DNA of 64,000 nucleotides from Cordylochernes scorpioides (taxonomy: Eukaryota; Arthropoda; Arachnida; Pseudoscorpiones; Chernetidae), in the NCBI GenBank assembly GCA_030710605.1, contig CP092872.1, positions 94,856,737-94,920,736 on the forward strand. The letters run 5' to 3'. The notes beneath the pieces were generated by a model that saw only the letters and a list, made by a program, of their open reading frames with translations, searched no databases and had not been told where the DNA came from. Positions 1 through 64,000 of the stretch are shown in pieces. The first letter of the stretch is position 1. Every line of letters starts with the position of its first letter. The position numbers and the translations under genes were made by a program.

Positions 1-99
1 GATCTCAGAAGAAAACATTGCTTTTTGGTATATTTTAACTATTTAAAAATTTTTTTTTTCATTTTAGTTTGTGTGTTTATTTTCTTTCTTTTTTATATA

Positions 100-1092
100 C
101 AGTGTACTCCGCTTATAACAAAGTCGGTTATAGCGAAATTCCGCATATAGCGAATGAAATTGTCTGCACGAAAGAAAAGAAGGGCTTAAACCATTAAAAG
201 AACTCTGGATATTGCGAAGTCGGATATAAAGAATTTTCGCTTATAACGAAGTGATTTGCATGTATAAATTTTTATTTTATCCGTTTATAACGAAGTTTTC
301 TCATTTACCATTATAATTGACTAATATATTATGCATAATATATATCAAATTACAACGTGTGAATGACACAAATTTAATGATACACAACAAATAAGTTAAT
401 AATATACAATTTTAAAATATGCAAACATATTATAAGTATTTTTTTACATTATTTAAACAAAATTAAATTGTTTAATAAACGCTTATATTTTTTTTAACGT
501 TTACCATGGCAGGAGAACGAAAACAAACAAGAAACTCACTATCTCTGTCAGTCAAGCTGCAAATCCTAGGAGAGATTGAAGTGGAGAAGAAGAAAAAGAC
601 AGATGTTGCCCAGAAACATAATATCCCACAGTCGTCGCTCAGCACCATAATAAAGAACTCTGAGAAGATCCACCAACATTCTTCAAGCAAAAGAAGAAGA
701 AGAAACGGACCAAGTTGATGAAGAAGTAGACCCAATTGTCCACATTCCGCATCCAAAAGAGGTCTTGGAGAGCATTCAAACTCTGCGATTGTTTCTTCAA
801 TGTCAGGATGAGTCAAAGTCTCTTCATAAGGCATCTGTCAGACTTGGACAACATCGAAAAGAGTGTTCAGCACTTGTTACTGACTTCTAAATGTCAAAAG
901 AAAATCACAAACTACTTCTCCAAAAACACCTGATGAGGTTGTTATTGATCTTTGTGTTGCTCTTTTGAGTTGAATAGTAAATAAAATTAATGGTACAAAA
1001 CATTTTTTTTCCAACTGCGGATATAACAAACTTCGGATATAACAAAGTGATTGTCATGGATAATGCGACTTCGTTATAAGCGGAGTACACTG
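100..1092 (+). mobile_element. Internally deleted pogo/Tigger-type DNA transposon
   Basis: Both ends carry the same inverted repeat beginning CAGTGTACTCCGCTTATAAC, and each end is flanked by TA, the duplication made by Tc1/mariner/pogo transposases. Further inverted copies of a GGATATAAC-like motif lie inside each end. The interior holds only the first and last parts of a transposase (506-933) with no room for the DDE catalytic domain, so the copy is non-autonomous. The inverted-repeat sequence and the CENP-B-like helix-turn-helix place it in the pogo/Tigger group. Confidence 0.88.
506..933 (+). pseudogene. Remnant pogo transposase: CENP-B-like N-terminus joined to C-terminal tail
   Basis: The first 70 codons start at ATG 506. 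They encode a basic stretch and then a helix-turn-helix resembling the CENP-B/psq N-terminal DNA-binding domain (SVKLQILGEIE, then DVAQKHNIPQSSLSTIIKN). The frame stops at 718. The acidic stretch that follows and the tail ending in ITNYFSKNT, typical of Tigger transposase C-termini, lie in other frames, so at least two frameshifts are present. The whole DDE nuclease core is missing. The product could bind the inverted repeats at most; it cannot catalyse transposition. Confidence 0.78.
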
Positions 1093-1120
1093 TATTGAAT
1101 AAAAAATATTTCCCCAAAAT

Positions 1121-1328
1121 TACACTCAGAGACAAAACTTAAGGAAGTGGAAAGTCTTTGATATCGACGGTCGTCTTGTGTTTTTTTAAGGAGACATAGA
1201 CAATTTCGTTCACACCTGATTATCTCGTGTGTCTTCAATAAAGGTCACTGTAATATCTTTCAGAATTATTGTCTGAATCCCGATATACATGGTAAAAGGT
1301 ACAACTTCCTAAAGTTTGTCCATGAGTT
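1121..1328. mobile_element. MITE with ACTCA-GACAAAACTTAAGG ends
   Basis: The left end reads TACACTCAGAGACAAAACTT and the right end is its diverged inverse, AAGTTTGTCCATGAGT. The element is about 208 bp and has no coding capacity. The same interior and right end occur in the expanded element at 2090-3066 and in the copies at 50236-50500, which defines a dispersed family. Short inverted ends suggest a Tc1/mariner-related MITE; I did not resolve the target duplication. Confidence 0.6.
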
Positions 1329-1640
1329 CATTCGTGTTTCTAGACAGAACATTGACACTTGCTGTTACTCAACCGTTGAGTGTAGACATCAATAAATCTT
1401 AATATAAAAAATATATAATCTCGATCCCAAGAGGCTACAAGTAGAGTACTCTCGAACGTGTGAACTTCCAGGATACTTTAGCCAGACGACACTTGACCTC
1501 CCTCAGTTCGTGGTTGAGTGGACTGTCACGTGACACGTCAGTTTGACCAATCCTACTTGACTTTCGTCCAAATTTTTATAATACTCTATTTGTTACAAAC
1601 CACGGAAATTTCAAAAGTTTTTTAAAATAGAATAAAGACA

Positions 1641-1847
1641 GTGGAGGATTCAAGTTGCTTTTGTGGTATTGAGGAACAAACTTCAAGACATCTACTGATC
1701 GATTGCCCAGCATTTCAAGATTATAAAATGAAGAATGAACTAGTTGTTTGTGAACTTAACGATTTGATTTCCGATAAAAAATCATATTTAAAGTTCAATT
1801 CCTTTTGTAAATATATTCTAAACTTTATACAAAATCTGGATCTCTAA
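1641..1847 (+). pseudogene. 3' end of a non-LTR retrotransposon ORF2 (C-terminal zinc knuckle)
   Basis: The open stretch encodes CFCGIEEQTSRHLLIDCP, the C-x-C-x(8)-H-x(4)-C pattern found after the RNase H region at the C-terminus of jockey/R1/I-group LINE polyproteins. The stop is at 1847. The first codon is GTG and is simply where the 5'-truncated fragment opens. A 3' UTR-like stretch with AATAAA motifs follows to about 1960. The reverse transcriptase and endonuclease are absent. Confidence 0.7.
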
Positions 1848-2089
1848 TGTTTTCATGCGTTGAATAATGTAAATAACTTATGTAAATAAACTTTTCTCTT
1901 TGTTTGGCGCAAGTATCCTTTGCGGGATATAGCGCTTTGGAAATAAAATAATTGGAAATTAGACGTAAACACCATAGGATCCTTAAAGATCTTAAGTAAA
2001 GGGCAAATCTTTAATATCTTATTTATATTTTATGCTCAACAGGTTTCTTTGGAAATGATTTGCAGAAGAGCAATGCTCGATATGCATAT

Positions 2090-3066
2090 ACCCTCATTGG
2101 CAAAACTTAGAAAAGTAGAACGTCTTTGATGTCGCCGGTCGTTTTTTTTTTTTTTTTTTTTTTTAAGGAGACAGAGAGGCAATTTTGTTCACACTTGGAT
2201 ATCTCGTGTGTCTTCAATAAAGGTGGCTGTAATATCTTTCATAGTTATTGTCTGAATCCCGATATACATGCTAAGAGGAACAACTTCCTTAAGTTTTGTC
2301 CATGAGTGTATCTTTCAGATTTATTGTCTCAATCCCGATATACATGTTGAAAGGTACAACTTCCTTAAGTTATGTCCATGAGTGATTCTTTCAGAGTTAT
2401 TGTCTCAATCCCGATATACATGTTGAAAGGTACAACTTCCTTCAGTTTTGTCCATGAGTCTATCTTTCAGAGTTATTGTCTCAATCCCGATATACATGCT
2501 GAAAGGTACAACTTCCTTAAGTTTTGTCCATGAGTGTATCTTTCAGAGTTATTGTCTCAATCCCGATATACATGTTGAAAGGTACAACTTCCTTAAGTTT
2601 TGTCCATGAGTGTATCTTTCAGAGTTATTGTCTCAATCCCGATATACATGTTGAAAGGTACAACTTCCTTAAGTTTTGTCCATGAGTGTATCTTTCAGAG
2701 TTATTGTCTCAATCCCGATATACATGTTGAAAGGTACAACTTCCTTAAGTTTTATCCATGAGTGTATCTTTCAGAGTTATTGTCTCAATCCCGATATACA
2801 TGTTGAAAGGTACAACTTCCTTAAGTTTTGTCCATGAGTGTATCTTTCAGAGTTATTGTCTCAATCCCGATATACATGCTGGAAGGTAAAACTTCCTTAA
2901 GTTTTGTCCATGAGTGTATCTTTCAGAGTTATTGTCTCAATCCCGATATACATGCTGGAAGGTAAAACTTCCTTAAGTTTTGTCCATGAGTGTATCTTTC
3001 AGAGTTATTGTCTCAATCCCGTATACATGCTGAAAGGTACAACTTCCTTAAGTTTTGTCCATGAGG
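2090..3066. repeat. MITE with its 3' end amplified into eleven 76-bp units
   Basis: The left side (2090-2240) matches the MITE at 1121-1328. From 2245 the phrase TTATTGTCT recurs at 2245, 2321, 2397, 2473, 2549, 2625, 2701, 2777, 2853, 2929 and 3005, an exact 76-bp period for eleven copies. Each unit contains the MITE's right inverted end, CTTAAGTTTTGTCCATGAGT. Only the last unit loses a base. Short open frames inside it are by-products of the repeat. Confidence 0.93.
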
Positions 3067-3639
3067 GGATATGTATACTTTACTGGTTTATTTTTACTTT
3101 TTATTTTCGTATCTCTTCTTGATTCTTTGATTCCTTGATTTTTAGTAAGTCTTAAAGAACCAGTTTTTTTTTTTTTTTTTTGTCACTGAAGTACAGTTTG
3201 CATTACCCTAATGAGGGCCAACAACCAGACACACGTATTGAATATTGTCATTTTTTATTTTTTTTTATTTGAGTTTTCTGCCTAGACGACTGAAGTCAAA
3301 AGATTTTTTTGCGGTAAAGTCAACCAATCAGAAGAAAGGGACGCAGACGAAGTAAATGTAAATAGAACGCGGATGACTACATTAATTCAGACGATGAATA
3401 TTGTCATTATTTTTTTATTTGACTGTTCTGCCTAGGTGACTGAGGTCATGACCTTCGACCTGAACTGCCACCCACTCCCCAACTTCACCCTTCTTCCCCC
3501 CTCAGAATCTCACCTTCGGTAACAAGTGACATCCTTAGAAGCAAATGACCTCCCCAGACCTTTCAGTGCATAAGCCGGCGGAAACAAGTGATACACTTCT
3601 TTTATATACTTTATATATTTAAATTAAATTATAAATAAA
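3067..3639. other. Non-coding spacer with a ~55-bp direct repeat
   Basis: No gene is seen. A direct repeat (GAATATTGTCAT, T-rich tract, TTCTGCCTAG) occurs at about 3239-3298 and 3398-3449. A T(18) tract lies near 3165. Confidence 0.5.
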
Positions 3640-3716
3640 TATCTTCAGCCTTTATATTTTATTTTGAACGTTTCGGCGACTCGCTGTCGTCCTTTTCAAG
3701 CACTTTGTGTACACGC
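3640..3716 (-). repeat. Penelope-like terminal relic with hammerhead-like core
   Basis: On the minus strand the sequence reads TTGAAAAGGACGACAGCGAG and then TCGCCGAAACGTTCAA. The GAAACGT box after a hairpin, with A/T-rich flanks, matches the layout of the hammerhead-like repeats elsewhere in this window, but the CUGANGA box is degraded here. It directly abuts the U6-derived founder unit of the satellite. Confidence 0.4.
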
Positions 3717-3731
3717 TTGTTCGGCGGTACC

Positions 3732-3768
<37 letters not shown>

Positions 3769-3775
3769 GGTCCCA
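3717..3775 (+). pseudogene. U6 snRNA 5'-half fragment (founder of the satellite)
   Basis: Reading 3717-3770 gives TTGTTCGGCGGTACCTATAC, then TAAAATTGGAACGATACAGA, then GAAGATTAGCATGG. This is U6 snRNA from its 5' stem-loop through the ACAGAGA box and the AGC of the catalytic triad; about 39 consecutive bases (TATACTAAA...GCATGG) match conserved U6 as I know it. The fragment then runs into the first 66-bp unit. The U6 intramolecular stem-loop and 3' tail are missing, so this is not a functional U6 gene. Confidence 0.88.
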
Positions 3776-6700
3776 GTGATACCTGTTGGGCGGTACAACT
3801 ACTACAATAGGAAGGATACAGAGAAGATTAGCATGGCCCCTGTGATACCTGTTGGGCGGTACAACTACTACAATAGGAAGGATACAGAGAATATTAGCAT
3901 GGCCCCTGTGATACTTGTTGGGCGGTACAACTACTACAATAGGAAGGATACAGAGAATATTAGCATGGCCCCTGTGATACCTGTTGGGCGGTACAACTAC
4001 TACAATATGAAGGATACAGAGAAGATTAGCATGGCCCCTGTGATACTTGTTGGGCGGTACAACTACTACAATATGAAGGATACAGAGAAGATTAGCATGG
4101 CCCCTGTGATACTTGATGGGCGGTACAACTACTACAATAGGAAGGATACAGAGAAGATTAGCATGGTCCCTGTGATACTTGTTGGGCGGTACAACTACTA
4201 CAATAGGAAGGATACAGAGAAGATTAGCATGGCCCCTGCGTTACTTGTTGGGCGGTACAACTACTACAATAGGAAGGATACATAGGAGATTAGCATGGCC
4301 CCTGCGTTACTTGTTGGGCGGTACAACTACTACAATAGGAAGGATACATAGGAGATTAGCATGGCCCCTGCGATACTTGTTGGGCGGTACAACTACTACA
4401 ATAGGAAGGATACAGAGAAGATTAGCATGGTGCCTATGATACTTGTTGGGCGGCACAACTCCTACAATAGGAAGGATACAGAGAAGATTAGCATGGTCCC
4501 TGTTATACTTGTTGGGCGGTACAACTACTACAATAGGAAGGATACAGAGAAGATTAGCATGGTCCCTGTTATACTTGTTGGGCGGTACAACTACTACAAT
4601 AGGAAGGATACAGAGAAGATTAGCATGGTGCCTATGATACTTGTTGGGCGGTACAACAACTACAATAGGAAGGATACAGAGAAGATTAGCATGGCCTCTG
4701 TGATACTTGTTGGGCGGTACAACTACTACAATAGGAAGGATACAGAGAAGATTAGCATGGTGCCTATGATACTTGTTGGGCGGTACAACAACTACAATAG
4801 GAAGGATACAGAGAAGATTAGCATGGTCCCTGTTATACTTGTTGGGCGGTACAACTACTACAATAGGAAGGATACAGAGAAGATTAGCATGGTCCTTGTG
4901 ATAATTGTTGGGCGGTACAACTACTACAATAGGAAGGATACAGAGAAGATTAGCATGGCCCCTGCGTTACTTGTTGGGCGGTACAACTACTACAATAGGA
5001 AGGATACATAGGAGATTAGCATGGCCCCTGCGATACTTGTTGGGCGGTACAACTACTACAATAGGAAGGATACAGAGAAGATTAGCATGGCCCCTGTGAT
5101 ACTTGTTGGGCGGTACAACTACTACAATAGGAAGGATACAGAGAAGATTAGCATGGTGCCTATGATACTTGTTGGGCGGTACAACAACTACAATAGGAAG
5201 GATACAGAGAAGATTAGCATGGCCTCTGTGATACTTGTTGGGCGGTACAACTACTACAATAGGAAGGATACAGAGAAGATTAGCATGGTGCCTATGATAC
5301 TTGTTGGGCGGTACAACTACTACAATAGGAAGGATACAGAGAATATTAGCATGGTCCCTGTTATACTTGTTGGGCGGTACAACTACTACAATAAGAAGGA
5401 TACAGAGAAGATTAGCATGGTCCCTGTGATACTTGTTGGGCGGTACAACTACTACAATAGGAAGGATACAGAGAAGATTAGCATGGTGCCTATGATACTT
5501 GTTGGGCGGTACAACAACTACAATAGGAAGGATACAGAGAAGATTAGCATGGTCCCTGTTATACTTGTTGGGCGGTACAACTACTACAATAAGAAGGATA
5601 CAGAGAAGATTAGCATGGTCCCTGTGATAATTGTTGGGCGGTACAACTACTACAATAGGAAGGACACAGAGAAGATTAGCATGGTCCCTGTGATACTTGT
5701 TGGGCGGTACAACTACTACAATAGGACGGATGCAGAGAAGATTAGCATGGCCCCTGTGATACTTGTTGGGCGGTACAACTACTACAATAGGAAGGATACA
5801 GAGATGATTAGCATGGCCCCTGTGATACTTGTTGGGCGGTACAACTGCTACAATAGGAAGGATACAGAGTAGATTAGCATGGCCCCTGCGTTACTTGTTG
5901 GGCGGTACAACTACTACAATAGGAAGGATACAGAGAAGAATAACATGGTCCCTGTGATACTTGTTGGGCGGTACAACTACTACAATAGGAAGGATACAGA
6001 GATGATTAGCATGGCCCCTGTGATACTTGTTGGCCGGTACAACTACTACAATAGGAAGGATACAGAGAAGATTAGCATGGCCCCTGTGATACTAGTTGGG
6101 CGGTACAACTACTACAATAGGAAGGATACAGAGAAGAATAACATGGTCCCTGTGATACTTGTTGGGCGGTACAACTACTACAATAGGAAGGATACAGAGA
6201 TGATTAGCATGGCCCCTGTGATACTTGTTGGCCGGTACAACTACTACAATAGGAAGGATACAGAGAATATTAGCATGGCCCCTGTGATACTTGTTGGGCG
6301 GTACAACTACTACAATAGGAAGGATACAGAGAAGAATAACATGGTCCCTGTGATACTTGTTGGGCGGTACAACTGCTACAATAGGAAGGATACAGTGAAG
6401 ATTAGCATGGCCCCTGTGATACTTGTTGGCCGGTACAACTACTACAATAGGAAGGATACAGAGAATATTAGCATGGCCCCTGTGATACTTGTTGGCCGGT
6501 ACAACTACTACAATAGGAAGGATACAGAGAAGATTAGCATGGCCCCTGTGATACTAGTTGGGCGGTACAACTACTACAATAGGACGGATACAGAGAAGAT
6601 TAGCATGGCCCCTGTGATACTGGTTGGGCGGTACAACTACTTCAATAGGAAGGATACAGAGAAGATTAGCATGGCCCCTGTGATACTTGTTGGGCGGTAC

Positions 6701-7176
6701 AACTACTACAATAGGAAGGATACAGAGAAGATTAGCATGGCCCCTGTGATACTTGTAGGGCGGTACAACTACTACGATAGGAAGGATACAGAGAAAATTA
6801 GCATGGCCCCTGTGATACTGGTTGGGCGGTACAACTACTTCAATAGGAAGGATACAGAGAAGATTAGCATGGCCCCTGTGATACTTGTTGGGCGGTACAA
6901 CTACTACAATAGGAAGGATACAGAGAAAATTAGCATGGCCCCTGTGATACTGGTTGGGCGGTACAACTACTTCAATAGGAAGGATACAGAGAAGATTAGC
7001 ATGGCCCCTGTGATACTTGTAGGGCGGTACAACTACTACAATAGGAAGGATACAGAGAAAATTAGCATGGCCCCTGTGATACTGGTTGGGCGGTACAACT
7101 ACTTCAATAGGAAGGATACAGAGTAGATTAGCATGGTCTCTGTGATAGTTGTTGGGCAGTACAACTACTACTAGAT
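3717..7176. repeat. 66-bp tandem satellite derived from U6 snRNA, ~51 units
   Basis: ATTAGCATGG recurs from 3761 to 7127, a distance of 3366 bp or exactly 51 x 66 bp, so there is no net length change over 3.4 kb. Each unit carries GATACAGAGAAGATTAGCAT followed by GGCCCCTG and, before it, GGCGGTAC, collinear with U6 positions of roughly 6-68. Because 66 is divisible by three, long frames open in two plus-strand frames and one minus-strand frame (22-residue period, GRYNYYNRKDTEKISM). In-frame stops occur near 4285, 4352, 5011, 5872 and 7125. Variant units form higher-order repeats: a three-unit period near 5930-6350 and a two-unit YNYY/YNYF period near 6600-7125. I treat it as non-coding satellite. 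Confidence 0.95.
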
Positions 7177-8010
7177 ACTGCAACAACGCTGTTAGTAGAG
7201 ATGGAACACAAGGAAGTCACCCCGCGCGGCTCTCCTTCTGGAACGTCTGTTACACACAGAAGCTTAGAATTTAGACTTTATGGTCAAAAGATTTCTATAT
7301 CAACGCCGATTCCTTTTTTATTTTTCGCATTCGAGCATTTTGTAAATTTTTTATTCTATTTAATTTTTTGTAATTTGAATTAGAAACATTCAAAGCTCAC
7401 AAGAATATCTACCAACTATGACAAAGAGAAGCTCGTTAGAATTTTGTTGAAGCCAACCAATTAATGGAGCAACTCTAATCATTAACCCAAGAGAGAGACA
7501 CCAGATTCCTTTAAAACTTTACGAGAAACTTTCGCCTCACGATTTTATACATTTGAAATTATATCGCTCCTGCCGATTATCCAAACTTATTACAGAGTTT
7601 ATTCTTTAAAAAATTGGAATGAAGAAGAAAGGAAATTATTTAATCTTCAGATGTATCAATAATTAACAAAAAGCAAATTGCTTGTGATCCAGAAGAAACA
7701 ATTTGAAGTCACAGAGAAAGATAGCTAATTCTTAACTAAATTGTAATAGAAGGTGAGTTAGTCTTTCGAGCAGATATAAAAAAGAGTGTGAAGTGGCTTT
7801 CTGTAGGAATCCTAATACTGAAACATTTTAACTCACAGATATTCATGCAAATTATTCAAAGCCTATTCTTTATCTGCTTCAAATCGTTCACAGCTAATTA
7901 CTACAGATTGGCCACACTTCCTTGGCTTCCTGTTGGGCATTGTCCATATTAATTCATGAATCAAAATAAAAGACTTGAAATGAGGGGCAAAAAGGTTATT
8001 CTATATATAT
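7177..8010. other. Unannotated spacer
   Basis: AT-rich unique-looking sequence. No supported gene, RNA or inverted repeat was found. A 60-residue open frame at 7201 shows no recognisable feature. Confidence 0.4.
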
Positions 8011-8493
8011 TGTTACGACGCTTCTCAGCCGTCGATGTTTGCGTTCAAGGTTTCTAAGAGAACAATGTGGATTCTTTAGGATACAGCTTAGTGCGGTATA
8101 TTTATTATACGAGCTTAAAGAGTAGATAAGTAACTATACAGTAGAAGATTGACTTGCCTTCAATGCCCGCCACTAGAGGGATCCTTCTCCGCTACCGCCT
8201 TCCCGGTCAGTCCATACGGCCACACGTTCGGAGCCCACTTCTCAGACAGACTTCTCTCCCCAGACTGCCATGTCTTCTCGGCACACACAAATCCTCGGCA
8301 GGCCGGCCAGCTTCCTTCCACTGCGGCACCAGCTGGGCTCGGCTGATCCCTTCCCCACGGCGACGCCAGCTGGACTTCCCGCTGTCTGCCACCCCCTCCT
8401 CTGGAATTTTGTCAATCAACACTTCCGAGAAGGGGCCCTTCTTCTCTTGGCGTTCCCACTTCTTCCCTGCTACTTCTCTGCTGCATCGTTTCA
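8011..8493 (-). repeat. 3' LTR of the minus-strand element
   Basis: 483 bp direct copy of 10112-10594. On the element's strand it is preceded by the purine tract GAGAAGGGGGCAG (about 8494-8506), the expected start site for plus-strand DNA synthesis. The element's long frame runs on into this LTR. Confidence 0.9.
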
Positions 8494-10036
8494 CTGCCCC
8501 CTTCTCAATCCTTTTCGTCCCGAAAAGGCTGATTTCACCAGAGGCGCTGATCGGCGGCCCTTTGATCTCCCTGACGTCTCTGGCCACATGAGGGTTGTCC
8601 GCCTCCCGGAGGCGTAGCGGCAGGGTTAACACCAACCCTTGTTTGCAGAACCACATCTCAACTCGGGCTTTCTTTCCACTCTCAACCAGTGCCGACGCCA
8701 TTGATTGGTCTCGCTGTCTAGCACAGGGCGGTGGTTCTCCACAAGATGGCGGCCATATTTCACTGCCTACGATGCTTCCATCTGATATTTTGAATTCTCC
8801 TTGTGAACACACTGTAGCCGCAATGTACAAAGGGTTGTGATCGTTTGTGTTGCGCTTTCGCCGCTTCCTTCCACGACGGGGCTGTAGATCGCCGATCTTT
8901 ACAGTGGATTCGTCCACCTGATCCACGCTGTCCATATCGTGGCCTCCCTTTTCTTCTTTAGGTTTCCCATTCTCTTGCTCTAGAGGCTCTCTCTTTCCAA
9001 ACCCTTCAAACCTAGGCTCCTTAGTGCCGACCACGCACAGGGCTGTGAATTTCTTAAACCTTCTGGAGGTGTCGGATCCCGTGGCAGTCTCAAGGTCGGT
9101 AGAACTTTTCCTAGACGGTGGCTGCTTGATCTGCACCTTGTCGGGCGAAGGAACGAAGATGAATGGTACACATTCTTGGCACATCTCTTCAGCTTGCATT
9201 GCAGACGACGGCACTGACACATTGCGCGCGACTTCCGCGTCACAGACATTGTCGTCGGACTTCCACAGAGCGTCCAATGCTCTATCCCGTTCAGTCGGGT
9301 TGCCGGCTCCAACTTCAGGGTGCTTCGACCATCTAGCCTTGTCGCACTTCCACGGAGCATCCAGCTCCGTCCCGTCCAGTTGGATTGCCGCTGTAGTCCC
9401 TGACAGTCTGACACTGTCGCTGAAGTCAGCCACGCTGTCGCACTGCAGCTCGCCAAGATCGTTGCTGTTCTCATGGAGTATTTCAGAAAGAATCCCAGGG
9501 GTTGAATTTTCGCTCTGTATATCACCTTGAGGGCATTCTCCTTCCGTCCGCTTGATTTTATACAAAACACTCGTGCCACAGCCGTTGTCGGAGGCGATCA
9601 GCTCACCCTCCTCCGCTACACAACCAGTCTGGATCATTTCCTGCTGTCGACACTCTTCGGACTTCTGGATCATGGGAGAATCTTCTAGCGTAGATTCTGG
9701 CTGTTCACTTACAACGTCTCCTGACGTGATGATCTTTGTTGTGATGGTCTTGTCGGGATCTTCATTACCTGGGACCGTCTTTTGTCCCCTCAGACATTGA
9801 ATACGTGGGCTATTGGTTGCTGTGATTGTTTTTGAAAAGCCATCAGGATTTTCTGGCGGTAGTACATTGAACTTAACTTCGCAAGACATGGGTGTGGCAG
9901 AACGTTTGACATTCCGAATATGCTCGAGTCGGCTCAACCGAGAATCCAAGTTTTCTCCGAGCTCATCTACTTTCTGGCTTATTAGTCTGAGCAATTTTGT
10001 GAATTTTTCAATTTCGAGGTCGGTTAGTTTTTCCAT
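8207..10036 (-). CDS. 609-residue gag-like protein of the LTR element, no catalytic domains
   Basis: The frame is open further upstream, but its first 12 codons begin with TTG; the first ATG is at 10036 in the good context AAAAATGG, giving 609 residues. The N-terminus (MEKLTDLEIEKFTKLLRLIS, then a further heptad-like stretch) looks like a coiled coil, as in many gag leaders. The middle is acidic and Ser/Thr-rich with an imperfect internal duplication (ELDAPWKCD versus ALDALWKSD). A basic patch (RRGRKRRKR) follows. I see no CCHC zinc knuckle, protease D-S/T-G or RT motif. The last roughly 95 codons lie inside the 3' LTR. It probably serves packaging or is passively maintained; no function can be assigned from homology. 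Confidence 0.6.
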   Translation of the reverse strand: MEKLTDLEIEKFTKLLRLISQKVDELGENLDSRLSRLEHIRNVKRSATPMSCEVKFNVLPPENPDGFSKTITATNSPRIQCLRGQKTVPGNEDPDKTITTKIITSGDVVSEQPESTLEDSPMIQKSEECRQQEMIQTGCVAEEGELIASDNGCGTSVLYKIKRTEGECPQGDIQSENSTPGILSEILHENSNDLGELQCDSVADFSDSVRLSGTTAAIQLDGTELDAPWKCDKARWSKHPEVGAGNPTERDRALDALWKSDDNVCDAEVARNVSVPSSAMQAEEMCQECVPFIFVPSPDKVQIKQPPSRKSSTDLETATGSDTSRRFKKFTALCVVGTKEPRFEGFGKREPLEQENGKPKEEKGGHDMDSVDQVDESTVKIGDLQPRRGRKRRKRNTNDHNPLYIAATVCSQGEFKISDGSIVGSEIWPPSCGEPPPCARQRDQSMASALVESGKKARVEMWFCKQGLVLTLPLRLREADNPHVARDVREIKGPPISASGEISLFGTKRIEKGAVKRCSREVAGKKWERQEKKGPFSEVLIDKIPEEGVADSGKSSWRRRGEGISRAQLVPQWKEAGRPAEDLCVPRRHGSLGREVCLRSGLRTCGRMD

Positions 10037-10091
10037 TTTTCTTTTTAAATTGGCGCAAAATAAAATCTTCAATTAAAATTAACTAAGCTGT

Positions 10092-10109
10092 ATCCCACTT
10101 CTGACACCA
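10092..10109 (-). promoter_or_regulatory. Primer binding site for tRNA-Leu
   Basis: The minus strand reads TGGTGTCAGAAGTGGGAT, two bases inside the 5' LTR. It is complementary to the 3' end of a eukaryotic tRNA-Leu including CCA, with one mismatch by my recollection (17 of 18). Confidence 0.8.
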
Positions 10110-10111
10110 AA

Positions 10112-10594
10112 TGTTACGACGCTTCTCAGCCGTCGATGTTTGCGTTCAAGGTTTCTAAGAGAACAATGTGGATTCTTTAGGATACAGCTTAGTGCGGTAT
10201 ATTTATTATACGAGCTTAAAGAGTAGATAAGTAACTATACAGTAGAAGATTGACTTGCCTTCAATGCCCGCCACTAGAGGGATCCTTCTCCGCTACCGCC
10301 TTCCCGGTCAGTCCATACGGCCACACGTTCGGAGCCCACTTCTCAGACAGACTTCTCTCCCCAGACTGCCATGTCTTCTCGGCACACACAAATCCTCGGC
10401 AGGCCGGCCAGCTTCCTTCCACTGCGGCACCAGCTGGGCTCGGCTGATCCCTTCCCCACGGCGACGCCAGCTGGACTTCCCGCTGTCTGCCACCCCCTCC
10501 TCTGGAATTTTGTCAATCAACACTTCCGAGAAGGGGCCCTTCTTCTCTTGGCGTTCCCACTTCTTCCCTGCTACTTCTCTGCTGCATCGTTTCA
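10112..10594 (-). repeat. 5' LTR of the minus-strand element
   Basis: 483 bp, starting TG and ending CA, with no difference seen from the copy at 8011-8493. Flanked outside by ATAT and inside by the tRNA-Leu primer site. Confidence 0.9.
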
Positions 10595-11139
10595 ATATTA
10601 TAACAGCAAACTATTGCAAAACTTTGCAAGAAACTTTTTGTCTAACGATTTTGTACTTTTGAAAGTAAACTCTGTATCTAATGAATAATTAAATGTGCCT
10701 AGAATTCTGTAATGTTGACCTTTTTCATAAATTGACTGTCTCAGCCCTCTTGGCGCTTGTTCTGAAGCTTTCGTTAGGGTAACATTGTCTTTTTGAATTG
10801 CATTTTTTTTCACAATTTATTTTCTACAGGTAGAAAGGGAGACACAATTGTCATATTACACATATTTTGAATATAAAAAAAAATGAAAAGCACGATTTTT
10901 TTAATTCAAATAAATGAATTTCTTACTGTCCTTATATTTCAACAAAAAAAAATGTATACAAGGAGTGTTATATATTTTACAGTTTCTAATAAATTTTGTC
11001 GACTTTCTTACCTTAGAGCATGAATTCTATATATGTAATCTATTTTGGGTTCAAACATTAAGATAGGTGACATTGTGTATGGTTTTTCATTGACTTTCTC
11101 TTCTATAGAGAATAAACTTTAATTTAGAAACTATTATAT
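10595..11139. other. Spacer between two LTR elements
   Basis: AT-rich DNA without a supported gene. The short open frames here show no recognisable domain. Confidence 0.4.
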
Positions 11140-11381
11140 TGTGACGAAGAAATAATTTATTAATTAAATTATTCAATGAAACTATTCAACAGAGTATATA
11201 AATATATATTAATCTTTTATGTAAAATAATTATCAAAATATCTCTTTGCTTGCTTGCTCAAGATTCTCTAGCTGTAAATAGTTTTTGCTGACTTGTTAAT
11301 AATTGTCGACTTGTCGCCGTGACGTCATCAATAAATACTTTTACATCTTAGGATATTTCAAGGCTTGATTTCTACGCTACA
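11140..11381 (+). repeat. 5' LTR of the Ty3/gypsy element
   Basis: 242 bp, TG...CA. It contains TATATAAATATA-type promoter-like sequence and AATAAA near its end. Possible primer site ACTGGTGGAGAGACTGG follows directly; the tRNA was not identified. Confidence 0.92.
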
Positions 11382-11457
11382 ACTGGTGGAGAGACTGGAC
11401 CGATACCCATTAAGAAATAAAAGAAAAATTGATTCTGTTGAACCAGAAGAAACTTCT

Positions 11458-12579
11458 ATGAATGTAAAGAAGGAAGGTGCTCAGGTAAGCAACTACGTTG
11501 TTCAACATTTGCCAAGGAACCCTTCCATTTTCTCCGGGGAGGATGGTGAAGATCTTCAAAAATGGTTAAAAGGGTATGCACGTGTGGCAAAGTACAACCA
11601 TTGGGACGAAACCCTTTGTCTTACTAAAGTTTATTTTTATCTGTCTGGAACTGCTCTCAAATGGTTCGAGAACAACGAAGAAAGCATACAGACTTGGAAG
11701 GAATTCACATCTCAATTAGAGAATGTGTTCGGAAAAAAAGAAAATTCAAAATTGCAAGCGGAGAAGAAACTTAAAACACGGGCACAATTAAAAGGTGAAA
11801 GTACCGAATTTTACATCCAGGATGTCCTGTGCTTGTGCAAAGAGGTTGATCCTCAAATGAGCGAGGAAGATAAAATCTCCCACCTCATGAAGGGGATAGC
11901 TGAGGAGCTTTATCAAGCACTCCTACCGAGGGATGTACAGAGCACCGAGCAATTTATTACAGAATGTCGCCGTGTTGAGGCGCTCCGTTGTAGGCGAGTT
12001 ACCCCAACCAGATACGAGCGCCTACCAAATGTGGCGTCTCTCCGTGATCATGATGACAGGGCAGATCTGTCATCTATGATTAGGCAAATGGTTCGTGAGG
12101 AGGTACAGCGAGCATTAGCCTCTCCTCGAGAAGAACCAGAAATTTCTGCAATTAAACATATGGTGCAGCAAGAAATTGAAAAAAACATTGCGCCAATTTC
12201 TAGAAGTTTCCCTCAAAATAGAGCACAAAGACCATTACCAAGCCTTAGGTACGAGTTCCAACCCAGAAATTTTCAACCTAGACCGCAGCAGCCGAAACAA
12301 GTAAACGGAAGACGCGATACCAACGAATGGCGAACCACTGAAGGTAAGCCAATCTGTTTCCACTGCGGACGCCCTGGCCACGTCGTGCGCTACTGCCGTG
12401 ACAGGAGGAGAGAATATGAAGGAGAACAAACTTGGAATTACAAACAGAGATATAGGCAAGAGCCTAGAACATTCTATAATTCTCGGAGCAGCCAAGAGCC
12501 CAACGACGACCTGCCAAGAGAAAATATACGCCGCTACCGAAGCCCCTCTCCTTACACTGGCCGAAAAGGACAACATTAG
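11458..12579 (+). CDS. gag: Ty3/gypsy gag polyprotein, intact (373 residues)
   Basis: The frame is open from inside the LTR, but the first ATG is at 11458, giving 373 residues. The N-terminal half has the capsid-like helical pattern of Ty3/gypsy gag (FSGEDGEDLQKWLKGYARVA ... GTALKWFE ... W-x-EFTSQLENVFG). A charged linker and a proline/arginine-rich region follow. A classical CCHC zinc knuckle, CFHCGRPGHVVRYC, sits near residues 300-313. The tail is rich in RS/SP. Role: coat protein of the retrotransposon particle, binding element RNA through the knuckle. It is followed within 50 bp by an integrase tail because pol has been deleted. Confidence 0.88.
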   Translation: MNVKKEGAQVSNYVVQHLPRNPSIFSGEDGEDLQKWLKGYARVAKYNHWDETLCLTKVYFYLSGTALKWFENNEESIQTWKEFTSQLENVFGKKENSKLQAEKKLKTRAQLKGESTEFYIQDVLCLCKEVDPQMSEEDKISHLMKGIAEELYQALLPRDVQSTEQFITECRRVEALRCRRVTPTRYERLPNVASLRDHDDRADLSSMIRQMVREEVQRALASPREEPEISAIKHMVQQEIEKNIAPISRSFPQNRAQRPLPSLRYEFQPRNFQPRPQQPKQVNGRRDTNEWRTTEGKPICFHCGRPGHVVRYCRDRRREYEGEQTWNYKQRYRQEPRTFYNSRSSQEPNDDLPRENIRRYRSPSPYTGRKGQH

Positions 12580-12624
12580 TCTCCTGAGAGAAGACCCAGC
12601 CAGTCGCCTCGCCGTTCCTGTTAG

Positions 12625-12933
12625 GAAAAACTAATGAGACATTACTTCGGCCCATACAAAGTAACCCGAAAAATATCTGATGTGACCTATGAAGTTGAAA
12701 CATTCGGAAACCAGCAAGGTCGTAGTAAAACAAAAGATTTAGTTCACATTTGTAGGATGAAACCATATTTAAACCCAGAGGACCAGGAGGACCACCTAGA
12801 AGAGGACCCAGAAGATGACTCGACAAACTTCCAGGAAGAAGACATCCCCACTGAACGAACACAACAACCACAGACCCGCGTAGAGATCTCAGGCCCTATC
12901 ACCCGTTCTCGAGCCTTGAGACTGAGGATGTAA
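12625..12933 (+). pseudogene. Integrase C-terminal tail left after pol deletion
   Basis: Opening EKLMRHYFGPYKVTRKISD, the segment carries the GPY motif region of Ty3/gypsy integrase C-termini, then a DLVHICRMKPY stretch and a long acidic, Pro/Thr-rich tail ending at 12933. It is in the gag frame but cut off from gag by stops at 12577-12579 and 12622-12624. The zinc-binding and DDE domains of integrase are absent. Confidence 0.85.
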
Positions 12934-12979
12934 GTCTCCTTCTGAGCATCGGGTCGATGCTCTTTATAGGAGGAGGCTA

Positions 12980-13221
12980 TGTGACGAAGAAATAATTTAT
13001 TAATTAAATTATTCAATGAAACTATTCAACAGAGTATATAAATATATATTAATCTTTTATGTAAAATAATTATCAAAATATCTCTTTGCTTGCTTGCTCA
13101 AGATTCTCTAGCTGTAAATAGTTTTTGCTGACTTGTTAATAATTGTCGACTTGTCGCCGTGACGTCATCAATAAATACTTTTACATCTTAGGATATTTCA
13201 AGGCTTGATTTCTACGCTACA
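12980..13221 (+). repeat. 3' LTR of the Ty3/gypsy element
   Basis: No differences from 11140-11381 were seen. Preceded by the purine-rich tract AGGAGGAGGC at about 12969-12978. Confidence 0.92.
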
Positions 13222-13739
13222 ATATTGCATAAATCGCAGAGAGAGAACTATTGTATGTGCAGAGGTTCTGCTTTGTTGCGCTCTCTTATATAAAATTATT
13301 TTAAATGTACTATTTTTTTAATAGTCAGATATCTTTAAATTCAATACCTCTTGATATAGTTAGAATAAAAGTTCTTATTTTGAAGTATTTTGTGTTGTAT
13401 TAAGTCCCTAGACATTTAATATGCCTATTAATGGCATGAGTCATGAGGAATGCTAATGCTTTCATTTTATATTTTTGTTGTCATTAAAATTTATATTATT
13501 GAATGTAATATTTCCGTGAATTCAGGCTTAGGCTAAGAAATTTTCAATTTTAAATTCTTTTAAAGTTAAAATTATTGTCTTATTTTAAATGCATTGCAAT
13601 TAAGCTCGTTATCAGATTTTTCAAAATAACATTTAATATAGGTTGTTTCACAAATATTGTCAGAAGTGCGTTCTTTTCTCAAATAAGGGATTTATCCACC
13701 GCGACAATGTGTTTAATTATATTATTAATAATAAAATAA
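13222..13739. other. Spacer, AT-rich
   Basis: No gene, RNA or repeat was recognised. Confidence 0.35.
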
Positions 13740-14227
13740 TTAAAAGAGAAAACAAAAATATAACGTGGTGAGTTTCTTTTTATTAAAAATACAAGCTTTC
13801 AAGCAAAATGCTTTTCTTCAGGTAATCCAAGAAAAAATATGTGGAGAGGTAAATACACCCAACTAAGTAAGATTTGAAAATTAAAGCGGAATTGCCACGA
13901 ACAAGCACGTATCAACACACCTAGAGAGCGAGCGAGAAATTCAGTTTAAAATAAGTTTAAAATAAATAAAATATATACATAAATCGGGAAAACACTTGAG
14001 GTTAAAATTCCTTATGCGGGGTCCATGCTATTACAAAAAGCTATGTACTGCGGGGGTAGTTCTATTTTTCTATTGAGGCTTGGAATTTTATTGGAAACCA
14101 AAGCCTCCAGGACCAGTCGTTGATATTTTCCGCTTATGTTACTGTAAATACATTGGGTGCTGTGAAATCAAATGAATGCTGTGTTTCTGCCATGTGCTGA
14201 TAAATCTGGGAACGGCTGTCTTTGTTC

Positions 14228-14536
14228 AAAATTAAATGCTCAAATTGCGAACTACATTATGTTGGTGAAACCGGCAGAACCATAGAAATCAGGACTAAAG
14301 AACACAATAGAAACATCATGAACAAAGACAGCCGTTCCCAGATTTATCAGCACATGGCAGAAACACAGCATTCATTTGATTTCACAGACACCCAATGTAT
14401 TTACAGTAACATAAGCGGAAAATATCAACGACTGGTCCTGGAGGCTTTGGTTTCCAATAAAATTCCAAGCCTCAATAGAAAAATAGAACTACCCCCGCAG
14501 TACATAGCTTTTTGTAATAGCATGGACCCCGCATAA
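14228..14536 (+). pseudogene. GIY-YIG endonuclease domain of a Penelope-like element
   Basis: The frame encodes FKIKCSNCELHYVGETGRTI, then R-x(3)-EH and H-x(6)-H-like spacing. This is the C-x2-C / YVGETGR / R-x3-EH pattern of Penelope-like GIY-YIG nucleases, with a downstream glutamate in LVLEALVSNK. In complete elements this domain nicks target DNA at the C-terminus of the reverse transcriptase. The open frame begins with TTG at 14222 and lacks the upstream polymerase, so it is a fragment. The left arm encodes the same protein on the minus strand without its first ~30 residues. Confidence 0.83.
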
Positions 14537-14709
14537 GGAATTTTAACCTCAAGTGTTTTCCCGATTAAGGTATATATTTTATTTATTTTAAACTTATTTT
14601 AAACTGAATTTCTCGCTCGCTCTCTAGGTGTGTTGATACGTGCTTGTTCGTGGCAATTCCGCTTTAATTTTCAAATCTTACTTAGTTGGGTGTATTTACC
14701 TCTCCGCAT

Positions 14710-14775
14710 ATTTTTTCTTGGATTACCTGAAGAAAAGCATTTTGCTAGAAAGCTTGTATTTTTAATAAAAAGAAA
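14710..14775 (+). ncRNA. Hammerhead-ribozyme-like motif (Penelope tail)
   Basis: GGATTAC is followed by CTGAAGA, a short hairpin AAGC-ATTTT-GCT(A/T), GAAA and GCTTGTATTTT. TAC before the first box pairs with GTA after the last. The inverted copy at 13790-13845 has perfect AAGC/GCTT pairing; here one base differs. Layout fits a type I hammerhead with a very short helix III. Confidence 0.5.
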
Positions 14776-14808
14776 CTCACCACGTTATATTTTCGTTTTC
14801 TCTTTTAA

Positions 14809-15221
14809 CTTTTAAAACGTGGCTAAAGTATGCCTGATCCTAATAAAATAATTATCACATAGTTACTCTATACATTCAATCCAAGGCTTCTTAGAGATAG
14901 AAATCGCTAAATAATAATAATAAAATATTTTATGTTCGTGTATATACAATAAAATAATAAATTAAAATAAATATATAAACAATATATAACAGATCTAAAA
15001 TATTTATATAAATAAACTAGAATATATTGAAAAATATTATAAATAAAAAGAGTTGAAGAGTGAGGTGAAATTTGTTCTTCTTTGTTTTTTTAGAAATTTG
15101 ATATTTGACCAAATTTATATTGCATTTAATACATATACAAAGTTTACAAACTTAACATAACGTCCATTTATTTTAAAAAAGGGTATCGTTTCATTTTGTT
15201 ATAATGTCATAATCCATTATT
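14809..15221. other. AT-rich region upstream of the zinc-finger gene
   Basis: Low-complexity A/T tracts; presumably contains the 5' UTR or promoter of the gene at 15222, but no specific element is identifiable. Confidence 0.35.
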
Positions 15222-17066
15222 ATGGAAGTGAAAAGTGTAAAAAGCGAAGCACCTTATGATGAATTATTTTCAATTATCGAATATTTAATATCAACCGAGG
15301 ATAAAGTTGCGATTAAACACTACCAAGATATCTTGGAAGAACTTAAAAGAACTTCCAAATTACACACAATTAAAGCCGAACACTCTAATTCCGATCCAAA
15401 GTCACAAAATTTTAATGACATTAAAAGTAACGTTGATACTTCCAATGAAAAAATAAAATTGGTAAAGAATGGAAAAGTTTCTAAACCTAACAAAACTATT
15501 AAAAAGACATCTGAGAATGCTGACAAAACCGATGTCTTGACCAAAACTTCCAAAATAGAACTTAATAAAACAAAACAAATAAATAAAACGCGTGAAAAAT
15601 TGAAGAGAATTATTAAAAGAGTCAATTTAGCAGATAAAAAGCCACCTTTGAAAAAAGATGATAAAATAGATACTATAAATAAAACAAGTGGACCTACAGA
15701 TACAAAAAAATTGCCAAAACTGTCAGTTGAAACTAAAGCTAAAAAGGAAAATAAAGTAGAAAAAGAAAATTCAAAGTCAAGTGCTCCAAAACCCAAGCCT
15801 GTCAGAAATAATAGAACAAAAACAAACATTTCCAGCCCATCTGAATCAGAAAATGATGATGATTCAAAAGATTTCTTCTCCAATTTAACTGATTTTATAA
15901 CAGACGATGAGGACCAAGATAAAACACCTAAAAATGAGGATTTAAAGAAAAAATTGGATGTAAGTAGGAGATTAAAATTAGATCTAAAAGAGAAAGAAAT
16001 ACCAAAGAATAACTCAAAATTTCAATGCAAGGAATGTGAATATCATACAGATTTAAAACGGAGATTTGAAGCCCATATCAAGACTCACAAATACAAGCAG
16101 TTCAAATGTATACAATGCGACGAAGATTTCATCCTTGAGGAAACCTATAAACAACACATGGAAAGGCACATCAAGAATTTCTCTTGTGATTTGTGCGATA
16201 AACAATTTTCTAAGGAAATATCGTTAATGAATCATAAAATTAATAAACATCCGGAGACTCTTTTATCAGAACAACAACCACCCCCACCACCTGCAGTACC
16301 AGAAAAGGTACCAGAACAACCAGATAACCAAGAAAATAAACAACCAATCAAAACGGTACATACCCCAACATCCATCAAAATACGCAAATGCCCCAAATGT
16401 AACTTCTGGACAAATGCTTTACAAATGGCTACACATCTTGAAACCCATGAAAATGGGAATGAGGGGACGGGTGAACCAAGCAATGAAGTCGATAGAACAG
16501 CCGTAAACCAGAAAACAGAACAGATACCTAAGAGTATTCAAGAGAATACAGAGGACAGCTCAACTAAATGTCCGCAGGATAAGTCTGAAACTCCAACAAA
16601 CTCAAATGCTCAACCTAACGTAACAGAATGCAGTGAGATGGCTAATCAGCCATCTGATCAAATCAACAATGTCGCCGCGCAGGAGAAGCTGCCAGAAGAG
16701 ATGAACAACAACCTCCCTCAAGAAACCAAACAGTTTGTTTGTAATCTCTGCCAAAAGATATTTCCGTATTCTTTCTCCCTGAGGAAACACCGGTACCTCC
16801 ATACCGGACAGAAGATCAGGAGATGCCGTCAGTGTAAATACAAATGTCTTTCTTCCATGGCAATGGCCCGTCACGCGACCATGCACGCCAGATCCTACAG
16901 GTGTACCAGGTGTAGAAGCAGGTTCGCAAGCTGCAACCAGCTGAGGAAACACCACCTCAGGATACATAACTCCCAACGCAGCTGCGCAGAATGCCTGTAC
17001 AAGACGGCACACTACAAACTCCTTAAAATGCATCAAGCCAAATTCCATCCACCCTCGAATACCTAA
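15222..17066 (+). CDS. C2H2 zinc-finger protein, eight fingers, 614 residues
   Basis: The uninterrupted frame from ATG 15222 to TAA encodes a probable nuclear DNA-binding protein. Residues 1-50 may fold into helices; 51-260 are Lys/Asn/Ser-rich and disordered with an acidic patch at 209-233. Fingers (C,C,H,H): 269/272/285/289, 296/299/312/316, 322/325/338/343, 390/393/405/409, 507/510/523/527, 535/538/551/555, 561/564/577/582 and 588/591/604/609. The first three and the last four form clusters; finger 4 stands alone between proline-rich and Gln/Asn-rich linkers. A TGQK linker joins fingers 5 and 6. No KRAB, BTB or ZAD domain is seen. A strong donor-like CCGGTAAGT lies about 22 bp after the stop, so the transcript may be spliced in its 3' UTR. 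Codon use and finger integrity argue for a live gene; DNA target unknown. Confidence 0.85.
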   Translation: MEVKSVKSEAPYDELFSIIEYLISTEDKVAIKHYQDILEELKRTSKLHTIKAEHSNSDPKSQNFNDIKSNVDTSNEKIKLVKNGKVSKPNKTIKKTSENADKTDVLTKTSKIELNKTKQINKTREKLKRIIKRVNLADKKPPLKKDDKIDTINKTSGPTDTKKLPKLSVETKAKKENKVEKENSKSSAPKPKPVRNNRTKTNISSPSESENDDDSKDFFSNLTDFITDDEDQDKTPKNEDLKKKLDVSRRLKLDLKEKEIPKNNSKFQCKECEYHTDLKRRFEAHIKTHKYKQFKCIQCDEDFILEETYKQHMERHIKNFSCDLCDKQFSKEISLMNHKINKHPETLLSEQQPPPPPAVPEKVPEQPDNQENKQPIKTVHTPTSIKIRKCPKCNFWTNALQMATHLETHENGNEGTGEPSNEVDRTAVNQKTEQIPKSIQENTEDSSTKCPQDKSETPTNSNAQPNVTECSEMANQPSDQINNVAAQEKLPEEMNNNLPQETKQFVCNLCQKIFPYSFSLRKHRYLHTGQKIRRCRQCKYKCLSSMAMARHATMHARSYRCTRCRSRFASCNQLRKHHLRIHNSQRSCAECLYKTAHYKLLKMHQAKFHPPSNT

Positions 17067-17688
17067 AAAAAACAGCAAAAATTCCGGTAAGTTTTTAAAA
17101 TTTTTTTTTAAACAACCCAAGATCTTTTTTTAAGAATGTCAAGTTTCCATTGCCCTTGCCTTTTTTTTTTGTAACCCACAAACTTCAATATCCCAACCCT
17201 GTCAATGAATAACGCTAGTTTCTGATTGGCTAATAGAAGCAGCACCAGTTAAATGTAATATCATGGCATGGAAACAGCTGACCTTCAGAGTTTGTTTGTT
17301 TTTTATATAAAAAAAACATCACGCCTATAAATTTTTCAAAGAATGCTTTTGTCTATTACTTAGCCTTTTAAAAAAAAAAATTCTCCCTATCAACAAAACA
17401 AAAATATTCAATCAAATACCCTAAAATTCATCTTAAAAAAAACCTTATAAATAGTTATATTTACAAAATGTTTTTTTTTTCTTCAATGTTTGAAAAAATT
17501 TGAACTTTTTTTTTTTTCAAGCACAATTTTTTAAAATTGTATTTATTTACAAAAGAGTTTTTAAAATGCTATTTTTAAACATGGTGTTAAAAACTCTTTT
17601 GGAAATACAAATTTTTATGTTTTTTTTTTTTTTTTAAACCCTTTAAAAAATAAGAATGTTGAGAGATTTTGAAAATAATATATATATT

Positions 17689-17722
<34 letters not shown>

Positions 17723-19334
17723 CACTTATTAATATAATATCACAACTGAATAATAATAATAATAAAGTTTTTCACTTATGAAATTGAAAAAAGTAAACAA
17801 ATAATCGTCTGCAAGAGTTGTTGTTATTATAATCTGTTAATTTTGACAACAGTTTTTTTCACACTTGTTCTCTAAATTCATTTCTTTTTTTTTTTACCAC
17901 AGCAACTCTATATATCTTCCATTTTTTACAGAGAAATGATCTATTTTATATCTCTCTCTTGGTCATGTATCATCAAACTTTTCAAATTACTCTATTTAAT
18001 TTTTTTTCAGCGTCGTCGTATACATAAGAATAAAGGCAATAATTTTTTTTTTTTATTATTATTTAAAAAAATATATACAGAGCAGCTTCCACCAATATCA
18101 ATAAACCAATTTCTCAAAATGTTGAAAAAAAAAATTTGGCCCTTTTTTTTTTCAGAATTGTAAAAAAAACAGCTTTAGAGTGCCATATGTTATCTTTTCA
18201 CGGCTGATTTTTTAAAAGAAAAATGTAAAAATTATTTTGTCTCTGACATTTAAAATGTGTGGAAATTTCGAATAGTTATATATAATGTAATATATATATA
18301 TGTACCAAACTTTTTTTTTTTTAATATGTAATATATATATATATATATATGTACATGGTATATATGTAAAATGCTATATATGTAAATGTAAACAAATTAA
18401 TGTATTATAAACCCTGATCCCTCCAATAGAAGACAAAAAAAATTAATGTGATTTTTTTTTTTTGTAAAATAATTTCTCTATTTTTATCTCAACTTACCTC
18501 CCCCCCTCTCCTTCCCCTTATAATATATTGTGCTTCAAAAACAACAACAAAAAGGCCTATACAAATAATATTGATGCAATTATTTTATTTTTTATTATTA
18601 TTTGAAAGATTAAAAAATTACTACACACAATAAGTTACATAAATTATATTAGAAAATTTTTTAAATGAGTAATTGAAAAAAAAAAATTGGGAATTAGGAA
18701 AATGCCTTGTTTATTTCTCTCTCTCCTGCCACTTCTTCCCCCCTTCAACCCTATTGGTTTAAAATTTCTCGCATTTCTAACTGATTAATATACAGAGGCA
18801 ATTTGTACTTTAAGAATTGGCATGTTGAGTATAATGACATCTTCAAACCTCATTTTATTTTTTTTTAATTTCAAATTTTTTTTTTTTTAATGATAAGAAT
18901 TTTTTTTAGAGTTACTTAATCATCATTATTATTATTATTTTTTTTTTTTTTTGAGGGAAGATTCTTTGTTAAAAAGTTCTTTGGCATCATAATTTTTGAT
19001 GATGATGATTTTTTTTTTTTTAAATATGACTATTATTAAAATTACATAGAATTTAATGCCTATATATATTTATATATATATTGTTGCATACATATTTTTT
19101 TTTGAAGGGGAGGGGTTTTTCTTTACTCTCTAACATTATTGAAAAGTTATTGTTTTTTTTTATTTAAAAATTTATATTTTACTTTTTTTTTTGTTAGTTT
19201 TTTTTTTCTTCTTTTCTTTCTTCTTCTGTGGTAGTCGACTCATGTTGATTTAAATGTCAACTAAACCTATCACCCTTTTTACACGCTTATATTTAAACAC
19301 GAATATAAAAATTGGAAAAAAAAAAAACATTATT

Positions 19335-19368
<34 letters not shown>

Positions 19369-19640
19369 TATATGTAAATAAATTCAGCAATTTTTAAATA
19401 AATAAATGAATATATATAAATATGTATATATATAGAGTTAGACACCCTGTATTATGAAGGCAAGGTTAAATAATAAATAATCTTTTGGCAACTTCCTTTT
19501 TTTTTTATTTGTAGAGTTATTTTCTCTTGAGACTTATGGTTACAATTTGGTTTAAGGTACAATTTTTTTACAAATTTTAGTTGATATTTATTCCAAAAGA
19601 TAATAGCGCTTTGCCATCTAAAATTCTCATTGAGCGACTC
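17067..19640. other. Long AT-rich non-coding stretch with poly(T) and (AT)n tracts
   Basis: Many T(8-14) tracts and (AT)n microsatellites (about 17690-17720, 18290-18350 and 19335-19370). No gene is supported. It may be the 3' UTR or intron of the zinc-finger gene, given the donor-like site at about 17089. I see no clean transposon ends. Confidence 0.45.
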
Positions 19641-19654
19641 AAGGTATGCATTTA

Positions 19655-19897
19655 ACTTATTTACATATGCACCGGGTTCGATTCCCGGGTCCCCCTATTC
19701 CTGCAAAAGTCCAACCCCACCAGCGAGTGCAAGTAACCAAATGGGGCTCTGGCATATTTATTTGTAAGTGCAAAGTCGAACTGCTTTTTATATGTGTAGA
19801 CATGTGGTGTACTTACAGTAAAAGCAGTCGTCGACTACTACCCACCATGATTATCATGGCCTTGTACCACATGTGTACTAGGAATAATAAAAAAATA
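19655..19897 (+). mobile_element. tRNA-derived SINE, head truncated
   Basis: Starts in a T-arm-like GGGTTCGATTCCCGGG, followed by the family body: GCAAAAGTCCAACCCCACCA, GAGTGCAAGTAACCAAA, GGGGCTCTGGCA, ACAGTAAAAGCAGTCG and a tail with ATGATTATCATGG. Full copies on the minus strand at 23745-24040 and 33243-33533 define the family. Confidence 0.75.
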
Positions 19898-19944
19898 ATA
19901 ATTTGGATTATGGATTAGAAACACAAGGTATTAAGACCATATCC

Positions 19945-20295
19945 AAATAAGTAAATAGTGTGTGATGTTTCGGTAACGATGTTGTTATTATCATCAGACA
20001 AAAGTGTACTGAACGATTTAAAAACATGCTGTGATATATTTTCTTATTCAATACTCTTGTCTGATGGTAACAATGCTGTTATTGAAACGTGGCACACTAT
20101 TTACTTATTAGATTTGGTCTTATTAACAGTGTTTCTAATCCATAATTCAAATTATTATATATTTTTTAATGAATTCTGAATTAATGAATGATTATTTTGT
20201 CTGATGATGGTGACAATGCTGTTCCCGAAATGTCACACACTAATTAAATTTTTTGATTAGGTCTTATTTTCTTGTATTAAAATCTATAATCCAAA
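19945..20295. repeat. Penelope-type hammerhead-like repeats, three degenerate copies
   Basis: A minus-strand copy (about 19959-20010, CTGATGA box, hairpin, GAAACATC), a decayed plus copy (20040-20110, CTGATGG) and a better plus copy (20195-20245, CTGATGA at 20201, GAAA at 20227). All are followed by a TATTT-rich tail and the family phrase GGTCTTATT. See 22838-22899 for the best structure. Confidence 0.6.
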
Positions 20296-20678
20296 TTGTG
20301 CCTTATCAATTATTTTATTTAATAAAAATAAATAGGAATTTAACAGTTAGAAATCAGTTTCCTGTCTCAGTTGAACTCTCAGTTATAACTAAGGATCTCC
20401 AAGCTTTAGATGGTCTATACTCAATCTGGGGGTTGGTGGAGGAGTGGTTGTGGAGGCCGAGAGACTTCCTTCCAGCCTGCTGGGACCAGGCCATCGGCAA
20501 ACATACCCCAATGTGGTGTGTTGACTTATTAGTCCAGCGATGGCCCAGAAAGTATTTCAAAGTTAGTGTTTATTTGGTATTACTTCAAAATTTGAAATTA
20601 TTTTAAAGGCGCAAGATTCTTTTTGAAAATAAACAATTTCTACTGCCCTTACTGCAATGGAAAAATTAATGCGAGGGC

Positions 20679-20718
20679 CTGGCTCATCAGTGGTGAACCC
20701 TCCCAGCAGTTTCGCCAG
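20679..20718 (-). ncRNA. Permuted hammerhead-like motif, family 2
   Basis: The minus strand reads CTGGCGAAACTGCTGGGAGG, then GTTCACCACTGATGAGCCAG. CTGGC pairs with GCCAG (stem II), GAAA and CTGATGA are both present, and ACT/GGT can form helix III. Only five bases separate the cleavage position from the CTGATGA box, so helix I is not apparent. Sister copy at 63031-63072. Confidence 0.35.
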
Positions 20719-20867
20719 TTTAATCTACCATACCGCTGTTATATTGCATTTTTGGAACTTCCTTTTATAGTGATACTGTTGTTAGACTCTTGGAATGGGT
20801 ATTTTAGAAGAACTATGAACATAAGCTTTGAGGACAGTAGAATTACATACATTTATAAATATATAGA

Positions 20868-21210
20868 AGCAATGGGCGCTTCTCCCATCAAAATAAACGT
20901 CAGAATCTGACACCATCTATTGACCGTCGCCGCAACTAGCGGCCTCGTGTCAGTAACAAAGCCACAACACCAACTTTGGCAAACTGATAAGCGTCCACTT
21001 AGAGACCATGGTTTCGGGCTAATGGCCCTCGTCAGTCTAGGGCGGACTTTATTCCATGAGATCCACACAGGATCTAATGGAATCCTCACAATCTACCAAA
21101 GAGGTGTTTTGCTGGCAATGTGGCTGGGCCAAATCTATTGGCAAAGCATAGATGGAAAATTTGCCGGGAGGAAATAAATCCATAGAAGCAATGGGCGCTT
21201 CTCCCGTCAA
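20868..21210. mobile_element. Copy of a foldback MITE (ATAGAAGCA...GGGCGC ends)
   Basis: Contains TAGAAGCAATGGGCGCTTCT at both 20868 and 21183, CATCTATTGACCGTCGCCG and ACAAAGCCACAACACCA, all shared with the foldbacks at 42945-43220 and 55862-56105. Non-coding. Confidence 0.65.
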
Positions 21211-21674
21211 AAATTAGAGAAAGACAAAAGGACAACACCCTAGAATGTCTATTCTGTTCTCATTGACTTCCGCCGATCTACCGCACCACACAGCGTTGGT
21301 CATCTCCTATGTCATGGTCCCGCTTGTATGCTTGCCGTGGTCCGTCATCCCAGCAGGCTGGCAGGAAGTTTCTCACAGCCTCCACATGGTATAAACCATA
21401 GATTTCCAACAGCCATAACCCACGATCAAATCCCACAATGGACATCTTTTTTCTGAATAAAAAATTGCTTCAATGACTCCCCCAAATCATACGAAAATAC
21501 AACAAATTGCTTTAAAAAATCTAATTTGAACCTGGTTCTTTTAGTTATAGAAAAAATAATTTAAATCATTATCATATTTTATTTGCATATAAGCTCAAAT
21601 AATGAAATAAGGAGAGATTTGTTCTAAAAATCATTTGCTGGTTGGGAATTTGTTTAAAATGGATATGACTATGC

Positions 21675-22440
21675 AGTAGAATTACCTCCATGTAAAAGAC
21701 ACATAATTGCAGAACTAAAATGTCCTTTATGGAGAGGTGTCCTCTTCCCAGAGAATTACTAAATAGTTATTTTTTATTATCCCATTGTATAATTATACAA
21801 AGTCATGGAGACTATATTCATTGATCAAATTCACAATCTTGGTGGCTGGCCCGGCTGATAGTACCCTGTAAGGGCTCTTGATCCAGGGATACAGGATGAG
21901 CAGCGTTTGTACTCCATGTTAGGAGCGGCTACACATGGTGTCTGTTCCTCATGTCAGAGGCAGCCATTTCTTTTAGAGCTAAGTCGGCCTGCCACTGAGT
22001 AGTGCTCCCAGTCTTGATGACAAAGGCATACACATTCTACTTCACCCAACAGGTCTCAAGCTTTACAAACTTGATACCTTAATATGATTGAGTGGAGATA
22101 GGAAAGAAGAAGTGAAGACAATCTTGGTAGGGTTGGAATATAGGTCCTGTCTTGAGGCTCACATACATTTCAAGAGGTGGTCTGGTGAGGTCTCTTTGGT
22201 CCTGTGGATGGTGCATTGTGGGAAGGTCTTTACACCATCCTGGAAGAGGAGCAATCTTGTATGGCTGTCAGTTTTGAGCCTGGAGATATAGCTTGCTGTC
22301 TGTCGGCTCATCCCACATTCTAGAATAGCTCCAGGCCGTTACTAAATAGTAAAAAATGGTAATTTTGACAATGAAAACTGTCCTTTGTAGCAAGGTGTCC
22401 TCTAGCATGAGTATCCTCTCATGGAGTATGTTCTACTGTA
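21675..22440. mobile_element. MITE (CAGTAGAA...ACCTCCATG ends) split by another repeat
   Basis: Left part 21675-21785 and right part about 22325-22436 are the two halves of the MITE seen at 29360-29515. They are separated by a repeat (about 21835-22320, minus orientation) also present at 33770-33975 and 39430-39675. A partial third copy of the MITE is near 23055-23125. Confidence 0.6.
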
Positions 22441-22689
22441 CTAAACCAATCTTGTTTATTCATTTCAATAATTATTTGACACTTTGCATATATTTTAGAA
22501 CATCATGTAATTAAGAAAAAAGAGCATCTCCTTATCGTGTAACTGAAAGTTGCTGATGGCTTGCGCCATCTATCGGAATAAATATCAACTATTCTCGTTG
22601 ATTTTTCCACATCATGTAATTAAGTAGAAGCCAGAATTCAAAAACTCATTCCCATGAAGTAGGTTACAGTGATAAAAGAAAATAAGACC

Positions 22690-22960
22690 TAATCCAAATA
22701 ATTTATTAGTGTGTGACGGCAACAACATTGTCACCATCATCAGACAAAAGAATAAATGAGAAAAATATTACAGCAAGATCTTATATAGTACTAAAACAGT
22801 AGTGTACTATTAAAGAACTTGGTGTAATATTTTTCTCATTTATTCTTTTGTCTGATGATGGTGACAATGTTGTTGCCGAAACGTCACACACTAATAAATT
22901 ATTTGGATTAGGTCTTATTTTCTTTTATTATAATCTATAATCCAAATTGTGCTTTATCAA
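22690..22960. repeat. Penelope-type terminal repeats, inverted pair
   Basis: A minus copy (22705-22756, GAAA box deleted) and a plus copy (22838-22899, intact) face each other. The outer phrase AATAAGACC/GGTCTTATT is shared with the copies at 23.3, 28.4, 29.0 and 60.6 kb. Confidence 0.7.
22838..22899 (+). ncRNA. Hammerhead-ribozyme-like motif, best copy of family 1
   Basis: In order: ATTTATT, CTTT, TGT, CTGATGA (22852), T, stem II GGTGACA-ATGT-TGTTGCC, GAAA (22878), CGTC, ACA, CACT, AATAAAT. TGT/ACA and ATTTATT/AATAAAT pair as a two-part helix I with an internal loop; stem II is seven pairs; the cleavage site would follow CGTC. Helix III is only AC/GU with no loop, as in minimal hammerheads that work as dimers. 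One extra base sits between the CTGATGA box and stem II. Penelope-like elements are known to carry hammerheads in their terminal repeats. Confidence 0.65.
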
Positions 22961-23274
22961 GATGACAGTGAGTTGCAGAAACCTCAAGAAGTAAATAAAT
23001 CAAAGCAAATTTTTTAGGCAAATAACATAATTTTATTTACATCCTATCAACACAGTAGAAGAACTACCTCTCTGTAAAGGACAACACCTAGTTGCAGAGG
23101 CCAAAGTGTTCATTTAGAAGCATATTTCTGAATGATTTTTGCTAAATAATCTAGTGCAGGAATGTGAAAAAATAGTACAAATGTAATATTGTACTGTGAT
23201 AAGGTGCATAAATTAAGAAAAAGGCTTCTTCTTATCGAGCAAGAAAGTGCAAGAAATTATAATTTTTTTAAATA

Positions 23275-23460
23275 TATTATCGATAAGGCACAATTTGGAT
23301 TATAGATTATAAACACAAGGTAATAAGACCAAATTCAAATAAATAGTGTGTGACGTTTCGGTAACAGCTTTTGTCTGAAGATGGTAACAACGCTGTTACT
23401 GAAATGTCACACGCTATTTATTTATTTGGATTTGGTCTTATTACCTTGTGTGAATATAAT
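23275..23460. repeat. Penelope-type hammerhead-like pair
   Basis: Inverted halves around GCTTTTGT; plus core CTGAAGA at 23375, stem GGTAACA/TGTTACT, GAAA at 23401, TGTC. A further partial copy lies at about 23640-23720. Confidence 0.65.
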
Positions 23461-23744
23461 ATCCTTCCAGTTGTAGATCACCAGTGTTGTGTGTAGATCT
23501 ACTAATGGGGACAGAGGTTCTGTAACAGGTTTACAGTAGATGGCAATCTAGGTTAATGAACTTTGGTTGATTGAAGCTAGGGTAGGTGGTCACTACAGAG
23601 ATTTAACAAATCTGTTTCATTAAATGGTTGTGATAGGTACAATTTGGATTATAGATTAGGAACACAAGGTAATAAAGACCAAATAAATATATAGTGTGTG
23701 AAGTTTCAATAACAATGCTTTATTTATTAACATTTATTTTTTCT

Positions 23745-24040
23745 TATCCCTAGTACACGTGGTACAGGCCATGATAATCATAGTGGGTAGAAGTAGGCGA
23801 CTGCTTTTACTGTAAGTGCACCACATGTCTACACATGTGAAAAGCTGTTCGACTTTGCACTTACAAATGTGCCAGAGCCCCGTTTGGTTACTTGCACTTG
23901 CTGGTGGGGTTGGACTTTTGCAAGAATTGGGGGCCATTGGAGCATTTTTTTAAAACATAAAAAAGTGCCCAATGCTGGAATCGAACCCGGGTCGTAGCGG
24001 TCGAAAACCAACGGTTTAGACCATCCTTCCAACGACCCCC
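23745..24040 (-). mobile_element. Full-length tRNA-derived SINE
   Basis: On the minus strand: a tRNA-like head with GGATGGTCTAAACCGTTGG and GACCCGGGTTCGATTCC (box B-like), a poly(T/A) spacer, then the SINE body (GCAAAAGTCCAACCCCACCA, GGGGCTCTGGCACATTTG, ACATGTGTAGACATGTGGTG) and a tail near 23745. About 295 bp. Short open frames on it are not genes. Confidence 0.8.
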
Positions 24041-24346
24041 GTTACATTTATTTATATGTAAAAATGAATGATAAAGCACAATTTGGATTATAGATACAAC
24101 ATAATAAGACCTAATCGCCCTATATAATTTTTACAAGGCAGTAGGTGTAAAGAGGGAGAAAAGAGAACTTGGAAGCTATTGTTCTTACACCTCAGAATGA
24201 TGACGAAACATCGAGGGGCCATCGTGTTGGTCGACGATGAGATTGCGGAGCAGGTGATATGGATGGCTGTGCTGGAGTAGACCTTTTTGTGTCTGGATGC
24301 TATATTTATGGCGAAATAAATAACTTAGTCCCTATTTCTGCTCCGC

Positions 24347-24538
24347 GCTTATGGAATTGAAGACTTGGGGCGATGGCGTCGACCTCTCATATTAAATCTT
24401 ACTTTTCCTTATTACTAATAATTGTATATAGTTGCGGAACTACTGGTTTCCTGTGCTGCTCTTTTCCTGTTATTGCACCTTGTACAGAGAATCTGTATAA
24501 GACTAACGTCTTAATAAAGGCTTTGTGTGTGTGTGTGA
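24347..24538 (+). mobile_element. (TG)n-tailed retroposon
   Basis: Shares about 190 bp with the minus-strand insertion at 28167-28359. It ends with hairpin AAGAC-TAAC-GTCTT, then AATAAAGGCTTT and a (GT)n tail. The 3' module parallels the (TTG)n-tailed retroposons, so it is probably a LINE 3' end or a SINE using that LINE. Confidence 0.7.
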
Positions 24539-24594
24539 TAATAAGACCTAATCCAAATAATTTAATTGTGTGTGACATTTCGGTAACAATGCTA

Positions 24595-25345
24595 TTTCAG
24601 CTGAAACACTCCTCATGACTTGTCCTGACATGACAGAACCTCTGATAAGAGACAACTTCCAGGAGAGGCCATGTTTATTTATATGTTTAGGCTGTGGTCT
24701 CTCATCAGAGATTCTGTTTCAGTTGAAACACTCCTCATGACTTGTCCTGACATGACAGAACCTCTGATAAGAGACAACTTCCAGGAGAGGCCATGTTTAT
24801 TTATGTTTCTAGGCTGTGGTCTCTCATCAGAGATTCTGTTTCAGTTGAAACACTCCTCATGACTTGTCCTGACATGACAGAACCTCTGATAAGAGACAAC
24901 TTCCAGGAGAGGCCATGTTTATTTATGTTTTTAGGCTGTGGTCTCTCATCAGGGATTCTGTTTCAGTTGAAACACTCCTCATGACTTGTCCTGACATGAC
25001 AGAACCTCTGATAAGAGACCACTTCCAGGAGAGGCCATGTTTATTTATGTGTTGTATAGGCTGTGGTCTCTCATCAGAGATTCTGTGTCAGTTGAAACAC
25101 TCCTCATGACTTGTCCTGACATGACAGAACCTCTGATAAGAGACAACTTCCAGGAGAGGCCATGTTTATTTATGTTTTTAGGCTGTGGTCTCTCATCAGA
25201 GATTCTGTGTCAGTTGAAAGACTCCTCATGACTTGGCCTGACATGATTGATTCTGATGAGAGACAACTTCCAGGAGAGACCATTTTTAGCCATGTTTCTA
25301 GGCTATGGACTCTCATGGGAGACACTACTGTATTCTCTCACTATG
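24595..25345. repeat. 122-bp tandem repeat, five to six copies
   Basis: Units start around AACACTCCTCATGACTTGTC and include GGAGAGGCCATGTTTATTTA. Spacing is 122, 122, 122 and 125 bp (one TTG-type insertion near 25055). The last unit (25230-25345) is diverged. Short open frames starting in each unit are by-products. Confidence 0.92.
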
Positions 25346-25499
25346 ACACAAGATTGCTGATTGCCACAACATGAGATAAACAGTTAGACCATTCAGATAA
25401 ACCTATCTCTGAGACATTATCACTTGATAACATCTCTGGAGGATTCATTTGCTTTGTGGTTTTACCTCTTTCTCTCTCTCTGTGATTCATTTATTTTAT

Positions 25500-25690
25500 T
25501 CAAATGCTCCAATGACCCCCGATTCTTGCAAAAGTCCAACCCAACCAGCAAGTGCAAGTAACCAAATGGGGCTCTGGCATATTTGTAAATGCAAAGTCGA
25601 ACTGCTTTTCACATGTGTAGATATGTGGTGCACTTACAGTAAAAGAAGTTGCCTACTTCTACCCACCATGATTACACCATGAAAACATAT
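25500..25690 (+). mobile_element. SINE body fragment
   Basis: Matches the body of the SINE at 23745-24040 (GCAAAAGTCCAACCCAACCA through ACCCACCATGATTA). The tRNA head is missing. Confidence 0.7.
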
Positions 25691-25904
25691 TGACTGTATT
25701 GACTTATCCATTGATGAGCTCTACTCTTCCCCAGTAGAAACCATCAAAAGTCTCGAGCTTTACAAGCTTGATACCTTAGTTTGATTGAGTGGAGATAAGA
25801 AAGAAGAAGATGATTATCATGGATTGCACCACGTGCAAAAGGGATAAGCAACAAAAAGGCAATTAGGAGATTTGTGTTCCACAGAAGTATTATACAAATC
25901 TGCG

Positions 25905-26180
25905 GTGCCTAGAGCATCGCCATCCTCCTGGAGTGTGGCCTGCATGTGACCCCCTTGGAGTGCTGGGAGGTCTCTAGGTCTAACGAGGGGGACTGGATCC
26001 GTCGTCCAGGTGGAGAGCTTCTTTACGGCGGGTGTGTGGTGCGATAGCACGCCATCCTCCTGGAGTGTGGCGTGTGTGTGACCACCATGGAGCATTGGGA
26101 GGTGGCTAGGTCTAACGAGGGGGACTGGAGCCATCATCTAGGTGGGGAGCCTCTTTACAGCAGGTGTGTGGCGCGATAGC
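25905..26180. repeat. Tandem dimer of a ~134-bp GC-rich unit
   Basis: CGCCATCCTCCTGGAGTGTG recurs about 133 bp apart, each time followed by CTAACGAGGGGGACTGGA and a GGTGTGTGG...GCGATAGC ending. The GC content is clearly above the surroundings. No function recognised. Confidence 0.8.
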
Positions 26181-26415
26181 CCAGGCACAAAAAAAGAAAA
26201 ACTACACAAATCTCATTTATAATACAATATAATGTCAATATAATATAATGCGGCTTATGATTGTAAAACAACATTTGAAATACTATCCCGCATGTGTTTC
26301 TTTTCAACGAAAAATCAAAATTTATTTCACGGAGAAATAACGATTATTTCTAACCTTTTGGATGAGGTATGAAAGGATGAATTGTGAAGAGTAATGATAA
26401 ACAGAAAAATAAAAG

Positions 26416-26490
26416 TGTCCAGGGATGGGAATCGAACCCACAGTATTCTGCTTACCGGACAGATGCCATGTCCACTAGGCTACCCTGGAC
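26416..26490 (-). tRNA. tRNA-like sequence, anticodon GGT (Thr) if real
   Basis: Acceptor GTCCAGG pairs fully with CCTGGAC; T arm GTGGG-TTCGATT-CCCAT; anticodon stem TCTGT/GCAGA with loop CCGGTAA. Position 33 is C instead of U and the D arm is loose, so it is probably a tRNA-derived repeat or pseudogene. A weak T-run follows on its strand. Confidence 0.45.
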
Positions 26491-26507
26491 ATATAACGGA
26501 AAAATAT

Positions 26508-26582
26508 GTCCAGGGTAGCTTAGTGGACATGGTATCTGCCATGTAAGCAGAACATTGTGAGTTTGATTCCCATCCCTGGACA
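26508..26582 (+). tRNA. tRNA-like sequence, diverged inverted copy
   Basis: Same acceptor (GTCCAGG/CCTGGAC) and anticodon stem (TCTGC/GCAGA), but loop CATGTAA and T arm GTGAG-TTTGATT-CCCAT are altered; box B is weakened. Likely pseudogene. Confidence 0.35.
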
Positions 26583-26959
26583 CTTTTATTTTTTATGTTT
26601 ATCATTACTTTTTACAAATCTCATTCTCTGATTCATGGTGATTCATCAGTTTCTTTTTGTTACACAACTTAAGGATAATCTAACATCCTGTGTGTGCTTG
26701 AAACTTACAAACTTTTACTATTTATATTTATAGGGGAGATTGTGTGTGTGTATGCTTTATTATTAAAATAAATCCTTTCAAAGAATTCTATATACAGTTA
26801 CGAGCGTCATTCCTCATCTCCTAATCAACTCTGTCACCGTTTGCTTTTTTTTGGAATGGCGCCCTCCTATTGGTTGGCTACTATCACGCCACCTTTGCCC
26901 CCCCCCCCATCATGCCTCCCCCACTCGCTTTTTCGTTTTTGTAACTATTGTGTTGGAGC

Positions 26960-27202
26960 GGGTCGCTCCTTAAATAAATGCATATATTAGTTAATAACTA
27001 AATGGAATCCTCTCTTTCTTTTTCCCAGTATGAGACGCCTACGGAAGCCAACAGTACATAGACAGATAAAGCACATAGGCTATAGTTATTAACTAATATA
27101 TGCATTTATTTAAGGCGCCAATTTATAATTGTAACAAATAGTATTTGAATAAAAACATTCAATCGGGTAAAACACGGGCGTTGCCCGGGTCATTCGGCTA
27201 GT
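26960..27202 (+). mobile_element. Helitron 3' end with adjacent ~50-bp inverted repeat
   Basis: Ends with TCGGGTAAAACACGGGCGTT and then GCCCGGGTCATTCGGCTAGT: a GC hairpin shortly before a CTAG terminus, flanked by T, is the Helitron 3' signature. Upstream, AATAAATGCATATATTAGTT (about 26974) and its inverse (about 27090) form an inverted repeat. The 5' end was not located. Confidence 0.65.
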
Positions 27203-27354
27203 TTCTCTATAAAAACAATCCCCTTAGCTATTTCATTGCATTTGTTTATTGTAGGAATTTAACAAAAATTAAAAAAATCTAAATAAAATGATCAACTTTA
27301 ACTGAATAATTTTAGATAACTCTCATTTTTAATTGAAAATTCAGTAATTATTCA

Positions 27355-27835
27355 AACACAAGGTAATAAGACAAAAATCCAATAAATAAATAGTGTGTAA
27401 CGTTTCGGTAACAGTGTTGTTACCAGAGAAAACGAAAATATAACGTGGTGAGTTTCTTTTTATTGAAAATACAAGCTTTCAAGCAAAACGCTTTTCTTCA
27501 GGTAATCCAAGAAAATGTGCGGAGATGTATATACACCCAACTAAGTAAGATTTGAATATTGAAGCGGAATTGCCACGAACAAACACGTATCAACACACCT
27601 AGAGAGCGAGCGAGAAATCCAGTTTAAAATAAGTTTAAAATAAATAAAATATATACATAAATCGGGAAAACACTTGAGGTTAAAATTCCTTATGCGGGAT
27701 CCATGCTATTACAAAAAGCTATCAGTTTTCAGAGGATGGTAACATTACTGTTACCGAAATGTCACACACTATTTATTTAATTTGGATTTGGTCTTATTAC
27801 CTTGTGTTTATAATCTATAATCCAAATTGTGGCTT
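27355..27835. repeat. Composite of two Penelope-type tails
   Basis: A family-1 hammerhead-like half (27355-27425) is interrupted by a 296-bp tail of the GIY-YIG Penelope element (27427-27722, same as 13744-14040) and resumes at 27725-27835 with a decayed core and the GGTCTTATTACC end. This is consistent with nested insertion. Confidence 0.65.
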
Positions 27836-28166
27836 ATTATTAATTATTCAGGTAGGAAGGGGGGATTGAACTAAAGGGGTTTGACTGTCATTGAAAAGAC
27901 CAAATTCAAATACTTAAATTATATATGATGTTTTAGTGTAGCAGCGTTGTTGTTAACCTCAGACAAAAGTAGCAAAAAATAAAAAGAGTTTCATGTAAAC
28001 TAGTTGTGTCTGAAGCTGTGATAACAAAGCTGTTACTGAAATGTCGCATAGAATTACTTGGGTCTTGTGATTCTATTAATCCAAATTGTACCTCATCAAT
28101 TGGCTGGGATTAACTGATAATTGGGACTGTTGACAATAATAGGACTCCCAATATAATTGGGACTCA

Positions 28167-28359
28167 CACACACACACAAAGCCTTTATTAAGACATTAGT
28201 CTTATACAGATTCTCCGTACAAGGTGCAATATCAGGAAAAGAGCAGCACAGGAAACCAGTAGTTCCGCAACTATATACAATTATTAGTAATAAGGAAAAG
28301 TAAGATTTAATATGAAAGGTCGACGCCATCGCCCCAAGTCTTCAATTCCATAAGCGTGG
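28167..28359 (-). mobile_element. (TG)n-tailed retroposon with 15-bp target duplication
   Basis: TATAATTGGGACTCA occurs directly at 28152-28166 and 28360-28374. On the minus strand the insert ends in AAGAC-TAAT-GTCTT, AATAAAGGCTTT and a (GT)n tail next to the left duplication. The orientation and long duplication indicate target-primed reverse transcription. Confidence 0.85.
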
Positions 28360-28384
28360 TATAATTGGGACTCATTAATTTGGA

Positions 28385-28585
28385 CTAAAGATAATTATAA
28401 ACACAAGGTAATATGACCACAAATCCCAATAAATAAATAGTGTGTGATGTTTCGGTAACAGCGTTGTTACCATCTTCAGACAAAAGTATTGAATGAAGTA
28501 CATTTATCTGAAGTTGGTAACAACGCTGTTACCGAAATGTCACACACTATTTATTTATTTGGATTTGGTCTTATTACCTTGTTAG
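28385..28585. repeat. Penelope-type hammerhead-like inverted pair
   Basis: Minus copy 28437-28495 (CTGAAGA box, stem GGTAACA/TGTTACC, GAAACATC) and plus copy 28500-28560 (CTGAAGT, GAAATGTC) share the ACACACTATTTATT tail. A different hammerhead-like relic (CAGATGA ... GAAAGCTA) follows at about 28590-28680 on the minus strand. Confidence 0.65.
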
Positions 28586-28979
28586 TATGAAATAAAGTAA
28601 GAAGAGGAGCTTCTTTATACACATTTATTCTCGCTAGCTTTCGAACCTACATGGTTCTTCATCTGGCATGGAATTGTGTTTATAATCACTAATCCAAATT
28701 GTGTCTTAACATCTACTGTCCTTATTACAATGAAAATTTACGAATGCTCTGCGTCATTAATGATGAACCCTCCTAACAGTTTCGCTAATTTAATCTACTA
28801 GACCGCTTTTTAGAGCTACAATACAGTATTAGAGTTCTAAAAAGTGGCCTGGTGAATTAAAAATGGTGAAACCGCATATCAGGTTTGGGAGTTAAAGAGT
28901 AAAATAAATTCTTCAACCCTTTTTTTTTTCCAAAATTTATTTGTTTTCTCCTATTGAATTTATTCACTTTTATTATAAT

Positions 28980-29195
28980 ACAAGAAAATAAGACCTAATC
29001 CAAATAATTTAACAGTGTGTGACGTTTCGGCAACAGCATTGTCACCATCATCAGACAAAAGAATAAATGACATGAGTCACTCGCTCATTTATTCTTTTGT
29101 CTGATGATGGTGACAATGCTGTTGCCGAAACGTCACACACTATTTTTTAAATTAGGTTTTATTTTCTTGTAGCTATAATCTATAATCCAAATTGT
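28980..29195. repeat. Penelope-type hammerhead-like inverted pair
   Basis: Minus copy 29010-29069 and plus copy 29087-29150, each with CTGATGA, GGTGACA-ATGC-TGTTGCC and GAAACGTC. The two lie back to back around ACATGAGTCACTCGCT, forming a long hairpin. Confidence 0.72.
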
Positions 29196-29359
29196 TCTTT
29201 GTCCTTCACTTTGATTAAAATAATATTTGTAATTTTTTCTTTATTCAAAAATGTAATAATGCAATTTTAACCATCGCTAAAAGTTGATCATGAAACATTC
29301 AGAAAAATAAAATGTTCCAATGGTATCAATTCACAGTAATTTTCAAAAATTATTAATTA

Positions 29360-32300
29360 CAGTAGAACCTCCATGTAAAGGACAACACCTAATTACAGAG
29401 CCAAAGTGTCCTTTAGAGAGAGGTATCCTCTTACTGGAGAGTTATTAAATAGTAAAAATGGTATTATTGGCGTTGAAAACTGTCCTTTATAAAGAGGTGT
29501 CTTATATCGTGAGTGTCCTCTCATGGAGGTTCTATTGTAGAGAGGTGTCCTCTCATGGAGGTTCTACTGTAGAGAAGTGTCCTATAGCGGGAGTGTCCTC
29601 TCATGGAAGTTCTACTGTAGAGAGGTATCTTCTTATGGAGGTTCTACTGTAGAGAGGTGTCCCATAGCGGGAGTGTCCTCTCATGGAAGTTCTACTGTAG
29701 AGAGGTATCTTCTTATGGAGGTTCTATTGTAGAGAGGTGTCCTCTAGCGGGAGTGTCCTCTCATGGAGGTTCTACTGTAGAGAGGTATCTTCTTATGGAG
29801 GTTCTACTGTAGAGAGGTGTCCTCTAGCGGGAGTGTCCTCTCATGGAGGTTCTACTGTAGAGAGGTGTCCTATAGCGGGAGTGTCCTCTCATGGAGGTTC
29901 TACTGTAGAGAGGTGTCCTCTAGCGGGAGTGTCCTCTCATGGAGGTTCTACTGTAGAGAGGTGTCCTATAGCGGGAGTGTCCTCTCATGGGGGTTTTACT
30001 GTAGAGAAGTGTCCTATAGCGGGAGTGTCCTCTCATGGAGGTTCTACTGTAGAGAGGTGTCCTCTAGCGTGAGTGTCCTCTCATGGAAGTTCTACTGTAG
30101 AGAGGTATCTTCTTATGGAGGTTCTACTGTAGAGAGGTGTCCTCTAGCGTGAGTGTCCTCTCATGGAAGTTCTACTGTAGAGAGGTATCTTCTTATGGAG
30201 GTTCTACTGTAGAGAGGTGTCCTCTAGCGTGAGTGTCCTCTCATGGAAGTTCTACTGTAGAGAGGTATCTTCTTATGGAGGTTCTACTGTAGAGAGGTGT
30301 CCTCTAGCGGGAGTGTCCTCTCATGGAAGTTCTACTGTAGAGAGGTATCTTCTTATGGAGGTTCTATTGTAGAGAGGTGTCCTCTAGCGGGAGTGTCCTC
30401 TCATGGAAGTTCTACTGTAGAGAGGTATCTTCTTATGGAGGTTCTATTGTAGAGAGGTGTCCTCTAGCGGGAGTGTCCTCTCATGGAGGTTCTACTGTAG
30501 AGAGGTGTCCTATAGCGGGAGTGTCCTCTCATGGAGGTTCTACTGTAGAGAGGTATCTTCTTATGGAGGTTCTATTGTAGAGAGGTGTCCTCTAGCGGGA
30601 GTGTCCTCTCATGGAAGTTCTACTGTAGAGAGGTATCTTCTTATGGAGGTTCTATTGTAGAGAGGTGTCCTCTAGCGGGAGTGTCCTCTCATGGAGGTTC
30701 TACTGTAGAGAGGTGTCCTATAGCGGGAGTGGCCTCTCATGGAGGTTCTACTGTAGAGAGGTATCTTCTTATGGAGGTTCTATTGTAGAGAGGTGTCCTC
30801 TAGCGGGAGTGTCCTCTCATGGGGGTTTTACTGTAGAGAAGTGTCCTATAGCGGGAGTGTCCTCTCATGGAGGTTCTACTGTAGAGAGGTGTCTTCTTAT
30901 GGAGGTTCTATTGTAGAGAGGTGTCCTCTAGCGGGAGTGTCCTCTCATGGAGGTTCTACTGTAGAGAGGTGTCCTCTAGCGGGAGTGTCCTCTCATGGAA
31001 GTTCTACTGTAGAGAGGTATCTTCTTATGAAGGTTCTACTGTAGAGAGGTGTCCTCTAGCGTGAGTGTCCTCTCATGGAAGTTCTACTGTAGAGAGGTAT
31101 CTTCTTATGGAGGTTCTACTGTAGAGAGGTGTCCTCTAGCGTGAGTGTCCTCTCATGGGGGTTTTACTGTAGAGAAGTGTCCTATAGCGGGAGTGTCCTC
31201 TCATGGAAGTTCTACTGTAGAGAGGTATCTTCTTATGGAGGTTCTACTGTAGAGAGGTGTCCTCTAGCGTGAGTGTCCTCTCATGGAGGTTCTATTGTAG
31301 AGAGGTATCTTCTTATGGAGGTTCTACTGTAGAGAGGTGTCCTCTAGCGTGAGTGTCCTCTCATGGAAGTTCTACTGTAGAGAGGTATCTTCTTATGGAG
31401 GTTCTACTGTAGAGAGGTGTCCTCTAGCGGGAGTGTCCTCTCATGGAAGTTCTACTGTAGAGAGGTATCTTCTTATGGAGGTTCTATTGTAGAGAGGTGT
31501 CCTCTAGCGGGAGTGTCCTCTCATGGAAGTTCTACTGTAGAGAGGTATCTTCTTATGGAGGTTCTATTGTAGAGAGGTGTCCTCTAGCGGGAGTGTCCTC
31601 TCATGGAGGTTCTACTGTAGAGAAGTGTCCTATAGCGAGAGTGTCCTCTCATGGAAGTTCTACTGTAGAGAGGTATCTTCTTATGGAGGTTCTATTGTAG
31701 AGAGGTGTCCTCTAGCGGGAGTGTCCTCTCATGGAGGTTCTACTGTAGAGAGGTGTCCTATAGCGGGAGTGTCCTCTCATGGAAGTTCTACTGTAGAGAG
31801 GTATCTTCTTATGGAGGTTCTACTGTAGAGAGGTGTCCTCTAGCGGGAGTGTCCTCTCATGGAGGTTCTACTGTAGAGAGGTGTCCTATAGCGGGAGTGT
31901 CCTCTCATGGAAGTTCTACTGTAGAGAGGTATCTTCTTATGGAGGTTCTATTGTAGAGAGGTGTCCTCTAGCGGGAGTGTCCTCTCATGGAGGTTCTACT
32001 GTAGAGAGGTGTCCTATAGCGGGAGTGTCCTCTCATGGAAGTTCTACTGTAGAGAGGTATCTTCTTATGGAGGTTCTACTGTAGAGAGGTGTCCTCTAGC
32101 GTGAGTGTCCTCTCATGGGGGTTTTACTGTAGAGAGGTGTCTTATAGCGCAAGTGTCTTCTCATGGAGGTTCTACTGTAGAGAGGTGTCCTCTAGCGTGA
32201 GTGTCCTCTCATGGAGGTTTTACTGTAGAGAGGTGTCTTCTTATAGAGGTTCTACTGTAGAGAGGTGTCTTATAGCGCAAGTGTCTTCTCATGGAGGTTC

Positions 32301-32387
32301 TACTGTGAGAGGTGTCTTCTTATGGAGGTTCTACTGTAGAGAAGTGTCCTATAGCGCCAGTGTCCTCTCATGGAGGTTGTTCTACTG
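29360..32387. repeat. MITE whose right end is amplified into a 48/32-bp higher-order array
   Basis: The left end at 29360 (CAGTAGAACCTCCATG) and interior match the dispersed MITE. From about 29510 the right end, CATGGAGGTTCTACTGTAGA, is repeated in a 48-bp unit (GTGTCCTCTAGCGGGAGTGT core) and a 32-bp unit (GTATCTTCTTATGG core). They alternate mainly as 48+32 = 80 bp and 48+48+32 = 128 bp blocks to 32387, where the inverse terminus TTCTACTG is flanked by TA. Open frames in it (GSVLSWRFYCREVS-type) merely follow the period. Confidence 0.93.
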
Positions 32388-32399
32388 TATATATTTGGT

Positions 32400-32876
32400 T
32401 ATCATATATATAAAAATGTCCACTAGAAATGAATGTTGTGGTGAAATCATCTATACTTTAATCCAACCAAAATTTCAGCAGATTTCTTGGGGTGCTGAAT
32501 TACAGAGGTTAGACTGTACATAAAGGAAGTGGTGTTAAAAACTTCACTATTTCACCTATAGTTGGCACTATGCCAGTGATATTATTGACGTACATAACCA
32601 GGATATGTAGTGACGCCACCAATTGTGCTGTCCACAGATTCAATTGTCACCAGATAAGATAAAGGAAGGTTTAGAAAAACTGCGGCGTGTGTTTGGACAA
32701 CTTATCCATTCTTATACAACATTGAATTACGGGATATGTAAATAGAATTCCAGAATACAATTCCAATGATAAATGCAGCAGTGAAAGTTAGGCTAACAAT
32801 AAGTTGAAATTGATTAATATGGCAATATAGAGTATTTCTACAAGAAACTTCCCCCAACCACTAAATGATGTGTATA
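32400..32876. other. Unannotated spacer
   Basis: Mixed-composition sequence; no gene or repeat recognised. Confidence 0.35.
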
Positions 32877-33037
32877 CAGTTAAACCTGTCTATAGCGCCC
32901 CCTCTAAATAGCGCCTTCCTCTCTATAGCGCCCGATTTTAAATACATAGTACGATGCGATTTACATTAAAAGTGACCTGTCTATAGCACCCTATTTTGGT
33001 GAGTCCCAAGAGGGGGCACTATAGACAGGTTTAACTG
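32877..33037. mobile_element. 161-bp MITE with CAGTTAAACCTGTCTATAGC ends
   Basis: Near-perfect inverted ends (CAGTTAAACCTGTCTATAG) flanked by TA on both sides; interior ACATTAAAAGTGACCTGTC. Further copies at 34625-34785, 50570-50718 (partial) and 63863 to the window end. The TA duplication indicates a Tc1/mariner or pogo-type parent. Confidence 0.88.
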
Positions 33038-33054
33038 TATATATTTATTCATTA

Positions 33055-33725
33055 TTATTCCTATTACATGTTGTACAGGCCACGATAATCACGGTAGATA
33101 GTACTTAGTGATTGCTTTTACTGTATGTTCACCACATATCTACACACATGAGAATCAATTTGAATTTTATACTTATAATTGTGCCAGAGTCCCATTTGGT
33201 TACATGTACTTACTGGTTGTACTTTTGCAAGAATCGTCTTCTTCTTTCTTATCTCAAAGCCATGATAATCATGGTGGGTAGTTAGCGACTGCTTTTACTG
33301 TAAGCGCACCACATGTCTACACATGTGAAAAGCAGTTCGACTTTGCACTTACAAATATGCCAGAGCCCCGTTTGGTTACTTGCACTCGCTGGTGGGGTTG
33401 GACTTTTGCAAGAATCGGGGGCCATTGGAGCATTTTTTTTTTAACAGAAAAAAGGTGTCCAATGCGGGAATCGAACCCGGGTTGTAGTGGTCGAAAACCA
33501 AACGGTTTAACCAGCCTTCCACCGATCCGACTTTTATACTTATAATTGTGCCAGAGTCCTATTTAGTTACATGTACTTACTGGTTGTACGTTTGCAAGAA
33601 TCGTGAGTTAATTGAAGCAATTTTTATTTTAAGAAGAAAAAAAAAAGTGTCCAACACGGAATTCGATCCTTGGTTATGGATGTCAAAAATCGACAGTTTA
33701 TATCGCTCGTCCACCAAACAACCTC
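33055..33725 (-). mobile_element. Cluster of three SINE copies
   Basis: A decayed body (33055-33240), a full copy with tRNA-like head (33243-33533, AATCGAACCCGGGTTGTAGT near 33469) and a second decayed copy (33534-33725). All belong to the SINE family at 23745-24040. Confidence 0.72.
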
Positions 33726-33769
33726 TCGATATGTATTATCTTCTTCTTATTTCTTATCTCCACACTGGG

Positions 33770-33975
33770 TGAAGTAGAATGCGTCTGCCTTTGTCATTAA
33801 GACTGGGAGCATTACTCAGTGGCAGGCCGACTTAGCTCCAAAAAAAATGGCCGCCTCTGACATGAGGAACAGACGCCATGTGCAGCCGCTCCTAACATGG
33901 AGTACAGACGCTGCTCATCCTGTATCCCTGGATTAGGAGCCCTTACAGGGTACTATCAGCCGGGCCAGCTGAACC
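33770..33975 (+). repeat. Interspersed repeat (GGTGAAGTAGAATG...CAGGGTACTATCAGCC)
   Basis: About 200 bp shared with 39430-39675 (plus) and 21835-22060 (minus). It carries GGCAGGCCGACTTAGCTCC and CTGACATGAGGAACAGA. SINE-like in size; no tRNA head seen. Confidence 0.7.
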
Positions 33976-34103
33976 CATGTATTATAATTGTCGTAAATTC
34001 ATATTTCTTCAAAATAAAGATACTTCGGCCAGTAAATCTTTTTATTACTTCGACGTTTCGACAAAAAGCTAAAAAAAAATTTAACGCCTTGCCAAATTTG
34101 TAA

Positions 34104-34162
34104 TTTTTATTAGCTCCTGACGAGGACAAAAGCTTTTTGTCGAAACGTCGAGGTAATAAAAA
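34104..34162 (+). ncRNA. Hammerhead-ribozyme-like motif, family 3
   Basis: TTTTTATTA, G, CTC, CTGACGA (34117), G, stem II GACAAA...TTTGTC, GAAA (34142), CGTC, GAG, G, TAATAAAAA. CTC/GAG and TTTTTATTA/TAATAAAAA pair perfectly as a two-part helix I, and the layout is the same as at 22838-22899 with a different sequence. An inverted partial copy lies at 34035-34090; a decayed relative is at 37390-37460. Confidence 0.65.
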
Positions 34163-34483
34163 GATTTATACTGGCCGAAGAAGTATCTTTATTTTCAAGA
34201 AAAAGTATTATAATTGTGTATTTAATATTTGTACGTAAAAGATTCTTAGCAATATTATCTCAAAGAATATGTAACTTGATGCGTTGAAATAAGAGGGTGA
34301 AAGTACACAACGCAACAGCTGTCCTCCTCACTCAAGTCTAGCTATCAAATCGAAACCAAAATTAAGTTGTCATATCAACCTTGTCGGCTGCTCTTTACAT
34401 TTCGTTCTTATCTCGCACTTCGAATTTATGTCAGTGTTACATAAGACGGTGAAATACTCATTTCTGTGGACCACTGATTGCAA

Positions 34484-34785
34484 AGTTCCGCCAAGTATAT
34501 CAATTTGTTAGGTTAGATTTGGAACTATATATTTGTTTACCGCGAGTAGGCCTAGCGCGGAATAATACAATTGCCAATGGTCGTCTGAAATGAGTTTCTC
34601 ACCTATAAGGCATCTGTGTATATACAGTTAAATCTGTCTATAGCGCCCCCTCTTGGGACTCACCAAAATAGGGTGCTATAGAGAGGGGGTGCTATAGACA
34701 GGTTACTTTTAATGTAAATCGCATCGTACTACGTATTTAAAATCGGGCGCTATTTAGAGGGGGGCGCTATAGACAGGTTTAACTG
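34484..34785. repeat. ~300-bp duplicated segment containing a nested MITE
   Basis: 34484-34624 (AAAGTTCCGCCAAGTATATC, GGCCTAGCGCGGAATAATAC) plus the MITE at 34625-34785 recur at 63722-64000, so a larger repeat already carrying the MITE has been copied. Confidence 0.8.
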
Positions 34786-35317
34786 TAATATGGAATTATT
34801 GAATCTAAATTATCTTTTGAAGCTACTAGATTATGAAAATTGGTTATCAATACACGTCTAGGGAAGTTTTCATTTTTTATTTTTGGGACACCCAGAATTT
34901 AAAAGAGATAACGATGGGATTTTACTCTAAAAATGAATTTTGGGAATTATTTTTTTGGAATTTAAGTTTCTTGTTATATATATTATCAAAATTATACTTC
35001 TATAGACTTTACTGCAATGATAGAAATGATGAATAATCGGTAAGGTAGCTGGTGAAACCACTGGGAGGGTTCAACACTCTCCCAATATATTTTTTCTTGT
35101 CAAAGTAAGGGCAATAAGAAATTAATTTCGTGGTAAAATACCTTCAAAAATCATTTAATTATTTGCCAATTCTATTTTTTTTATCACTCTCTACTATAGA
35201 TATTGATAAGAGATGAATAAAAACATAATTTTTACAAAAAAATGATTTTATTAACTCACAATATAAATAAAATTATAGTCAAAAAAAAAAAGTATAAAAA
35301 AAAATACAAAATGTATT
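34786..35317. other. AT-rich spacer; likely 3' UTR of the minus-strand gene at its right end
   Basis: A decayed family-2 hammerhead-like stretch (GGTGAAACCACTGGGAGGGT) lies at about 35049-35075. On the minus strand AATAAA occurs around 35245-35250, a possible polyadenylation signal for the gene ending at 35318. Confidence 0.4.
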
Positions 35318-36100
35318 TTAAAAAAGGTTTGGTTGAGTCTGTGGCTGAGGTACAGTACCTTGTATGTTGCGTGGATGGACAAGGTAGACCATCTTTAACT
35401 CACTGGTAGATGGCAGGGACTTCAAGAGTTCTTCAGTCAGGCGGACACAGAAGATACGGAAGGTGACACCATCCCTAGCTGTCACACGGGTCTTCCCCAG
35501 CTTCTTATGGCGAAGAATGACCTTGGAGTTTTTCATCAGGCAACAGCATGCTGAATAATCGTCCAGGTTGGATTTTGAAGTCAGCCGGAGCTCAACATGG
35601 CGTCCGCCAGCATCTTCAGTTCTCCATTGACAGAGCCACCCATCAAATTCTACAGTTCCCAAACTGTATTGTCCAAGATGGGTTGGATCGTTTGTCAGGT
35701 CCTCCAGAAACCTATCAGCCGTTATCATTAAAACTTCTCTTGATCCAAGTTCCTTCTTGATATCTTCCAAACTGGAATCTTGAAGCCATGTTTTTGCAAC
35801 TTCACCGATGGGATGGGTAATATTCAGTCGATCTTGAATTTCTTGAAGCCGCAATTCGAAGGAGTTTCGATTCTTACTCAATTCATTTTTCAGATCCGTT
35901 ATTTCCTTTTTGAGAGCTGAAATCTCTTTCATGAATACATCCTTACAAGAGCCATCGCAGCCACCACGACGCTTGCTACCCGACATGTTGAACGCACCTT
36001 CGACTGGTATCAACTGGCGCAGCTTGTGTTTATCACCTGATAACTTTTGGTTTCGGATTTCCGCGGCCAATCCGGTACACTCGCTATCTAAGTCATACAT
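35318..36100 (-). CDS. Unknown 260-residue protein with N-terminal coiled coil
   Basis: A single open frame starts at ATG 36100, directly after an in-frame TGA; an alternative start is MSGSKRRGGCDGSC at residue 39. Residues ~50-95 (KEISALKKEITDLKNELSKN and following heptads) form a predicted coiled coil. Residues ~100-250 look like a compact, beta-rich domain (VEFDGWLCQWRTED, HVELRLTSKS, KVILRHKKLGKTRVTARDGV, VTFRIFCVRL). The tail is Pro/Gln-rich. No signal peptide or membrane segment is visible. I do not recognise the family; a MATH/TRAF-like or adaptor fold is a guess. No intron is visible, and the frame is undisturbed amid decayed repeats, which suggests a real gene or young retrocopy. AATAAA follows about 70 bp after the stop. 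Confidence 0.6.
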   Translation of the reverse strand: MYDLDSECTGLAAEIRNQKLSGDKHKLRQLIPVEGAFNMSGSKRRGGCDGSCKDVFMKEISALKKEITDLKNELSKNRNSFELRLQEIQDRLNITHPIGEVAKTWLQDSSLEDIKKELGSREVLMITADRFLEDLTNDPTHLGQYSLGTVEFDGWLCQWRTEDAGGRHVELRLTSKSNLDDYSACCCLMKNSKVILRHKKLGKTRVTARDGVTFRIFCVRLTEELLKSLPSTSELKMVYLVHPRNIQGTVPQPQTQPNLF

Positions 36101-36383
36101 TCACGCCTCTGCGGCAATATTTATTTATAATTAGAAAAATGCAGTAATAGTTTAAATATAGTAATTAGCATCATCACCATCATATGCAGAGTGTTAGAAG
36201 ATCATTAATTTTAGATTTATTATCAACCAATATGCAAAGTTGTATACAATGTAACGAGTTTTCAGTTGTTATTTTTTTTTATATAATTCTTTTTATATTT
36301 ATTTATTTATTTATTGTTACAAAAGCACGAAGTCCAAAGGACTATTGTGCTGTGCTAGTATTATTTAATTTCTTAATATATGA

Positions 36384-36619
36384 TTAATTATTTACACGAT
36401 GGATTAGTATTGTTTTGTAAATTATTGTACAAATAGTTCTAAACTTAACAAAGTTCTCATAAGATAGAGTATATACACAAAGACAATTTGGTAATGTTTC
36501 AAAGTATCTACATACAATTTGATTAGTCAGAGGGCAAGTTAAAAGAAGATGCTCTGGTGATTCAACATCTAAGCGGCATTCGCATGTTTTATATTGTGTT
36601 TGTGTACCTCAGTTTATAC
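36384..36619 (-). pseudogene. C-terminus of a non-LTR retrotransposon ORF2
   Basis: The minus strand encodes TCECRLDVESPEHLLLTCPL, the LINE C-terminal C-x-C/H/C pattern, continues for about 45 residues and ends at TAA 36384. A 3' UTR (GTCCTTTGGACTTCGTGC) and an (AATA)n tail run to about 36295. A TGA interrupts the frame at its upstream end; the rest of the LINE is missing. Confidence 0.72.
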
Positions 36620-36639
36620 GTGAAAAAAAATATATAAAA

Positions 36640-37389
36640 GTTAAATTGTACTGAGATCAGGTTGATATCTTTTTTTCTTTTTTTTTTTTTAATGAAAGAC
36701 ATCTCCCGATTGTGTGAAACTAAAAGCTGTGAAAATTATAAACATTTTTTAACAACGATAATTTTTTTGAAATATATAATTTATATATATTTCTACAGTC
36801 CTTATCATGCACACAATAAATAAAATTTGTAATTAAAAAGGCATATATTGGATCAAAATATCATTTACCATTATATCAGTTGGCTGAACGCCAACCTTTA
36901 TCAAGGTATTAAAACATATATATGCCTTTTTAATTAAATATTTATTTAATAAGTGGACGAGTGGGTAACACCCTCGATTCCCGACAGTTATGAACCGGGA
37001 TTGAATCCCACGTTAACATTTTGTTTAATATGTGAATAACCTTCACATTCATTGTTGCAAATATCATAAACTAGGTTGCTCTTGTTGAGCGGTACCTAAT
37101 AAAGTGATTTTGGAACCGAAGATTTATTTATGGATTTCTCTATTTTCAAAAAAATAAATAAAATGTTTAGAATTTTCTCAGTGTGATAGAGAGGGCGATA
37201 ATTTATTGGTGACATTTTAAACTAAAAGTTGCTGATGTCTGTGGTTTCTATAGATGGCGCAAGCTATCAGTAACTTTCAGTTGCGCATTCAGAAGATGAC
37301 TTTATCGTGATGTATAAATGTTACACACATGTGAACACATTTCTGTGAAAAAATTTTTACACGAACAAGTTTTAACGCCTTGCCAAATG
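36640..37389. other. Spacer with a hairpin and a tRNA-like relic
   Basis: An imperfect inverted repeat at about 36835-36945 (GGCATATAT arms around GGTTGGC/GCCAAC). At about 36957-37020 a sequence with GTGGACGAGTGGGTAACA and GGGATTGAATCCC resembles a decayed tRNA box A/box B pair. No gene. Confidence 0.4.
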
Positions 37390-37459
37390 CTTTATTTTTA
37401 TTCATTTCTCCTGGCGAAGACAAACGATTTTTGTCGAAACGTTGAGAAAATAAAAAACT

Positions 37460-38312
37460 CCAACTGGCCGAAGTGTCTATTTTTCACAAAAATATGAATG
37501 CTGGCCAAGGCAGCCTCTATCTTCAGGATAATGTGAACACAGATCACCTTGTCTTCTTATTTTTTTACAAAAGACATAGGGCCAATTTGGAGGCTTGAAG
37601 TTAGTTTAATTTTGAAGAACTTCTGGAATATTTGAATTAGATAAATTTTAATTGAATATAAAAATAGCTTGTACTCTATTTTTGCTATTTTACTTTCCAA
37701 TCTCTGTATGATGAATTTTGGAATAAATTTTTTTAAAAAACCAACGATTTGTTGATATTTATTCCGATAGATGGCGCAAACTATCAGAAACTTTTAGTTT
37801 GTTGTACAATCAGGAGATCCTTTTTTTCTTTATTTATTTATCAAACTAATCCCAGTATAATTTTACTTTTTTTTACTATTTTTATCACAATGAAAAATGT
37901 ATTTCGCTTACTAACACCGATTGTTTTTATTTTGATAACTACTGGGTGATTTGTATAGAGAGGAATCAACTCCATTTATAACGGGGACTATGACAACAGC
38001 TAATTGAGATCTTCACACACCTTATTGAGTCCTTTGAGGCCTTCTGCTCAATATTGAAAGATGTGTCTCTTCTTTAACTTCGAGAGACGCCCTAGTGCCT
38101 CTTTGTCCAGCCTTATGTCACCAGCTATCTATATCCAAGGGGAGAGGAAGGCCCGAAAGAAAGTCCACCACGCGTCCAGTCTCTTATTCAGAACTACATT
38201 TTTATTAAAAAACACGGTCAATTTATACATTAAGAAAAATTACATAATAATTTATACAGCAAAGAAATCTACATAACAATTTGTTAACAATTAATAGTTA
38301 ATCCCATAATAT
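37460..38312. other. Unannotated spacer
   Basis: A second occurrence of the phrase ATAGATGGCGCAAACTATCA (compare 37253) is present. Open frames here show no recognisable domain. Confidence 0.35.
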
Positions 38313-38491
38313 TATGTTCAAATCAATAGGCTTGAGGGATAAGTCTCTTTTGAATACATTTATTTCAAGCTTTCGGGCTCAACCGCCCTTCGACATCTAT
38401 TTTTCCTGTCGAAGGGCGGTTGAGCCCGAAAGCTTGAAATAAATGTATTCAAAAGAGACTTATCCCTCAAGCCTATTGATTTAAACATAAC
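38313..38491. repeat. Near-perfect foldback of hammerhead-like units
   Basis: Arms 38313-38394 and 38408-38491 pair almost completely around ATCTATTTTTCCT. Each arm reads CTGTCGA-A-GGGC...GCCC-GAAAGCTT-GAAATAAATG, i.e. a hammerhead layout in which the CTGANGA box has become CTGTCGA. A related unit lies on the minus strand at 47890-47965 (CTGTAGA ... GAAAGCTC). Confidence 0.75.
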
Positions 38492-38746
38492 AATTTGTAC
38501 AACAAAGAGATTTACATACTTTTATCCTAGTTTTAAGTCAAACATATTTGCATAAAACAAAGACGACTACTTTAGTGGTCGTAACACACCTCTTTGGCCG
38601 TAGCATCATGCTGAAGACAGAATAGTATATACAATATAATGTGGCTTATGATTATAGAACGACGTTTTGACAATTATCCCGCATATGTTTCTTTTGAAGG
38701 AAAAATTGAAATTTATTTTAAGGAGAAATAACGATTATTTCTAACC

Positions 38747-39095
38747 ATGAGGTGGTGAGAAACAGAGCTGGAGCTTTTGCGTTGTTCAAATTCTGGAAGA
38801 CGGCTGAAGAGAAGAGGAGGCTATATACATAATCTAATTGATGTAAATAATGATATGCAAATAATCTATGTCAGGATTAGAATGACGACGAATCCTGTAT
38901 GGGACTTTGATTCCAGTAAAAGGCTTGTTGCTGCTGTTGTATATAGTCACAGTGTAGAAAATACTATACTATACCTACTACTTATAGGTTTCTCTCTGTA
39001 TTCTTAGTTCTCTTCTCTTCAATTACTCTGTAAACTGGCGAATCCTATATAGGACGAGAGGTCCTCAATAAAGGCTTTTTGTTGTTGTTGTTGTT
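38747..39095 (+). mobile_element. (TTG)n-tailed retroposon in a datable insertion site
   Basis: GATTATTTCTAACC flanks both sides (38733-38746 and 39096-39109). The 349-bp insert ends AGGAC-GAGAG-GTCCT, then CAATAAAGGCTTTTT and (GTT)n. The surrounding repeat exists without the insert at about 26320-26400 (GGAGAAATAACGATTATTTC and onward), giving an empty-site comparison. The open frame at 38777 is part of this LINE 3' region. Confidence 0.88.
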
Positions 39096-39429
39096 GATTA
39101 TTTCTAACCTTAGAGATGAAGTATGAAACGATGAATTGTGAAGAGTAACGACGTGTGACGTTTTCTTTTTTTTTTATTTACCTTGTCTCAGTTTACAGGT
39201 GTTACATTCGAGTCACCTTGTCCTGGCTGTTTACATATGGGGAGTTGGTGGAATAGAGACACCAAACCTTGCAGCTGTTAGGTGACGAACTCCGAACTAA
39301 GCATCAGGTCGCCGGAATCGGAGATTGATATCTCTTTGTAGAATATCTTGTTAGATTTATTTATAAGTGGACTTCAGGAATTGGTTCAACCATGGAGATA
39401 AGCACCACCACCACTATATTTATTTATGT

Positions 39430-39675
39430 AGTCTTCTTCTTTCTTATCTCCACACTGGGTGAAGTAGAATGTCTCTGTCTTTGTCATTAAGACTGGGAGC
39501 ACTACTCAGTGGCAGGCCGACTTAGCTCCAAAATAAATGGCCGCCTCTGACATGAGGAACAGATGCCACGTGCAGCGGCTCCTAACATGAAGTACAAAAG
39601 CCGCTTATCCTGTATCCCTGTATTAGGAGCCCTAACAGGGTACTATCAGCCGAGCCAGCTGAGCCCAGGTTTTTT
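39430..39675 (+). repeat. Interspersed repeat, copy of 33770-33975
   Basis: Same phrases in the same order (GAAGTAGAATG, GGCAGGCCGACTTAGCTCC, GGGTACTATCAGCC). Confidence 0.7.
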
Positions 39676-40214
39676 AGTGAGCTTGTTACTGCTTCCCCTC
39701 CTCCTTTTTCATCCGGGCTTGGGACCGGCAAGGGCGGAGTTCATTTATGTAGTTGAAGGTTTAAATTTCTTTACGGAAATTTGTGGTACATCTCTTCGTA
39801 ATGTATTCTGTGAATCCCAATTTTTAGTTTTTTTTTAAATACTCGGTACCTTGTAGGTTATTGACATCTTGTGTGGTAATACCTAGATAAACATAAGTAA
39901 AGTGTGTTCTATTGATGCGATGGTAGTTAGCGTTCTGCGCTCCAGGAAGTTAGGTTATAAATATCTCTGTCTAGCTGTATATAATTATCGCCTTCATAGG
40001 TTCCAAACAGCCACCTTCCTAGGAATAAGCATATTTTCCCCTGAAGATCTGTGCAGAACATTCGCAACATCAGCCTGGCGATATCTGATAAACTGGATAT
40101 CCACCATTAGACGTGTCAACCCGGATGGCTGGTGACTTTGGAACGTGGTGGTTCCAGGAATCCCGGTTATATCAAGAGTGAGAGAATTTTTGCTTTGATA
40201 ATTGTTATTGTCGT
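39676..40214. other. Unannotated spacer
   Basis: No supported gene. The edge near 40190 (TTTGATAATTGTTATTGTC) resembles the far edge of the 107-bp array near 42740 in reverse, which may be a remnant of its parent. Confidence 0.3.
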
Positions 40215-42725
40215 GTCCAATGAAGGGCCTCAGATGTCTCCATACATCTCTATCACAGCAGTTGTTCTATATCTTGGGTGTGTAAAGTTCTTGGTCCAAG
40301 TCAATTTTCTGTTGTTGTCGTTTCCAACGAAGAGCCTGGGATGTCTCCATACATCTCTATCACAGCAATGTTCTCTATCTTGGGTGTGTAAAGTTCTGGG
40401 CCATGTCAATTTTCTGTTGTTATCGTGTCCAATGAAGAGCCTCAGATGTCTCCGTACATCTCTATCACAGCAGTCGTTCTCTATCTTGGGTGTGTAAAGT
40501 TCTGGGTCCATGTCAATTTTCTGTTGTTGTCGTGTCCAATGAAGAGCCTGGGATGTCTCCATACATCTCTATCACAGCAGTCGTTCTCTATCTTGGGTGT
40601 GTAAAGTTCTGGTCCATGTCAAATTTCTGTTGTTGTCGTGTCCAATGAAGAGCCTGGGATGTCTCCATACATCTCTATCACAGCAGTCGTTCTCTATCTT
40701 GGGTGTGTAAAGTTCTGAGTCCATGTTAATTTTCTGTTGTTGTCGTGTCCAATGAAGAGCCTCAGATGTCTCCATACATCTCTATCACAGCAGTCGTTCT
40801 CTATCTTGGGTGTGTAAAGTTCTGGGTCCATGTCAATTTTCTGTTGTTGTCGTGTCCAATGAAGAGCCTCAGATGTCTCCATACATCTCTATCACAGCAG
40901 TCGTTCTCTATCTTGGGTGTGTAAAGTTCTGGGTCCATGTCAATTTTCTGTTGTTGTCGTGTCCAATGAAGAGCCTCAGATGTCTCCGTACATCTCTATC
41001 ACAGCAGTTGTTCTCTATCTTGGGTGTGTAAAGTTCTGGGTCCATGTCAATTTTCTGTTGTTGTCGTGTCCAATGAAGAGCCTCAGATGTCTCCATACAT
41101 CTCTATCACAGCAGTTGTTCTCTATCTTGGGTGTGTAAATTCTGGGTCCATGTCAATTTTCTGTTGTTGTTGTGTCCAATGAAGAGCCTCAGATGTCTCC
41201 ATACATCTCTATCACAGCAGTTGTTCTCTATCTTGGATGTGTAAAGTTCTGGGTCCATGCCAATTTTCTGTTGTTGTCGTGTCCAATGAAGAGCCTCAGA
41301 TGTCTCCATACATCTCTATCACAGCAGTTGTTCTCTATCTTGGGTGTGTAAATTCTGGGTCCATGTCAATTTTCTGTTGTTGTTGTGTCCAATGAAGAGC
41401 CTCAGATGTCTCCATACATCTCTATCACAGCAGTTGTTCTCTATCTTGGGTGTGTAAAGTTCTGGGTCCATGCCAATTTTCTGTTGTTGTCATGTCCAAC
41501 GAAGAGCCTGGGATGTATCCATGCATCTCTATCACAGCAGTTGTTCTCTATCTTGGGTGTGTAAATTTCTGGATCCATGTCAATTTTCTGTTGTTGTCAT
41601 GTCCAACGAAGAGCCTGGGATGTATCCATGCATCTCTATCACAGCAGTTGTTCTCTATCTTGGGTGTGTAAAGTTCTGGGTCCATGTCAATTTTCTGTTG
41701 TTGTTGTCGTGTCCAATGAAGAGCCTCAGATGTCTCCATACATCTCTATCACAGCAGTCGTTCTCTATCTTGGGTGTGTAAAGTTCTGGATCCATGTCAA
41801 TTTTCTGTTGTTGTCATGTCCAACGAAGAGCCTCAGATATCTCCATACATCTCTATCTCAGCAGTCGTTCTCTATCTTGGGTGTGTAAAGTTCTGGGTCC
41901 ATGTCAAATTTCTGTTGTTGTCGTTTCCAATGAAGAGCCTCAGATGTTTCCATACATCTCTATCACAGCAGTCATTTTCTATCTTGGGTGTGTAAAGTTC
42001 TGGGTCCATGCCAATTTTCTGTTGCTGTCATGTCCAACGAAGAGCCTCAGATGTCTCCATACATCTCTATCTCAGCAGTCGTTCTCTATCTTGGGTGTGT
42101 AAAGTTCTGGGTCCATGTCAATTTTCTGTTGTTGTCGTTTCCAATGAAGAGCCTCAGATGTCTCCATGCATCTCTATCACAGCAGTTGTTCTCTATCTTT
42201 GGTGTGTAAATTTCTGGGTCAATGTCAATTTTCTGTTGTTGTCATGTCCAACGAAGAGCCTCAGATGTCTCCATACATCTCTATCTCAGCAGTCGTTCTC
42301 TATCTTGGGTGTGTAAAGTTTTGGGTCCATGTCAATTTTCTGTTGTTGTCGTTTCCAATGAAGAGCCTCAGATGTCTCCGTACATCTCTATCATAGCAGT
42401 TGTTCTCTATCTTGGGTGTGTAAAGTTCTGGATCCATGTCAATTTTCTGTTGTTGTCGTTTCCAATGAAGAGCCTCAGATGTCTCCGTACATCTCTATCA
42501 CAGCAGTTGTTCTCTATCTTGGGTGTGTAAATTTCTGGGTCCATGTCAATTTTCTGTTGTTGTTGTCATGTCCAACAAGAGCCTGGGATGTCTCCATACA
42601 TCTCTATCACAGCAGTTGTTCTGTATCTTTGGTGTGTAAATTTCTGGATCCATGTCAATTTTCTGTTGTTGTCGTGTCCAATGAAGAGCCTCAGATGTCT
42701 CCGTACATCTCTATCACAGCAGTAG
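40215..42725. repeat. 107-bp tandem array, ~23-24 copies
   Basis: GTGTGTAAAGTTCTGGGTCC recurs with period 107; the first and last GTGTAAA marks are 2354 bp apart (22 x 107) despite a few 1-3 bp indels (for example near 41125, 41390 and 41700). Unit phrases: CAATTTTCTGTTGTTGTCGT, CCAATGAAGAGCCTCAGATG, CATACATCTCTATCACAGCA. Because 107 is not divisible by three, the many short frames on both strands shift from unit to unit and are not genes. Confidence 0.94.
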
Positions 42726-42944
42726 CAATGTTCACAATCACTTTGATAATCGTCACGGAAATTACGATTTTTAAAAATCACTCTGCGCTGATTTTTTTCA
42801 TACCCACTACAAATACATTTCGACGTTGTTTGTCAATGATCCCAATCTCTCTCAATATGGATTAATTATAATAAATGACCAGGTTATATAAAGCTTTAAA
42901 AATAGCAGTAATAACTAAAATTGATTCATAAAAATATAAAGGTC

Positions 42945-43220
42945 ACTTCTCCCGTCAAAACAGACAGCAAATCTAAGCGCTATCTATTGACCGCCTATAC
43001 AATAGCGGCCTCGGGTCGATAACAAAGCCACAACACCAGCTCTGACAAACTGAGGAGCGTCAACCTGGAGAATATGGTTTCGGGTTAATGGCCCTTCGTT
43101 AGTCCATTTATCAAAGCTGGTGTTGTGGTTTTGTCACCGACCTGATTCCGCTAGTTTGTAGAGACGGTCAATAGATGGCGCTTGGTTTTAACGTCTATTT
43201 TGACGGGAGAGAAATGACCT
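42945..43220. mobile_element. Foldback MITE copy
   Basis: Inverted halves CTATCTATTGACCGCC / GGTCAATAGATGGCGC and AACAAAGCCACAACACCAGC / GCTGGTGTTGTGG; same family as 55862-56105. Confidence 0.7.
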
Positions 43221-43584
43221 TTGTCTTTTTAGATCAATATCCTCCCTGAAAAAATCTCCATCCAAGGAAAGAAATTATGGTTTTTAGGCTTCCAATCAAA
43301 ATACATTTTTACACAGACATCAGAATACTCCTACTCAGAAAGTTGGTCAAAAATCTGCAAATATATTTATAACATGTAATTAATGTGGAGATGGAATCCA
43401 GGCCATATGTATTGTGACAGATACAGCGCTATAAGGAGAAAATGCTAATTTGCCAACTCAGCAACAAAACAACGTCAACTTCCTTATTCAGATAACATAT
43501 TTACATATTCTTCCTTCTATAAGGGGAGAATTAAGGAAGGAAATAAAAGACAATGGTGACTAAAGTTGTTCTCATATATATATA
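43221..43584. other. Unannotated spacer
   Basis: No gene or repeat recognised. Confidence 0.3.
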
Positions 43585-44329
43585 CTAGACGAATGGCCCG
43601 GGCAACGCCCGGGTTTTACCCGAGTGCGTATATATTTTTAAAACGTTTTAATTAAAATACTATTCGTTACAATTATAAATTGGCGCCGTGGATGTCTCTC
43701 TTGTGAAACGTCCCGCCCCAAACTGTGTGTGTCTTGAAAATATAAAAATAAAAATGTGAATTTTCATAAAGATTTCATCATGTCGATTTTTTTTTTTTGC
43801 ATTTCACCTACTAAATCGATAGAGATAATTACATTTGCAACATGAACTTAGGTATATTGACTAAATAGAAAACAGCATAGTAATAAAGATCATTTTTTAA
43901 AGGCACCATATCGGTTTTTTTTTTCAATAAAATCGAAACAAAAATTAACGATAAATAACGATAATTGCCTTAAAAAGAAATTGCCTTAAAAAAAATAAAC
44001 ATTCGCGGTGATTTTGTCTTGCATTCGTTTATACAATTATTATATACGAATGACCCGGGCAACGCCCGGGTTTTACCCGATTAAATGCTTTTATTCAAAT
44101 ACTATTCGTTACAATTATAAATTGGCGCCGTGGATGTCATTCTTGTATAATATATAAATGAGTTTTAAAAATTGTAAAAAAAAAAATGCATCGGCCGGGA
44201 ATCGAACCCGGGCCGCCCGCGTGGCAGGCGAGCATTCTACCACTGAACCACCGATGGTTATGAAAAATCCCATCCGTGAGCTTCAGACAGACAAACAAAC
44301 AGACAGAATAAGGCAAATATATAAGTAGA
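43585..44329 (-). mobile_element. Non-autonomous Helitron carrying a tRNA-Gly
   Basis: On the minus strand it starts A|TCTACTTATATATTTGCC and ends with CCCGGGCGTTGCCCGGG and then CCATTCGTCTAG|T, the Helitron 5' TC, 3' hairpin and CTAG with insertion between A and T. A second, internal 3'-end-like hairpin lies at about 44045-44085. No Rep/helicase is encoded. The 5' segment contains tRNA-Gly(GCC) at 44187-44257. A near copy, tRNA included, is at 52463-53278. Confidence 0.8.
44187..44257 (-). tRNA. tRNA-Gly (anticodon GCC), Helitron-borne
   Basis: 71 nt. D arm with box A TGGTTCAGTGG, anticodon arm CTCGC-CTGCCAC-GCGGG-like with GCC, T arm GGTTCGATTCC (box B) and acceptor CCATCGG/CCGATGC. The first base is C instead of G, leaving a C-C mismatch at 1:72; the rest of the cloverleaf is sound. 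A T(10) run follows as a pol III terminator. Possibly transcribed; maturation is doubtful because of the 1:72 mismatch. Confidence 0.75.
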
Positions 44330-44799
44330 TTAACTTATCTCAATTTTAATGTGTCGTTTTTTTTCTATAGAAATTGGCTTTGTTTGTATAATTAGCTGTA
44401 AAATGTAAACAAAACATATATTTTGCTTTTTTAACAAAATATTATTCGTTTTAAAAAAATCTATATGAACATTTAAAAAAATAATAAATTAAAAATTGCT
44501 GAAGGTTTGCGTGTAATGCAATTTTTTATGTGAAAAAATATTGTCATTACACGATTTACTTCAACATTTTTTCAAGACTTCGACGTCTCCCCGTGTCGCC
44601 ATTTTCAAGAATAGAATAATTTCCTTGATAACACGGGCGTATAAAGAAAAGGTTGAAGTGTAAATCATTATAACTTACTTATATATTAAATTAATTTTCC
44701 AAACGGCGTTTTACATAAAAACTGACATTACAAGATTTTATAAAGATCAAAAAATGTGTAAAAGAAAAAAATGGCTTTAAAAACACACTTTCATTTCGT
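44330..44799. other. Spacer with decayed Penelope-like tail
   Basis: Around 44570-44620 (AAGACTTCGACGTCTCC, TTTTCAAGAATAG) resembles a Penelope terminal repeat on the minus strand. No gene. Confidence 0.35.
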
Positions 44800-44827
44800 C
44801 GGGGGTCGGTGAAAGGATGGTCTAAAC

Positions 44828-46961
44828 CAGGGGTCTCCAAACTTTCCAGCTTTAGGGCCATACTGATTACTCCAGTAAGTTCCGAGGGCCAAGATGGCAA
44901 CACTGCATATTATTAATTTTCCTGTATTAATTGTTATGTTTATTTGTTATTAAATGTTATTATTAATTGTTGCTTTTGTGTGTGATTTAGCAGAATGGAA
45001 AAAAAGCGAAAAATTGATAGTGAATGCAGAAAATTCAAAGATCAGTGGAACATTCAGTATTTCGTAATTGAGTCCAGTAACAAGGCGCTATGTTTGATTT
45101 GCAATGAAAGCATAGCCGTTCTCAAAGAATATAACATGAAACGTCATTATGAAACAAAACATTCTCAAAATTACTCAAAATATACAGGAATTGTGCGGAC
45201 AGAAAAATTCGAAGCTTTGAAGCGCGGATTGAAATCGCAGCAATCTTTATTTACAAAAGTCAAAACTGAACAAGAGGTAAATTTATTAAAAACTGTCAGT
45301 ATGTCAGCAAACACTGCGGCTCGAAGGGTAGAAAACATCGCTGAAAATATATCCTCTCAACTGTTCGACAAAAATGGACATGTTGAGTGGTTTTCTTTGG
45401 CCTTGGATGAGTCAACGGATGTGTCAGATACTGCTCAGGTGTTGATTTATATTAGAGGAGTAGATAAAAGCTATGAAGTGCACGAAGAATTTCTTGATAT
45501 GTATAGTATTCATGGCACAACTACTGGTACCGATATTTTTAAAGGAGTTGAAATGGCCATTAATAAAAAGAACCTTCGATGGAAAAACTTGAAATGTATT
45601 ACAACTGATGGAGGCAAAAACATGAGTGGGAAAGATAAAGGAGTGGTCGCTCTTGTGTCAAAGGCTGTAGAAATGACGGCGGCTCAAAACCATTAGTCTT
45701 ACATTGTATCATTCATCAACAGTCTTTGTGCGGAAAATGTTTGGATATGTCTGACGTTCTGAAACCAGTCATATCAACTGTTAATTTCATCAGATCTTTT
45801 GGGCTGAATCACCGACAATTCCGACAATTTATTGCAGAGATTGGAGAAACAGACTTACCTTATCATACTGCCGTACGCTGGCTTAGTTGTGGGAAAGTCC
45901 TTCAGCGCTTTTTTGAACTTCGAGCAGTGATCGAAATTTTTTTGAATGAAAAGCACCGCCCTCTTACCGAATTACAAAACAACGCATGGCTATGGAAGTT
46001 AGCATTCTATGTTGATTTGACAAAACATGTGAACGAACTGAATTTGAGATTGCAAGGAGAAAACCAGCATCTTCCTGATTTATACACTAATATCAAGTCA
46101 TTCCGGATGAAATTGATACTGTTTCAATCACAACTACGAAGTAAATGTTTTTCACATTTTAAAACATGTGAAATATTCAGCCACACTACTGAGACTGAGT
46201 TTCCTATCGATTTTGCAATCGAAACTTTGAGTGCTTTGAAGATAAATTTTGATACTCGTTTCTCGGACTTTGATGCCATTGCGAATCAAATTAAGATTTT
46301 TCAGAATCCTTTTGATGCTGACATTGAAACCCTAGCCCCGGAACTTCAAATGGAAATGATTGATCTTCAGTGCAGTGATATAATTAAGAACAAATATGAA
46401 AACTCATCTTTGTTGGAATTTTATAAGAGTCTTCCACTGACACAATTTGATAATTTGCATAAATTTGCTCGTGGGCTGTTTTCCGTTTTTGGTACTACTT
46501 ATTTGTGTGAGAAAACCTTCTCCAAAATGAAGTACACAAAAAATGTATACAGATCTAAATTAACTGACGAGCATCTTAAATCTCTTTTAATAATTGGTAC
46601 AAGTAAAATTAGTCCACAACTACAAACTATTGTCGGTGGAAAATCTCAATTACATACATCTCATTAGCATTTCATATGTCATGTTATAAGGTATGTGTTG
46701 TTCATTACTTACAATGTATAAAATGTAAGTTGGATTCATTTCAATAATTTGTTAGTTATTATATGCTGAAGTTAAATTTACTGCATAAATTATACATGTC
46801 TTTACTCATTACCATTCTGTGTTTCTTTATCCAACTTATCACAAACATTTTATTTGCTATAAAAAATATTTGTTCTCTAAAAGGAGTTTTCAAGTATGTC
46901 TCCGCGGGCCGGACAAAATCTGTCCGGATGTGGCCCTCGGGCCGTAGTTTGGAGACCCCTG
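44828..46961 (+). mobile_element. hAT-family DNA transposon, nearly intact
   Basis: Ends CAGGGGTCTCCAAACT... and its inverse ...AGTTTGGAGACCCCTG. Perfect 8-bp target duplication GTCTAAAC at 44820-44827 and 46962-46969, the hAT length. 2134 bp. It encodes a BED-finger hAT transposase interrupted by a single frameshift. Close in type to the GTF2IRD2/ZBED-like hAT group. Confidence 0.93.
44995..46667 (+). pseudogene. hAT transposase, one frameshift
   Basis: Part 1 (44995-45696, 233 residues): a BED-type zinc finger (W-x-Y...CLICNESIAVLKEYNMKRHY) and then RNase H-fold motifs with acidic residues in SLALDESTDVSDTAQVLIYI and TTDGGKNMSGKDKG. Part 2 (45726-46667, 313 residues): helical insertion domain (LNHRQFRQFI, AVRWLSCGKVLQRFFELR) and a C-terminal hAT dimerisation segment (RGLFSVFGTTYLCEKTFSKM, then KLTDEHLKSLL). 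The two are offset by one frame around 45690; the rest of the frame is open, so inactivation is recent. It would bind and cut the element's ends. I give no repaired sequence. Confidence 0.88.
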
Positions 46962-47250
46962 GTCTAAACCGTTGGTTTAAGACCGCTAAGACCCGGGTTC
47001 GATTCCCGCATTAAGCACTTTTTTCTGATTTAAAAAAAAAAAAATGCTCCAATGGCCCCCGATTCTTGAAAAAGTCCAACCCCACCAGCGAGTGCAAGTA
47101 ACCAAACGGGGCTCTGGCACATTTATAAGTGTAAAGTCGAACTGCTTTTCACATGTGTAGAAATGTGGTGCACTTACAGTAAAAGCAGTCGCCTTCTACC
47201 CACCATGATTATCATGGCTTGTATCACGTGTACTAGAGATAAGCAAAAAA

Positions 47251-47689
47251 GACAAAGAAAGAGACAAGCATGCGCCGATTCAATGCGCCTAATTCTCTAG
47301 CGCTGCGCGCGCAGCACTCTCGTTCGGTGACTCATCGTAACCTTACCGGGCGTTACACTTTTTCATAAGTGACTCCCAGCCGCAACCTAATTTAAGACGT
47401 TGTCACGTCAAAAACTTCGTAATTATCTAAAAAGAATAAAATACTTTTTTCTGTTATATACCCAAAATTATATATATTTTTTATCACAAAAAAATATATA
47501 TAATAAAAGTATAGAGACGTCCCTAATATATTACATATCTACAAGATATAAGTGTTTTAAATTGACTATATTTCAACACTGACATTCACCCGACATTTTT
47601 TATTCCTTAAGGTGTCGAATTAAAGAAGTTTGATAGTGTAAACAAGAAATATACAAGAAGTCCATTGACGTCGATAAAGAGATTGCCCT
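47251..47689. other. Unannotated spacer
   Basis: A palindromic CTGCGCGCGCAG lies near 47310. No gene. Confidence 0.3.
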
Positions 47690-47809
47690 GTGTGATACAT
47701 ACACCTGTCTATACAGACCACCCTGTCTATAGCGACCACCCAAGACAACGTTTCTAAAATATATTCGCACTCTGGTAAACCCCGGGCGTTGCCCCGGCCA
47801 TTCGTCTAG
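47690..47809 (+). mobile_element. Helitron 3' end with MITE-like segment
   Basis: ACACCTGTCTATACAGACCA (about 47701) is followed by GGTAAACCCCGGGCGTTGCC and CCATTCGTCTAG|T at 47809. The same pairing of a CTGTCTATA segment with a Helitron 3' end occurs at 51152-51475 in the opposite orientation. Confidence 0.6.
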
Positions 47810-47889
47810 TTTTCAAATAAACTTCTATATTTTCCCCCACCTACTACAATTATGAAAACCTGGTATGTTTGATAATAAAGTAAACTTCC

Positions 47890-47965
47890 AAGGATGAGTA
47901 TCTTTTATTAAACGTTTTTCGAGCTTTCGGGATAACGCCTTTCTACAGGAAAAATTGATACAAAA
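47890..47965 (-). ncRNA. Degenerate hammerhead-like unit
   Basis: Minus strand: TTTTTC, CTGTAGA, A, hairpin around GGCGTTATCC, GAAAGCTC, GAAAAACG. TTTTTC and GAAAAA can pair as helix I. The CTGANGA box is altered, so activity is unlikely. Confidence 0.35.
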
Positions 47966-48089
47966 TGAAACTTAACTATGTTATGGCAAGTTATATGTAC
48001 ATTTTAAACCTGGTATGTAAATAATATGTAACTTGAGGGATTTAGAAAAAAAATCGTCTATCTTTAGACCAAATCCCCTTGTCAATGGC

Positions 48090-48106
48090 TTTTTTTTTTT
48101 TTTTTT
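48090..48106 (-). other. Poly(A) tract downstream of the PSMD11 copy
   Basis: T(17) on the plus strand, i.e. A(17) on the gene's strand, about 140 bp after the stop codon, with AATAAA roughly 80 bp before it. May be the remnant poly(A) tail of a retrocopied mRNA, or a simple repeat. Confidence 0.45.
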
Positions 48107-48244
48107 GTTATGAAGATGACCCATTAATATTTATAAGTAAGTAAAAAGTCGTAAGCACATTATATTGTGATTAGGAAATAATTTATTAAATACATTTATA
48201 TGATGTTTTATATAAATAAAAGGGAGAGGCTCTCTCTTTAGGGA

Positions 48245-49405
48245 TTATGAAAGTTTCTTCACTTTCTTGTATAAGTCATCCACAACTTTTTCCATACTTT
48301 GAATGGTCTCAATGGTCATGTCGTAGGTTTCGTCTTTTATGGATTCCTCCAAGATTATTAAGACTCCATCGCTCTGGTCCAGGATTCCAGTGATCTTGCG
48401 GTCCAGGATCATTTGTGAGAGTTTCCGCTCCACGGTGCTTAGTGGTAGGTTGATGATGTCTGCAATATGAGCTACCTGTATCTTGGAATAGGCCTCGATG
48501 ATCCGGCAGAGATTCTGTTCCAGCATGTTGTCGTAGAGGGCATCCAGGTGGCTGTGTATGATTGGATCATCTACCAGCTCTTGCTTGTATTGGTCCAGGG
48601 TGTTCTGGAGATCTGCTAGAGATCGCTTGCTGCTAGCTTTTGCAATGGCCTTCATGGCTTCCACATCACGTCCTGCGTAGTTCAAAGCAAGTTTACCCAT
48701 TGTGATAGAATAGACATCTTCTGGGGTGTTCAACATGATCTTGGAGAGCAGCATGTATTTGAGGGCATTAATTGCTTGAGGACAGTTATCTGAATCAAAA
48801 CTCTCAAATGCCTCGTAGAAATAGGAATAAGCGACTTTGTAGTCTTTCTCAGTGGCGTGTAGGATTCCGGATTGTAGATCCAGCGATCCTTGTAGTTTGG
48901 GAGGGCAGTAGATGGCATTAGCTGCCGTTCTGGCAGAAGTGAGGGATGCACGACACTTGGGTAGATTGCTCAGGCTGTGGTATATTTTACTTTCTACCAA
49001 TTCAACTTCCACTAGCAAATGTTTATCATCCATTCTCTTGAGTTCTTTCAGCAAACTTCCAGTCAACTGAAGAGCTTCCGAATATTTCTGGGCATCATAG
49101 TAAACACTAGCTAACCTGATCTCAAGAGATTGGCGTAGTAAAGTACGTTTCTCCATTTTGGCCCATTCAATGCAATCTTTACAGAGCTCAGCCTCGTGGC
49201 CAGTAGAGGCATCCATGTCGAGATACAGGTCAACTAAGGTACGTACAAGTTTAGCTGCTTTGGCCTTACTTACTAAGCTGAGAAAAGGTCGTGTGGACCT
49301 AATGAGAGCTTCAAGTTCTTCAGCATTACCTGAACTGCTCAATTCCTGCGCCATTTGAAGAATCTTCTGCTCCTTAATAGCCACGTCATCTTTCTGGTGA
49401 TCCAT
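48245..49405 (-). CDS. PSMD11: 26S proteasome regulatory subunit Rpn6 (PSMD11), intronless, N-terminally short
   Basis: 386 residues; animal PSMD11 is about 420. Start ATG 49405 with an in-frame TAA about 25 bp upstream. Rpn6 is a lid scaffold that clamps the 19S regulatory particle to the 20S core. Residues ~1-185 match its helical-repeat arm ([44 protein letters not shown]), ~187-355 the PCI domain ([60 protein letters not shown]) and the end the bundle-forming C-terminal helix ([20 protein letters not shown]). About 33-36 N-terminal residues are missing relative to the usual protein, and ATEKDYK is one residue shorter than the usual AEEKDWK-type loop. No introns and a poly(A) tract downstream suggest a 5'-truncated retrocopy that has stayed open; a true gene with an unseen first exon is the alternative. 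Confidence 0.9.
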
Positions 49406-49825
49406 GATATTTATGGTTATTTGAAATTAATACACGTTATGAGGGCGTTACAATAGAGAGATAAACCAGGTACCTTAAACACGATGTTTTTTTTTACAGT
49501 CAGAAAACAATGAATGACAAATTGTTTATTAAACACGAATGGTGACTTGATAAAAAACAATCGAGTATTTTTTATTAATTTTTATTCTGTTGATTAATTC
49601 TGTGATCATAAAAATATAATTTTTTAAATTCTTTTTTTTTATATACTCACACACACAATTATACGCATTATATAAAATATTTTTTGCAAAATATTTTTTC
49701 AAAAGCTTATTCTTCTATATTCAGGATTTTTTTAGTTTTCAGCAAAATATTATAATTTGTTTTCCATTATGAATGATTTTTTTTAAAATAAACATATCAA
49801 TTTTGAAAGTTTCATTTATAGGCTA
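49406..49825. other. AT-rich flank upstream of the PSMD11 copy
   Basis: T- and A-rich tracts; no exon for the missing N-terminus was recognised in this interval. Confidence 0.4.
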
Positions 49826-50186
49826 CTAGACGAATGACCCGGGCAACGCCCGGGTTTACCCGATTAAATGTTCTATTCAAACACTATACAAAACTGTGCG
49901 CGCGCACAGGGAAGTCACGTGCTCGCCGGCAGCCAATGGGCGCGCGCCGCCGTCAGATCGCCCGCGTTCTAGAGGGCGCTGCTCGTGAGCTAAGTAGAAT
50001 AATTTGAATATATAGTTTTAATAATTGATTTATATATTTTTTAAAATAGCCTATCGTCATCCCCGTTATTTTTTACCTATGTATGGAAATTTTGGTTTGA
50101 ATTAGTGAACTACTGCGAATTTGTATACAGGTCATACAAACCAACAGACAGACAAACATACAAACATTCATTTTTATATATATAGA
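49826..50186 (-). mobile_element. Complete 361-bp non-autonomous Helitron
   Basis: Minus strand begins A|TCTATATATATAAAAATG and ends with a CCCGGGCGTTGCCCGGG hairpin and TCATTCGTCTAG|T. A GC-rich block (about 49893-49985) lies near the 3' end. No coding capacity. The 5' end is of the same type as in the Helitron at 61757. Confidence 0.88.
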
Positions 50187-50235
50187 TAGATATATATTTT
50201 TCTAAACAGAATATATAGAACGAGGATGCAAAATA

Positions 50236-50500
50236 CACTCATGGACAAAACTTAAGGAAGTTGTACCTTTTTAGCATGTATATCGGGATTGAGACAATAA
50301 CTCTGAAAGATATTACAGTGACCTTTATTGAAGACACACGAGCTAACCAATATACACTCATGAACAAAACTTAAGGAAGTTGTACCTTTTTAGCATGTAT
50401 ATCGGGATTGAGACAATAACTCTGAAAGATATTACAGTGACCTTTATTGAAGACACACGAGCTAACCAATATACATTCTCATAGGAATACCTGTCCGGGA
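50236..50500 (-). repeat. Tandem pair of MITE units of the 76-bp family
   Basis: CACTCATGGACAAAACTTAA and its surroundings occur at about 50237 and 50355 (period about 118), each with GCATGTATATCGGGATTGAG. Same element family as 1121-1328 and 2090-3066 in opposite orientation. Confidence 0.8.
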
Positions 50501-50569
50501 ACAGCACCAGTAACTCTTGTCGTAGTTGGAAGTTATCCATGAGGAATTTTTCGAAGATCAGAGGCACGA

Positions 50570-50718
50570 GCTAACAGCACGAGGCCCCCTCTAAATAGCG
50601 CCTGATTTTAAACATTAAAATGTAAACATTTTACATTAAAAGTGACCTGTCTATAGCACCCTCTCTCTATACCACCCTATTTTGGTGAGTCCCAAGAGGG
50701 GGCGACAGGTTTAACTGT
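50570..50718. mobile_element. Partial MITE, CAGTTAAACCTG family
   Basis: CCCCCTCTAAATAGCGCC ... AGGTTTAACTG; the left end is truncated compared with 32877-33037. Confidence 0.7.
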
Positions 50719-50928
50719 ATATACAAAGGAGAATAAATATCATTATGATATCCAAATAAATATAGAAGGACTCTCAATTCTTAGAGAAGATATGAAAAAT
50801 CTGCAATGAAATCAGGTAAGGCATATGGGGGTGCATTGAAATTTTGGAAGAAACTGATGAAAATATCACTGAACTTTTTATTCAATCTACCAGACATAGA
50901 AATGAAATCCCTCTTGACTTAAAAAACT

Positions 50929-51115
50929 AAGCGTCGTCCCTGATGAAGAGTACGATGTCATCCACATAGGCGACCATAAATCCGCGGCCCAAGATCCTCT
51001 CGAGGCGGCGTAGCAGAGATACAACAAGGATGCTGAAGAGCGCGGCGCTGAGACGGCAGCCCTGCCTCACCCCGTTGAGAAGCGGATAGGCCTTGGTGTA
51101 TACATCTCCGAGTTT
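50929..51115 (-). pseudogene. GC-rich reverse-transcriptase fragment with YVDD
   Basis: Translating the minus strand from about 51115 to 50929 gives LLNGVRQGCRLSAALFSILV and, after ~23 residues, MVAYVDDIVLFIRDD. These are conserved blocks of a non-LTR reverse transcriptase: the GxRQGCxLSxxLF block and the catalytic YVDD. About 62 codons without a stop, much richer in GC than its surroundings. A T(18) run (51112-51129) abuts its upstream end. The rest of the LINE is missing. Confidence 0.78.
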
Positions 51116-51151
51116 TTTTTTTTTTTTTTGATCAAAGTTATTTATTATAAA

Positions 51152-51475
51152 CTAGACGAATGGCCCGGGCAACGCCCGGGTTTTACCCGAGTGCATATAT
51201 ATTTTAAAAACGTTTTAATTCAAATACTATTCGTTACAATTATAAATTGGCGCCATGGATGTCACTCTTGTGAAACGTCCCGTTCCAAACTGTGTGTTTT
51301 TAAACAGGTGGATGTATCACACAGCTGATAACAGGGTTGCCTAGAGTGGCCGCTATAGACAGGGTGGTCTGTATAGACAGGTGGATGTATCACACTGCTG
51401 ATAACAGGGTTGCCTGTAGTGACCGCTATAGACAGGATGGCCTGTATAGACAGGTGGATGTAACACACTGATAAT
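51152..51475 (-). mobile_element. Helitron 3' end plus two ~89-bp tandem units
   Basis: ACTAGACGAATGGCCCGGGC with the CCCGGG hairpin marks the 3' end at 51152. Inside, CTATAGACAGGGTGGTCTGT and AGACAGGTGGATGTATCACA occur twice about 89 bp apart. The 5' end was not found. Confidence 0.68.
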
Positions 51476-51479
51476 AAAG

Positions 51480-52197
51480 AAGTTTTCCCCCCCTCTACAA
51501 TCACTCTAGAGGGGAGTGAGTTGAGAGGCGTCTCTGCGTGTTGTCCTCCGTCGGGGTGCCACTGACTGATGTCCAGTGAAGCTGTAAGCTGGCCGTCTGT
51601 CCTTGGTTGTCTGAGGCGAGGCGCACGTGTCTTGAAACTCTTGGGTCTTCGCTCTGTGTGTGCGTCATTGGGAGCGTCCTTGTCGTGCGTGCCATGAAAA
51701 ACCAAGGGGTGCACACAGTAGTACCACCCCCCCCGCCTCCGCGTTGGTTTCCCCGCGTCAACCTCGTGCCTCAGAGGTCCTTGATTCCACGGCAGATTCA
51801 GGGAGTACTGGATAAGGGTACGAGGGCTAAAGGGGGGGGGGGGGAGTCCTATTGGAGCGTAGGACGGGTTTAACTAAGTCCGAACGAGAGGGCTCGGTCA
51901 GCAACCTTGCCAATGAACTCTCGGAGACGCCTGTGGGTGAGTGGTCAACCCCATTGTAGCCGGACCATACTGGCGGGCGCGAGGGGCCTACCAAAGGCCG
52001 CTCGGTGCATGGAGAATGCATCGTTCCTTCTGGCTGTGTGACGTGGTTTTTCAGCGAAAAACAGGGGATGCAAGGGCTTTTGTTGCCTATATCATTCCTG
52101 GCTTTTGCCGAATTTCTATTCTGTATCCTAAAGAATCCACATTGTCTTCTCAGTAAACCTTGAACGCAAACATCGACGGCTGAGAAGCGTCGTAACA
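51480..52197 (+). mobile_element. LTR relic related to the 8-10.6 kb element
   Basis: 52125-52197 (TGTATCCTAAAGAATCCACA ... CATCGACGGCTGAGAAGCGT ... CGTAACA) matches the end of the LTRs at 8011 and 10112 and is followed by ATAT. The GC-rich sequence before it has no counterpart there, so it is a different subfamily or a solo LTR; its left edge is uncertain. Open frames in it are not convincing. Confidence 0.5.
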
Positions 52198-52297
52198 ATA
52201 TATATAATATAAAATATATAATATATAAAGGTTACCGATTTAAAAGTCTATTTTATAATTTTAGATTGTATAAGAAACATATTTTCATTTTAGTATT

Positions 52298-52371
52298 GTA
52301 CGTGTGGCCTAGTGGTCATGGCATTTGCCCGGTAAGCGGAAGGTCGTGGGTTCGATTCCCACCCTTGACAC
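52298..52371 (+). tRNA. tRNA-like sequence in a Helitron fragment
   Basis: Box A TGGCCTAGTGG, anticodon stem TTTGC/GCGGA with loop CCGGTAA (GGT), T arm GTGGG-TTCGATT-CCCAC and a T(7) run. The acceptor stem pairs poorly. Similar to the pair at 26416-26582. It is followed by a Helitron 5'-end relic (GTCCGTGAGCTTCA ... GACAGAATAAGGCAATTATA) to 52460. Confidence 0.4.
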
Positions 52372-52462
52372 TTTTTTTATTTTATCCATTCTGACCAAAA
52401 TCTGTCCGTGAGCTTCAACACAGTGAACTTCACACAGACAGAATAAGGCAATTATATAATAA

Positions 52463-53278
52463 CTAGACGAATGGCCCGGGCAACGCCCGGGTTTTACCCG
52501 AGTGCGTATATATTTTAAAAACGTTTTAATTCAAATACTATTCGTTACAATTATAAATGTGTGAAACGTCCCGTTCCAAACTGTGTGTTTTTAAAATGTT
52601 TTAATTAAAATACTATTCGTTACAATTATAAATTGGCGCCGTGGATGTCTCTCTTGTGAAACGTCCCGCCCCAAACTGTGTGTGTCTTGAAAATATAAAA
52701 ATAAAAATGTGAATTTTCATAAAGATTTCATCATGTCGATTTTTTTTTTTTGCATTTCACCTACTAAATCGATAGAGATAATTACATTTGCAACATGAAC
52801 TTAGGTATATTGACTAAATAGAAAACTGCATAGTAATAAAGATCATTTTTTAAAGGCATCATATCGTTTTTTTTTTCAATAAAATCGAAACAAAAATTAA
52901 CGATAAATAACGATAATTGCCTTAAAAAGAAATTGCCTTAAAAAAAGAAACATTCGCGGTGATTTTGTCTTGCATTCGTTTATACAATTATTATATACGA
53001 ATGACCCGGGCAACGCCCGGGTTTTACCCGATTAAATGCTTTTATTCAAATACTATTCGTTACAATTATAAATTGGCGCCGTGGATGTCATTTTTGTATA
53101 ATATATAAACGAGTTTTAAAAATTGTAAAAAAAAAAAAATGCATCGGCCGGGAATCGAACCCGGGCCGCCCGCGTGGCAGGCGAGCATTCTACCACTGAA
53201 CCACCGATGGTTACGAAAAATCCCATCCGTGAGCTTCAGACAGACAAACAGACAGAATAAGGCAAATATATAAGTAGA
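52463..53278 (-). mobile_element. Second Helitron carrying tRNA-Gly
   Basis: Near copy of 43585-44329 with the same 3' terminus (CTAG at 52463), internal hairpin (about 52999-53037) and 5' end (minus TCTACTTATATATTTGCC). It has an extra ~100-bp duplication of the 3' region (about 52500-52610). Confidence 0.8.
53140..53210 (-). tRNA. tRNA-Gly (anticodon GCC), Helitron-borne copy 2
   Basis: Same 71-nt sequence as 44187-44257 as far as can be seen, including the C at position 1, intact box A and box B and a T(13) run downstream. The shared C1 shows that the change predates the duplication. Confidence 0.75.
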
Positions 53279-53540
53279 TAAGTAGATAAATAAATAATTA
53301 TCATTAGATAATGATAATGATCATAATGATGATGCGCGCGTTGATGACCAAAACTATCCTTGAACTTCACACAGACAGTATAAGGCAATTATATAAGTAG
53401 ATAATAATAATAATAATAATTATCATTAGATAATGATAATGATCATAATGATGATGCGCGCGTTGATGACCAAAATCTATCCGTGAACTTCAGACAGTGA
53501 ACTTCACACAGACAGAATAAGGCAATTATATAAGTAGATT
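53279..53540 (-). repeat. Tandem Helitron 5'-end segments
   Basis: Two ~130-bp units, each with ATTATCATTAGATAATGATA, GATGATGCGCGCGTTGATGA, CACAGACAG and an ATATAAGTAGAT end, i.e. repeated Helitron 5' termini. Confidence 0.7.
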
Positions 53541-53680
53541 CCAATATTTCGATGAGGCTGTTCGCCTATCTTCCTCGGGAATTCTAACCCTGTAAACAAA
53601 TCATCCACGATTTTCAACAAGATAATAAATTATATAAAATATAAATTGTGATATTATATGAATGATGAATACATATTTCT

Positions 53681-53959
53681 ATATTAAAAATAAAGAGGGC
53701 ATCTCCTGACCACGAGCACATGTGCTTTTTAGATGGCAGAGCGCCATCTAGTGGAGCAAAAATAAACTAAACGTTTATTTAGTTAGCTCCGTGATATTTG
53801 GCCAACCTAATTTCTTGATAAATCAAGAAAAGCCATCCACGAACGCGTTTCGCGTTTATTTTTTTACGTTTAGTTTATTTTTGCTCCACTAGATGGCGCT
53901 CTGCCATCTAAAAAGCACATGTGCTCGTGGTCAGGAGATGCCTTCTTTATTTTTAATAT
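53681..53959. mobile_element. Foldback/MITE with 94-bp inverted arms
   Basis: Arms 53681-53774 and 53866-53959 pair with about one mismatch (CATCTCCTGACCACGAGCAC ... GCGCCATCTAGTGGAGCAAA). Spacer about 91 bp. Non-coding. Confidence 0.88.
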
Positions 53960-54888
53960 CAACACCTGACCCACTTATCTTTTTTTTTCTATTGTTTTTC
54001 TTCATATTTCTATATATGTATGGTTACCAACTGAAGGTATATCTACCAGTGAGACTGGTGGAGTTGCTTGTATAGGTCGGTAAATTCATCCCAACTCATA
54101 GAAGGCTTGATTGTTCCAGGCTGGGCTTCTTTTGTCACTACAGTAACTGCTGGTGTTTGAGGGTCTCTGATGGCATCAGCAGATAGCTATCAACCAATAC
54201 CATTGACATTGTACTCATATAGACTTTATAGTCTATCTATCGAAGGATGAAAGAATATATGTGTCAGATACATTAATTATGAATCTTGAATCAAACTTAT
54301 TTATTGATATCTTCCAGTATTTCGACGTTGTTGCCTCTGCTATCCACTACAAACATGTGGCCCCGTGTTGCCTCTGCTAGGAACATCCACTACAAACACT
54401 ATTCACTTGGAATTCTATCCACAGCTGATCACCTCGGATTATTGGAAGAATAAATAGTTTTGATCCAAAAAATACCATTGAAATTCGAGAATGTGGGGAA
54501 TCCCCCATTAAAAATAAGGTAATCAAATTATTCTAAATTTTATTTTAGATTTTATAATAACGTTAAAGAACACGCTACAAGGCTAACAGGGCAAGCGCAC
54601 GCACGTGCGTCTGTGCTGCTGCTCGAAAAAGAGAGATTTTTTTTATATACACTATTAGAAAACAAAACACGACGCACTAAGGATTTATCTGAATCCTTAG
54701 TAATATAATAATGGGATAGCTTACTTTAAATAACACCATAGTTGCATAATACAAGATCAATTTTTTTTCCATTGCGGTGATTTCAGATAGTCTGATAGAA
54801 AGTTGAATGGTTATCAGACTCCTCGAAGGTAAAAAAACGGAAAGATAAATTTTCTCTCTTTCTGTGTAGTGTGCGATGTGGTAACATT
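53960..54888. other. Unannotated spacer
   Basis: A decayed Penelope-like phrase (CAGTATTTCGACGTTGTTGCC) lies near 54314. No gene is supported. Confidence 0.35.
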
Positions 54889-54902
54889 TAATAGTGTTAC
54901 AA

Positions 54903-55110
54903 GCCAAGTGACACTCACTCCTCACTTTCTTACTGCTACTCTTTTTGTGTTGTTTTTTATTGCTTCCCTCTTTCTCTTTCTTGTTTTTTTTTTCCTTTTC
55001 TTCTGTATATATCGTTATTTCCTTTGTTTCACTGCTTTGTTCTTATGCATACCTCTGGTGAATCCTGTATAGGGTCAGTGACCCTGAATAAAGGCTTTTT
55101 GTTGTTGTTG
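54903..55110 (+). mobile_element. (TTG)n-tailed retroposon, 208 bp
   Basis: TAATAGTGTTACAA flanks both sides (54889-54902 and 55111-55124). The insert ends AGGGTC-A-GTGACCCT, then GAATAAAGGCTTTTT and (GTT)n. 5'-truncated relative to 38747-39095 and sharing its 3' module. Confidence 0.88.
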
Positions 55111-55124
55111 TAATAGTGTTACAA

Positions 55125-55554
55125 TGACGTCTGGCTAAAACCGTCCACCACCTGTGGGCCGGGCTGATAGATGGACCAATTAGGAAGAAGCTCAGCTGGC
55201 TAGCTGTAAAATCTTGCTCCACTCATTGGTTGACGGCGGATCCCTGTCTGTGACTTGCTTTGTTCTCCACAATACACGATGGTATAACAGTCACGCGGGC
55301 GAACAGATATCTCTATTAATCCCGCATGTTCATTTGACAATCCTTGATAAAGTAGCGAGATAACAATATTTATCTTTTTATCTATAGAATAGTAATTCTG
55401 ATATTTTGTTTTACTCAGTGTAAATTTATATTATTGCACCTCTTTTTTATGTAAATAAAGTTGTTTTGAGTAAAATTAATTACCCTGTCATTTCCTTAAA
55501 TTTTTCCTTTCTATTTTTTTCTCTACATGACAATACTAACTACTATATATCCCT
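55125..55554. other. Unannotated spacer
   Basis: No gene or repeat recognised. Confidence 0.3.
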
Positions 55555-56480
55555 GCCAGGAGCATCTAGCTATTCCATCAGACAGCTTTCAGACAGATTA
55601 CGTTTCAGAAAGACCTTGGGTTTAAACTTTTGAATAGTTTTTGAATAGAAATTCCTTGTATTCTGATAACCTGAAACTATTTGCACAGCTGGCTGAGATC
55701 TTATTGGCTGTTCCCCACGTTTGTCTTCTCCAAGTTTTCCAGGAGCTTTTAGCGATTCCATCAGACATCATGGCAGCTTTCAGACAGATTACGTTTCAGC
55801 AAGACCTTGGGTTTAGCAATAACTGTTGAATAGTTGGAAAATTTTCCGGGAGGAAATTGATCCATAGAAGCATAGGGCGCCTCTCCCGTCAAAATAAACG
55901 TCAAAAACCTGACGCCATCTATTGACCGTCGCCGGATATTTTTAGTCCGAAACCATGGTCTCTAGGTGGACGCTTCTCAGTTTGCCAAAGCAAGTGTTGT
56001 GGCTTTGTCACCGACCCGAGGCCGCTAGTTTGCGGCGACGGTCAATAGATGGCGTCAGGTTTTTGACCTTTATTTTGACGGGAGAGGCGCCCTATGCTTC
56101 TATGGAACAATTATCAAAGCAAAAATTATCTTTCTCTTGATATAACCCGGATTCCAGGAGCCACCACGTACAAAGGTCACCAACTATCCGGGTTGAAGAC
56201 TTCATGTTGAATAGAAATTCCTTGTATTCTGATAACCTGCAACTATTTGCACAGCTGGTTGAGATCTTATTGGCTGTCCCCACGTTTGTCTTCTCCAAGT
56301 TTTCCAGGAGCATCTAGCGATTCCATCAGACATCATGGTAGTTTTCATGTGGGTTATTTTTCAGCAAGACCTTGGTTTTTGTAATAGAACTGAAACTTGT
56401 TGAATAGAAATTCTTTCTATTCTGATAACTTGCAACTATTGACACAGCTGGCTGAGATCTGATTGGCTGTTTGTTGACAT
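55555..56480. repeat. Three partial copies of a ~190-bp repeat surrounding a foldback
   Basis: ATTCCTTGTATTCTGATAAC, CACAGCTGGCTGAGATC, TTTTCCAGGAGC and TTACGTTTCAG recur in order at about 55555-55650, 55640-55840 and 56205-56480. The foldback at 55862-56105 sits between the second and third. Confidence 0.72.
55862..56105. mobile_element. Foldback MITE with ~73-bp perfect arms
   Basis: Left arm 55862-55934 (CCATAGAAGCATAGGGCGCC ... CATCTATTGACCGTCGCCG) and right arm 56032-56105 are inverse copies. Spacer about 97 bp contains ACTAGCGGCCTCGGGTCGGT (read on minus). Other copies at 20868-21210 and 42945-43220. Confidence 0.88.
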
Positions 56481-56529
56481 AGCTGGTGGATAGTTGAAGA
56501 TCATTTCACCTTCAGTTGTCCTGAGACAT

Positions 56530-59500
56530 AGGTAGGATATACTGTTTGGACTGACCCACCTCAATCCTACATCTATGGCCAACCTCCCAGACTGGACCTC
56601 AGCATGGAACTTTCTGGTCAACTGGTTCTGTTTGGATTGACCCATCTCAATCCTACATCTATGGCCAACCTCCCAGACTGGACCTCAGCATGGAACTTCC
56701 TGGTCAACTGGTTCTGTTTGAACTGACCCACCTCAATCCTACATCTATGGCCAACCTCCCAGACTGGACCTCAGCATGGAACTTCCTGGTCAACTGGTTC
56801 TGTTTGGACTGACCCACCTCAATCCTACATCTATGGCCAGACTCCCAGACTGGACCTCAGCATGGAACTTTCTGGTCAACTGGTTCTGTTTGGACTGACC
56901 CACCTCAATCCTACATCTATGGCCAACCTCCCAGACTGGACCTCAGCATGGAACTTCCTGGTCAACTGGTTCTGTTTGGACTGACCCACCTCAATCCTAC
57001 ATCTATGGCCAGACTCCCAGACTGGACCTCAGCATGGAACTTTCTGGTCAACTGGTTCTGTTTGGACTGACCCACCTCAATCCTACATCTATGGCCATCC
57101 TCCCAGATTGGGCCTCAGCATGAAACTTCCTGGTCAACTGGCTCTGTTTGGACTGACCCACCTCAATCCTACATCTATGGCCATCGTCCCAGATTTGACC
57201 CCAACTTGGAACTTTCTGGTCAACTGGTTCTGTTTGGACTGACCCATCTCAATCCTACATCTATGGCCATCCTCCCAGACTGGACTTCAGCATGGAACTT
57301 TCTGGTCAACTGGTTCTGTTTGGACTGACCCATCTCAATCCTACATCTATGGCCATCCTCCCAGACTGGACTTCAGCATGGAACTTTCTGGTCAACTGGT
57401 TCTGTTTGGACTGACCCATCTCAATCCTACATCTATGGCCATCCTCCCAGACTGGACTTCAGCATGGAACTTTCTGGTCAACTGGTTCTGTTTGGACTGA
57501 CCCATCTCAATCCTACATCTATGGCCATCCTCCCAGACTGGACTTCAGCATGGAACTTTCTGGTCAACTGGTTCTGTTTGGACTGACCCATCTCAATCCT
57601 ACATCTATGGCCATCCTCCCAGACTGGACTTCAGCATGGAACTTTCTGGTCAACTGGTTCTTTTTGGACTGACCCATCTCAATCCTACATCTATGGCCAT
57701 CCTCCCAGACTGGACTTCAGCATGGAACTTTCTGGTCAACTGGTTCTGTTTGGACTGACCCATCTCAATCCTACATCTATGGCCATCCTCCCAGACTGGA
57801 CTTCAGCATGGAACTTTCTGGTCAACTGGTTCTGTTTGGACTGACCCATCTCAATCCTACATCTATGGCCATCCTCCCAGACTGGACTTCAGCATGGAAC
57901 TTTCTGGTCAACTGGTTCTGTTTGGACTGACCCATCTCAATCCTACATCTATGGCCATCCTCCCAGACTGGACTTCAGCATGGAACTTTCTGGTCAACTG
58001 GTTCTGTTTGGACTGACCCATCTCAATCCTACATCTATGGCCATCCTCCCAGACTGGACTTCAGCATGGAACTTTCTGGTCAACTGGTTCTGTTTGGACT
58101 GACCCATCTCAATCCTACATCTATGGCCATCCTCCCAGACTGGACTTCAGCATGGAACTTTCTGGTCAACTGGTTCTGTTTGGACTGACCCATCTCAATC
58201 CTACATCTATGGCCATCCTCCCAGACTGGACTTCAGCATGGAACTTTCTGGTCAACTGGTTCTGTTTGGACTGACCCATCTCAATCCTACATCTATGGCC
58301 ATCCTCCCAGACTGGACTTCAGCATGGAACTTTCTGGTCAACTGGTTCTGTTTGGACTGACCCATCTCAATCCTACATCTATGGCCATCCTCCCAGACTG
58401 GACTTCAGCATGGAACTTTCTGGTCAACTGGTTCTGTTTGGACTGACCCATCTCAATCCTACATCTATGGCCATCCTCCCAGACTGGACTTCAGCATGGA
58501 ACTTTCTGGTCAACTGGTTCTTTTTGGACTGACCCATCTCAATCCTACATCTATGGCCATCCTCCCAGACTGGACTTCAGCATGGAACTTTCTGGTCAAC
58601 TGGTTCTGTTTGGACTGACCCATCTCAATCCTACATCTATGGCCATCCTCCCAGACTGGACTTCAGCATGGAACTTTCTGGTCAACTGGTTCTTTTTGGA
58701 CTGACCCATCTCAATCCTACATCTATGGCCATCCTCCCAGACTGGACTTCAGCATGGAACTTTCTGGTCAACTGGTTCTGTTTGGACTGACCCATCTCAA
58801 TCCTACATCTATGGCCATCCTCCCAGACTGGACTTCAGCATGGAACTTTCTGGTCAACTGGTTCTGTTTGGACTGACCCATCTCAATCCTACATCTATGG
58901 CCATCCTCCCAGACTGGACTTCAGCATGGAACTTTCTGGTCAACTGGTTCTGTTTGGACTGACCCATCTCAATCCTACATCTATGGCCATCCTCCCAGAC
59001 TGGACTTCAGCATGGAACTTTCTGGTCAACTGGTTCTGTTTGGACTGACCCATCTCAATCCTACATCTATGGCCATCCTCCCAGACTGGACTTCAGCATG
59101 GAACTTTCTGGTCAACTGGTTCTTTTTGGACTGACCCACCTCAATCCTACATCTATGGTCATCCTCCCAGACTGGACCTCAGCATGGAACTTTCTGGTCA
59201 ACTGGTTCTGTTTGGACTGACCCATCTCAATCCTACATCTATGGCCATCCTCCCAGACTGGACTTCAGCATGGAACTTTCTGGTCAACTGGTTCTGTTTG
59301 GACTGACCCACCTCAATCCTACATCTATGGCCATCCTCCCAGACTGGACCTCAGCATGGAACTTTCTGGTCAACTGGTTCTGTTTGGACTGACCCACCTC
59401 AATCCTACATCTATGGCCATCCTCCCAGACTGGACCTCAGCATGGAACTTTCTGGTCAACTGGTTCTGTTTGGACTGACCCATCTCAATCCTACATCTAT

Positions 59501-60072
59501 GGTCATCCTCCCAGACTGGACCTCAGCATGGAACTTTCTGGTCAACTGGTTCTGTTTGGACTGACCCACCTCAATCCTACATCTATGGCCATCGTCCCAG
59601 ACTGGACTTCAGCATGGAACTTTCTGGTCAACTGGTTCTGTTTGGACTGACCCACCTCAATCCTACATCTATGGTCATCCTCCCAGACTGGGCCTCAGCA
59701 TGGAACTTTCTGGTCAACTGGTTCTGTTTGGATTGACCCACCTCAATCCTACATCTATGGCCAGCCTCCCAGACTGGACCTCAGCATGGAACTTTCTGGT
59801 CAACTGGTTCTGTTTGGACTGACCCATCTCAATCCTACATCTATGGTCATCCTCCCAGACTGGACCTCAGCATGGAACTTTCTGGTCAACTGGTTCTGTT
59901 TGGACTGACCCACCTCAATCCTACATCTATGGCCATCCTCCCAGACTGGACCTCAGCATGGAACTTTCTGGTTAACTGGTTCTGTTTGGACTGACCCACC
60001 TCAATCCTACATCTATGGCTATTCTCCCAGACTGGACCTCAGCATGGAACTTTCTGGTTAACTGGTTCTGTT
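56530..60072. repeat. 86-bp minisatellite, 41 copies
   Basis: CTGACCCA recurs from 56551 to 59991, 3440 bp or exactly 40 x 86 bp, so no net indel in 3.4 kb. Unit phrases: TCAATCCTACATCTATGGCC, ATCCTCCCAGACTGGACTTC, AGCATGGAACTTTCTGGTCA, ACTGGTTCTGTTTGGACTGA. The central units (about 57230-59110) are almost identical (CATCTCAATCC / GACTTCAGC type), while both edges carry older variants (CACCTCAATCC / GACCTCAGC, AACCTCCC, GTCATCC). No long frame, because 86 is not divisible by three. Confidence 0.95.
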
Positions 60073-60138
60073 TTTTGGCACATGAAGATGATCTTCCTTT
60101 TATACCTTTACACCGTAAATAGACTATTCATGAATTCC

Positions 60139-60302
60139 TGTGGCAAAATTGTTTCTGTGAATTCAAAATGCTACACTAGCGAGGCATCAGTCTCACTTTT
60201 TTATTTTTCATTTCTTATCTGTAAGAAGTGAAAAAAAAAAAAGTGAGACTGATGCCTCGCTAGTGTAGCAATTTCAATGCACAAAAACAATTTTGCCACA
60301 GG
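60139..60302. mobile_element. Foldback with ~65-bp arms
   Basis: CCTGTGGCAAAATTG ... GCTACACTAGCGAGGCATCA (60139-60200) and its inverse (60237-60302) enclose about 40 bp of A/T-rich sequence. Non-coding. Confidence 0.82.
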
Positions 60303-60381
60303 ATTTCCATCTATATTCTTATCTGTAGTCCAAATTATACCACTTTGTTGGAAAACAGTTTTTAACCACTTTAGTTAAACA

Positions 60382-60485
60382 TACATATTTTTTAATACAC
60401 TACACGATTTTGCCTGTCATCCTTGCGCAAATTCCATGCTAATCTTCTCTGTATCATTCCAATTTTAGTATATGTACCTCTGAAC
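60382..60485 (-). pseudogene. U6 snRNA pseudogene, full length
   Basis: Minus strand: AGGTACATATACTAAAATTG, GAATGATACAGAGAAGATTA, GCATGGAATTTGCGCAAGGA, TGACAGGCAAAATCGTG. It covers U6 from near its 5' end through ACAGAGA, AGC, the intramolecular stem-loop region and into the 3' tail, with scattered changes (the CCCC after GCATGG is lost; 5' stem-loop altered). Surrounded by Penelope-type repeats. Not functional as it stands. Confidence 0.88.
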
Positions 60486-60554
60486 AACTGTGTACTATAT
60501 TTTTCAATACTATAATCCAACTGTTTAACCAAATCCCAACCAACACAACTACTC

Positions 60555-60770
60555 AAAGCACAATTTGGATTATAGATTATAAACACAAGGTAATAAGACC
60601 AAATAAATAAATAGTGTATACACTTGATAACAGTAACTATTTAAACCATGCTGTGGTAAAATTTCTCATTCAGTACTTTTGTCTGAAGATGGTAACAACG
60701 CTGAAACGTCACACACTATTTATTTATTTGGATTTGGTCTTATTACCTTGTGTTTATACTCTAATGAGAC
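60555..60770. repeat. Penelope-type hammerhead-like pair, decayed
   Basis: AACACAAGGTAATAAGACCA ... CTGAAGATGGTAACAACGCT then GAAACGTCACACACTATTTA and GGTCTTATTACCTTGTGTTT. The plus core has lost the 3' half of stem II. Confidence 0.65.
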
Positions 60771-60854
60771 TATAATTAAAACACCTCCTTGTGTCTGTAT
60801 TAAACACCACTTCATTAAGGCAAATAATAAGAGCCACATTTTTTTTTTTTTCAG

Positions 60855-61036
60855 GGGCAAGATCTCAAGATAGAAAACATAAACAACTTCATTATAAGAA
60901 AATCTTTCACTTCTACGAAGAATCTGAAAATCTTGAAAACATAACCTACAGAAAAACTTGCAATTATAAACAAGAAAAGAATCCCAAACCAAGGCAATTG
61001 CTCTTTCAACTGAGAACAGGTGAAAAAAACTTCTAG
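60855..61036 (+). CDS. Possible terminal exon (weak)
   Basis: A T(12)CAG|G splice-acceptor-like site at 60841-60854 precedes an open stretch rich in Lys/Glu/Asn (SQDRKHKQLHYKKIFHFYEE ...) ending at TAG 61036. AATAAA lies at about 61042. No homology recognised and no partner exon found; it could be chance. Confidence 0.18.
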
Positions 61037-61219
61037 TCAAAATAAAGGGGGAAAAACAGCCTGACTTTGAAGAAAGGACATCAGGAACCTAAGATCCAAC
61101 ATCACACCAACCTTGTAAATACCTATTTTAAACACTAGAAATGAGACGAACCTCTACATATTCTCCATTTTTTTTAAATTATCCCTAGTATCCCATAATC
61201 ATGGTAGGTAGAAGTTGGC

Positions 61220-61489
61220 ATGTACAGTGGAGTGAACCCAGGAGGAGCTCTGAACATCAGAAATAGACAGCATCAAACGACACTAACAAGATTTAGAACA
61301 GGCCATCTCAAGCCATTGAAGATAGAAAATAATAACAAAATCTACCCCACTTGCCCAAAATGTAGGTTGGTGCCTGCAGCTCCAGAACACATTTTGGCTT
61401 GTATTAGATGCACTAATCAGGACCTTTGGGAGAGGCCGCTGCTTATCATAAAACAGCTCGAGGAGCATGAACTCATGGAATGCGTGTAA
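61220..61489 (+). pseudogene. LINE C-terminal fragment (RNase H end and zinc knuckle)
   Basis: Encodes QTTLTRFRTGHLKPLKI, then YPTCPKCRLVPAAPEHILAC, the R-x-GH and C-x2-C...H-x4-C pattern at the C-terminus of R1/I-group LINEs, of the variant I associate with arachnid genomes. Ends in ELMECV at TAA 61489. Truncated at 5' by SINE-like sequence just before 61220; the reverse transcriptase is absent. Confidence 0.72.
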
Positions 61490-61499
61490 TCTTTACACA

Positions 61500-61670
61500 A
61501 GGGGATAAGAAACAACAACAGAAGTAGGCGACTGCTTTTACTGTAAGTGCACCACATGTCTACACATGTGAAAAGCAGTTCAACTTTGCACTTACAAATG
61601 TGCCAGAGCCCCATTTGGTTACTTGTACTTGCTTGTGGAGTTGGACTTTTGCAAGATTCGGGGGCCATTG
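61500..61670 (-). mobile_element. SINE body fragment
   Basis: Matches the SINE body at 23745-24040 (AGTAGGCGACTGCTTTTACT ... CAAGATTCGGGGGCCATTG). Confidence 0.7.
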
Positions 61671-61756
61671 TAGCATTCTATCTTATAAAATATGACATCC
61701 TGGGTTGTGTGCTCTTTTTGAGTGATGTCTAATAAAGTTATTTTTGAACTGGTGTA

Positions 61757-62846
61757 TCTATATATATAAAAATGAATGTATGTGTGTCTGTTTGTTTGTT
61801 TGTCCTTTATGCCTGACCAAACCACTCATTGGATCGCCATGAAACTTTGGGAAGTTATTTAGTATAGTACTGGGAAGGTTTCTAGCAAATAAAATTTTTG
61901 AAATAACTTTTCGCCTAGAAATAATCAAGATAAATATTCTAATTTATCTGTTATAATTCAACAATCTGCTCTAAATATTATCATGATGATACGATGATTT
62001 TGTAATGTAGAAAATTAGGAAAGACAAAATTCAGGATGACACGGCAATTTATTTGAGACAAGAATAATGATACAATTCAAAGGCAAGATACTATTCCTTT
62101 AACTTCCAAATACCGAGGGAACCAATTAATATTGATTTTATTCAACTTATCGAGTATTTTTCAAGGGACCGGGAAAAAATGTTCACTTTATCGAGAGATT
62201 CGTTAAACAAACCTTTACTCGGGTAAAACCCGGGCGAAGCCGGGTACATCCATACAAGAATAATGATACAATTCCAAGGCAAGATACTATTCCTTTAACT
62301 TCCAATTACCGAGGGAACCAATTAATATTGATTTTATTCAACTTATCGAGTATTTTTCAAGGGACCGGGAAAAAATGTTCACTTTATCGAGAGATTCGTT
62401 AAACAAACCTTTACTCGGGTAAAACCCAGGCGAAGCCGGGTACATCCATACAAGAATAATGATACAATTCCAAGGCAAGATACTATTCCTTTTACTTCCA
62501 ATTACCGAGGGAACCAATTAATATTGATTTTATTCAACTTATCGAGTATTTTTCAAGGGACCGGGAAAAAAATGCTCACTTTATCGAGAGATTCGTTAGA
62601 CAAACTTTTACTCGGGTAAAACCCGGGCGAAGCCGGGTACATCCATACAAGAATAATGATACAATTCCAAGGCAAGATACTATTCCTTTTACTTCCAATT
62701 ACCGAGGGAACCAATTAATATTGATTTTATTCAACTTATCGAGTATTTTTCAAGGGACCGGGAAAAAAATGCTCACTTTATCGAGAGATTCGTTAGACAA
62801 ACTTTTACTCGGGTAAAACCCGGGTGAAGCCGGGTACGTCTGCTAG
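61757..62846 (+). mobile_element. Complete non-autonomous Helitron with repeated 3' end
   Basis: Starts A|TCTATATATATAAAAATG at 61757 and ends CCCGGGTGAAGCCGGGTACG then TCTGCTAG|T at 62846. The interior has no Rep/helicase frame. 62055-62846 consists of four 196-197-bp units, each ending in the same CCCGGG...GCCGGGTAC hairpin. Confidence 0.9.
62055..62846 (+). repeat. Four tandem 196-197-bp copies of the Helitron 3' region
   Basis: AGAATAATGATACAATT begins units at 62061, 62257, 62453 and 62650. Each unit includes ACCGAGGGAACCAATTAATA, TTATCGAGTATTTTTCAAGG and the GGGTAAAACCCGGGCGAAGC hairpin. Only the last carries the CTAG terminus. Confidence 0.92.
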
Positions 62847-62929
62847 TCATTGTATATATAGCATGTATAACAGAGAGATTTTTAAATTAAAACTACTTTT
62901 TTGTATCATTAATATAAGATTATAAATTT

Positions 62930-63210
62930 TTTACACAAATAAATTTACTGGCAATGCGCTTCTTTTAAATATCATCAAATATTATCTCTACAGACCTTAC
63001 TGCAATGATATGAGTTATTGAATGAGAGGGCTTGGCTCATCAGTAGTGAACCCTCTCAGCGGTTTCGCCAAATTAGCCACTGAGAGGGTTCACTACTGAT
63101 GAGCCAAGCCCTCTCATTCAATAACTCATATCATTGCAGTAAGGTCTGTAGAGATAATATTGGATGATATTTAAAAGAAGCACATTGCCAGTAAATTTAT
63201 TTGTGTGAAA
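62930..63210. repeat. Long foldback, ~130-bp arms, with hammerhead-like boxes
   Basis: Arms 62930-63060 and 63081-63210 are inverse copies (ATTTACTGGCAATGCGCTTC ... GCTTGGCTCATCAGTAGTGA) around a 20-bp loop. Minus strand 63072-63031 reads TTTGGCGAAACCGCTGAGAG then GGTTCACTACTGATGAGCC, the family-2 motif also at 20679-20718. Confidence 0.85.
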
Positions 63211-63436
63211 TTTTAACGATAGATGGCAATTAATATAAAATTATATAAGGTTATAAATAATGATGATCATTGTAGCAGATCATTTATTATTCTATGAAAA
63301 GATCTTTAATTTTGATATTTATATTTTGATACACTCTAAAATTTTCTCATTGCCTCTCTACTATTTTATTACTTTTAATTTGGTTTTGCTTTAAATAAAT
63401 TGCTGTGTTATTCTGAAGTTTGTCTTTCCTAATTTT

Positions 63437-63559
63437 TTTTTCTTTTTCTTCTGTCTATATCGTTGTTTCCTTTGTCTCACTGCTTTGTTCTTATGCATAC
63501 CTCTGGTGAATCCTGTATAGGGTCAGTGACCCTAAATAAAGGCTTTTTGTTGTTGTTGT
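63437..63559 (+). mobile_element. (TTG)n-tailed retroposon, 123 bp
   Basis: TTTGTCTTTCCTAATTTT flanks both sides (63419-63436 and 63560-63577). Same 3' end as 54903-55110 (AGGGTC-A-GTGACCCT, AATAAAGGCTTTTT, (GTT)n); strongly 5'-truncated. Confidence 0.88.
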
Positions 63560-63721
63560 TTTGTCTTTCCTAATTTTCTATGTTACAATATATTTCTTGA
63601 AAAAAGATACTTCGGCCAGTATAAATCTTTTTACAATATATATATGTTATAATAATTATTATTTTGAGATAGAAATTAATTGCTGGTTCTTTTGAGTACC
63701 TAATGGTATAGTTTGCAGTGA

Positions 63722-64000
63722 TGGCAAAGTTCCGCCGAGTATATCAATACGTTAGATTTGGAACTATATATTTGTTTACCGCGATAGGCCTAGCGCGGAA
63801 TAATACAATTGCCAATGGTCGTCTGAAATGAATTTCTCACCTATAAGGCATCTGTGTATATACAGTTAAACCTATCTATAGCGCCCCCTCTTGGGACTCA
63901 CCAAAATAGGGTGTTATAGAGAGGGGGTTCTATAGACAGGTCACTTTTAATGTAAATCGCATAGTACTACATATTTAAAATCGGGCGCTATAGAGAGGGA
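63722..64000. repeat. Copy of the 34484-34785 segment, cut by the window end
   Basis: AAAGTTCCGCCGAGTATATC ... CTAGCGCGGAATAATACAAT followed by the MITE beginning CAGTTAAACCTATCTATAGC at 63863, incomplete at 64000. Confidence 0.82.

Follow-up and report, generated by a model that had tools for sequence, protein, structure and literature searches.

Satellites derived from tRNA and 5S genes are known, and U6 snRNA is transcribed by RNA polymerase III from an external promoter. A U6-derived repeat of primates is said, going by the title, to be the subject of Hasnaoui et al. 2009, and Kojima 2015 reportedly describes SINEs with snRNA-derived heads, again going by the title. Small-RNA origins of repeats, including a proposed origin of alpha satellite from a snoRNA, are discussed in the available part of PMC4233971. 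U6 retropseudogenes and chimeras occur in mammals (PMC4476161 and PMC13174262, excerpts), and in U6/LINE-1 chimeras the U6 is consistently full-length at its 5' end (PMC13174262, excerpt); the word "tandem" has no occurrence in the main text of PMC4476161. SINE heads may come from snRNA, SINEs being dispersed retroposons that often have a LINE-derived 3' part (PMC7245038, excerpt). In grasshoppers U6 has been counted among the tandem multigene families, with the whole U6 gene as search seed (PMC7754599, excerpt), and in a midge U6 and minisatellites were treated separately (PMC4192438, excerpt). The available parts of PMC5635008 and PMC6947457 contain nothing on U6-derived satellites. A sequence-only reading of the locus studied here had named satellites derived from tRNA, 5S and U2 but none built from a U6 fragment; in line with this, none was recognised in the open-licence literature, among the matches listed and in the portions of text that these provide.

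The window analysed is a stretch of 64,000 nucleotides (64 kb) from Cordylochernes scorpioides (Pseudoscorpiones, Chernetidae), whose features are collected in Table 1. We consider it highly probable that its 66-bp array descends from U6 and is neutral or selfish DNA with no role in splicing; we read it as one block of a dispersed satellite family of a pseudoscorpion-like arachnid.

Table 1. Features of the 64-kb window, in order of position
Feature	Position	Strand	Evidence or description
76-bp tandem array	2233-3065		11 copies; related sequence at 1254-1327 and 50227-50475
Left-edge, founder-like unit (unit 1)	3709-3781	+	U6 nucleotide 1 to about 62, then junction common to units
66-bp U6-derived tandem array	3716-7171	+	TRF, motif scan, 48 Rfam U6 matches, unit table
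ACAGAGA...AGC segment of unit 1	3748-3770	+	Recurs every 66 bases to 7114-7136
Apparent young LTR-type element	8011-10667		Exact repeat of 290 bases or more at 8011 and 10112; a 621-codon minus-strand frame (8207-10072) adjoins and overlaps this repeat
Large palindrome	13735-14813		425-nt arms, 98% complementary, 229-nt gap
Further long tandem array	24595-25316		Unit about 122 bp; TRF
Two tRNA-Thr genes	26405-26593		Anticodons ggt and tgt, head to head; inverted repeat of 90 nt (90% complementary) with a 9-nt gap
Further long tandem array	29493-32378		Units about 32/80/128 bp; TRF
Further long tandem array	40203-42723		Unit about 107 bp; TRF
tRNA-Gly (gcc)	44187-44257	-	Rfam score equal to that of the second tRNA-Gly
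Two overlapping frames	44986-46667	+	Resemble a broken hAT/ZBED-type transposase (by eye)
26S proteasome subunit 11 (Rpn6) gene	48248-49399	-	Intact, intronless
tRNA-Gly (gcc)	53140-53210	-	Rfam score equal to that of the first tRNA-Gly
Further long tandem array	56542-60073		Unit about 86 bp; TRF
Separate full-length U6 copy, comparator outside the array	60386-60495	-	Rfam 78.5 bits, model 1-105
Further long tandem array	62058-62837		Unit about 196 bp; TRF

U6 descent of the 66-bp array

Tandem Repeats Finder (TRF) returned the locus as one array of period 66, with 52.4 copies, 94% matches and 0% indels, and it comprises 52 whole units of exactly 66 bp (3716-7147) followed by a partial unit of 24 bases (7148-7171). 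The constant unit length and head-to-tail order are those of a satellite or minisatellite; strictly it is a minisatellite, because it extends over 3.5 kb. The sequence-only reading had described about 50 tandem copies of a U6 segment after the first unit, within 3717 to 7176. The copies and the general location were correct, whereas the U6 match starts at 3709 and the array ends at 7171.

The units descend from U6. The Rfam U6 model (RF00026) matched 3709-3774 (model positions 1-61, 50.9 bits) and 12 further places in the array above its gathering score, and at E values of up to 0.01 there were 48 matches between 3600 and 7300, all to U6 and all on the plus strand. Every one of these alignments starts at model position 1 and 47 of the 48 end at positions 61-69 of 105; one match (3977-4075) covers the whole model by running on into the next unit. 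Alignment of the units to U6, which had been proposed as a check, therefore reaches far past the ACAGAGA box, the covariance-model matches extending from position 1 to at least 61, and the U6 stretches that had been quoted for the first unit are located in it. A 23-base U6 segment, GGATACAGAGAAGATTAGCATGG, occurs 53 times in the 64-kb window with up to 3 mismatches, as compared with 0.00 expected (100 shuffles); 52 of these occurrences lie at 3748-7136 with a spacing of exactly 66 bases, and the 53rd lies on the minus strand, at 60434. The ACAGAGA box is exact in 45 of the 52 units and is accompanied by TTAGCATGG in 42, while the exact 19-base ACAGAGAAGATTAGCATGG is present in 31.

The later units lack the GTACACG of the U6 5' arm, and their first aligned bases (AUAC) are junction sequence; hence, we infer that a unit consists of about U6 nucleotides 7-63 together with a junction that is only a few bases long. 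The suggestion that it represents the "catalytic half" of U6 is partly accurate: the ACAGAGA and AGC sites are present, but the segment corresponds to the 5' three fifths of the RNA and lacks the internal stem-loop, the 3' tail and presumably also U4/U6 stem II.

With 13 matches above the gathering threshold, the array could be mistaken for a cluster of real U6 genes, and that one array can yield so many matches above a curated threshold is a practical warning for U6 scans. This reading is refuted by the unit length and we regard it as practically impossible: all but one of the matches stop at about three fifths of the model, and the 3' half, a spacer and a terminator are absent. No TTTT terminator was found within the array and no TATA-like sequence was seen by eye about 30 bases upstream of unit 1. 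The array does not have the attributes of a functional U6 gene, namely full length, the internal stem-loop, stem II and a U-rich 3' end.

The left-edge unit and the growth of the array

Unit 1 is U6 from nucleotide 1 (3709) through GGUCCC and is in register with unit 2 and the rest of the array, with the same junction (unit table). The left-edge match, which might have been a separate insertion unrelated to the units, is instead unit 1 of the array. Over 55 positions, the second U6 copy (60386-60495) has 5 mismatches to unit 1 and 9 to the array consensus. Between unit 1 and the consensus of units 2-51 there are differences at 9 of 66 positions; at six of these (7, 17, 18, 24, 28 and 33) U6 agrees with unit 1 and at three (16, 60 and 56) with the array consensus, the U6 state being that of the second U6 copy or, for positions 33 and 56, of the Rfam consensus only. 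This split, not strong alone, is suggestive of a place for unit 1 nearer to U6. On these comparisons, unit 1 is the relic with the fewest changes; it is not the direct parent of the other units, because it has three changes of its own. The proposal that the first unit founded the array is partly borne out, in that unit 1 shares the register of the array, extends to U6 nucleotide 1 and resembles U6 more than the consensus does, but the array was not simply born from this unit, a mutated unit probably having predated it.

The second U6 copy is probably a retropseudogene. The 8-base word AAAAATAT occurs near both of its ends and is a possible target duplication, albeit a weak one in AT-rich DNA. 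Homology between unit 1 and this copy (3709-3770 with 60495-60434) begins at U6 position 1 in both, and upstream of that position 12 of 40 bases are identical. A 5' end at U6 nucleotide 1 with unrelated sequence upstream, as found for unit 1, is what would be expected of copies made from RNA. Around the array no convincing target-site duplication was found, the longest shared words being of 9 bases (TTTTATTTT) and 7 bases and of low complexity. The U6 3' half was not found on the right flank in four local-alignment tests (scores 14 to 19, with 324 to 830 of 1,000 shuffles as good), and the unit consensus aligned with 7172-7240 no better than did 492 of 1,000 shuffles. The sequence CAAGGA at 7209, a candidate for a hidden U6 3' half at the right edge, was discarded as its alignment was no better than those of shuffles. 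These two negative results count against a retrocopy origin, which for the founder is a presumed step.

We propose the following course of events. The founder would have been a U6 snRNA copy, probably generated by reverse transcription, of which about nucleotides 7 to 63 would have been duplicated head to tail; the resulting unit may have acquired a few fixed changes and then spread to several chromosomes, with arrays growing via unequal exchange or replication slippage. Satellite growth is usually by unequal exchange or slippage. The retrocopy origin, the mode of spread and the mode of growth are each what we infer for this repeat. The order of the units is weak evidence for local exchange: the observed correlation of unit similarity with distance was reached by 288 of 2,000 shuffles, and the longest identical block was of 3 units, as compared with up to 4 in shuffles. 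In the last third of the array (units 35-51), units three apart are the most similar (2.36 differences versus 3.50 between neighbours), which is a hint of a higher-order repeat. For the array as a whole a higher-order repeat was rejected, as it contains two multi-unit blocks that recur exactly, compared with a mean of 0.5 and a maximum of 3 in shuffles.

Relatives, constraint and surroundings

A translation of 5873-7126 was used as a query against 5.8 billion proteins, of which the 7,999 candidates with the most shared words were scored. Four proteins matched at E values of up to 0.001, all of them from C. scorpioides, and these come from four contigs (75.9, 208, 90.4 and 104.7 Mb). P0121 has 12 repeats by anchor pattern, such as RRYNYYNRNDTEKISMAPVIPV, with ten spacings of 22 residues and one of 23; P0122 has 3 (spacings of 22 and 22 residues), P0123 has 4 (spacings of 22, 19 and 19) and P0124 has 4, each of 22 residues and partly in another frame. 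As far as the translations show, these repeats share the derived changes of the array around AACTACTACAATAGG, while many of their units retain the U6 state at positions 7 and 33. The shared changes point to a common mutated unit that would be older than the array at 3716-7171, which appears to carry further changes of its own. Hence, the U6 repeat is probably a dispersed family that predates this array, with repeats in proteins from four contigs and with relatives known as predicted proteins alone. A search for the unit beyond the array, as the sequence-only reading had advised, was thus rewarded at the protein level. The exact repeat pattern was absent from viral contigs (0) and from prokaryote contigs (0), in collections that possibly exclude the source genome of the window. 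A protein search with the reverse-strand frame gave only four weak matches (26-36% identity, one from Solanum commersonii), which are taken as chance. The absence of indels from 52 units is a greater regularity than one might expect of a neutral array; the 19-residue units of P0123 are a counterexample.

The C. scorpioides annotation implies a further reading, in which the array is a protein-coding gene made of repeats of 22 residues. As 66 bases make 22 codons, one frame of the array is open, and the longest open stretch is of 417 codons; the opposite strand, however, is open for up to 307 codons too, and the sequence is explained by its match to U6. Among units 2-51 (units 1 and 52 being omitted from the constraint counts), the open frame has 25 replacement, 8 silent and 2 stop changes versus 148, 41 and 9 possible ones, and of the 30 variable sites 10 are at codon position 1, 13 at position 2 and 7 at position 3. 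A stop interrupts the frame in 6 of all 52 units. These changes fall as they would without coding constraint, and a coding role, which we rejected on this ground and for the stops, is extremely improbable. Such arrays nevertheless enter databases as parts of proteins, for example as C. scorpioides "TBX10".

The gene models of P0121 and P0123 combine the repeats with domains of host genes (T-box and transporter, respectively), so that some arrays may sit in transcribed introns. It could be argued that the array is functional, its transcribed repeats base-pairing, as U6-like decoys, with 5' splice sites or U2, and the number of units that keep ACAGAGA, with or without TTAGCATGG, is consistent with this. 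We consider such a function very improbable. Within units 2-51, the ACAGAGA/AGC segment is variable at 9 of its 23 sites, as against 13 of 32 sites for the 5' part and 8 of 11 for the junction; as the segment varies like the 5' part, it is not specially kept. The U6 5' stem (GUAC...GUAC) forms in unit 1, where 117 of 200 shuffles fold as stably, and is absent from the one later unit that was folded (6686-6751, in two extents), for which 196 of 200 shuffles were as stable each time. The missing TATA-like sequence, TTTT, internal stem-loop and 3' tail also argue against decoys. Just as improbable is a scenario in which the U6 repeat, spreading through genomes of pseudoscorpions, comes to lie in introns of genes such as TBX10 and an SLC6-type transporter and, once transcribed in the pre-mRNA, presents dozens of ACAGAGA/AGC segments to the spliceosome, affecting the splicing of the host introns.

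The dispersal of the repeat could also be due to a mobile element that captured U6, the array being an internal variable-number repeat of this element, in the manner of the VNTR of SVA elements or of U6/LINE chimeras; the element, rather than a satellite, would then have spread. This explanation accepts U6 descent as ours does and overlaps with it to that extent. It would account for the occurrence of the repeats on four C. scorpioides contigs. P0122 has PF01498 and PF13358, which we take to be transposase domains, beside its repeat, the start of P0121 is transposase-like by eye, and the adjacent 76-bp array is an amplified piece of a repeat that is also present outside arrays. However, the fusion of repeats to transposases and host genes in gene models may be an artefact of the annotation, a target duplication around the array was not found, and the matches of the flanks (3066-3708 and 7172-8010) to other places in the window are all short: about 60 bases inside the left flank, 50 bases at 10618, and, on the right flank from 7996, the edge of a 92-base match at 52121. 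A mobile carrier is therefore unlikely, though less so than the other alternatives, and a dispersed satellite family remains our preferred reading.

Eleven tandem arrays, picked from 45 TRF rows, cover 24.5% of the window, which indicates that segments are commonly amplified into arrays in this region; what sets the U6 array apart is its parent and not its tandem structure. The 76-bp repeat ends in GTTTTGTCCATGAGTG, which we assume to resemble a mariner/Tc1 terminal repeat. Other repeated features of the window include a large palindrome, an apparently young LTR-type element, a head-to-head pair of tRNA-Thr genes and two tRNA-Gly (gcc) genes that are perhaps a duplication. The best match of the Rpn6 gene is to C. 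scorpioides, at 74% identity, the next being at 69% or less (120 best of 3,475 matches). A tree of 16 chosen sequences grouped the two with support of 98/98 and gave the window gene a branch of 0.76 versus 0.096, suggesting that it is fast-evolving. On this gene alone the window is probably that of a pseudoscorpion, either a species distinct from C. scorpioides or C. scorpioides with a second, divergent gene copy.

Comparison with known systems

The array resembles satellites from small RNA genes in that a structured small RNA gene, or a copy of one, has become the tandem unit; the parent here is U6. With U6 retropseudogenes and U6/LINE-1 chimeras it has in common a genomic copy of U6, and U6 nucleotide 1 is the starting point of unit 1 as well as of the 60386-60495 copy, but here a part of U6 has been amplified head to tail. 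SINEs with snRNA heads likewise have an snRNA as the source of a repeat, whereas no LINE-derived 3' part was identified in this window. In grasshoppers, U6 is also listed among genomic tandem repeats, there as a gene family and not as a truncated U6 unit. The primate repeat of Hasnaoui et al. 2009, judged by its title alone, is similar in being reportedly U6-derived.

U6 thus joins the small RNAs that are able to seed satellite DNA. As the parent sequence is known, the array provides a well-defined case of satellite birth, in which changes can be ordered from those of the edge unit, through those shared with C. scorpioides proteins, to those specific to the array. In comparison with the systems above, the U6 repeat is a real satellite family whose parent is new and whose mechanism is ordinary.
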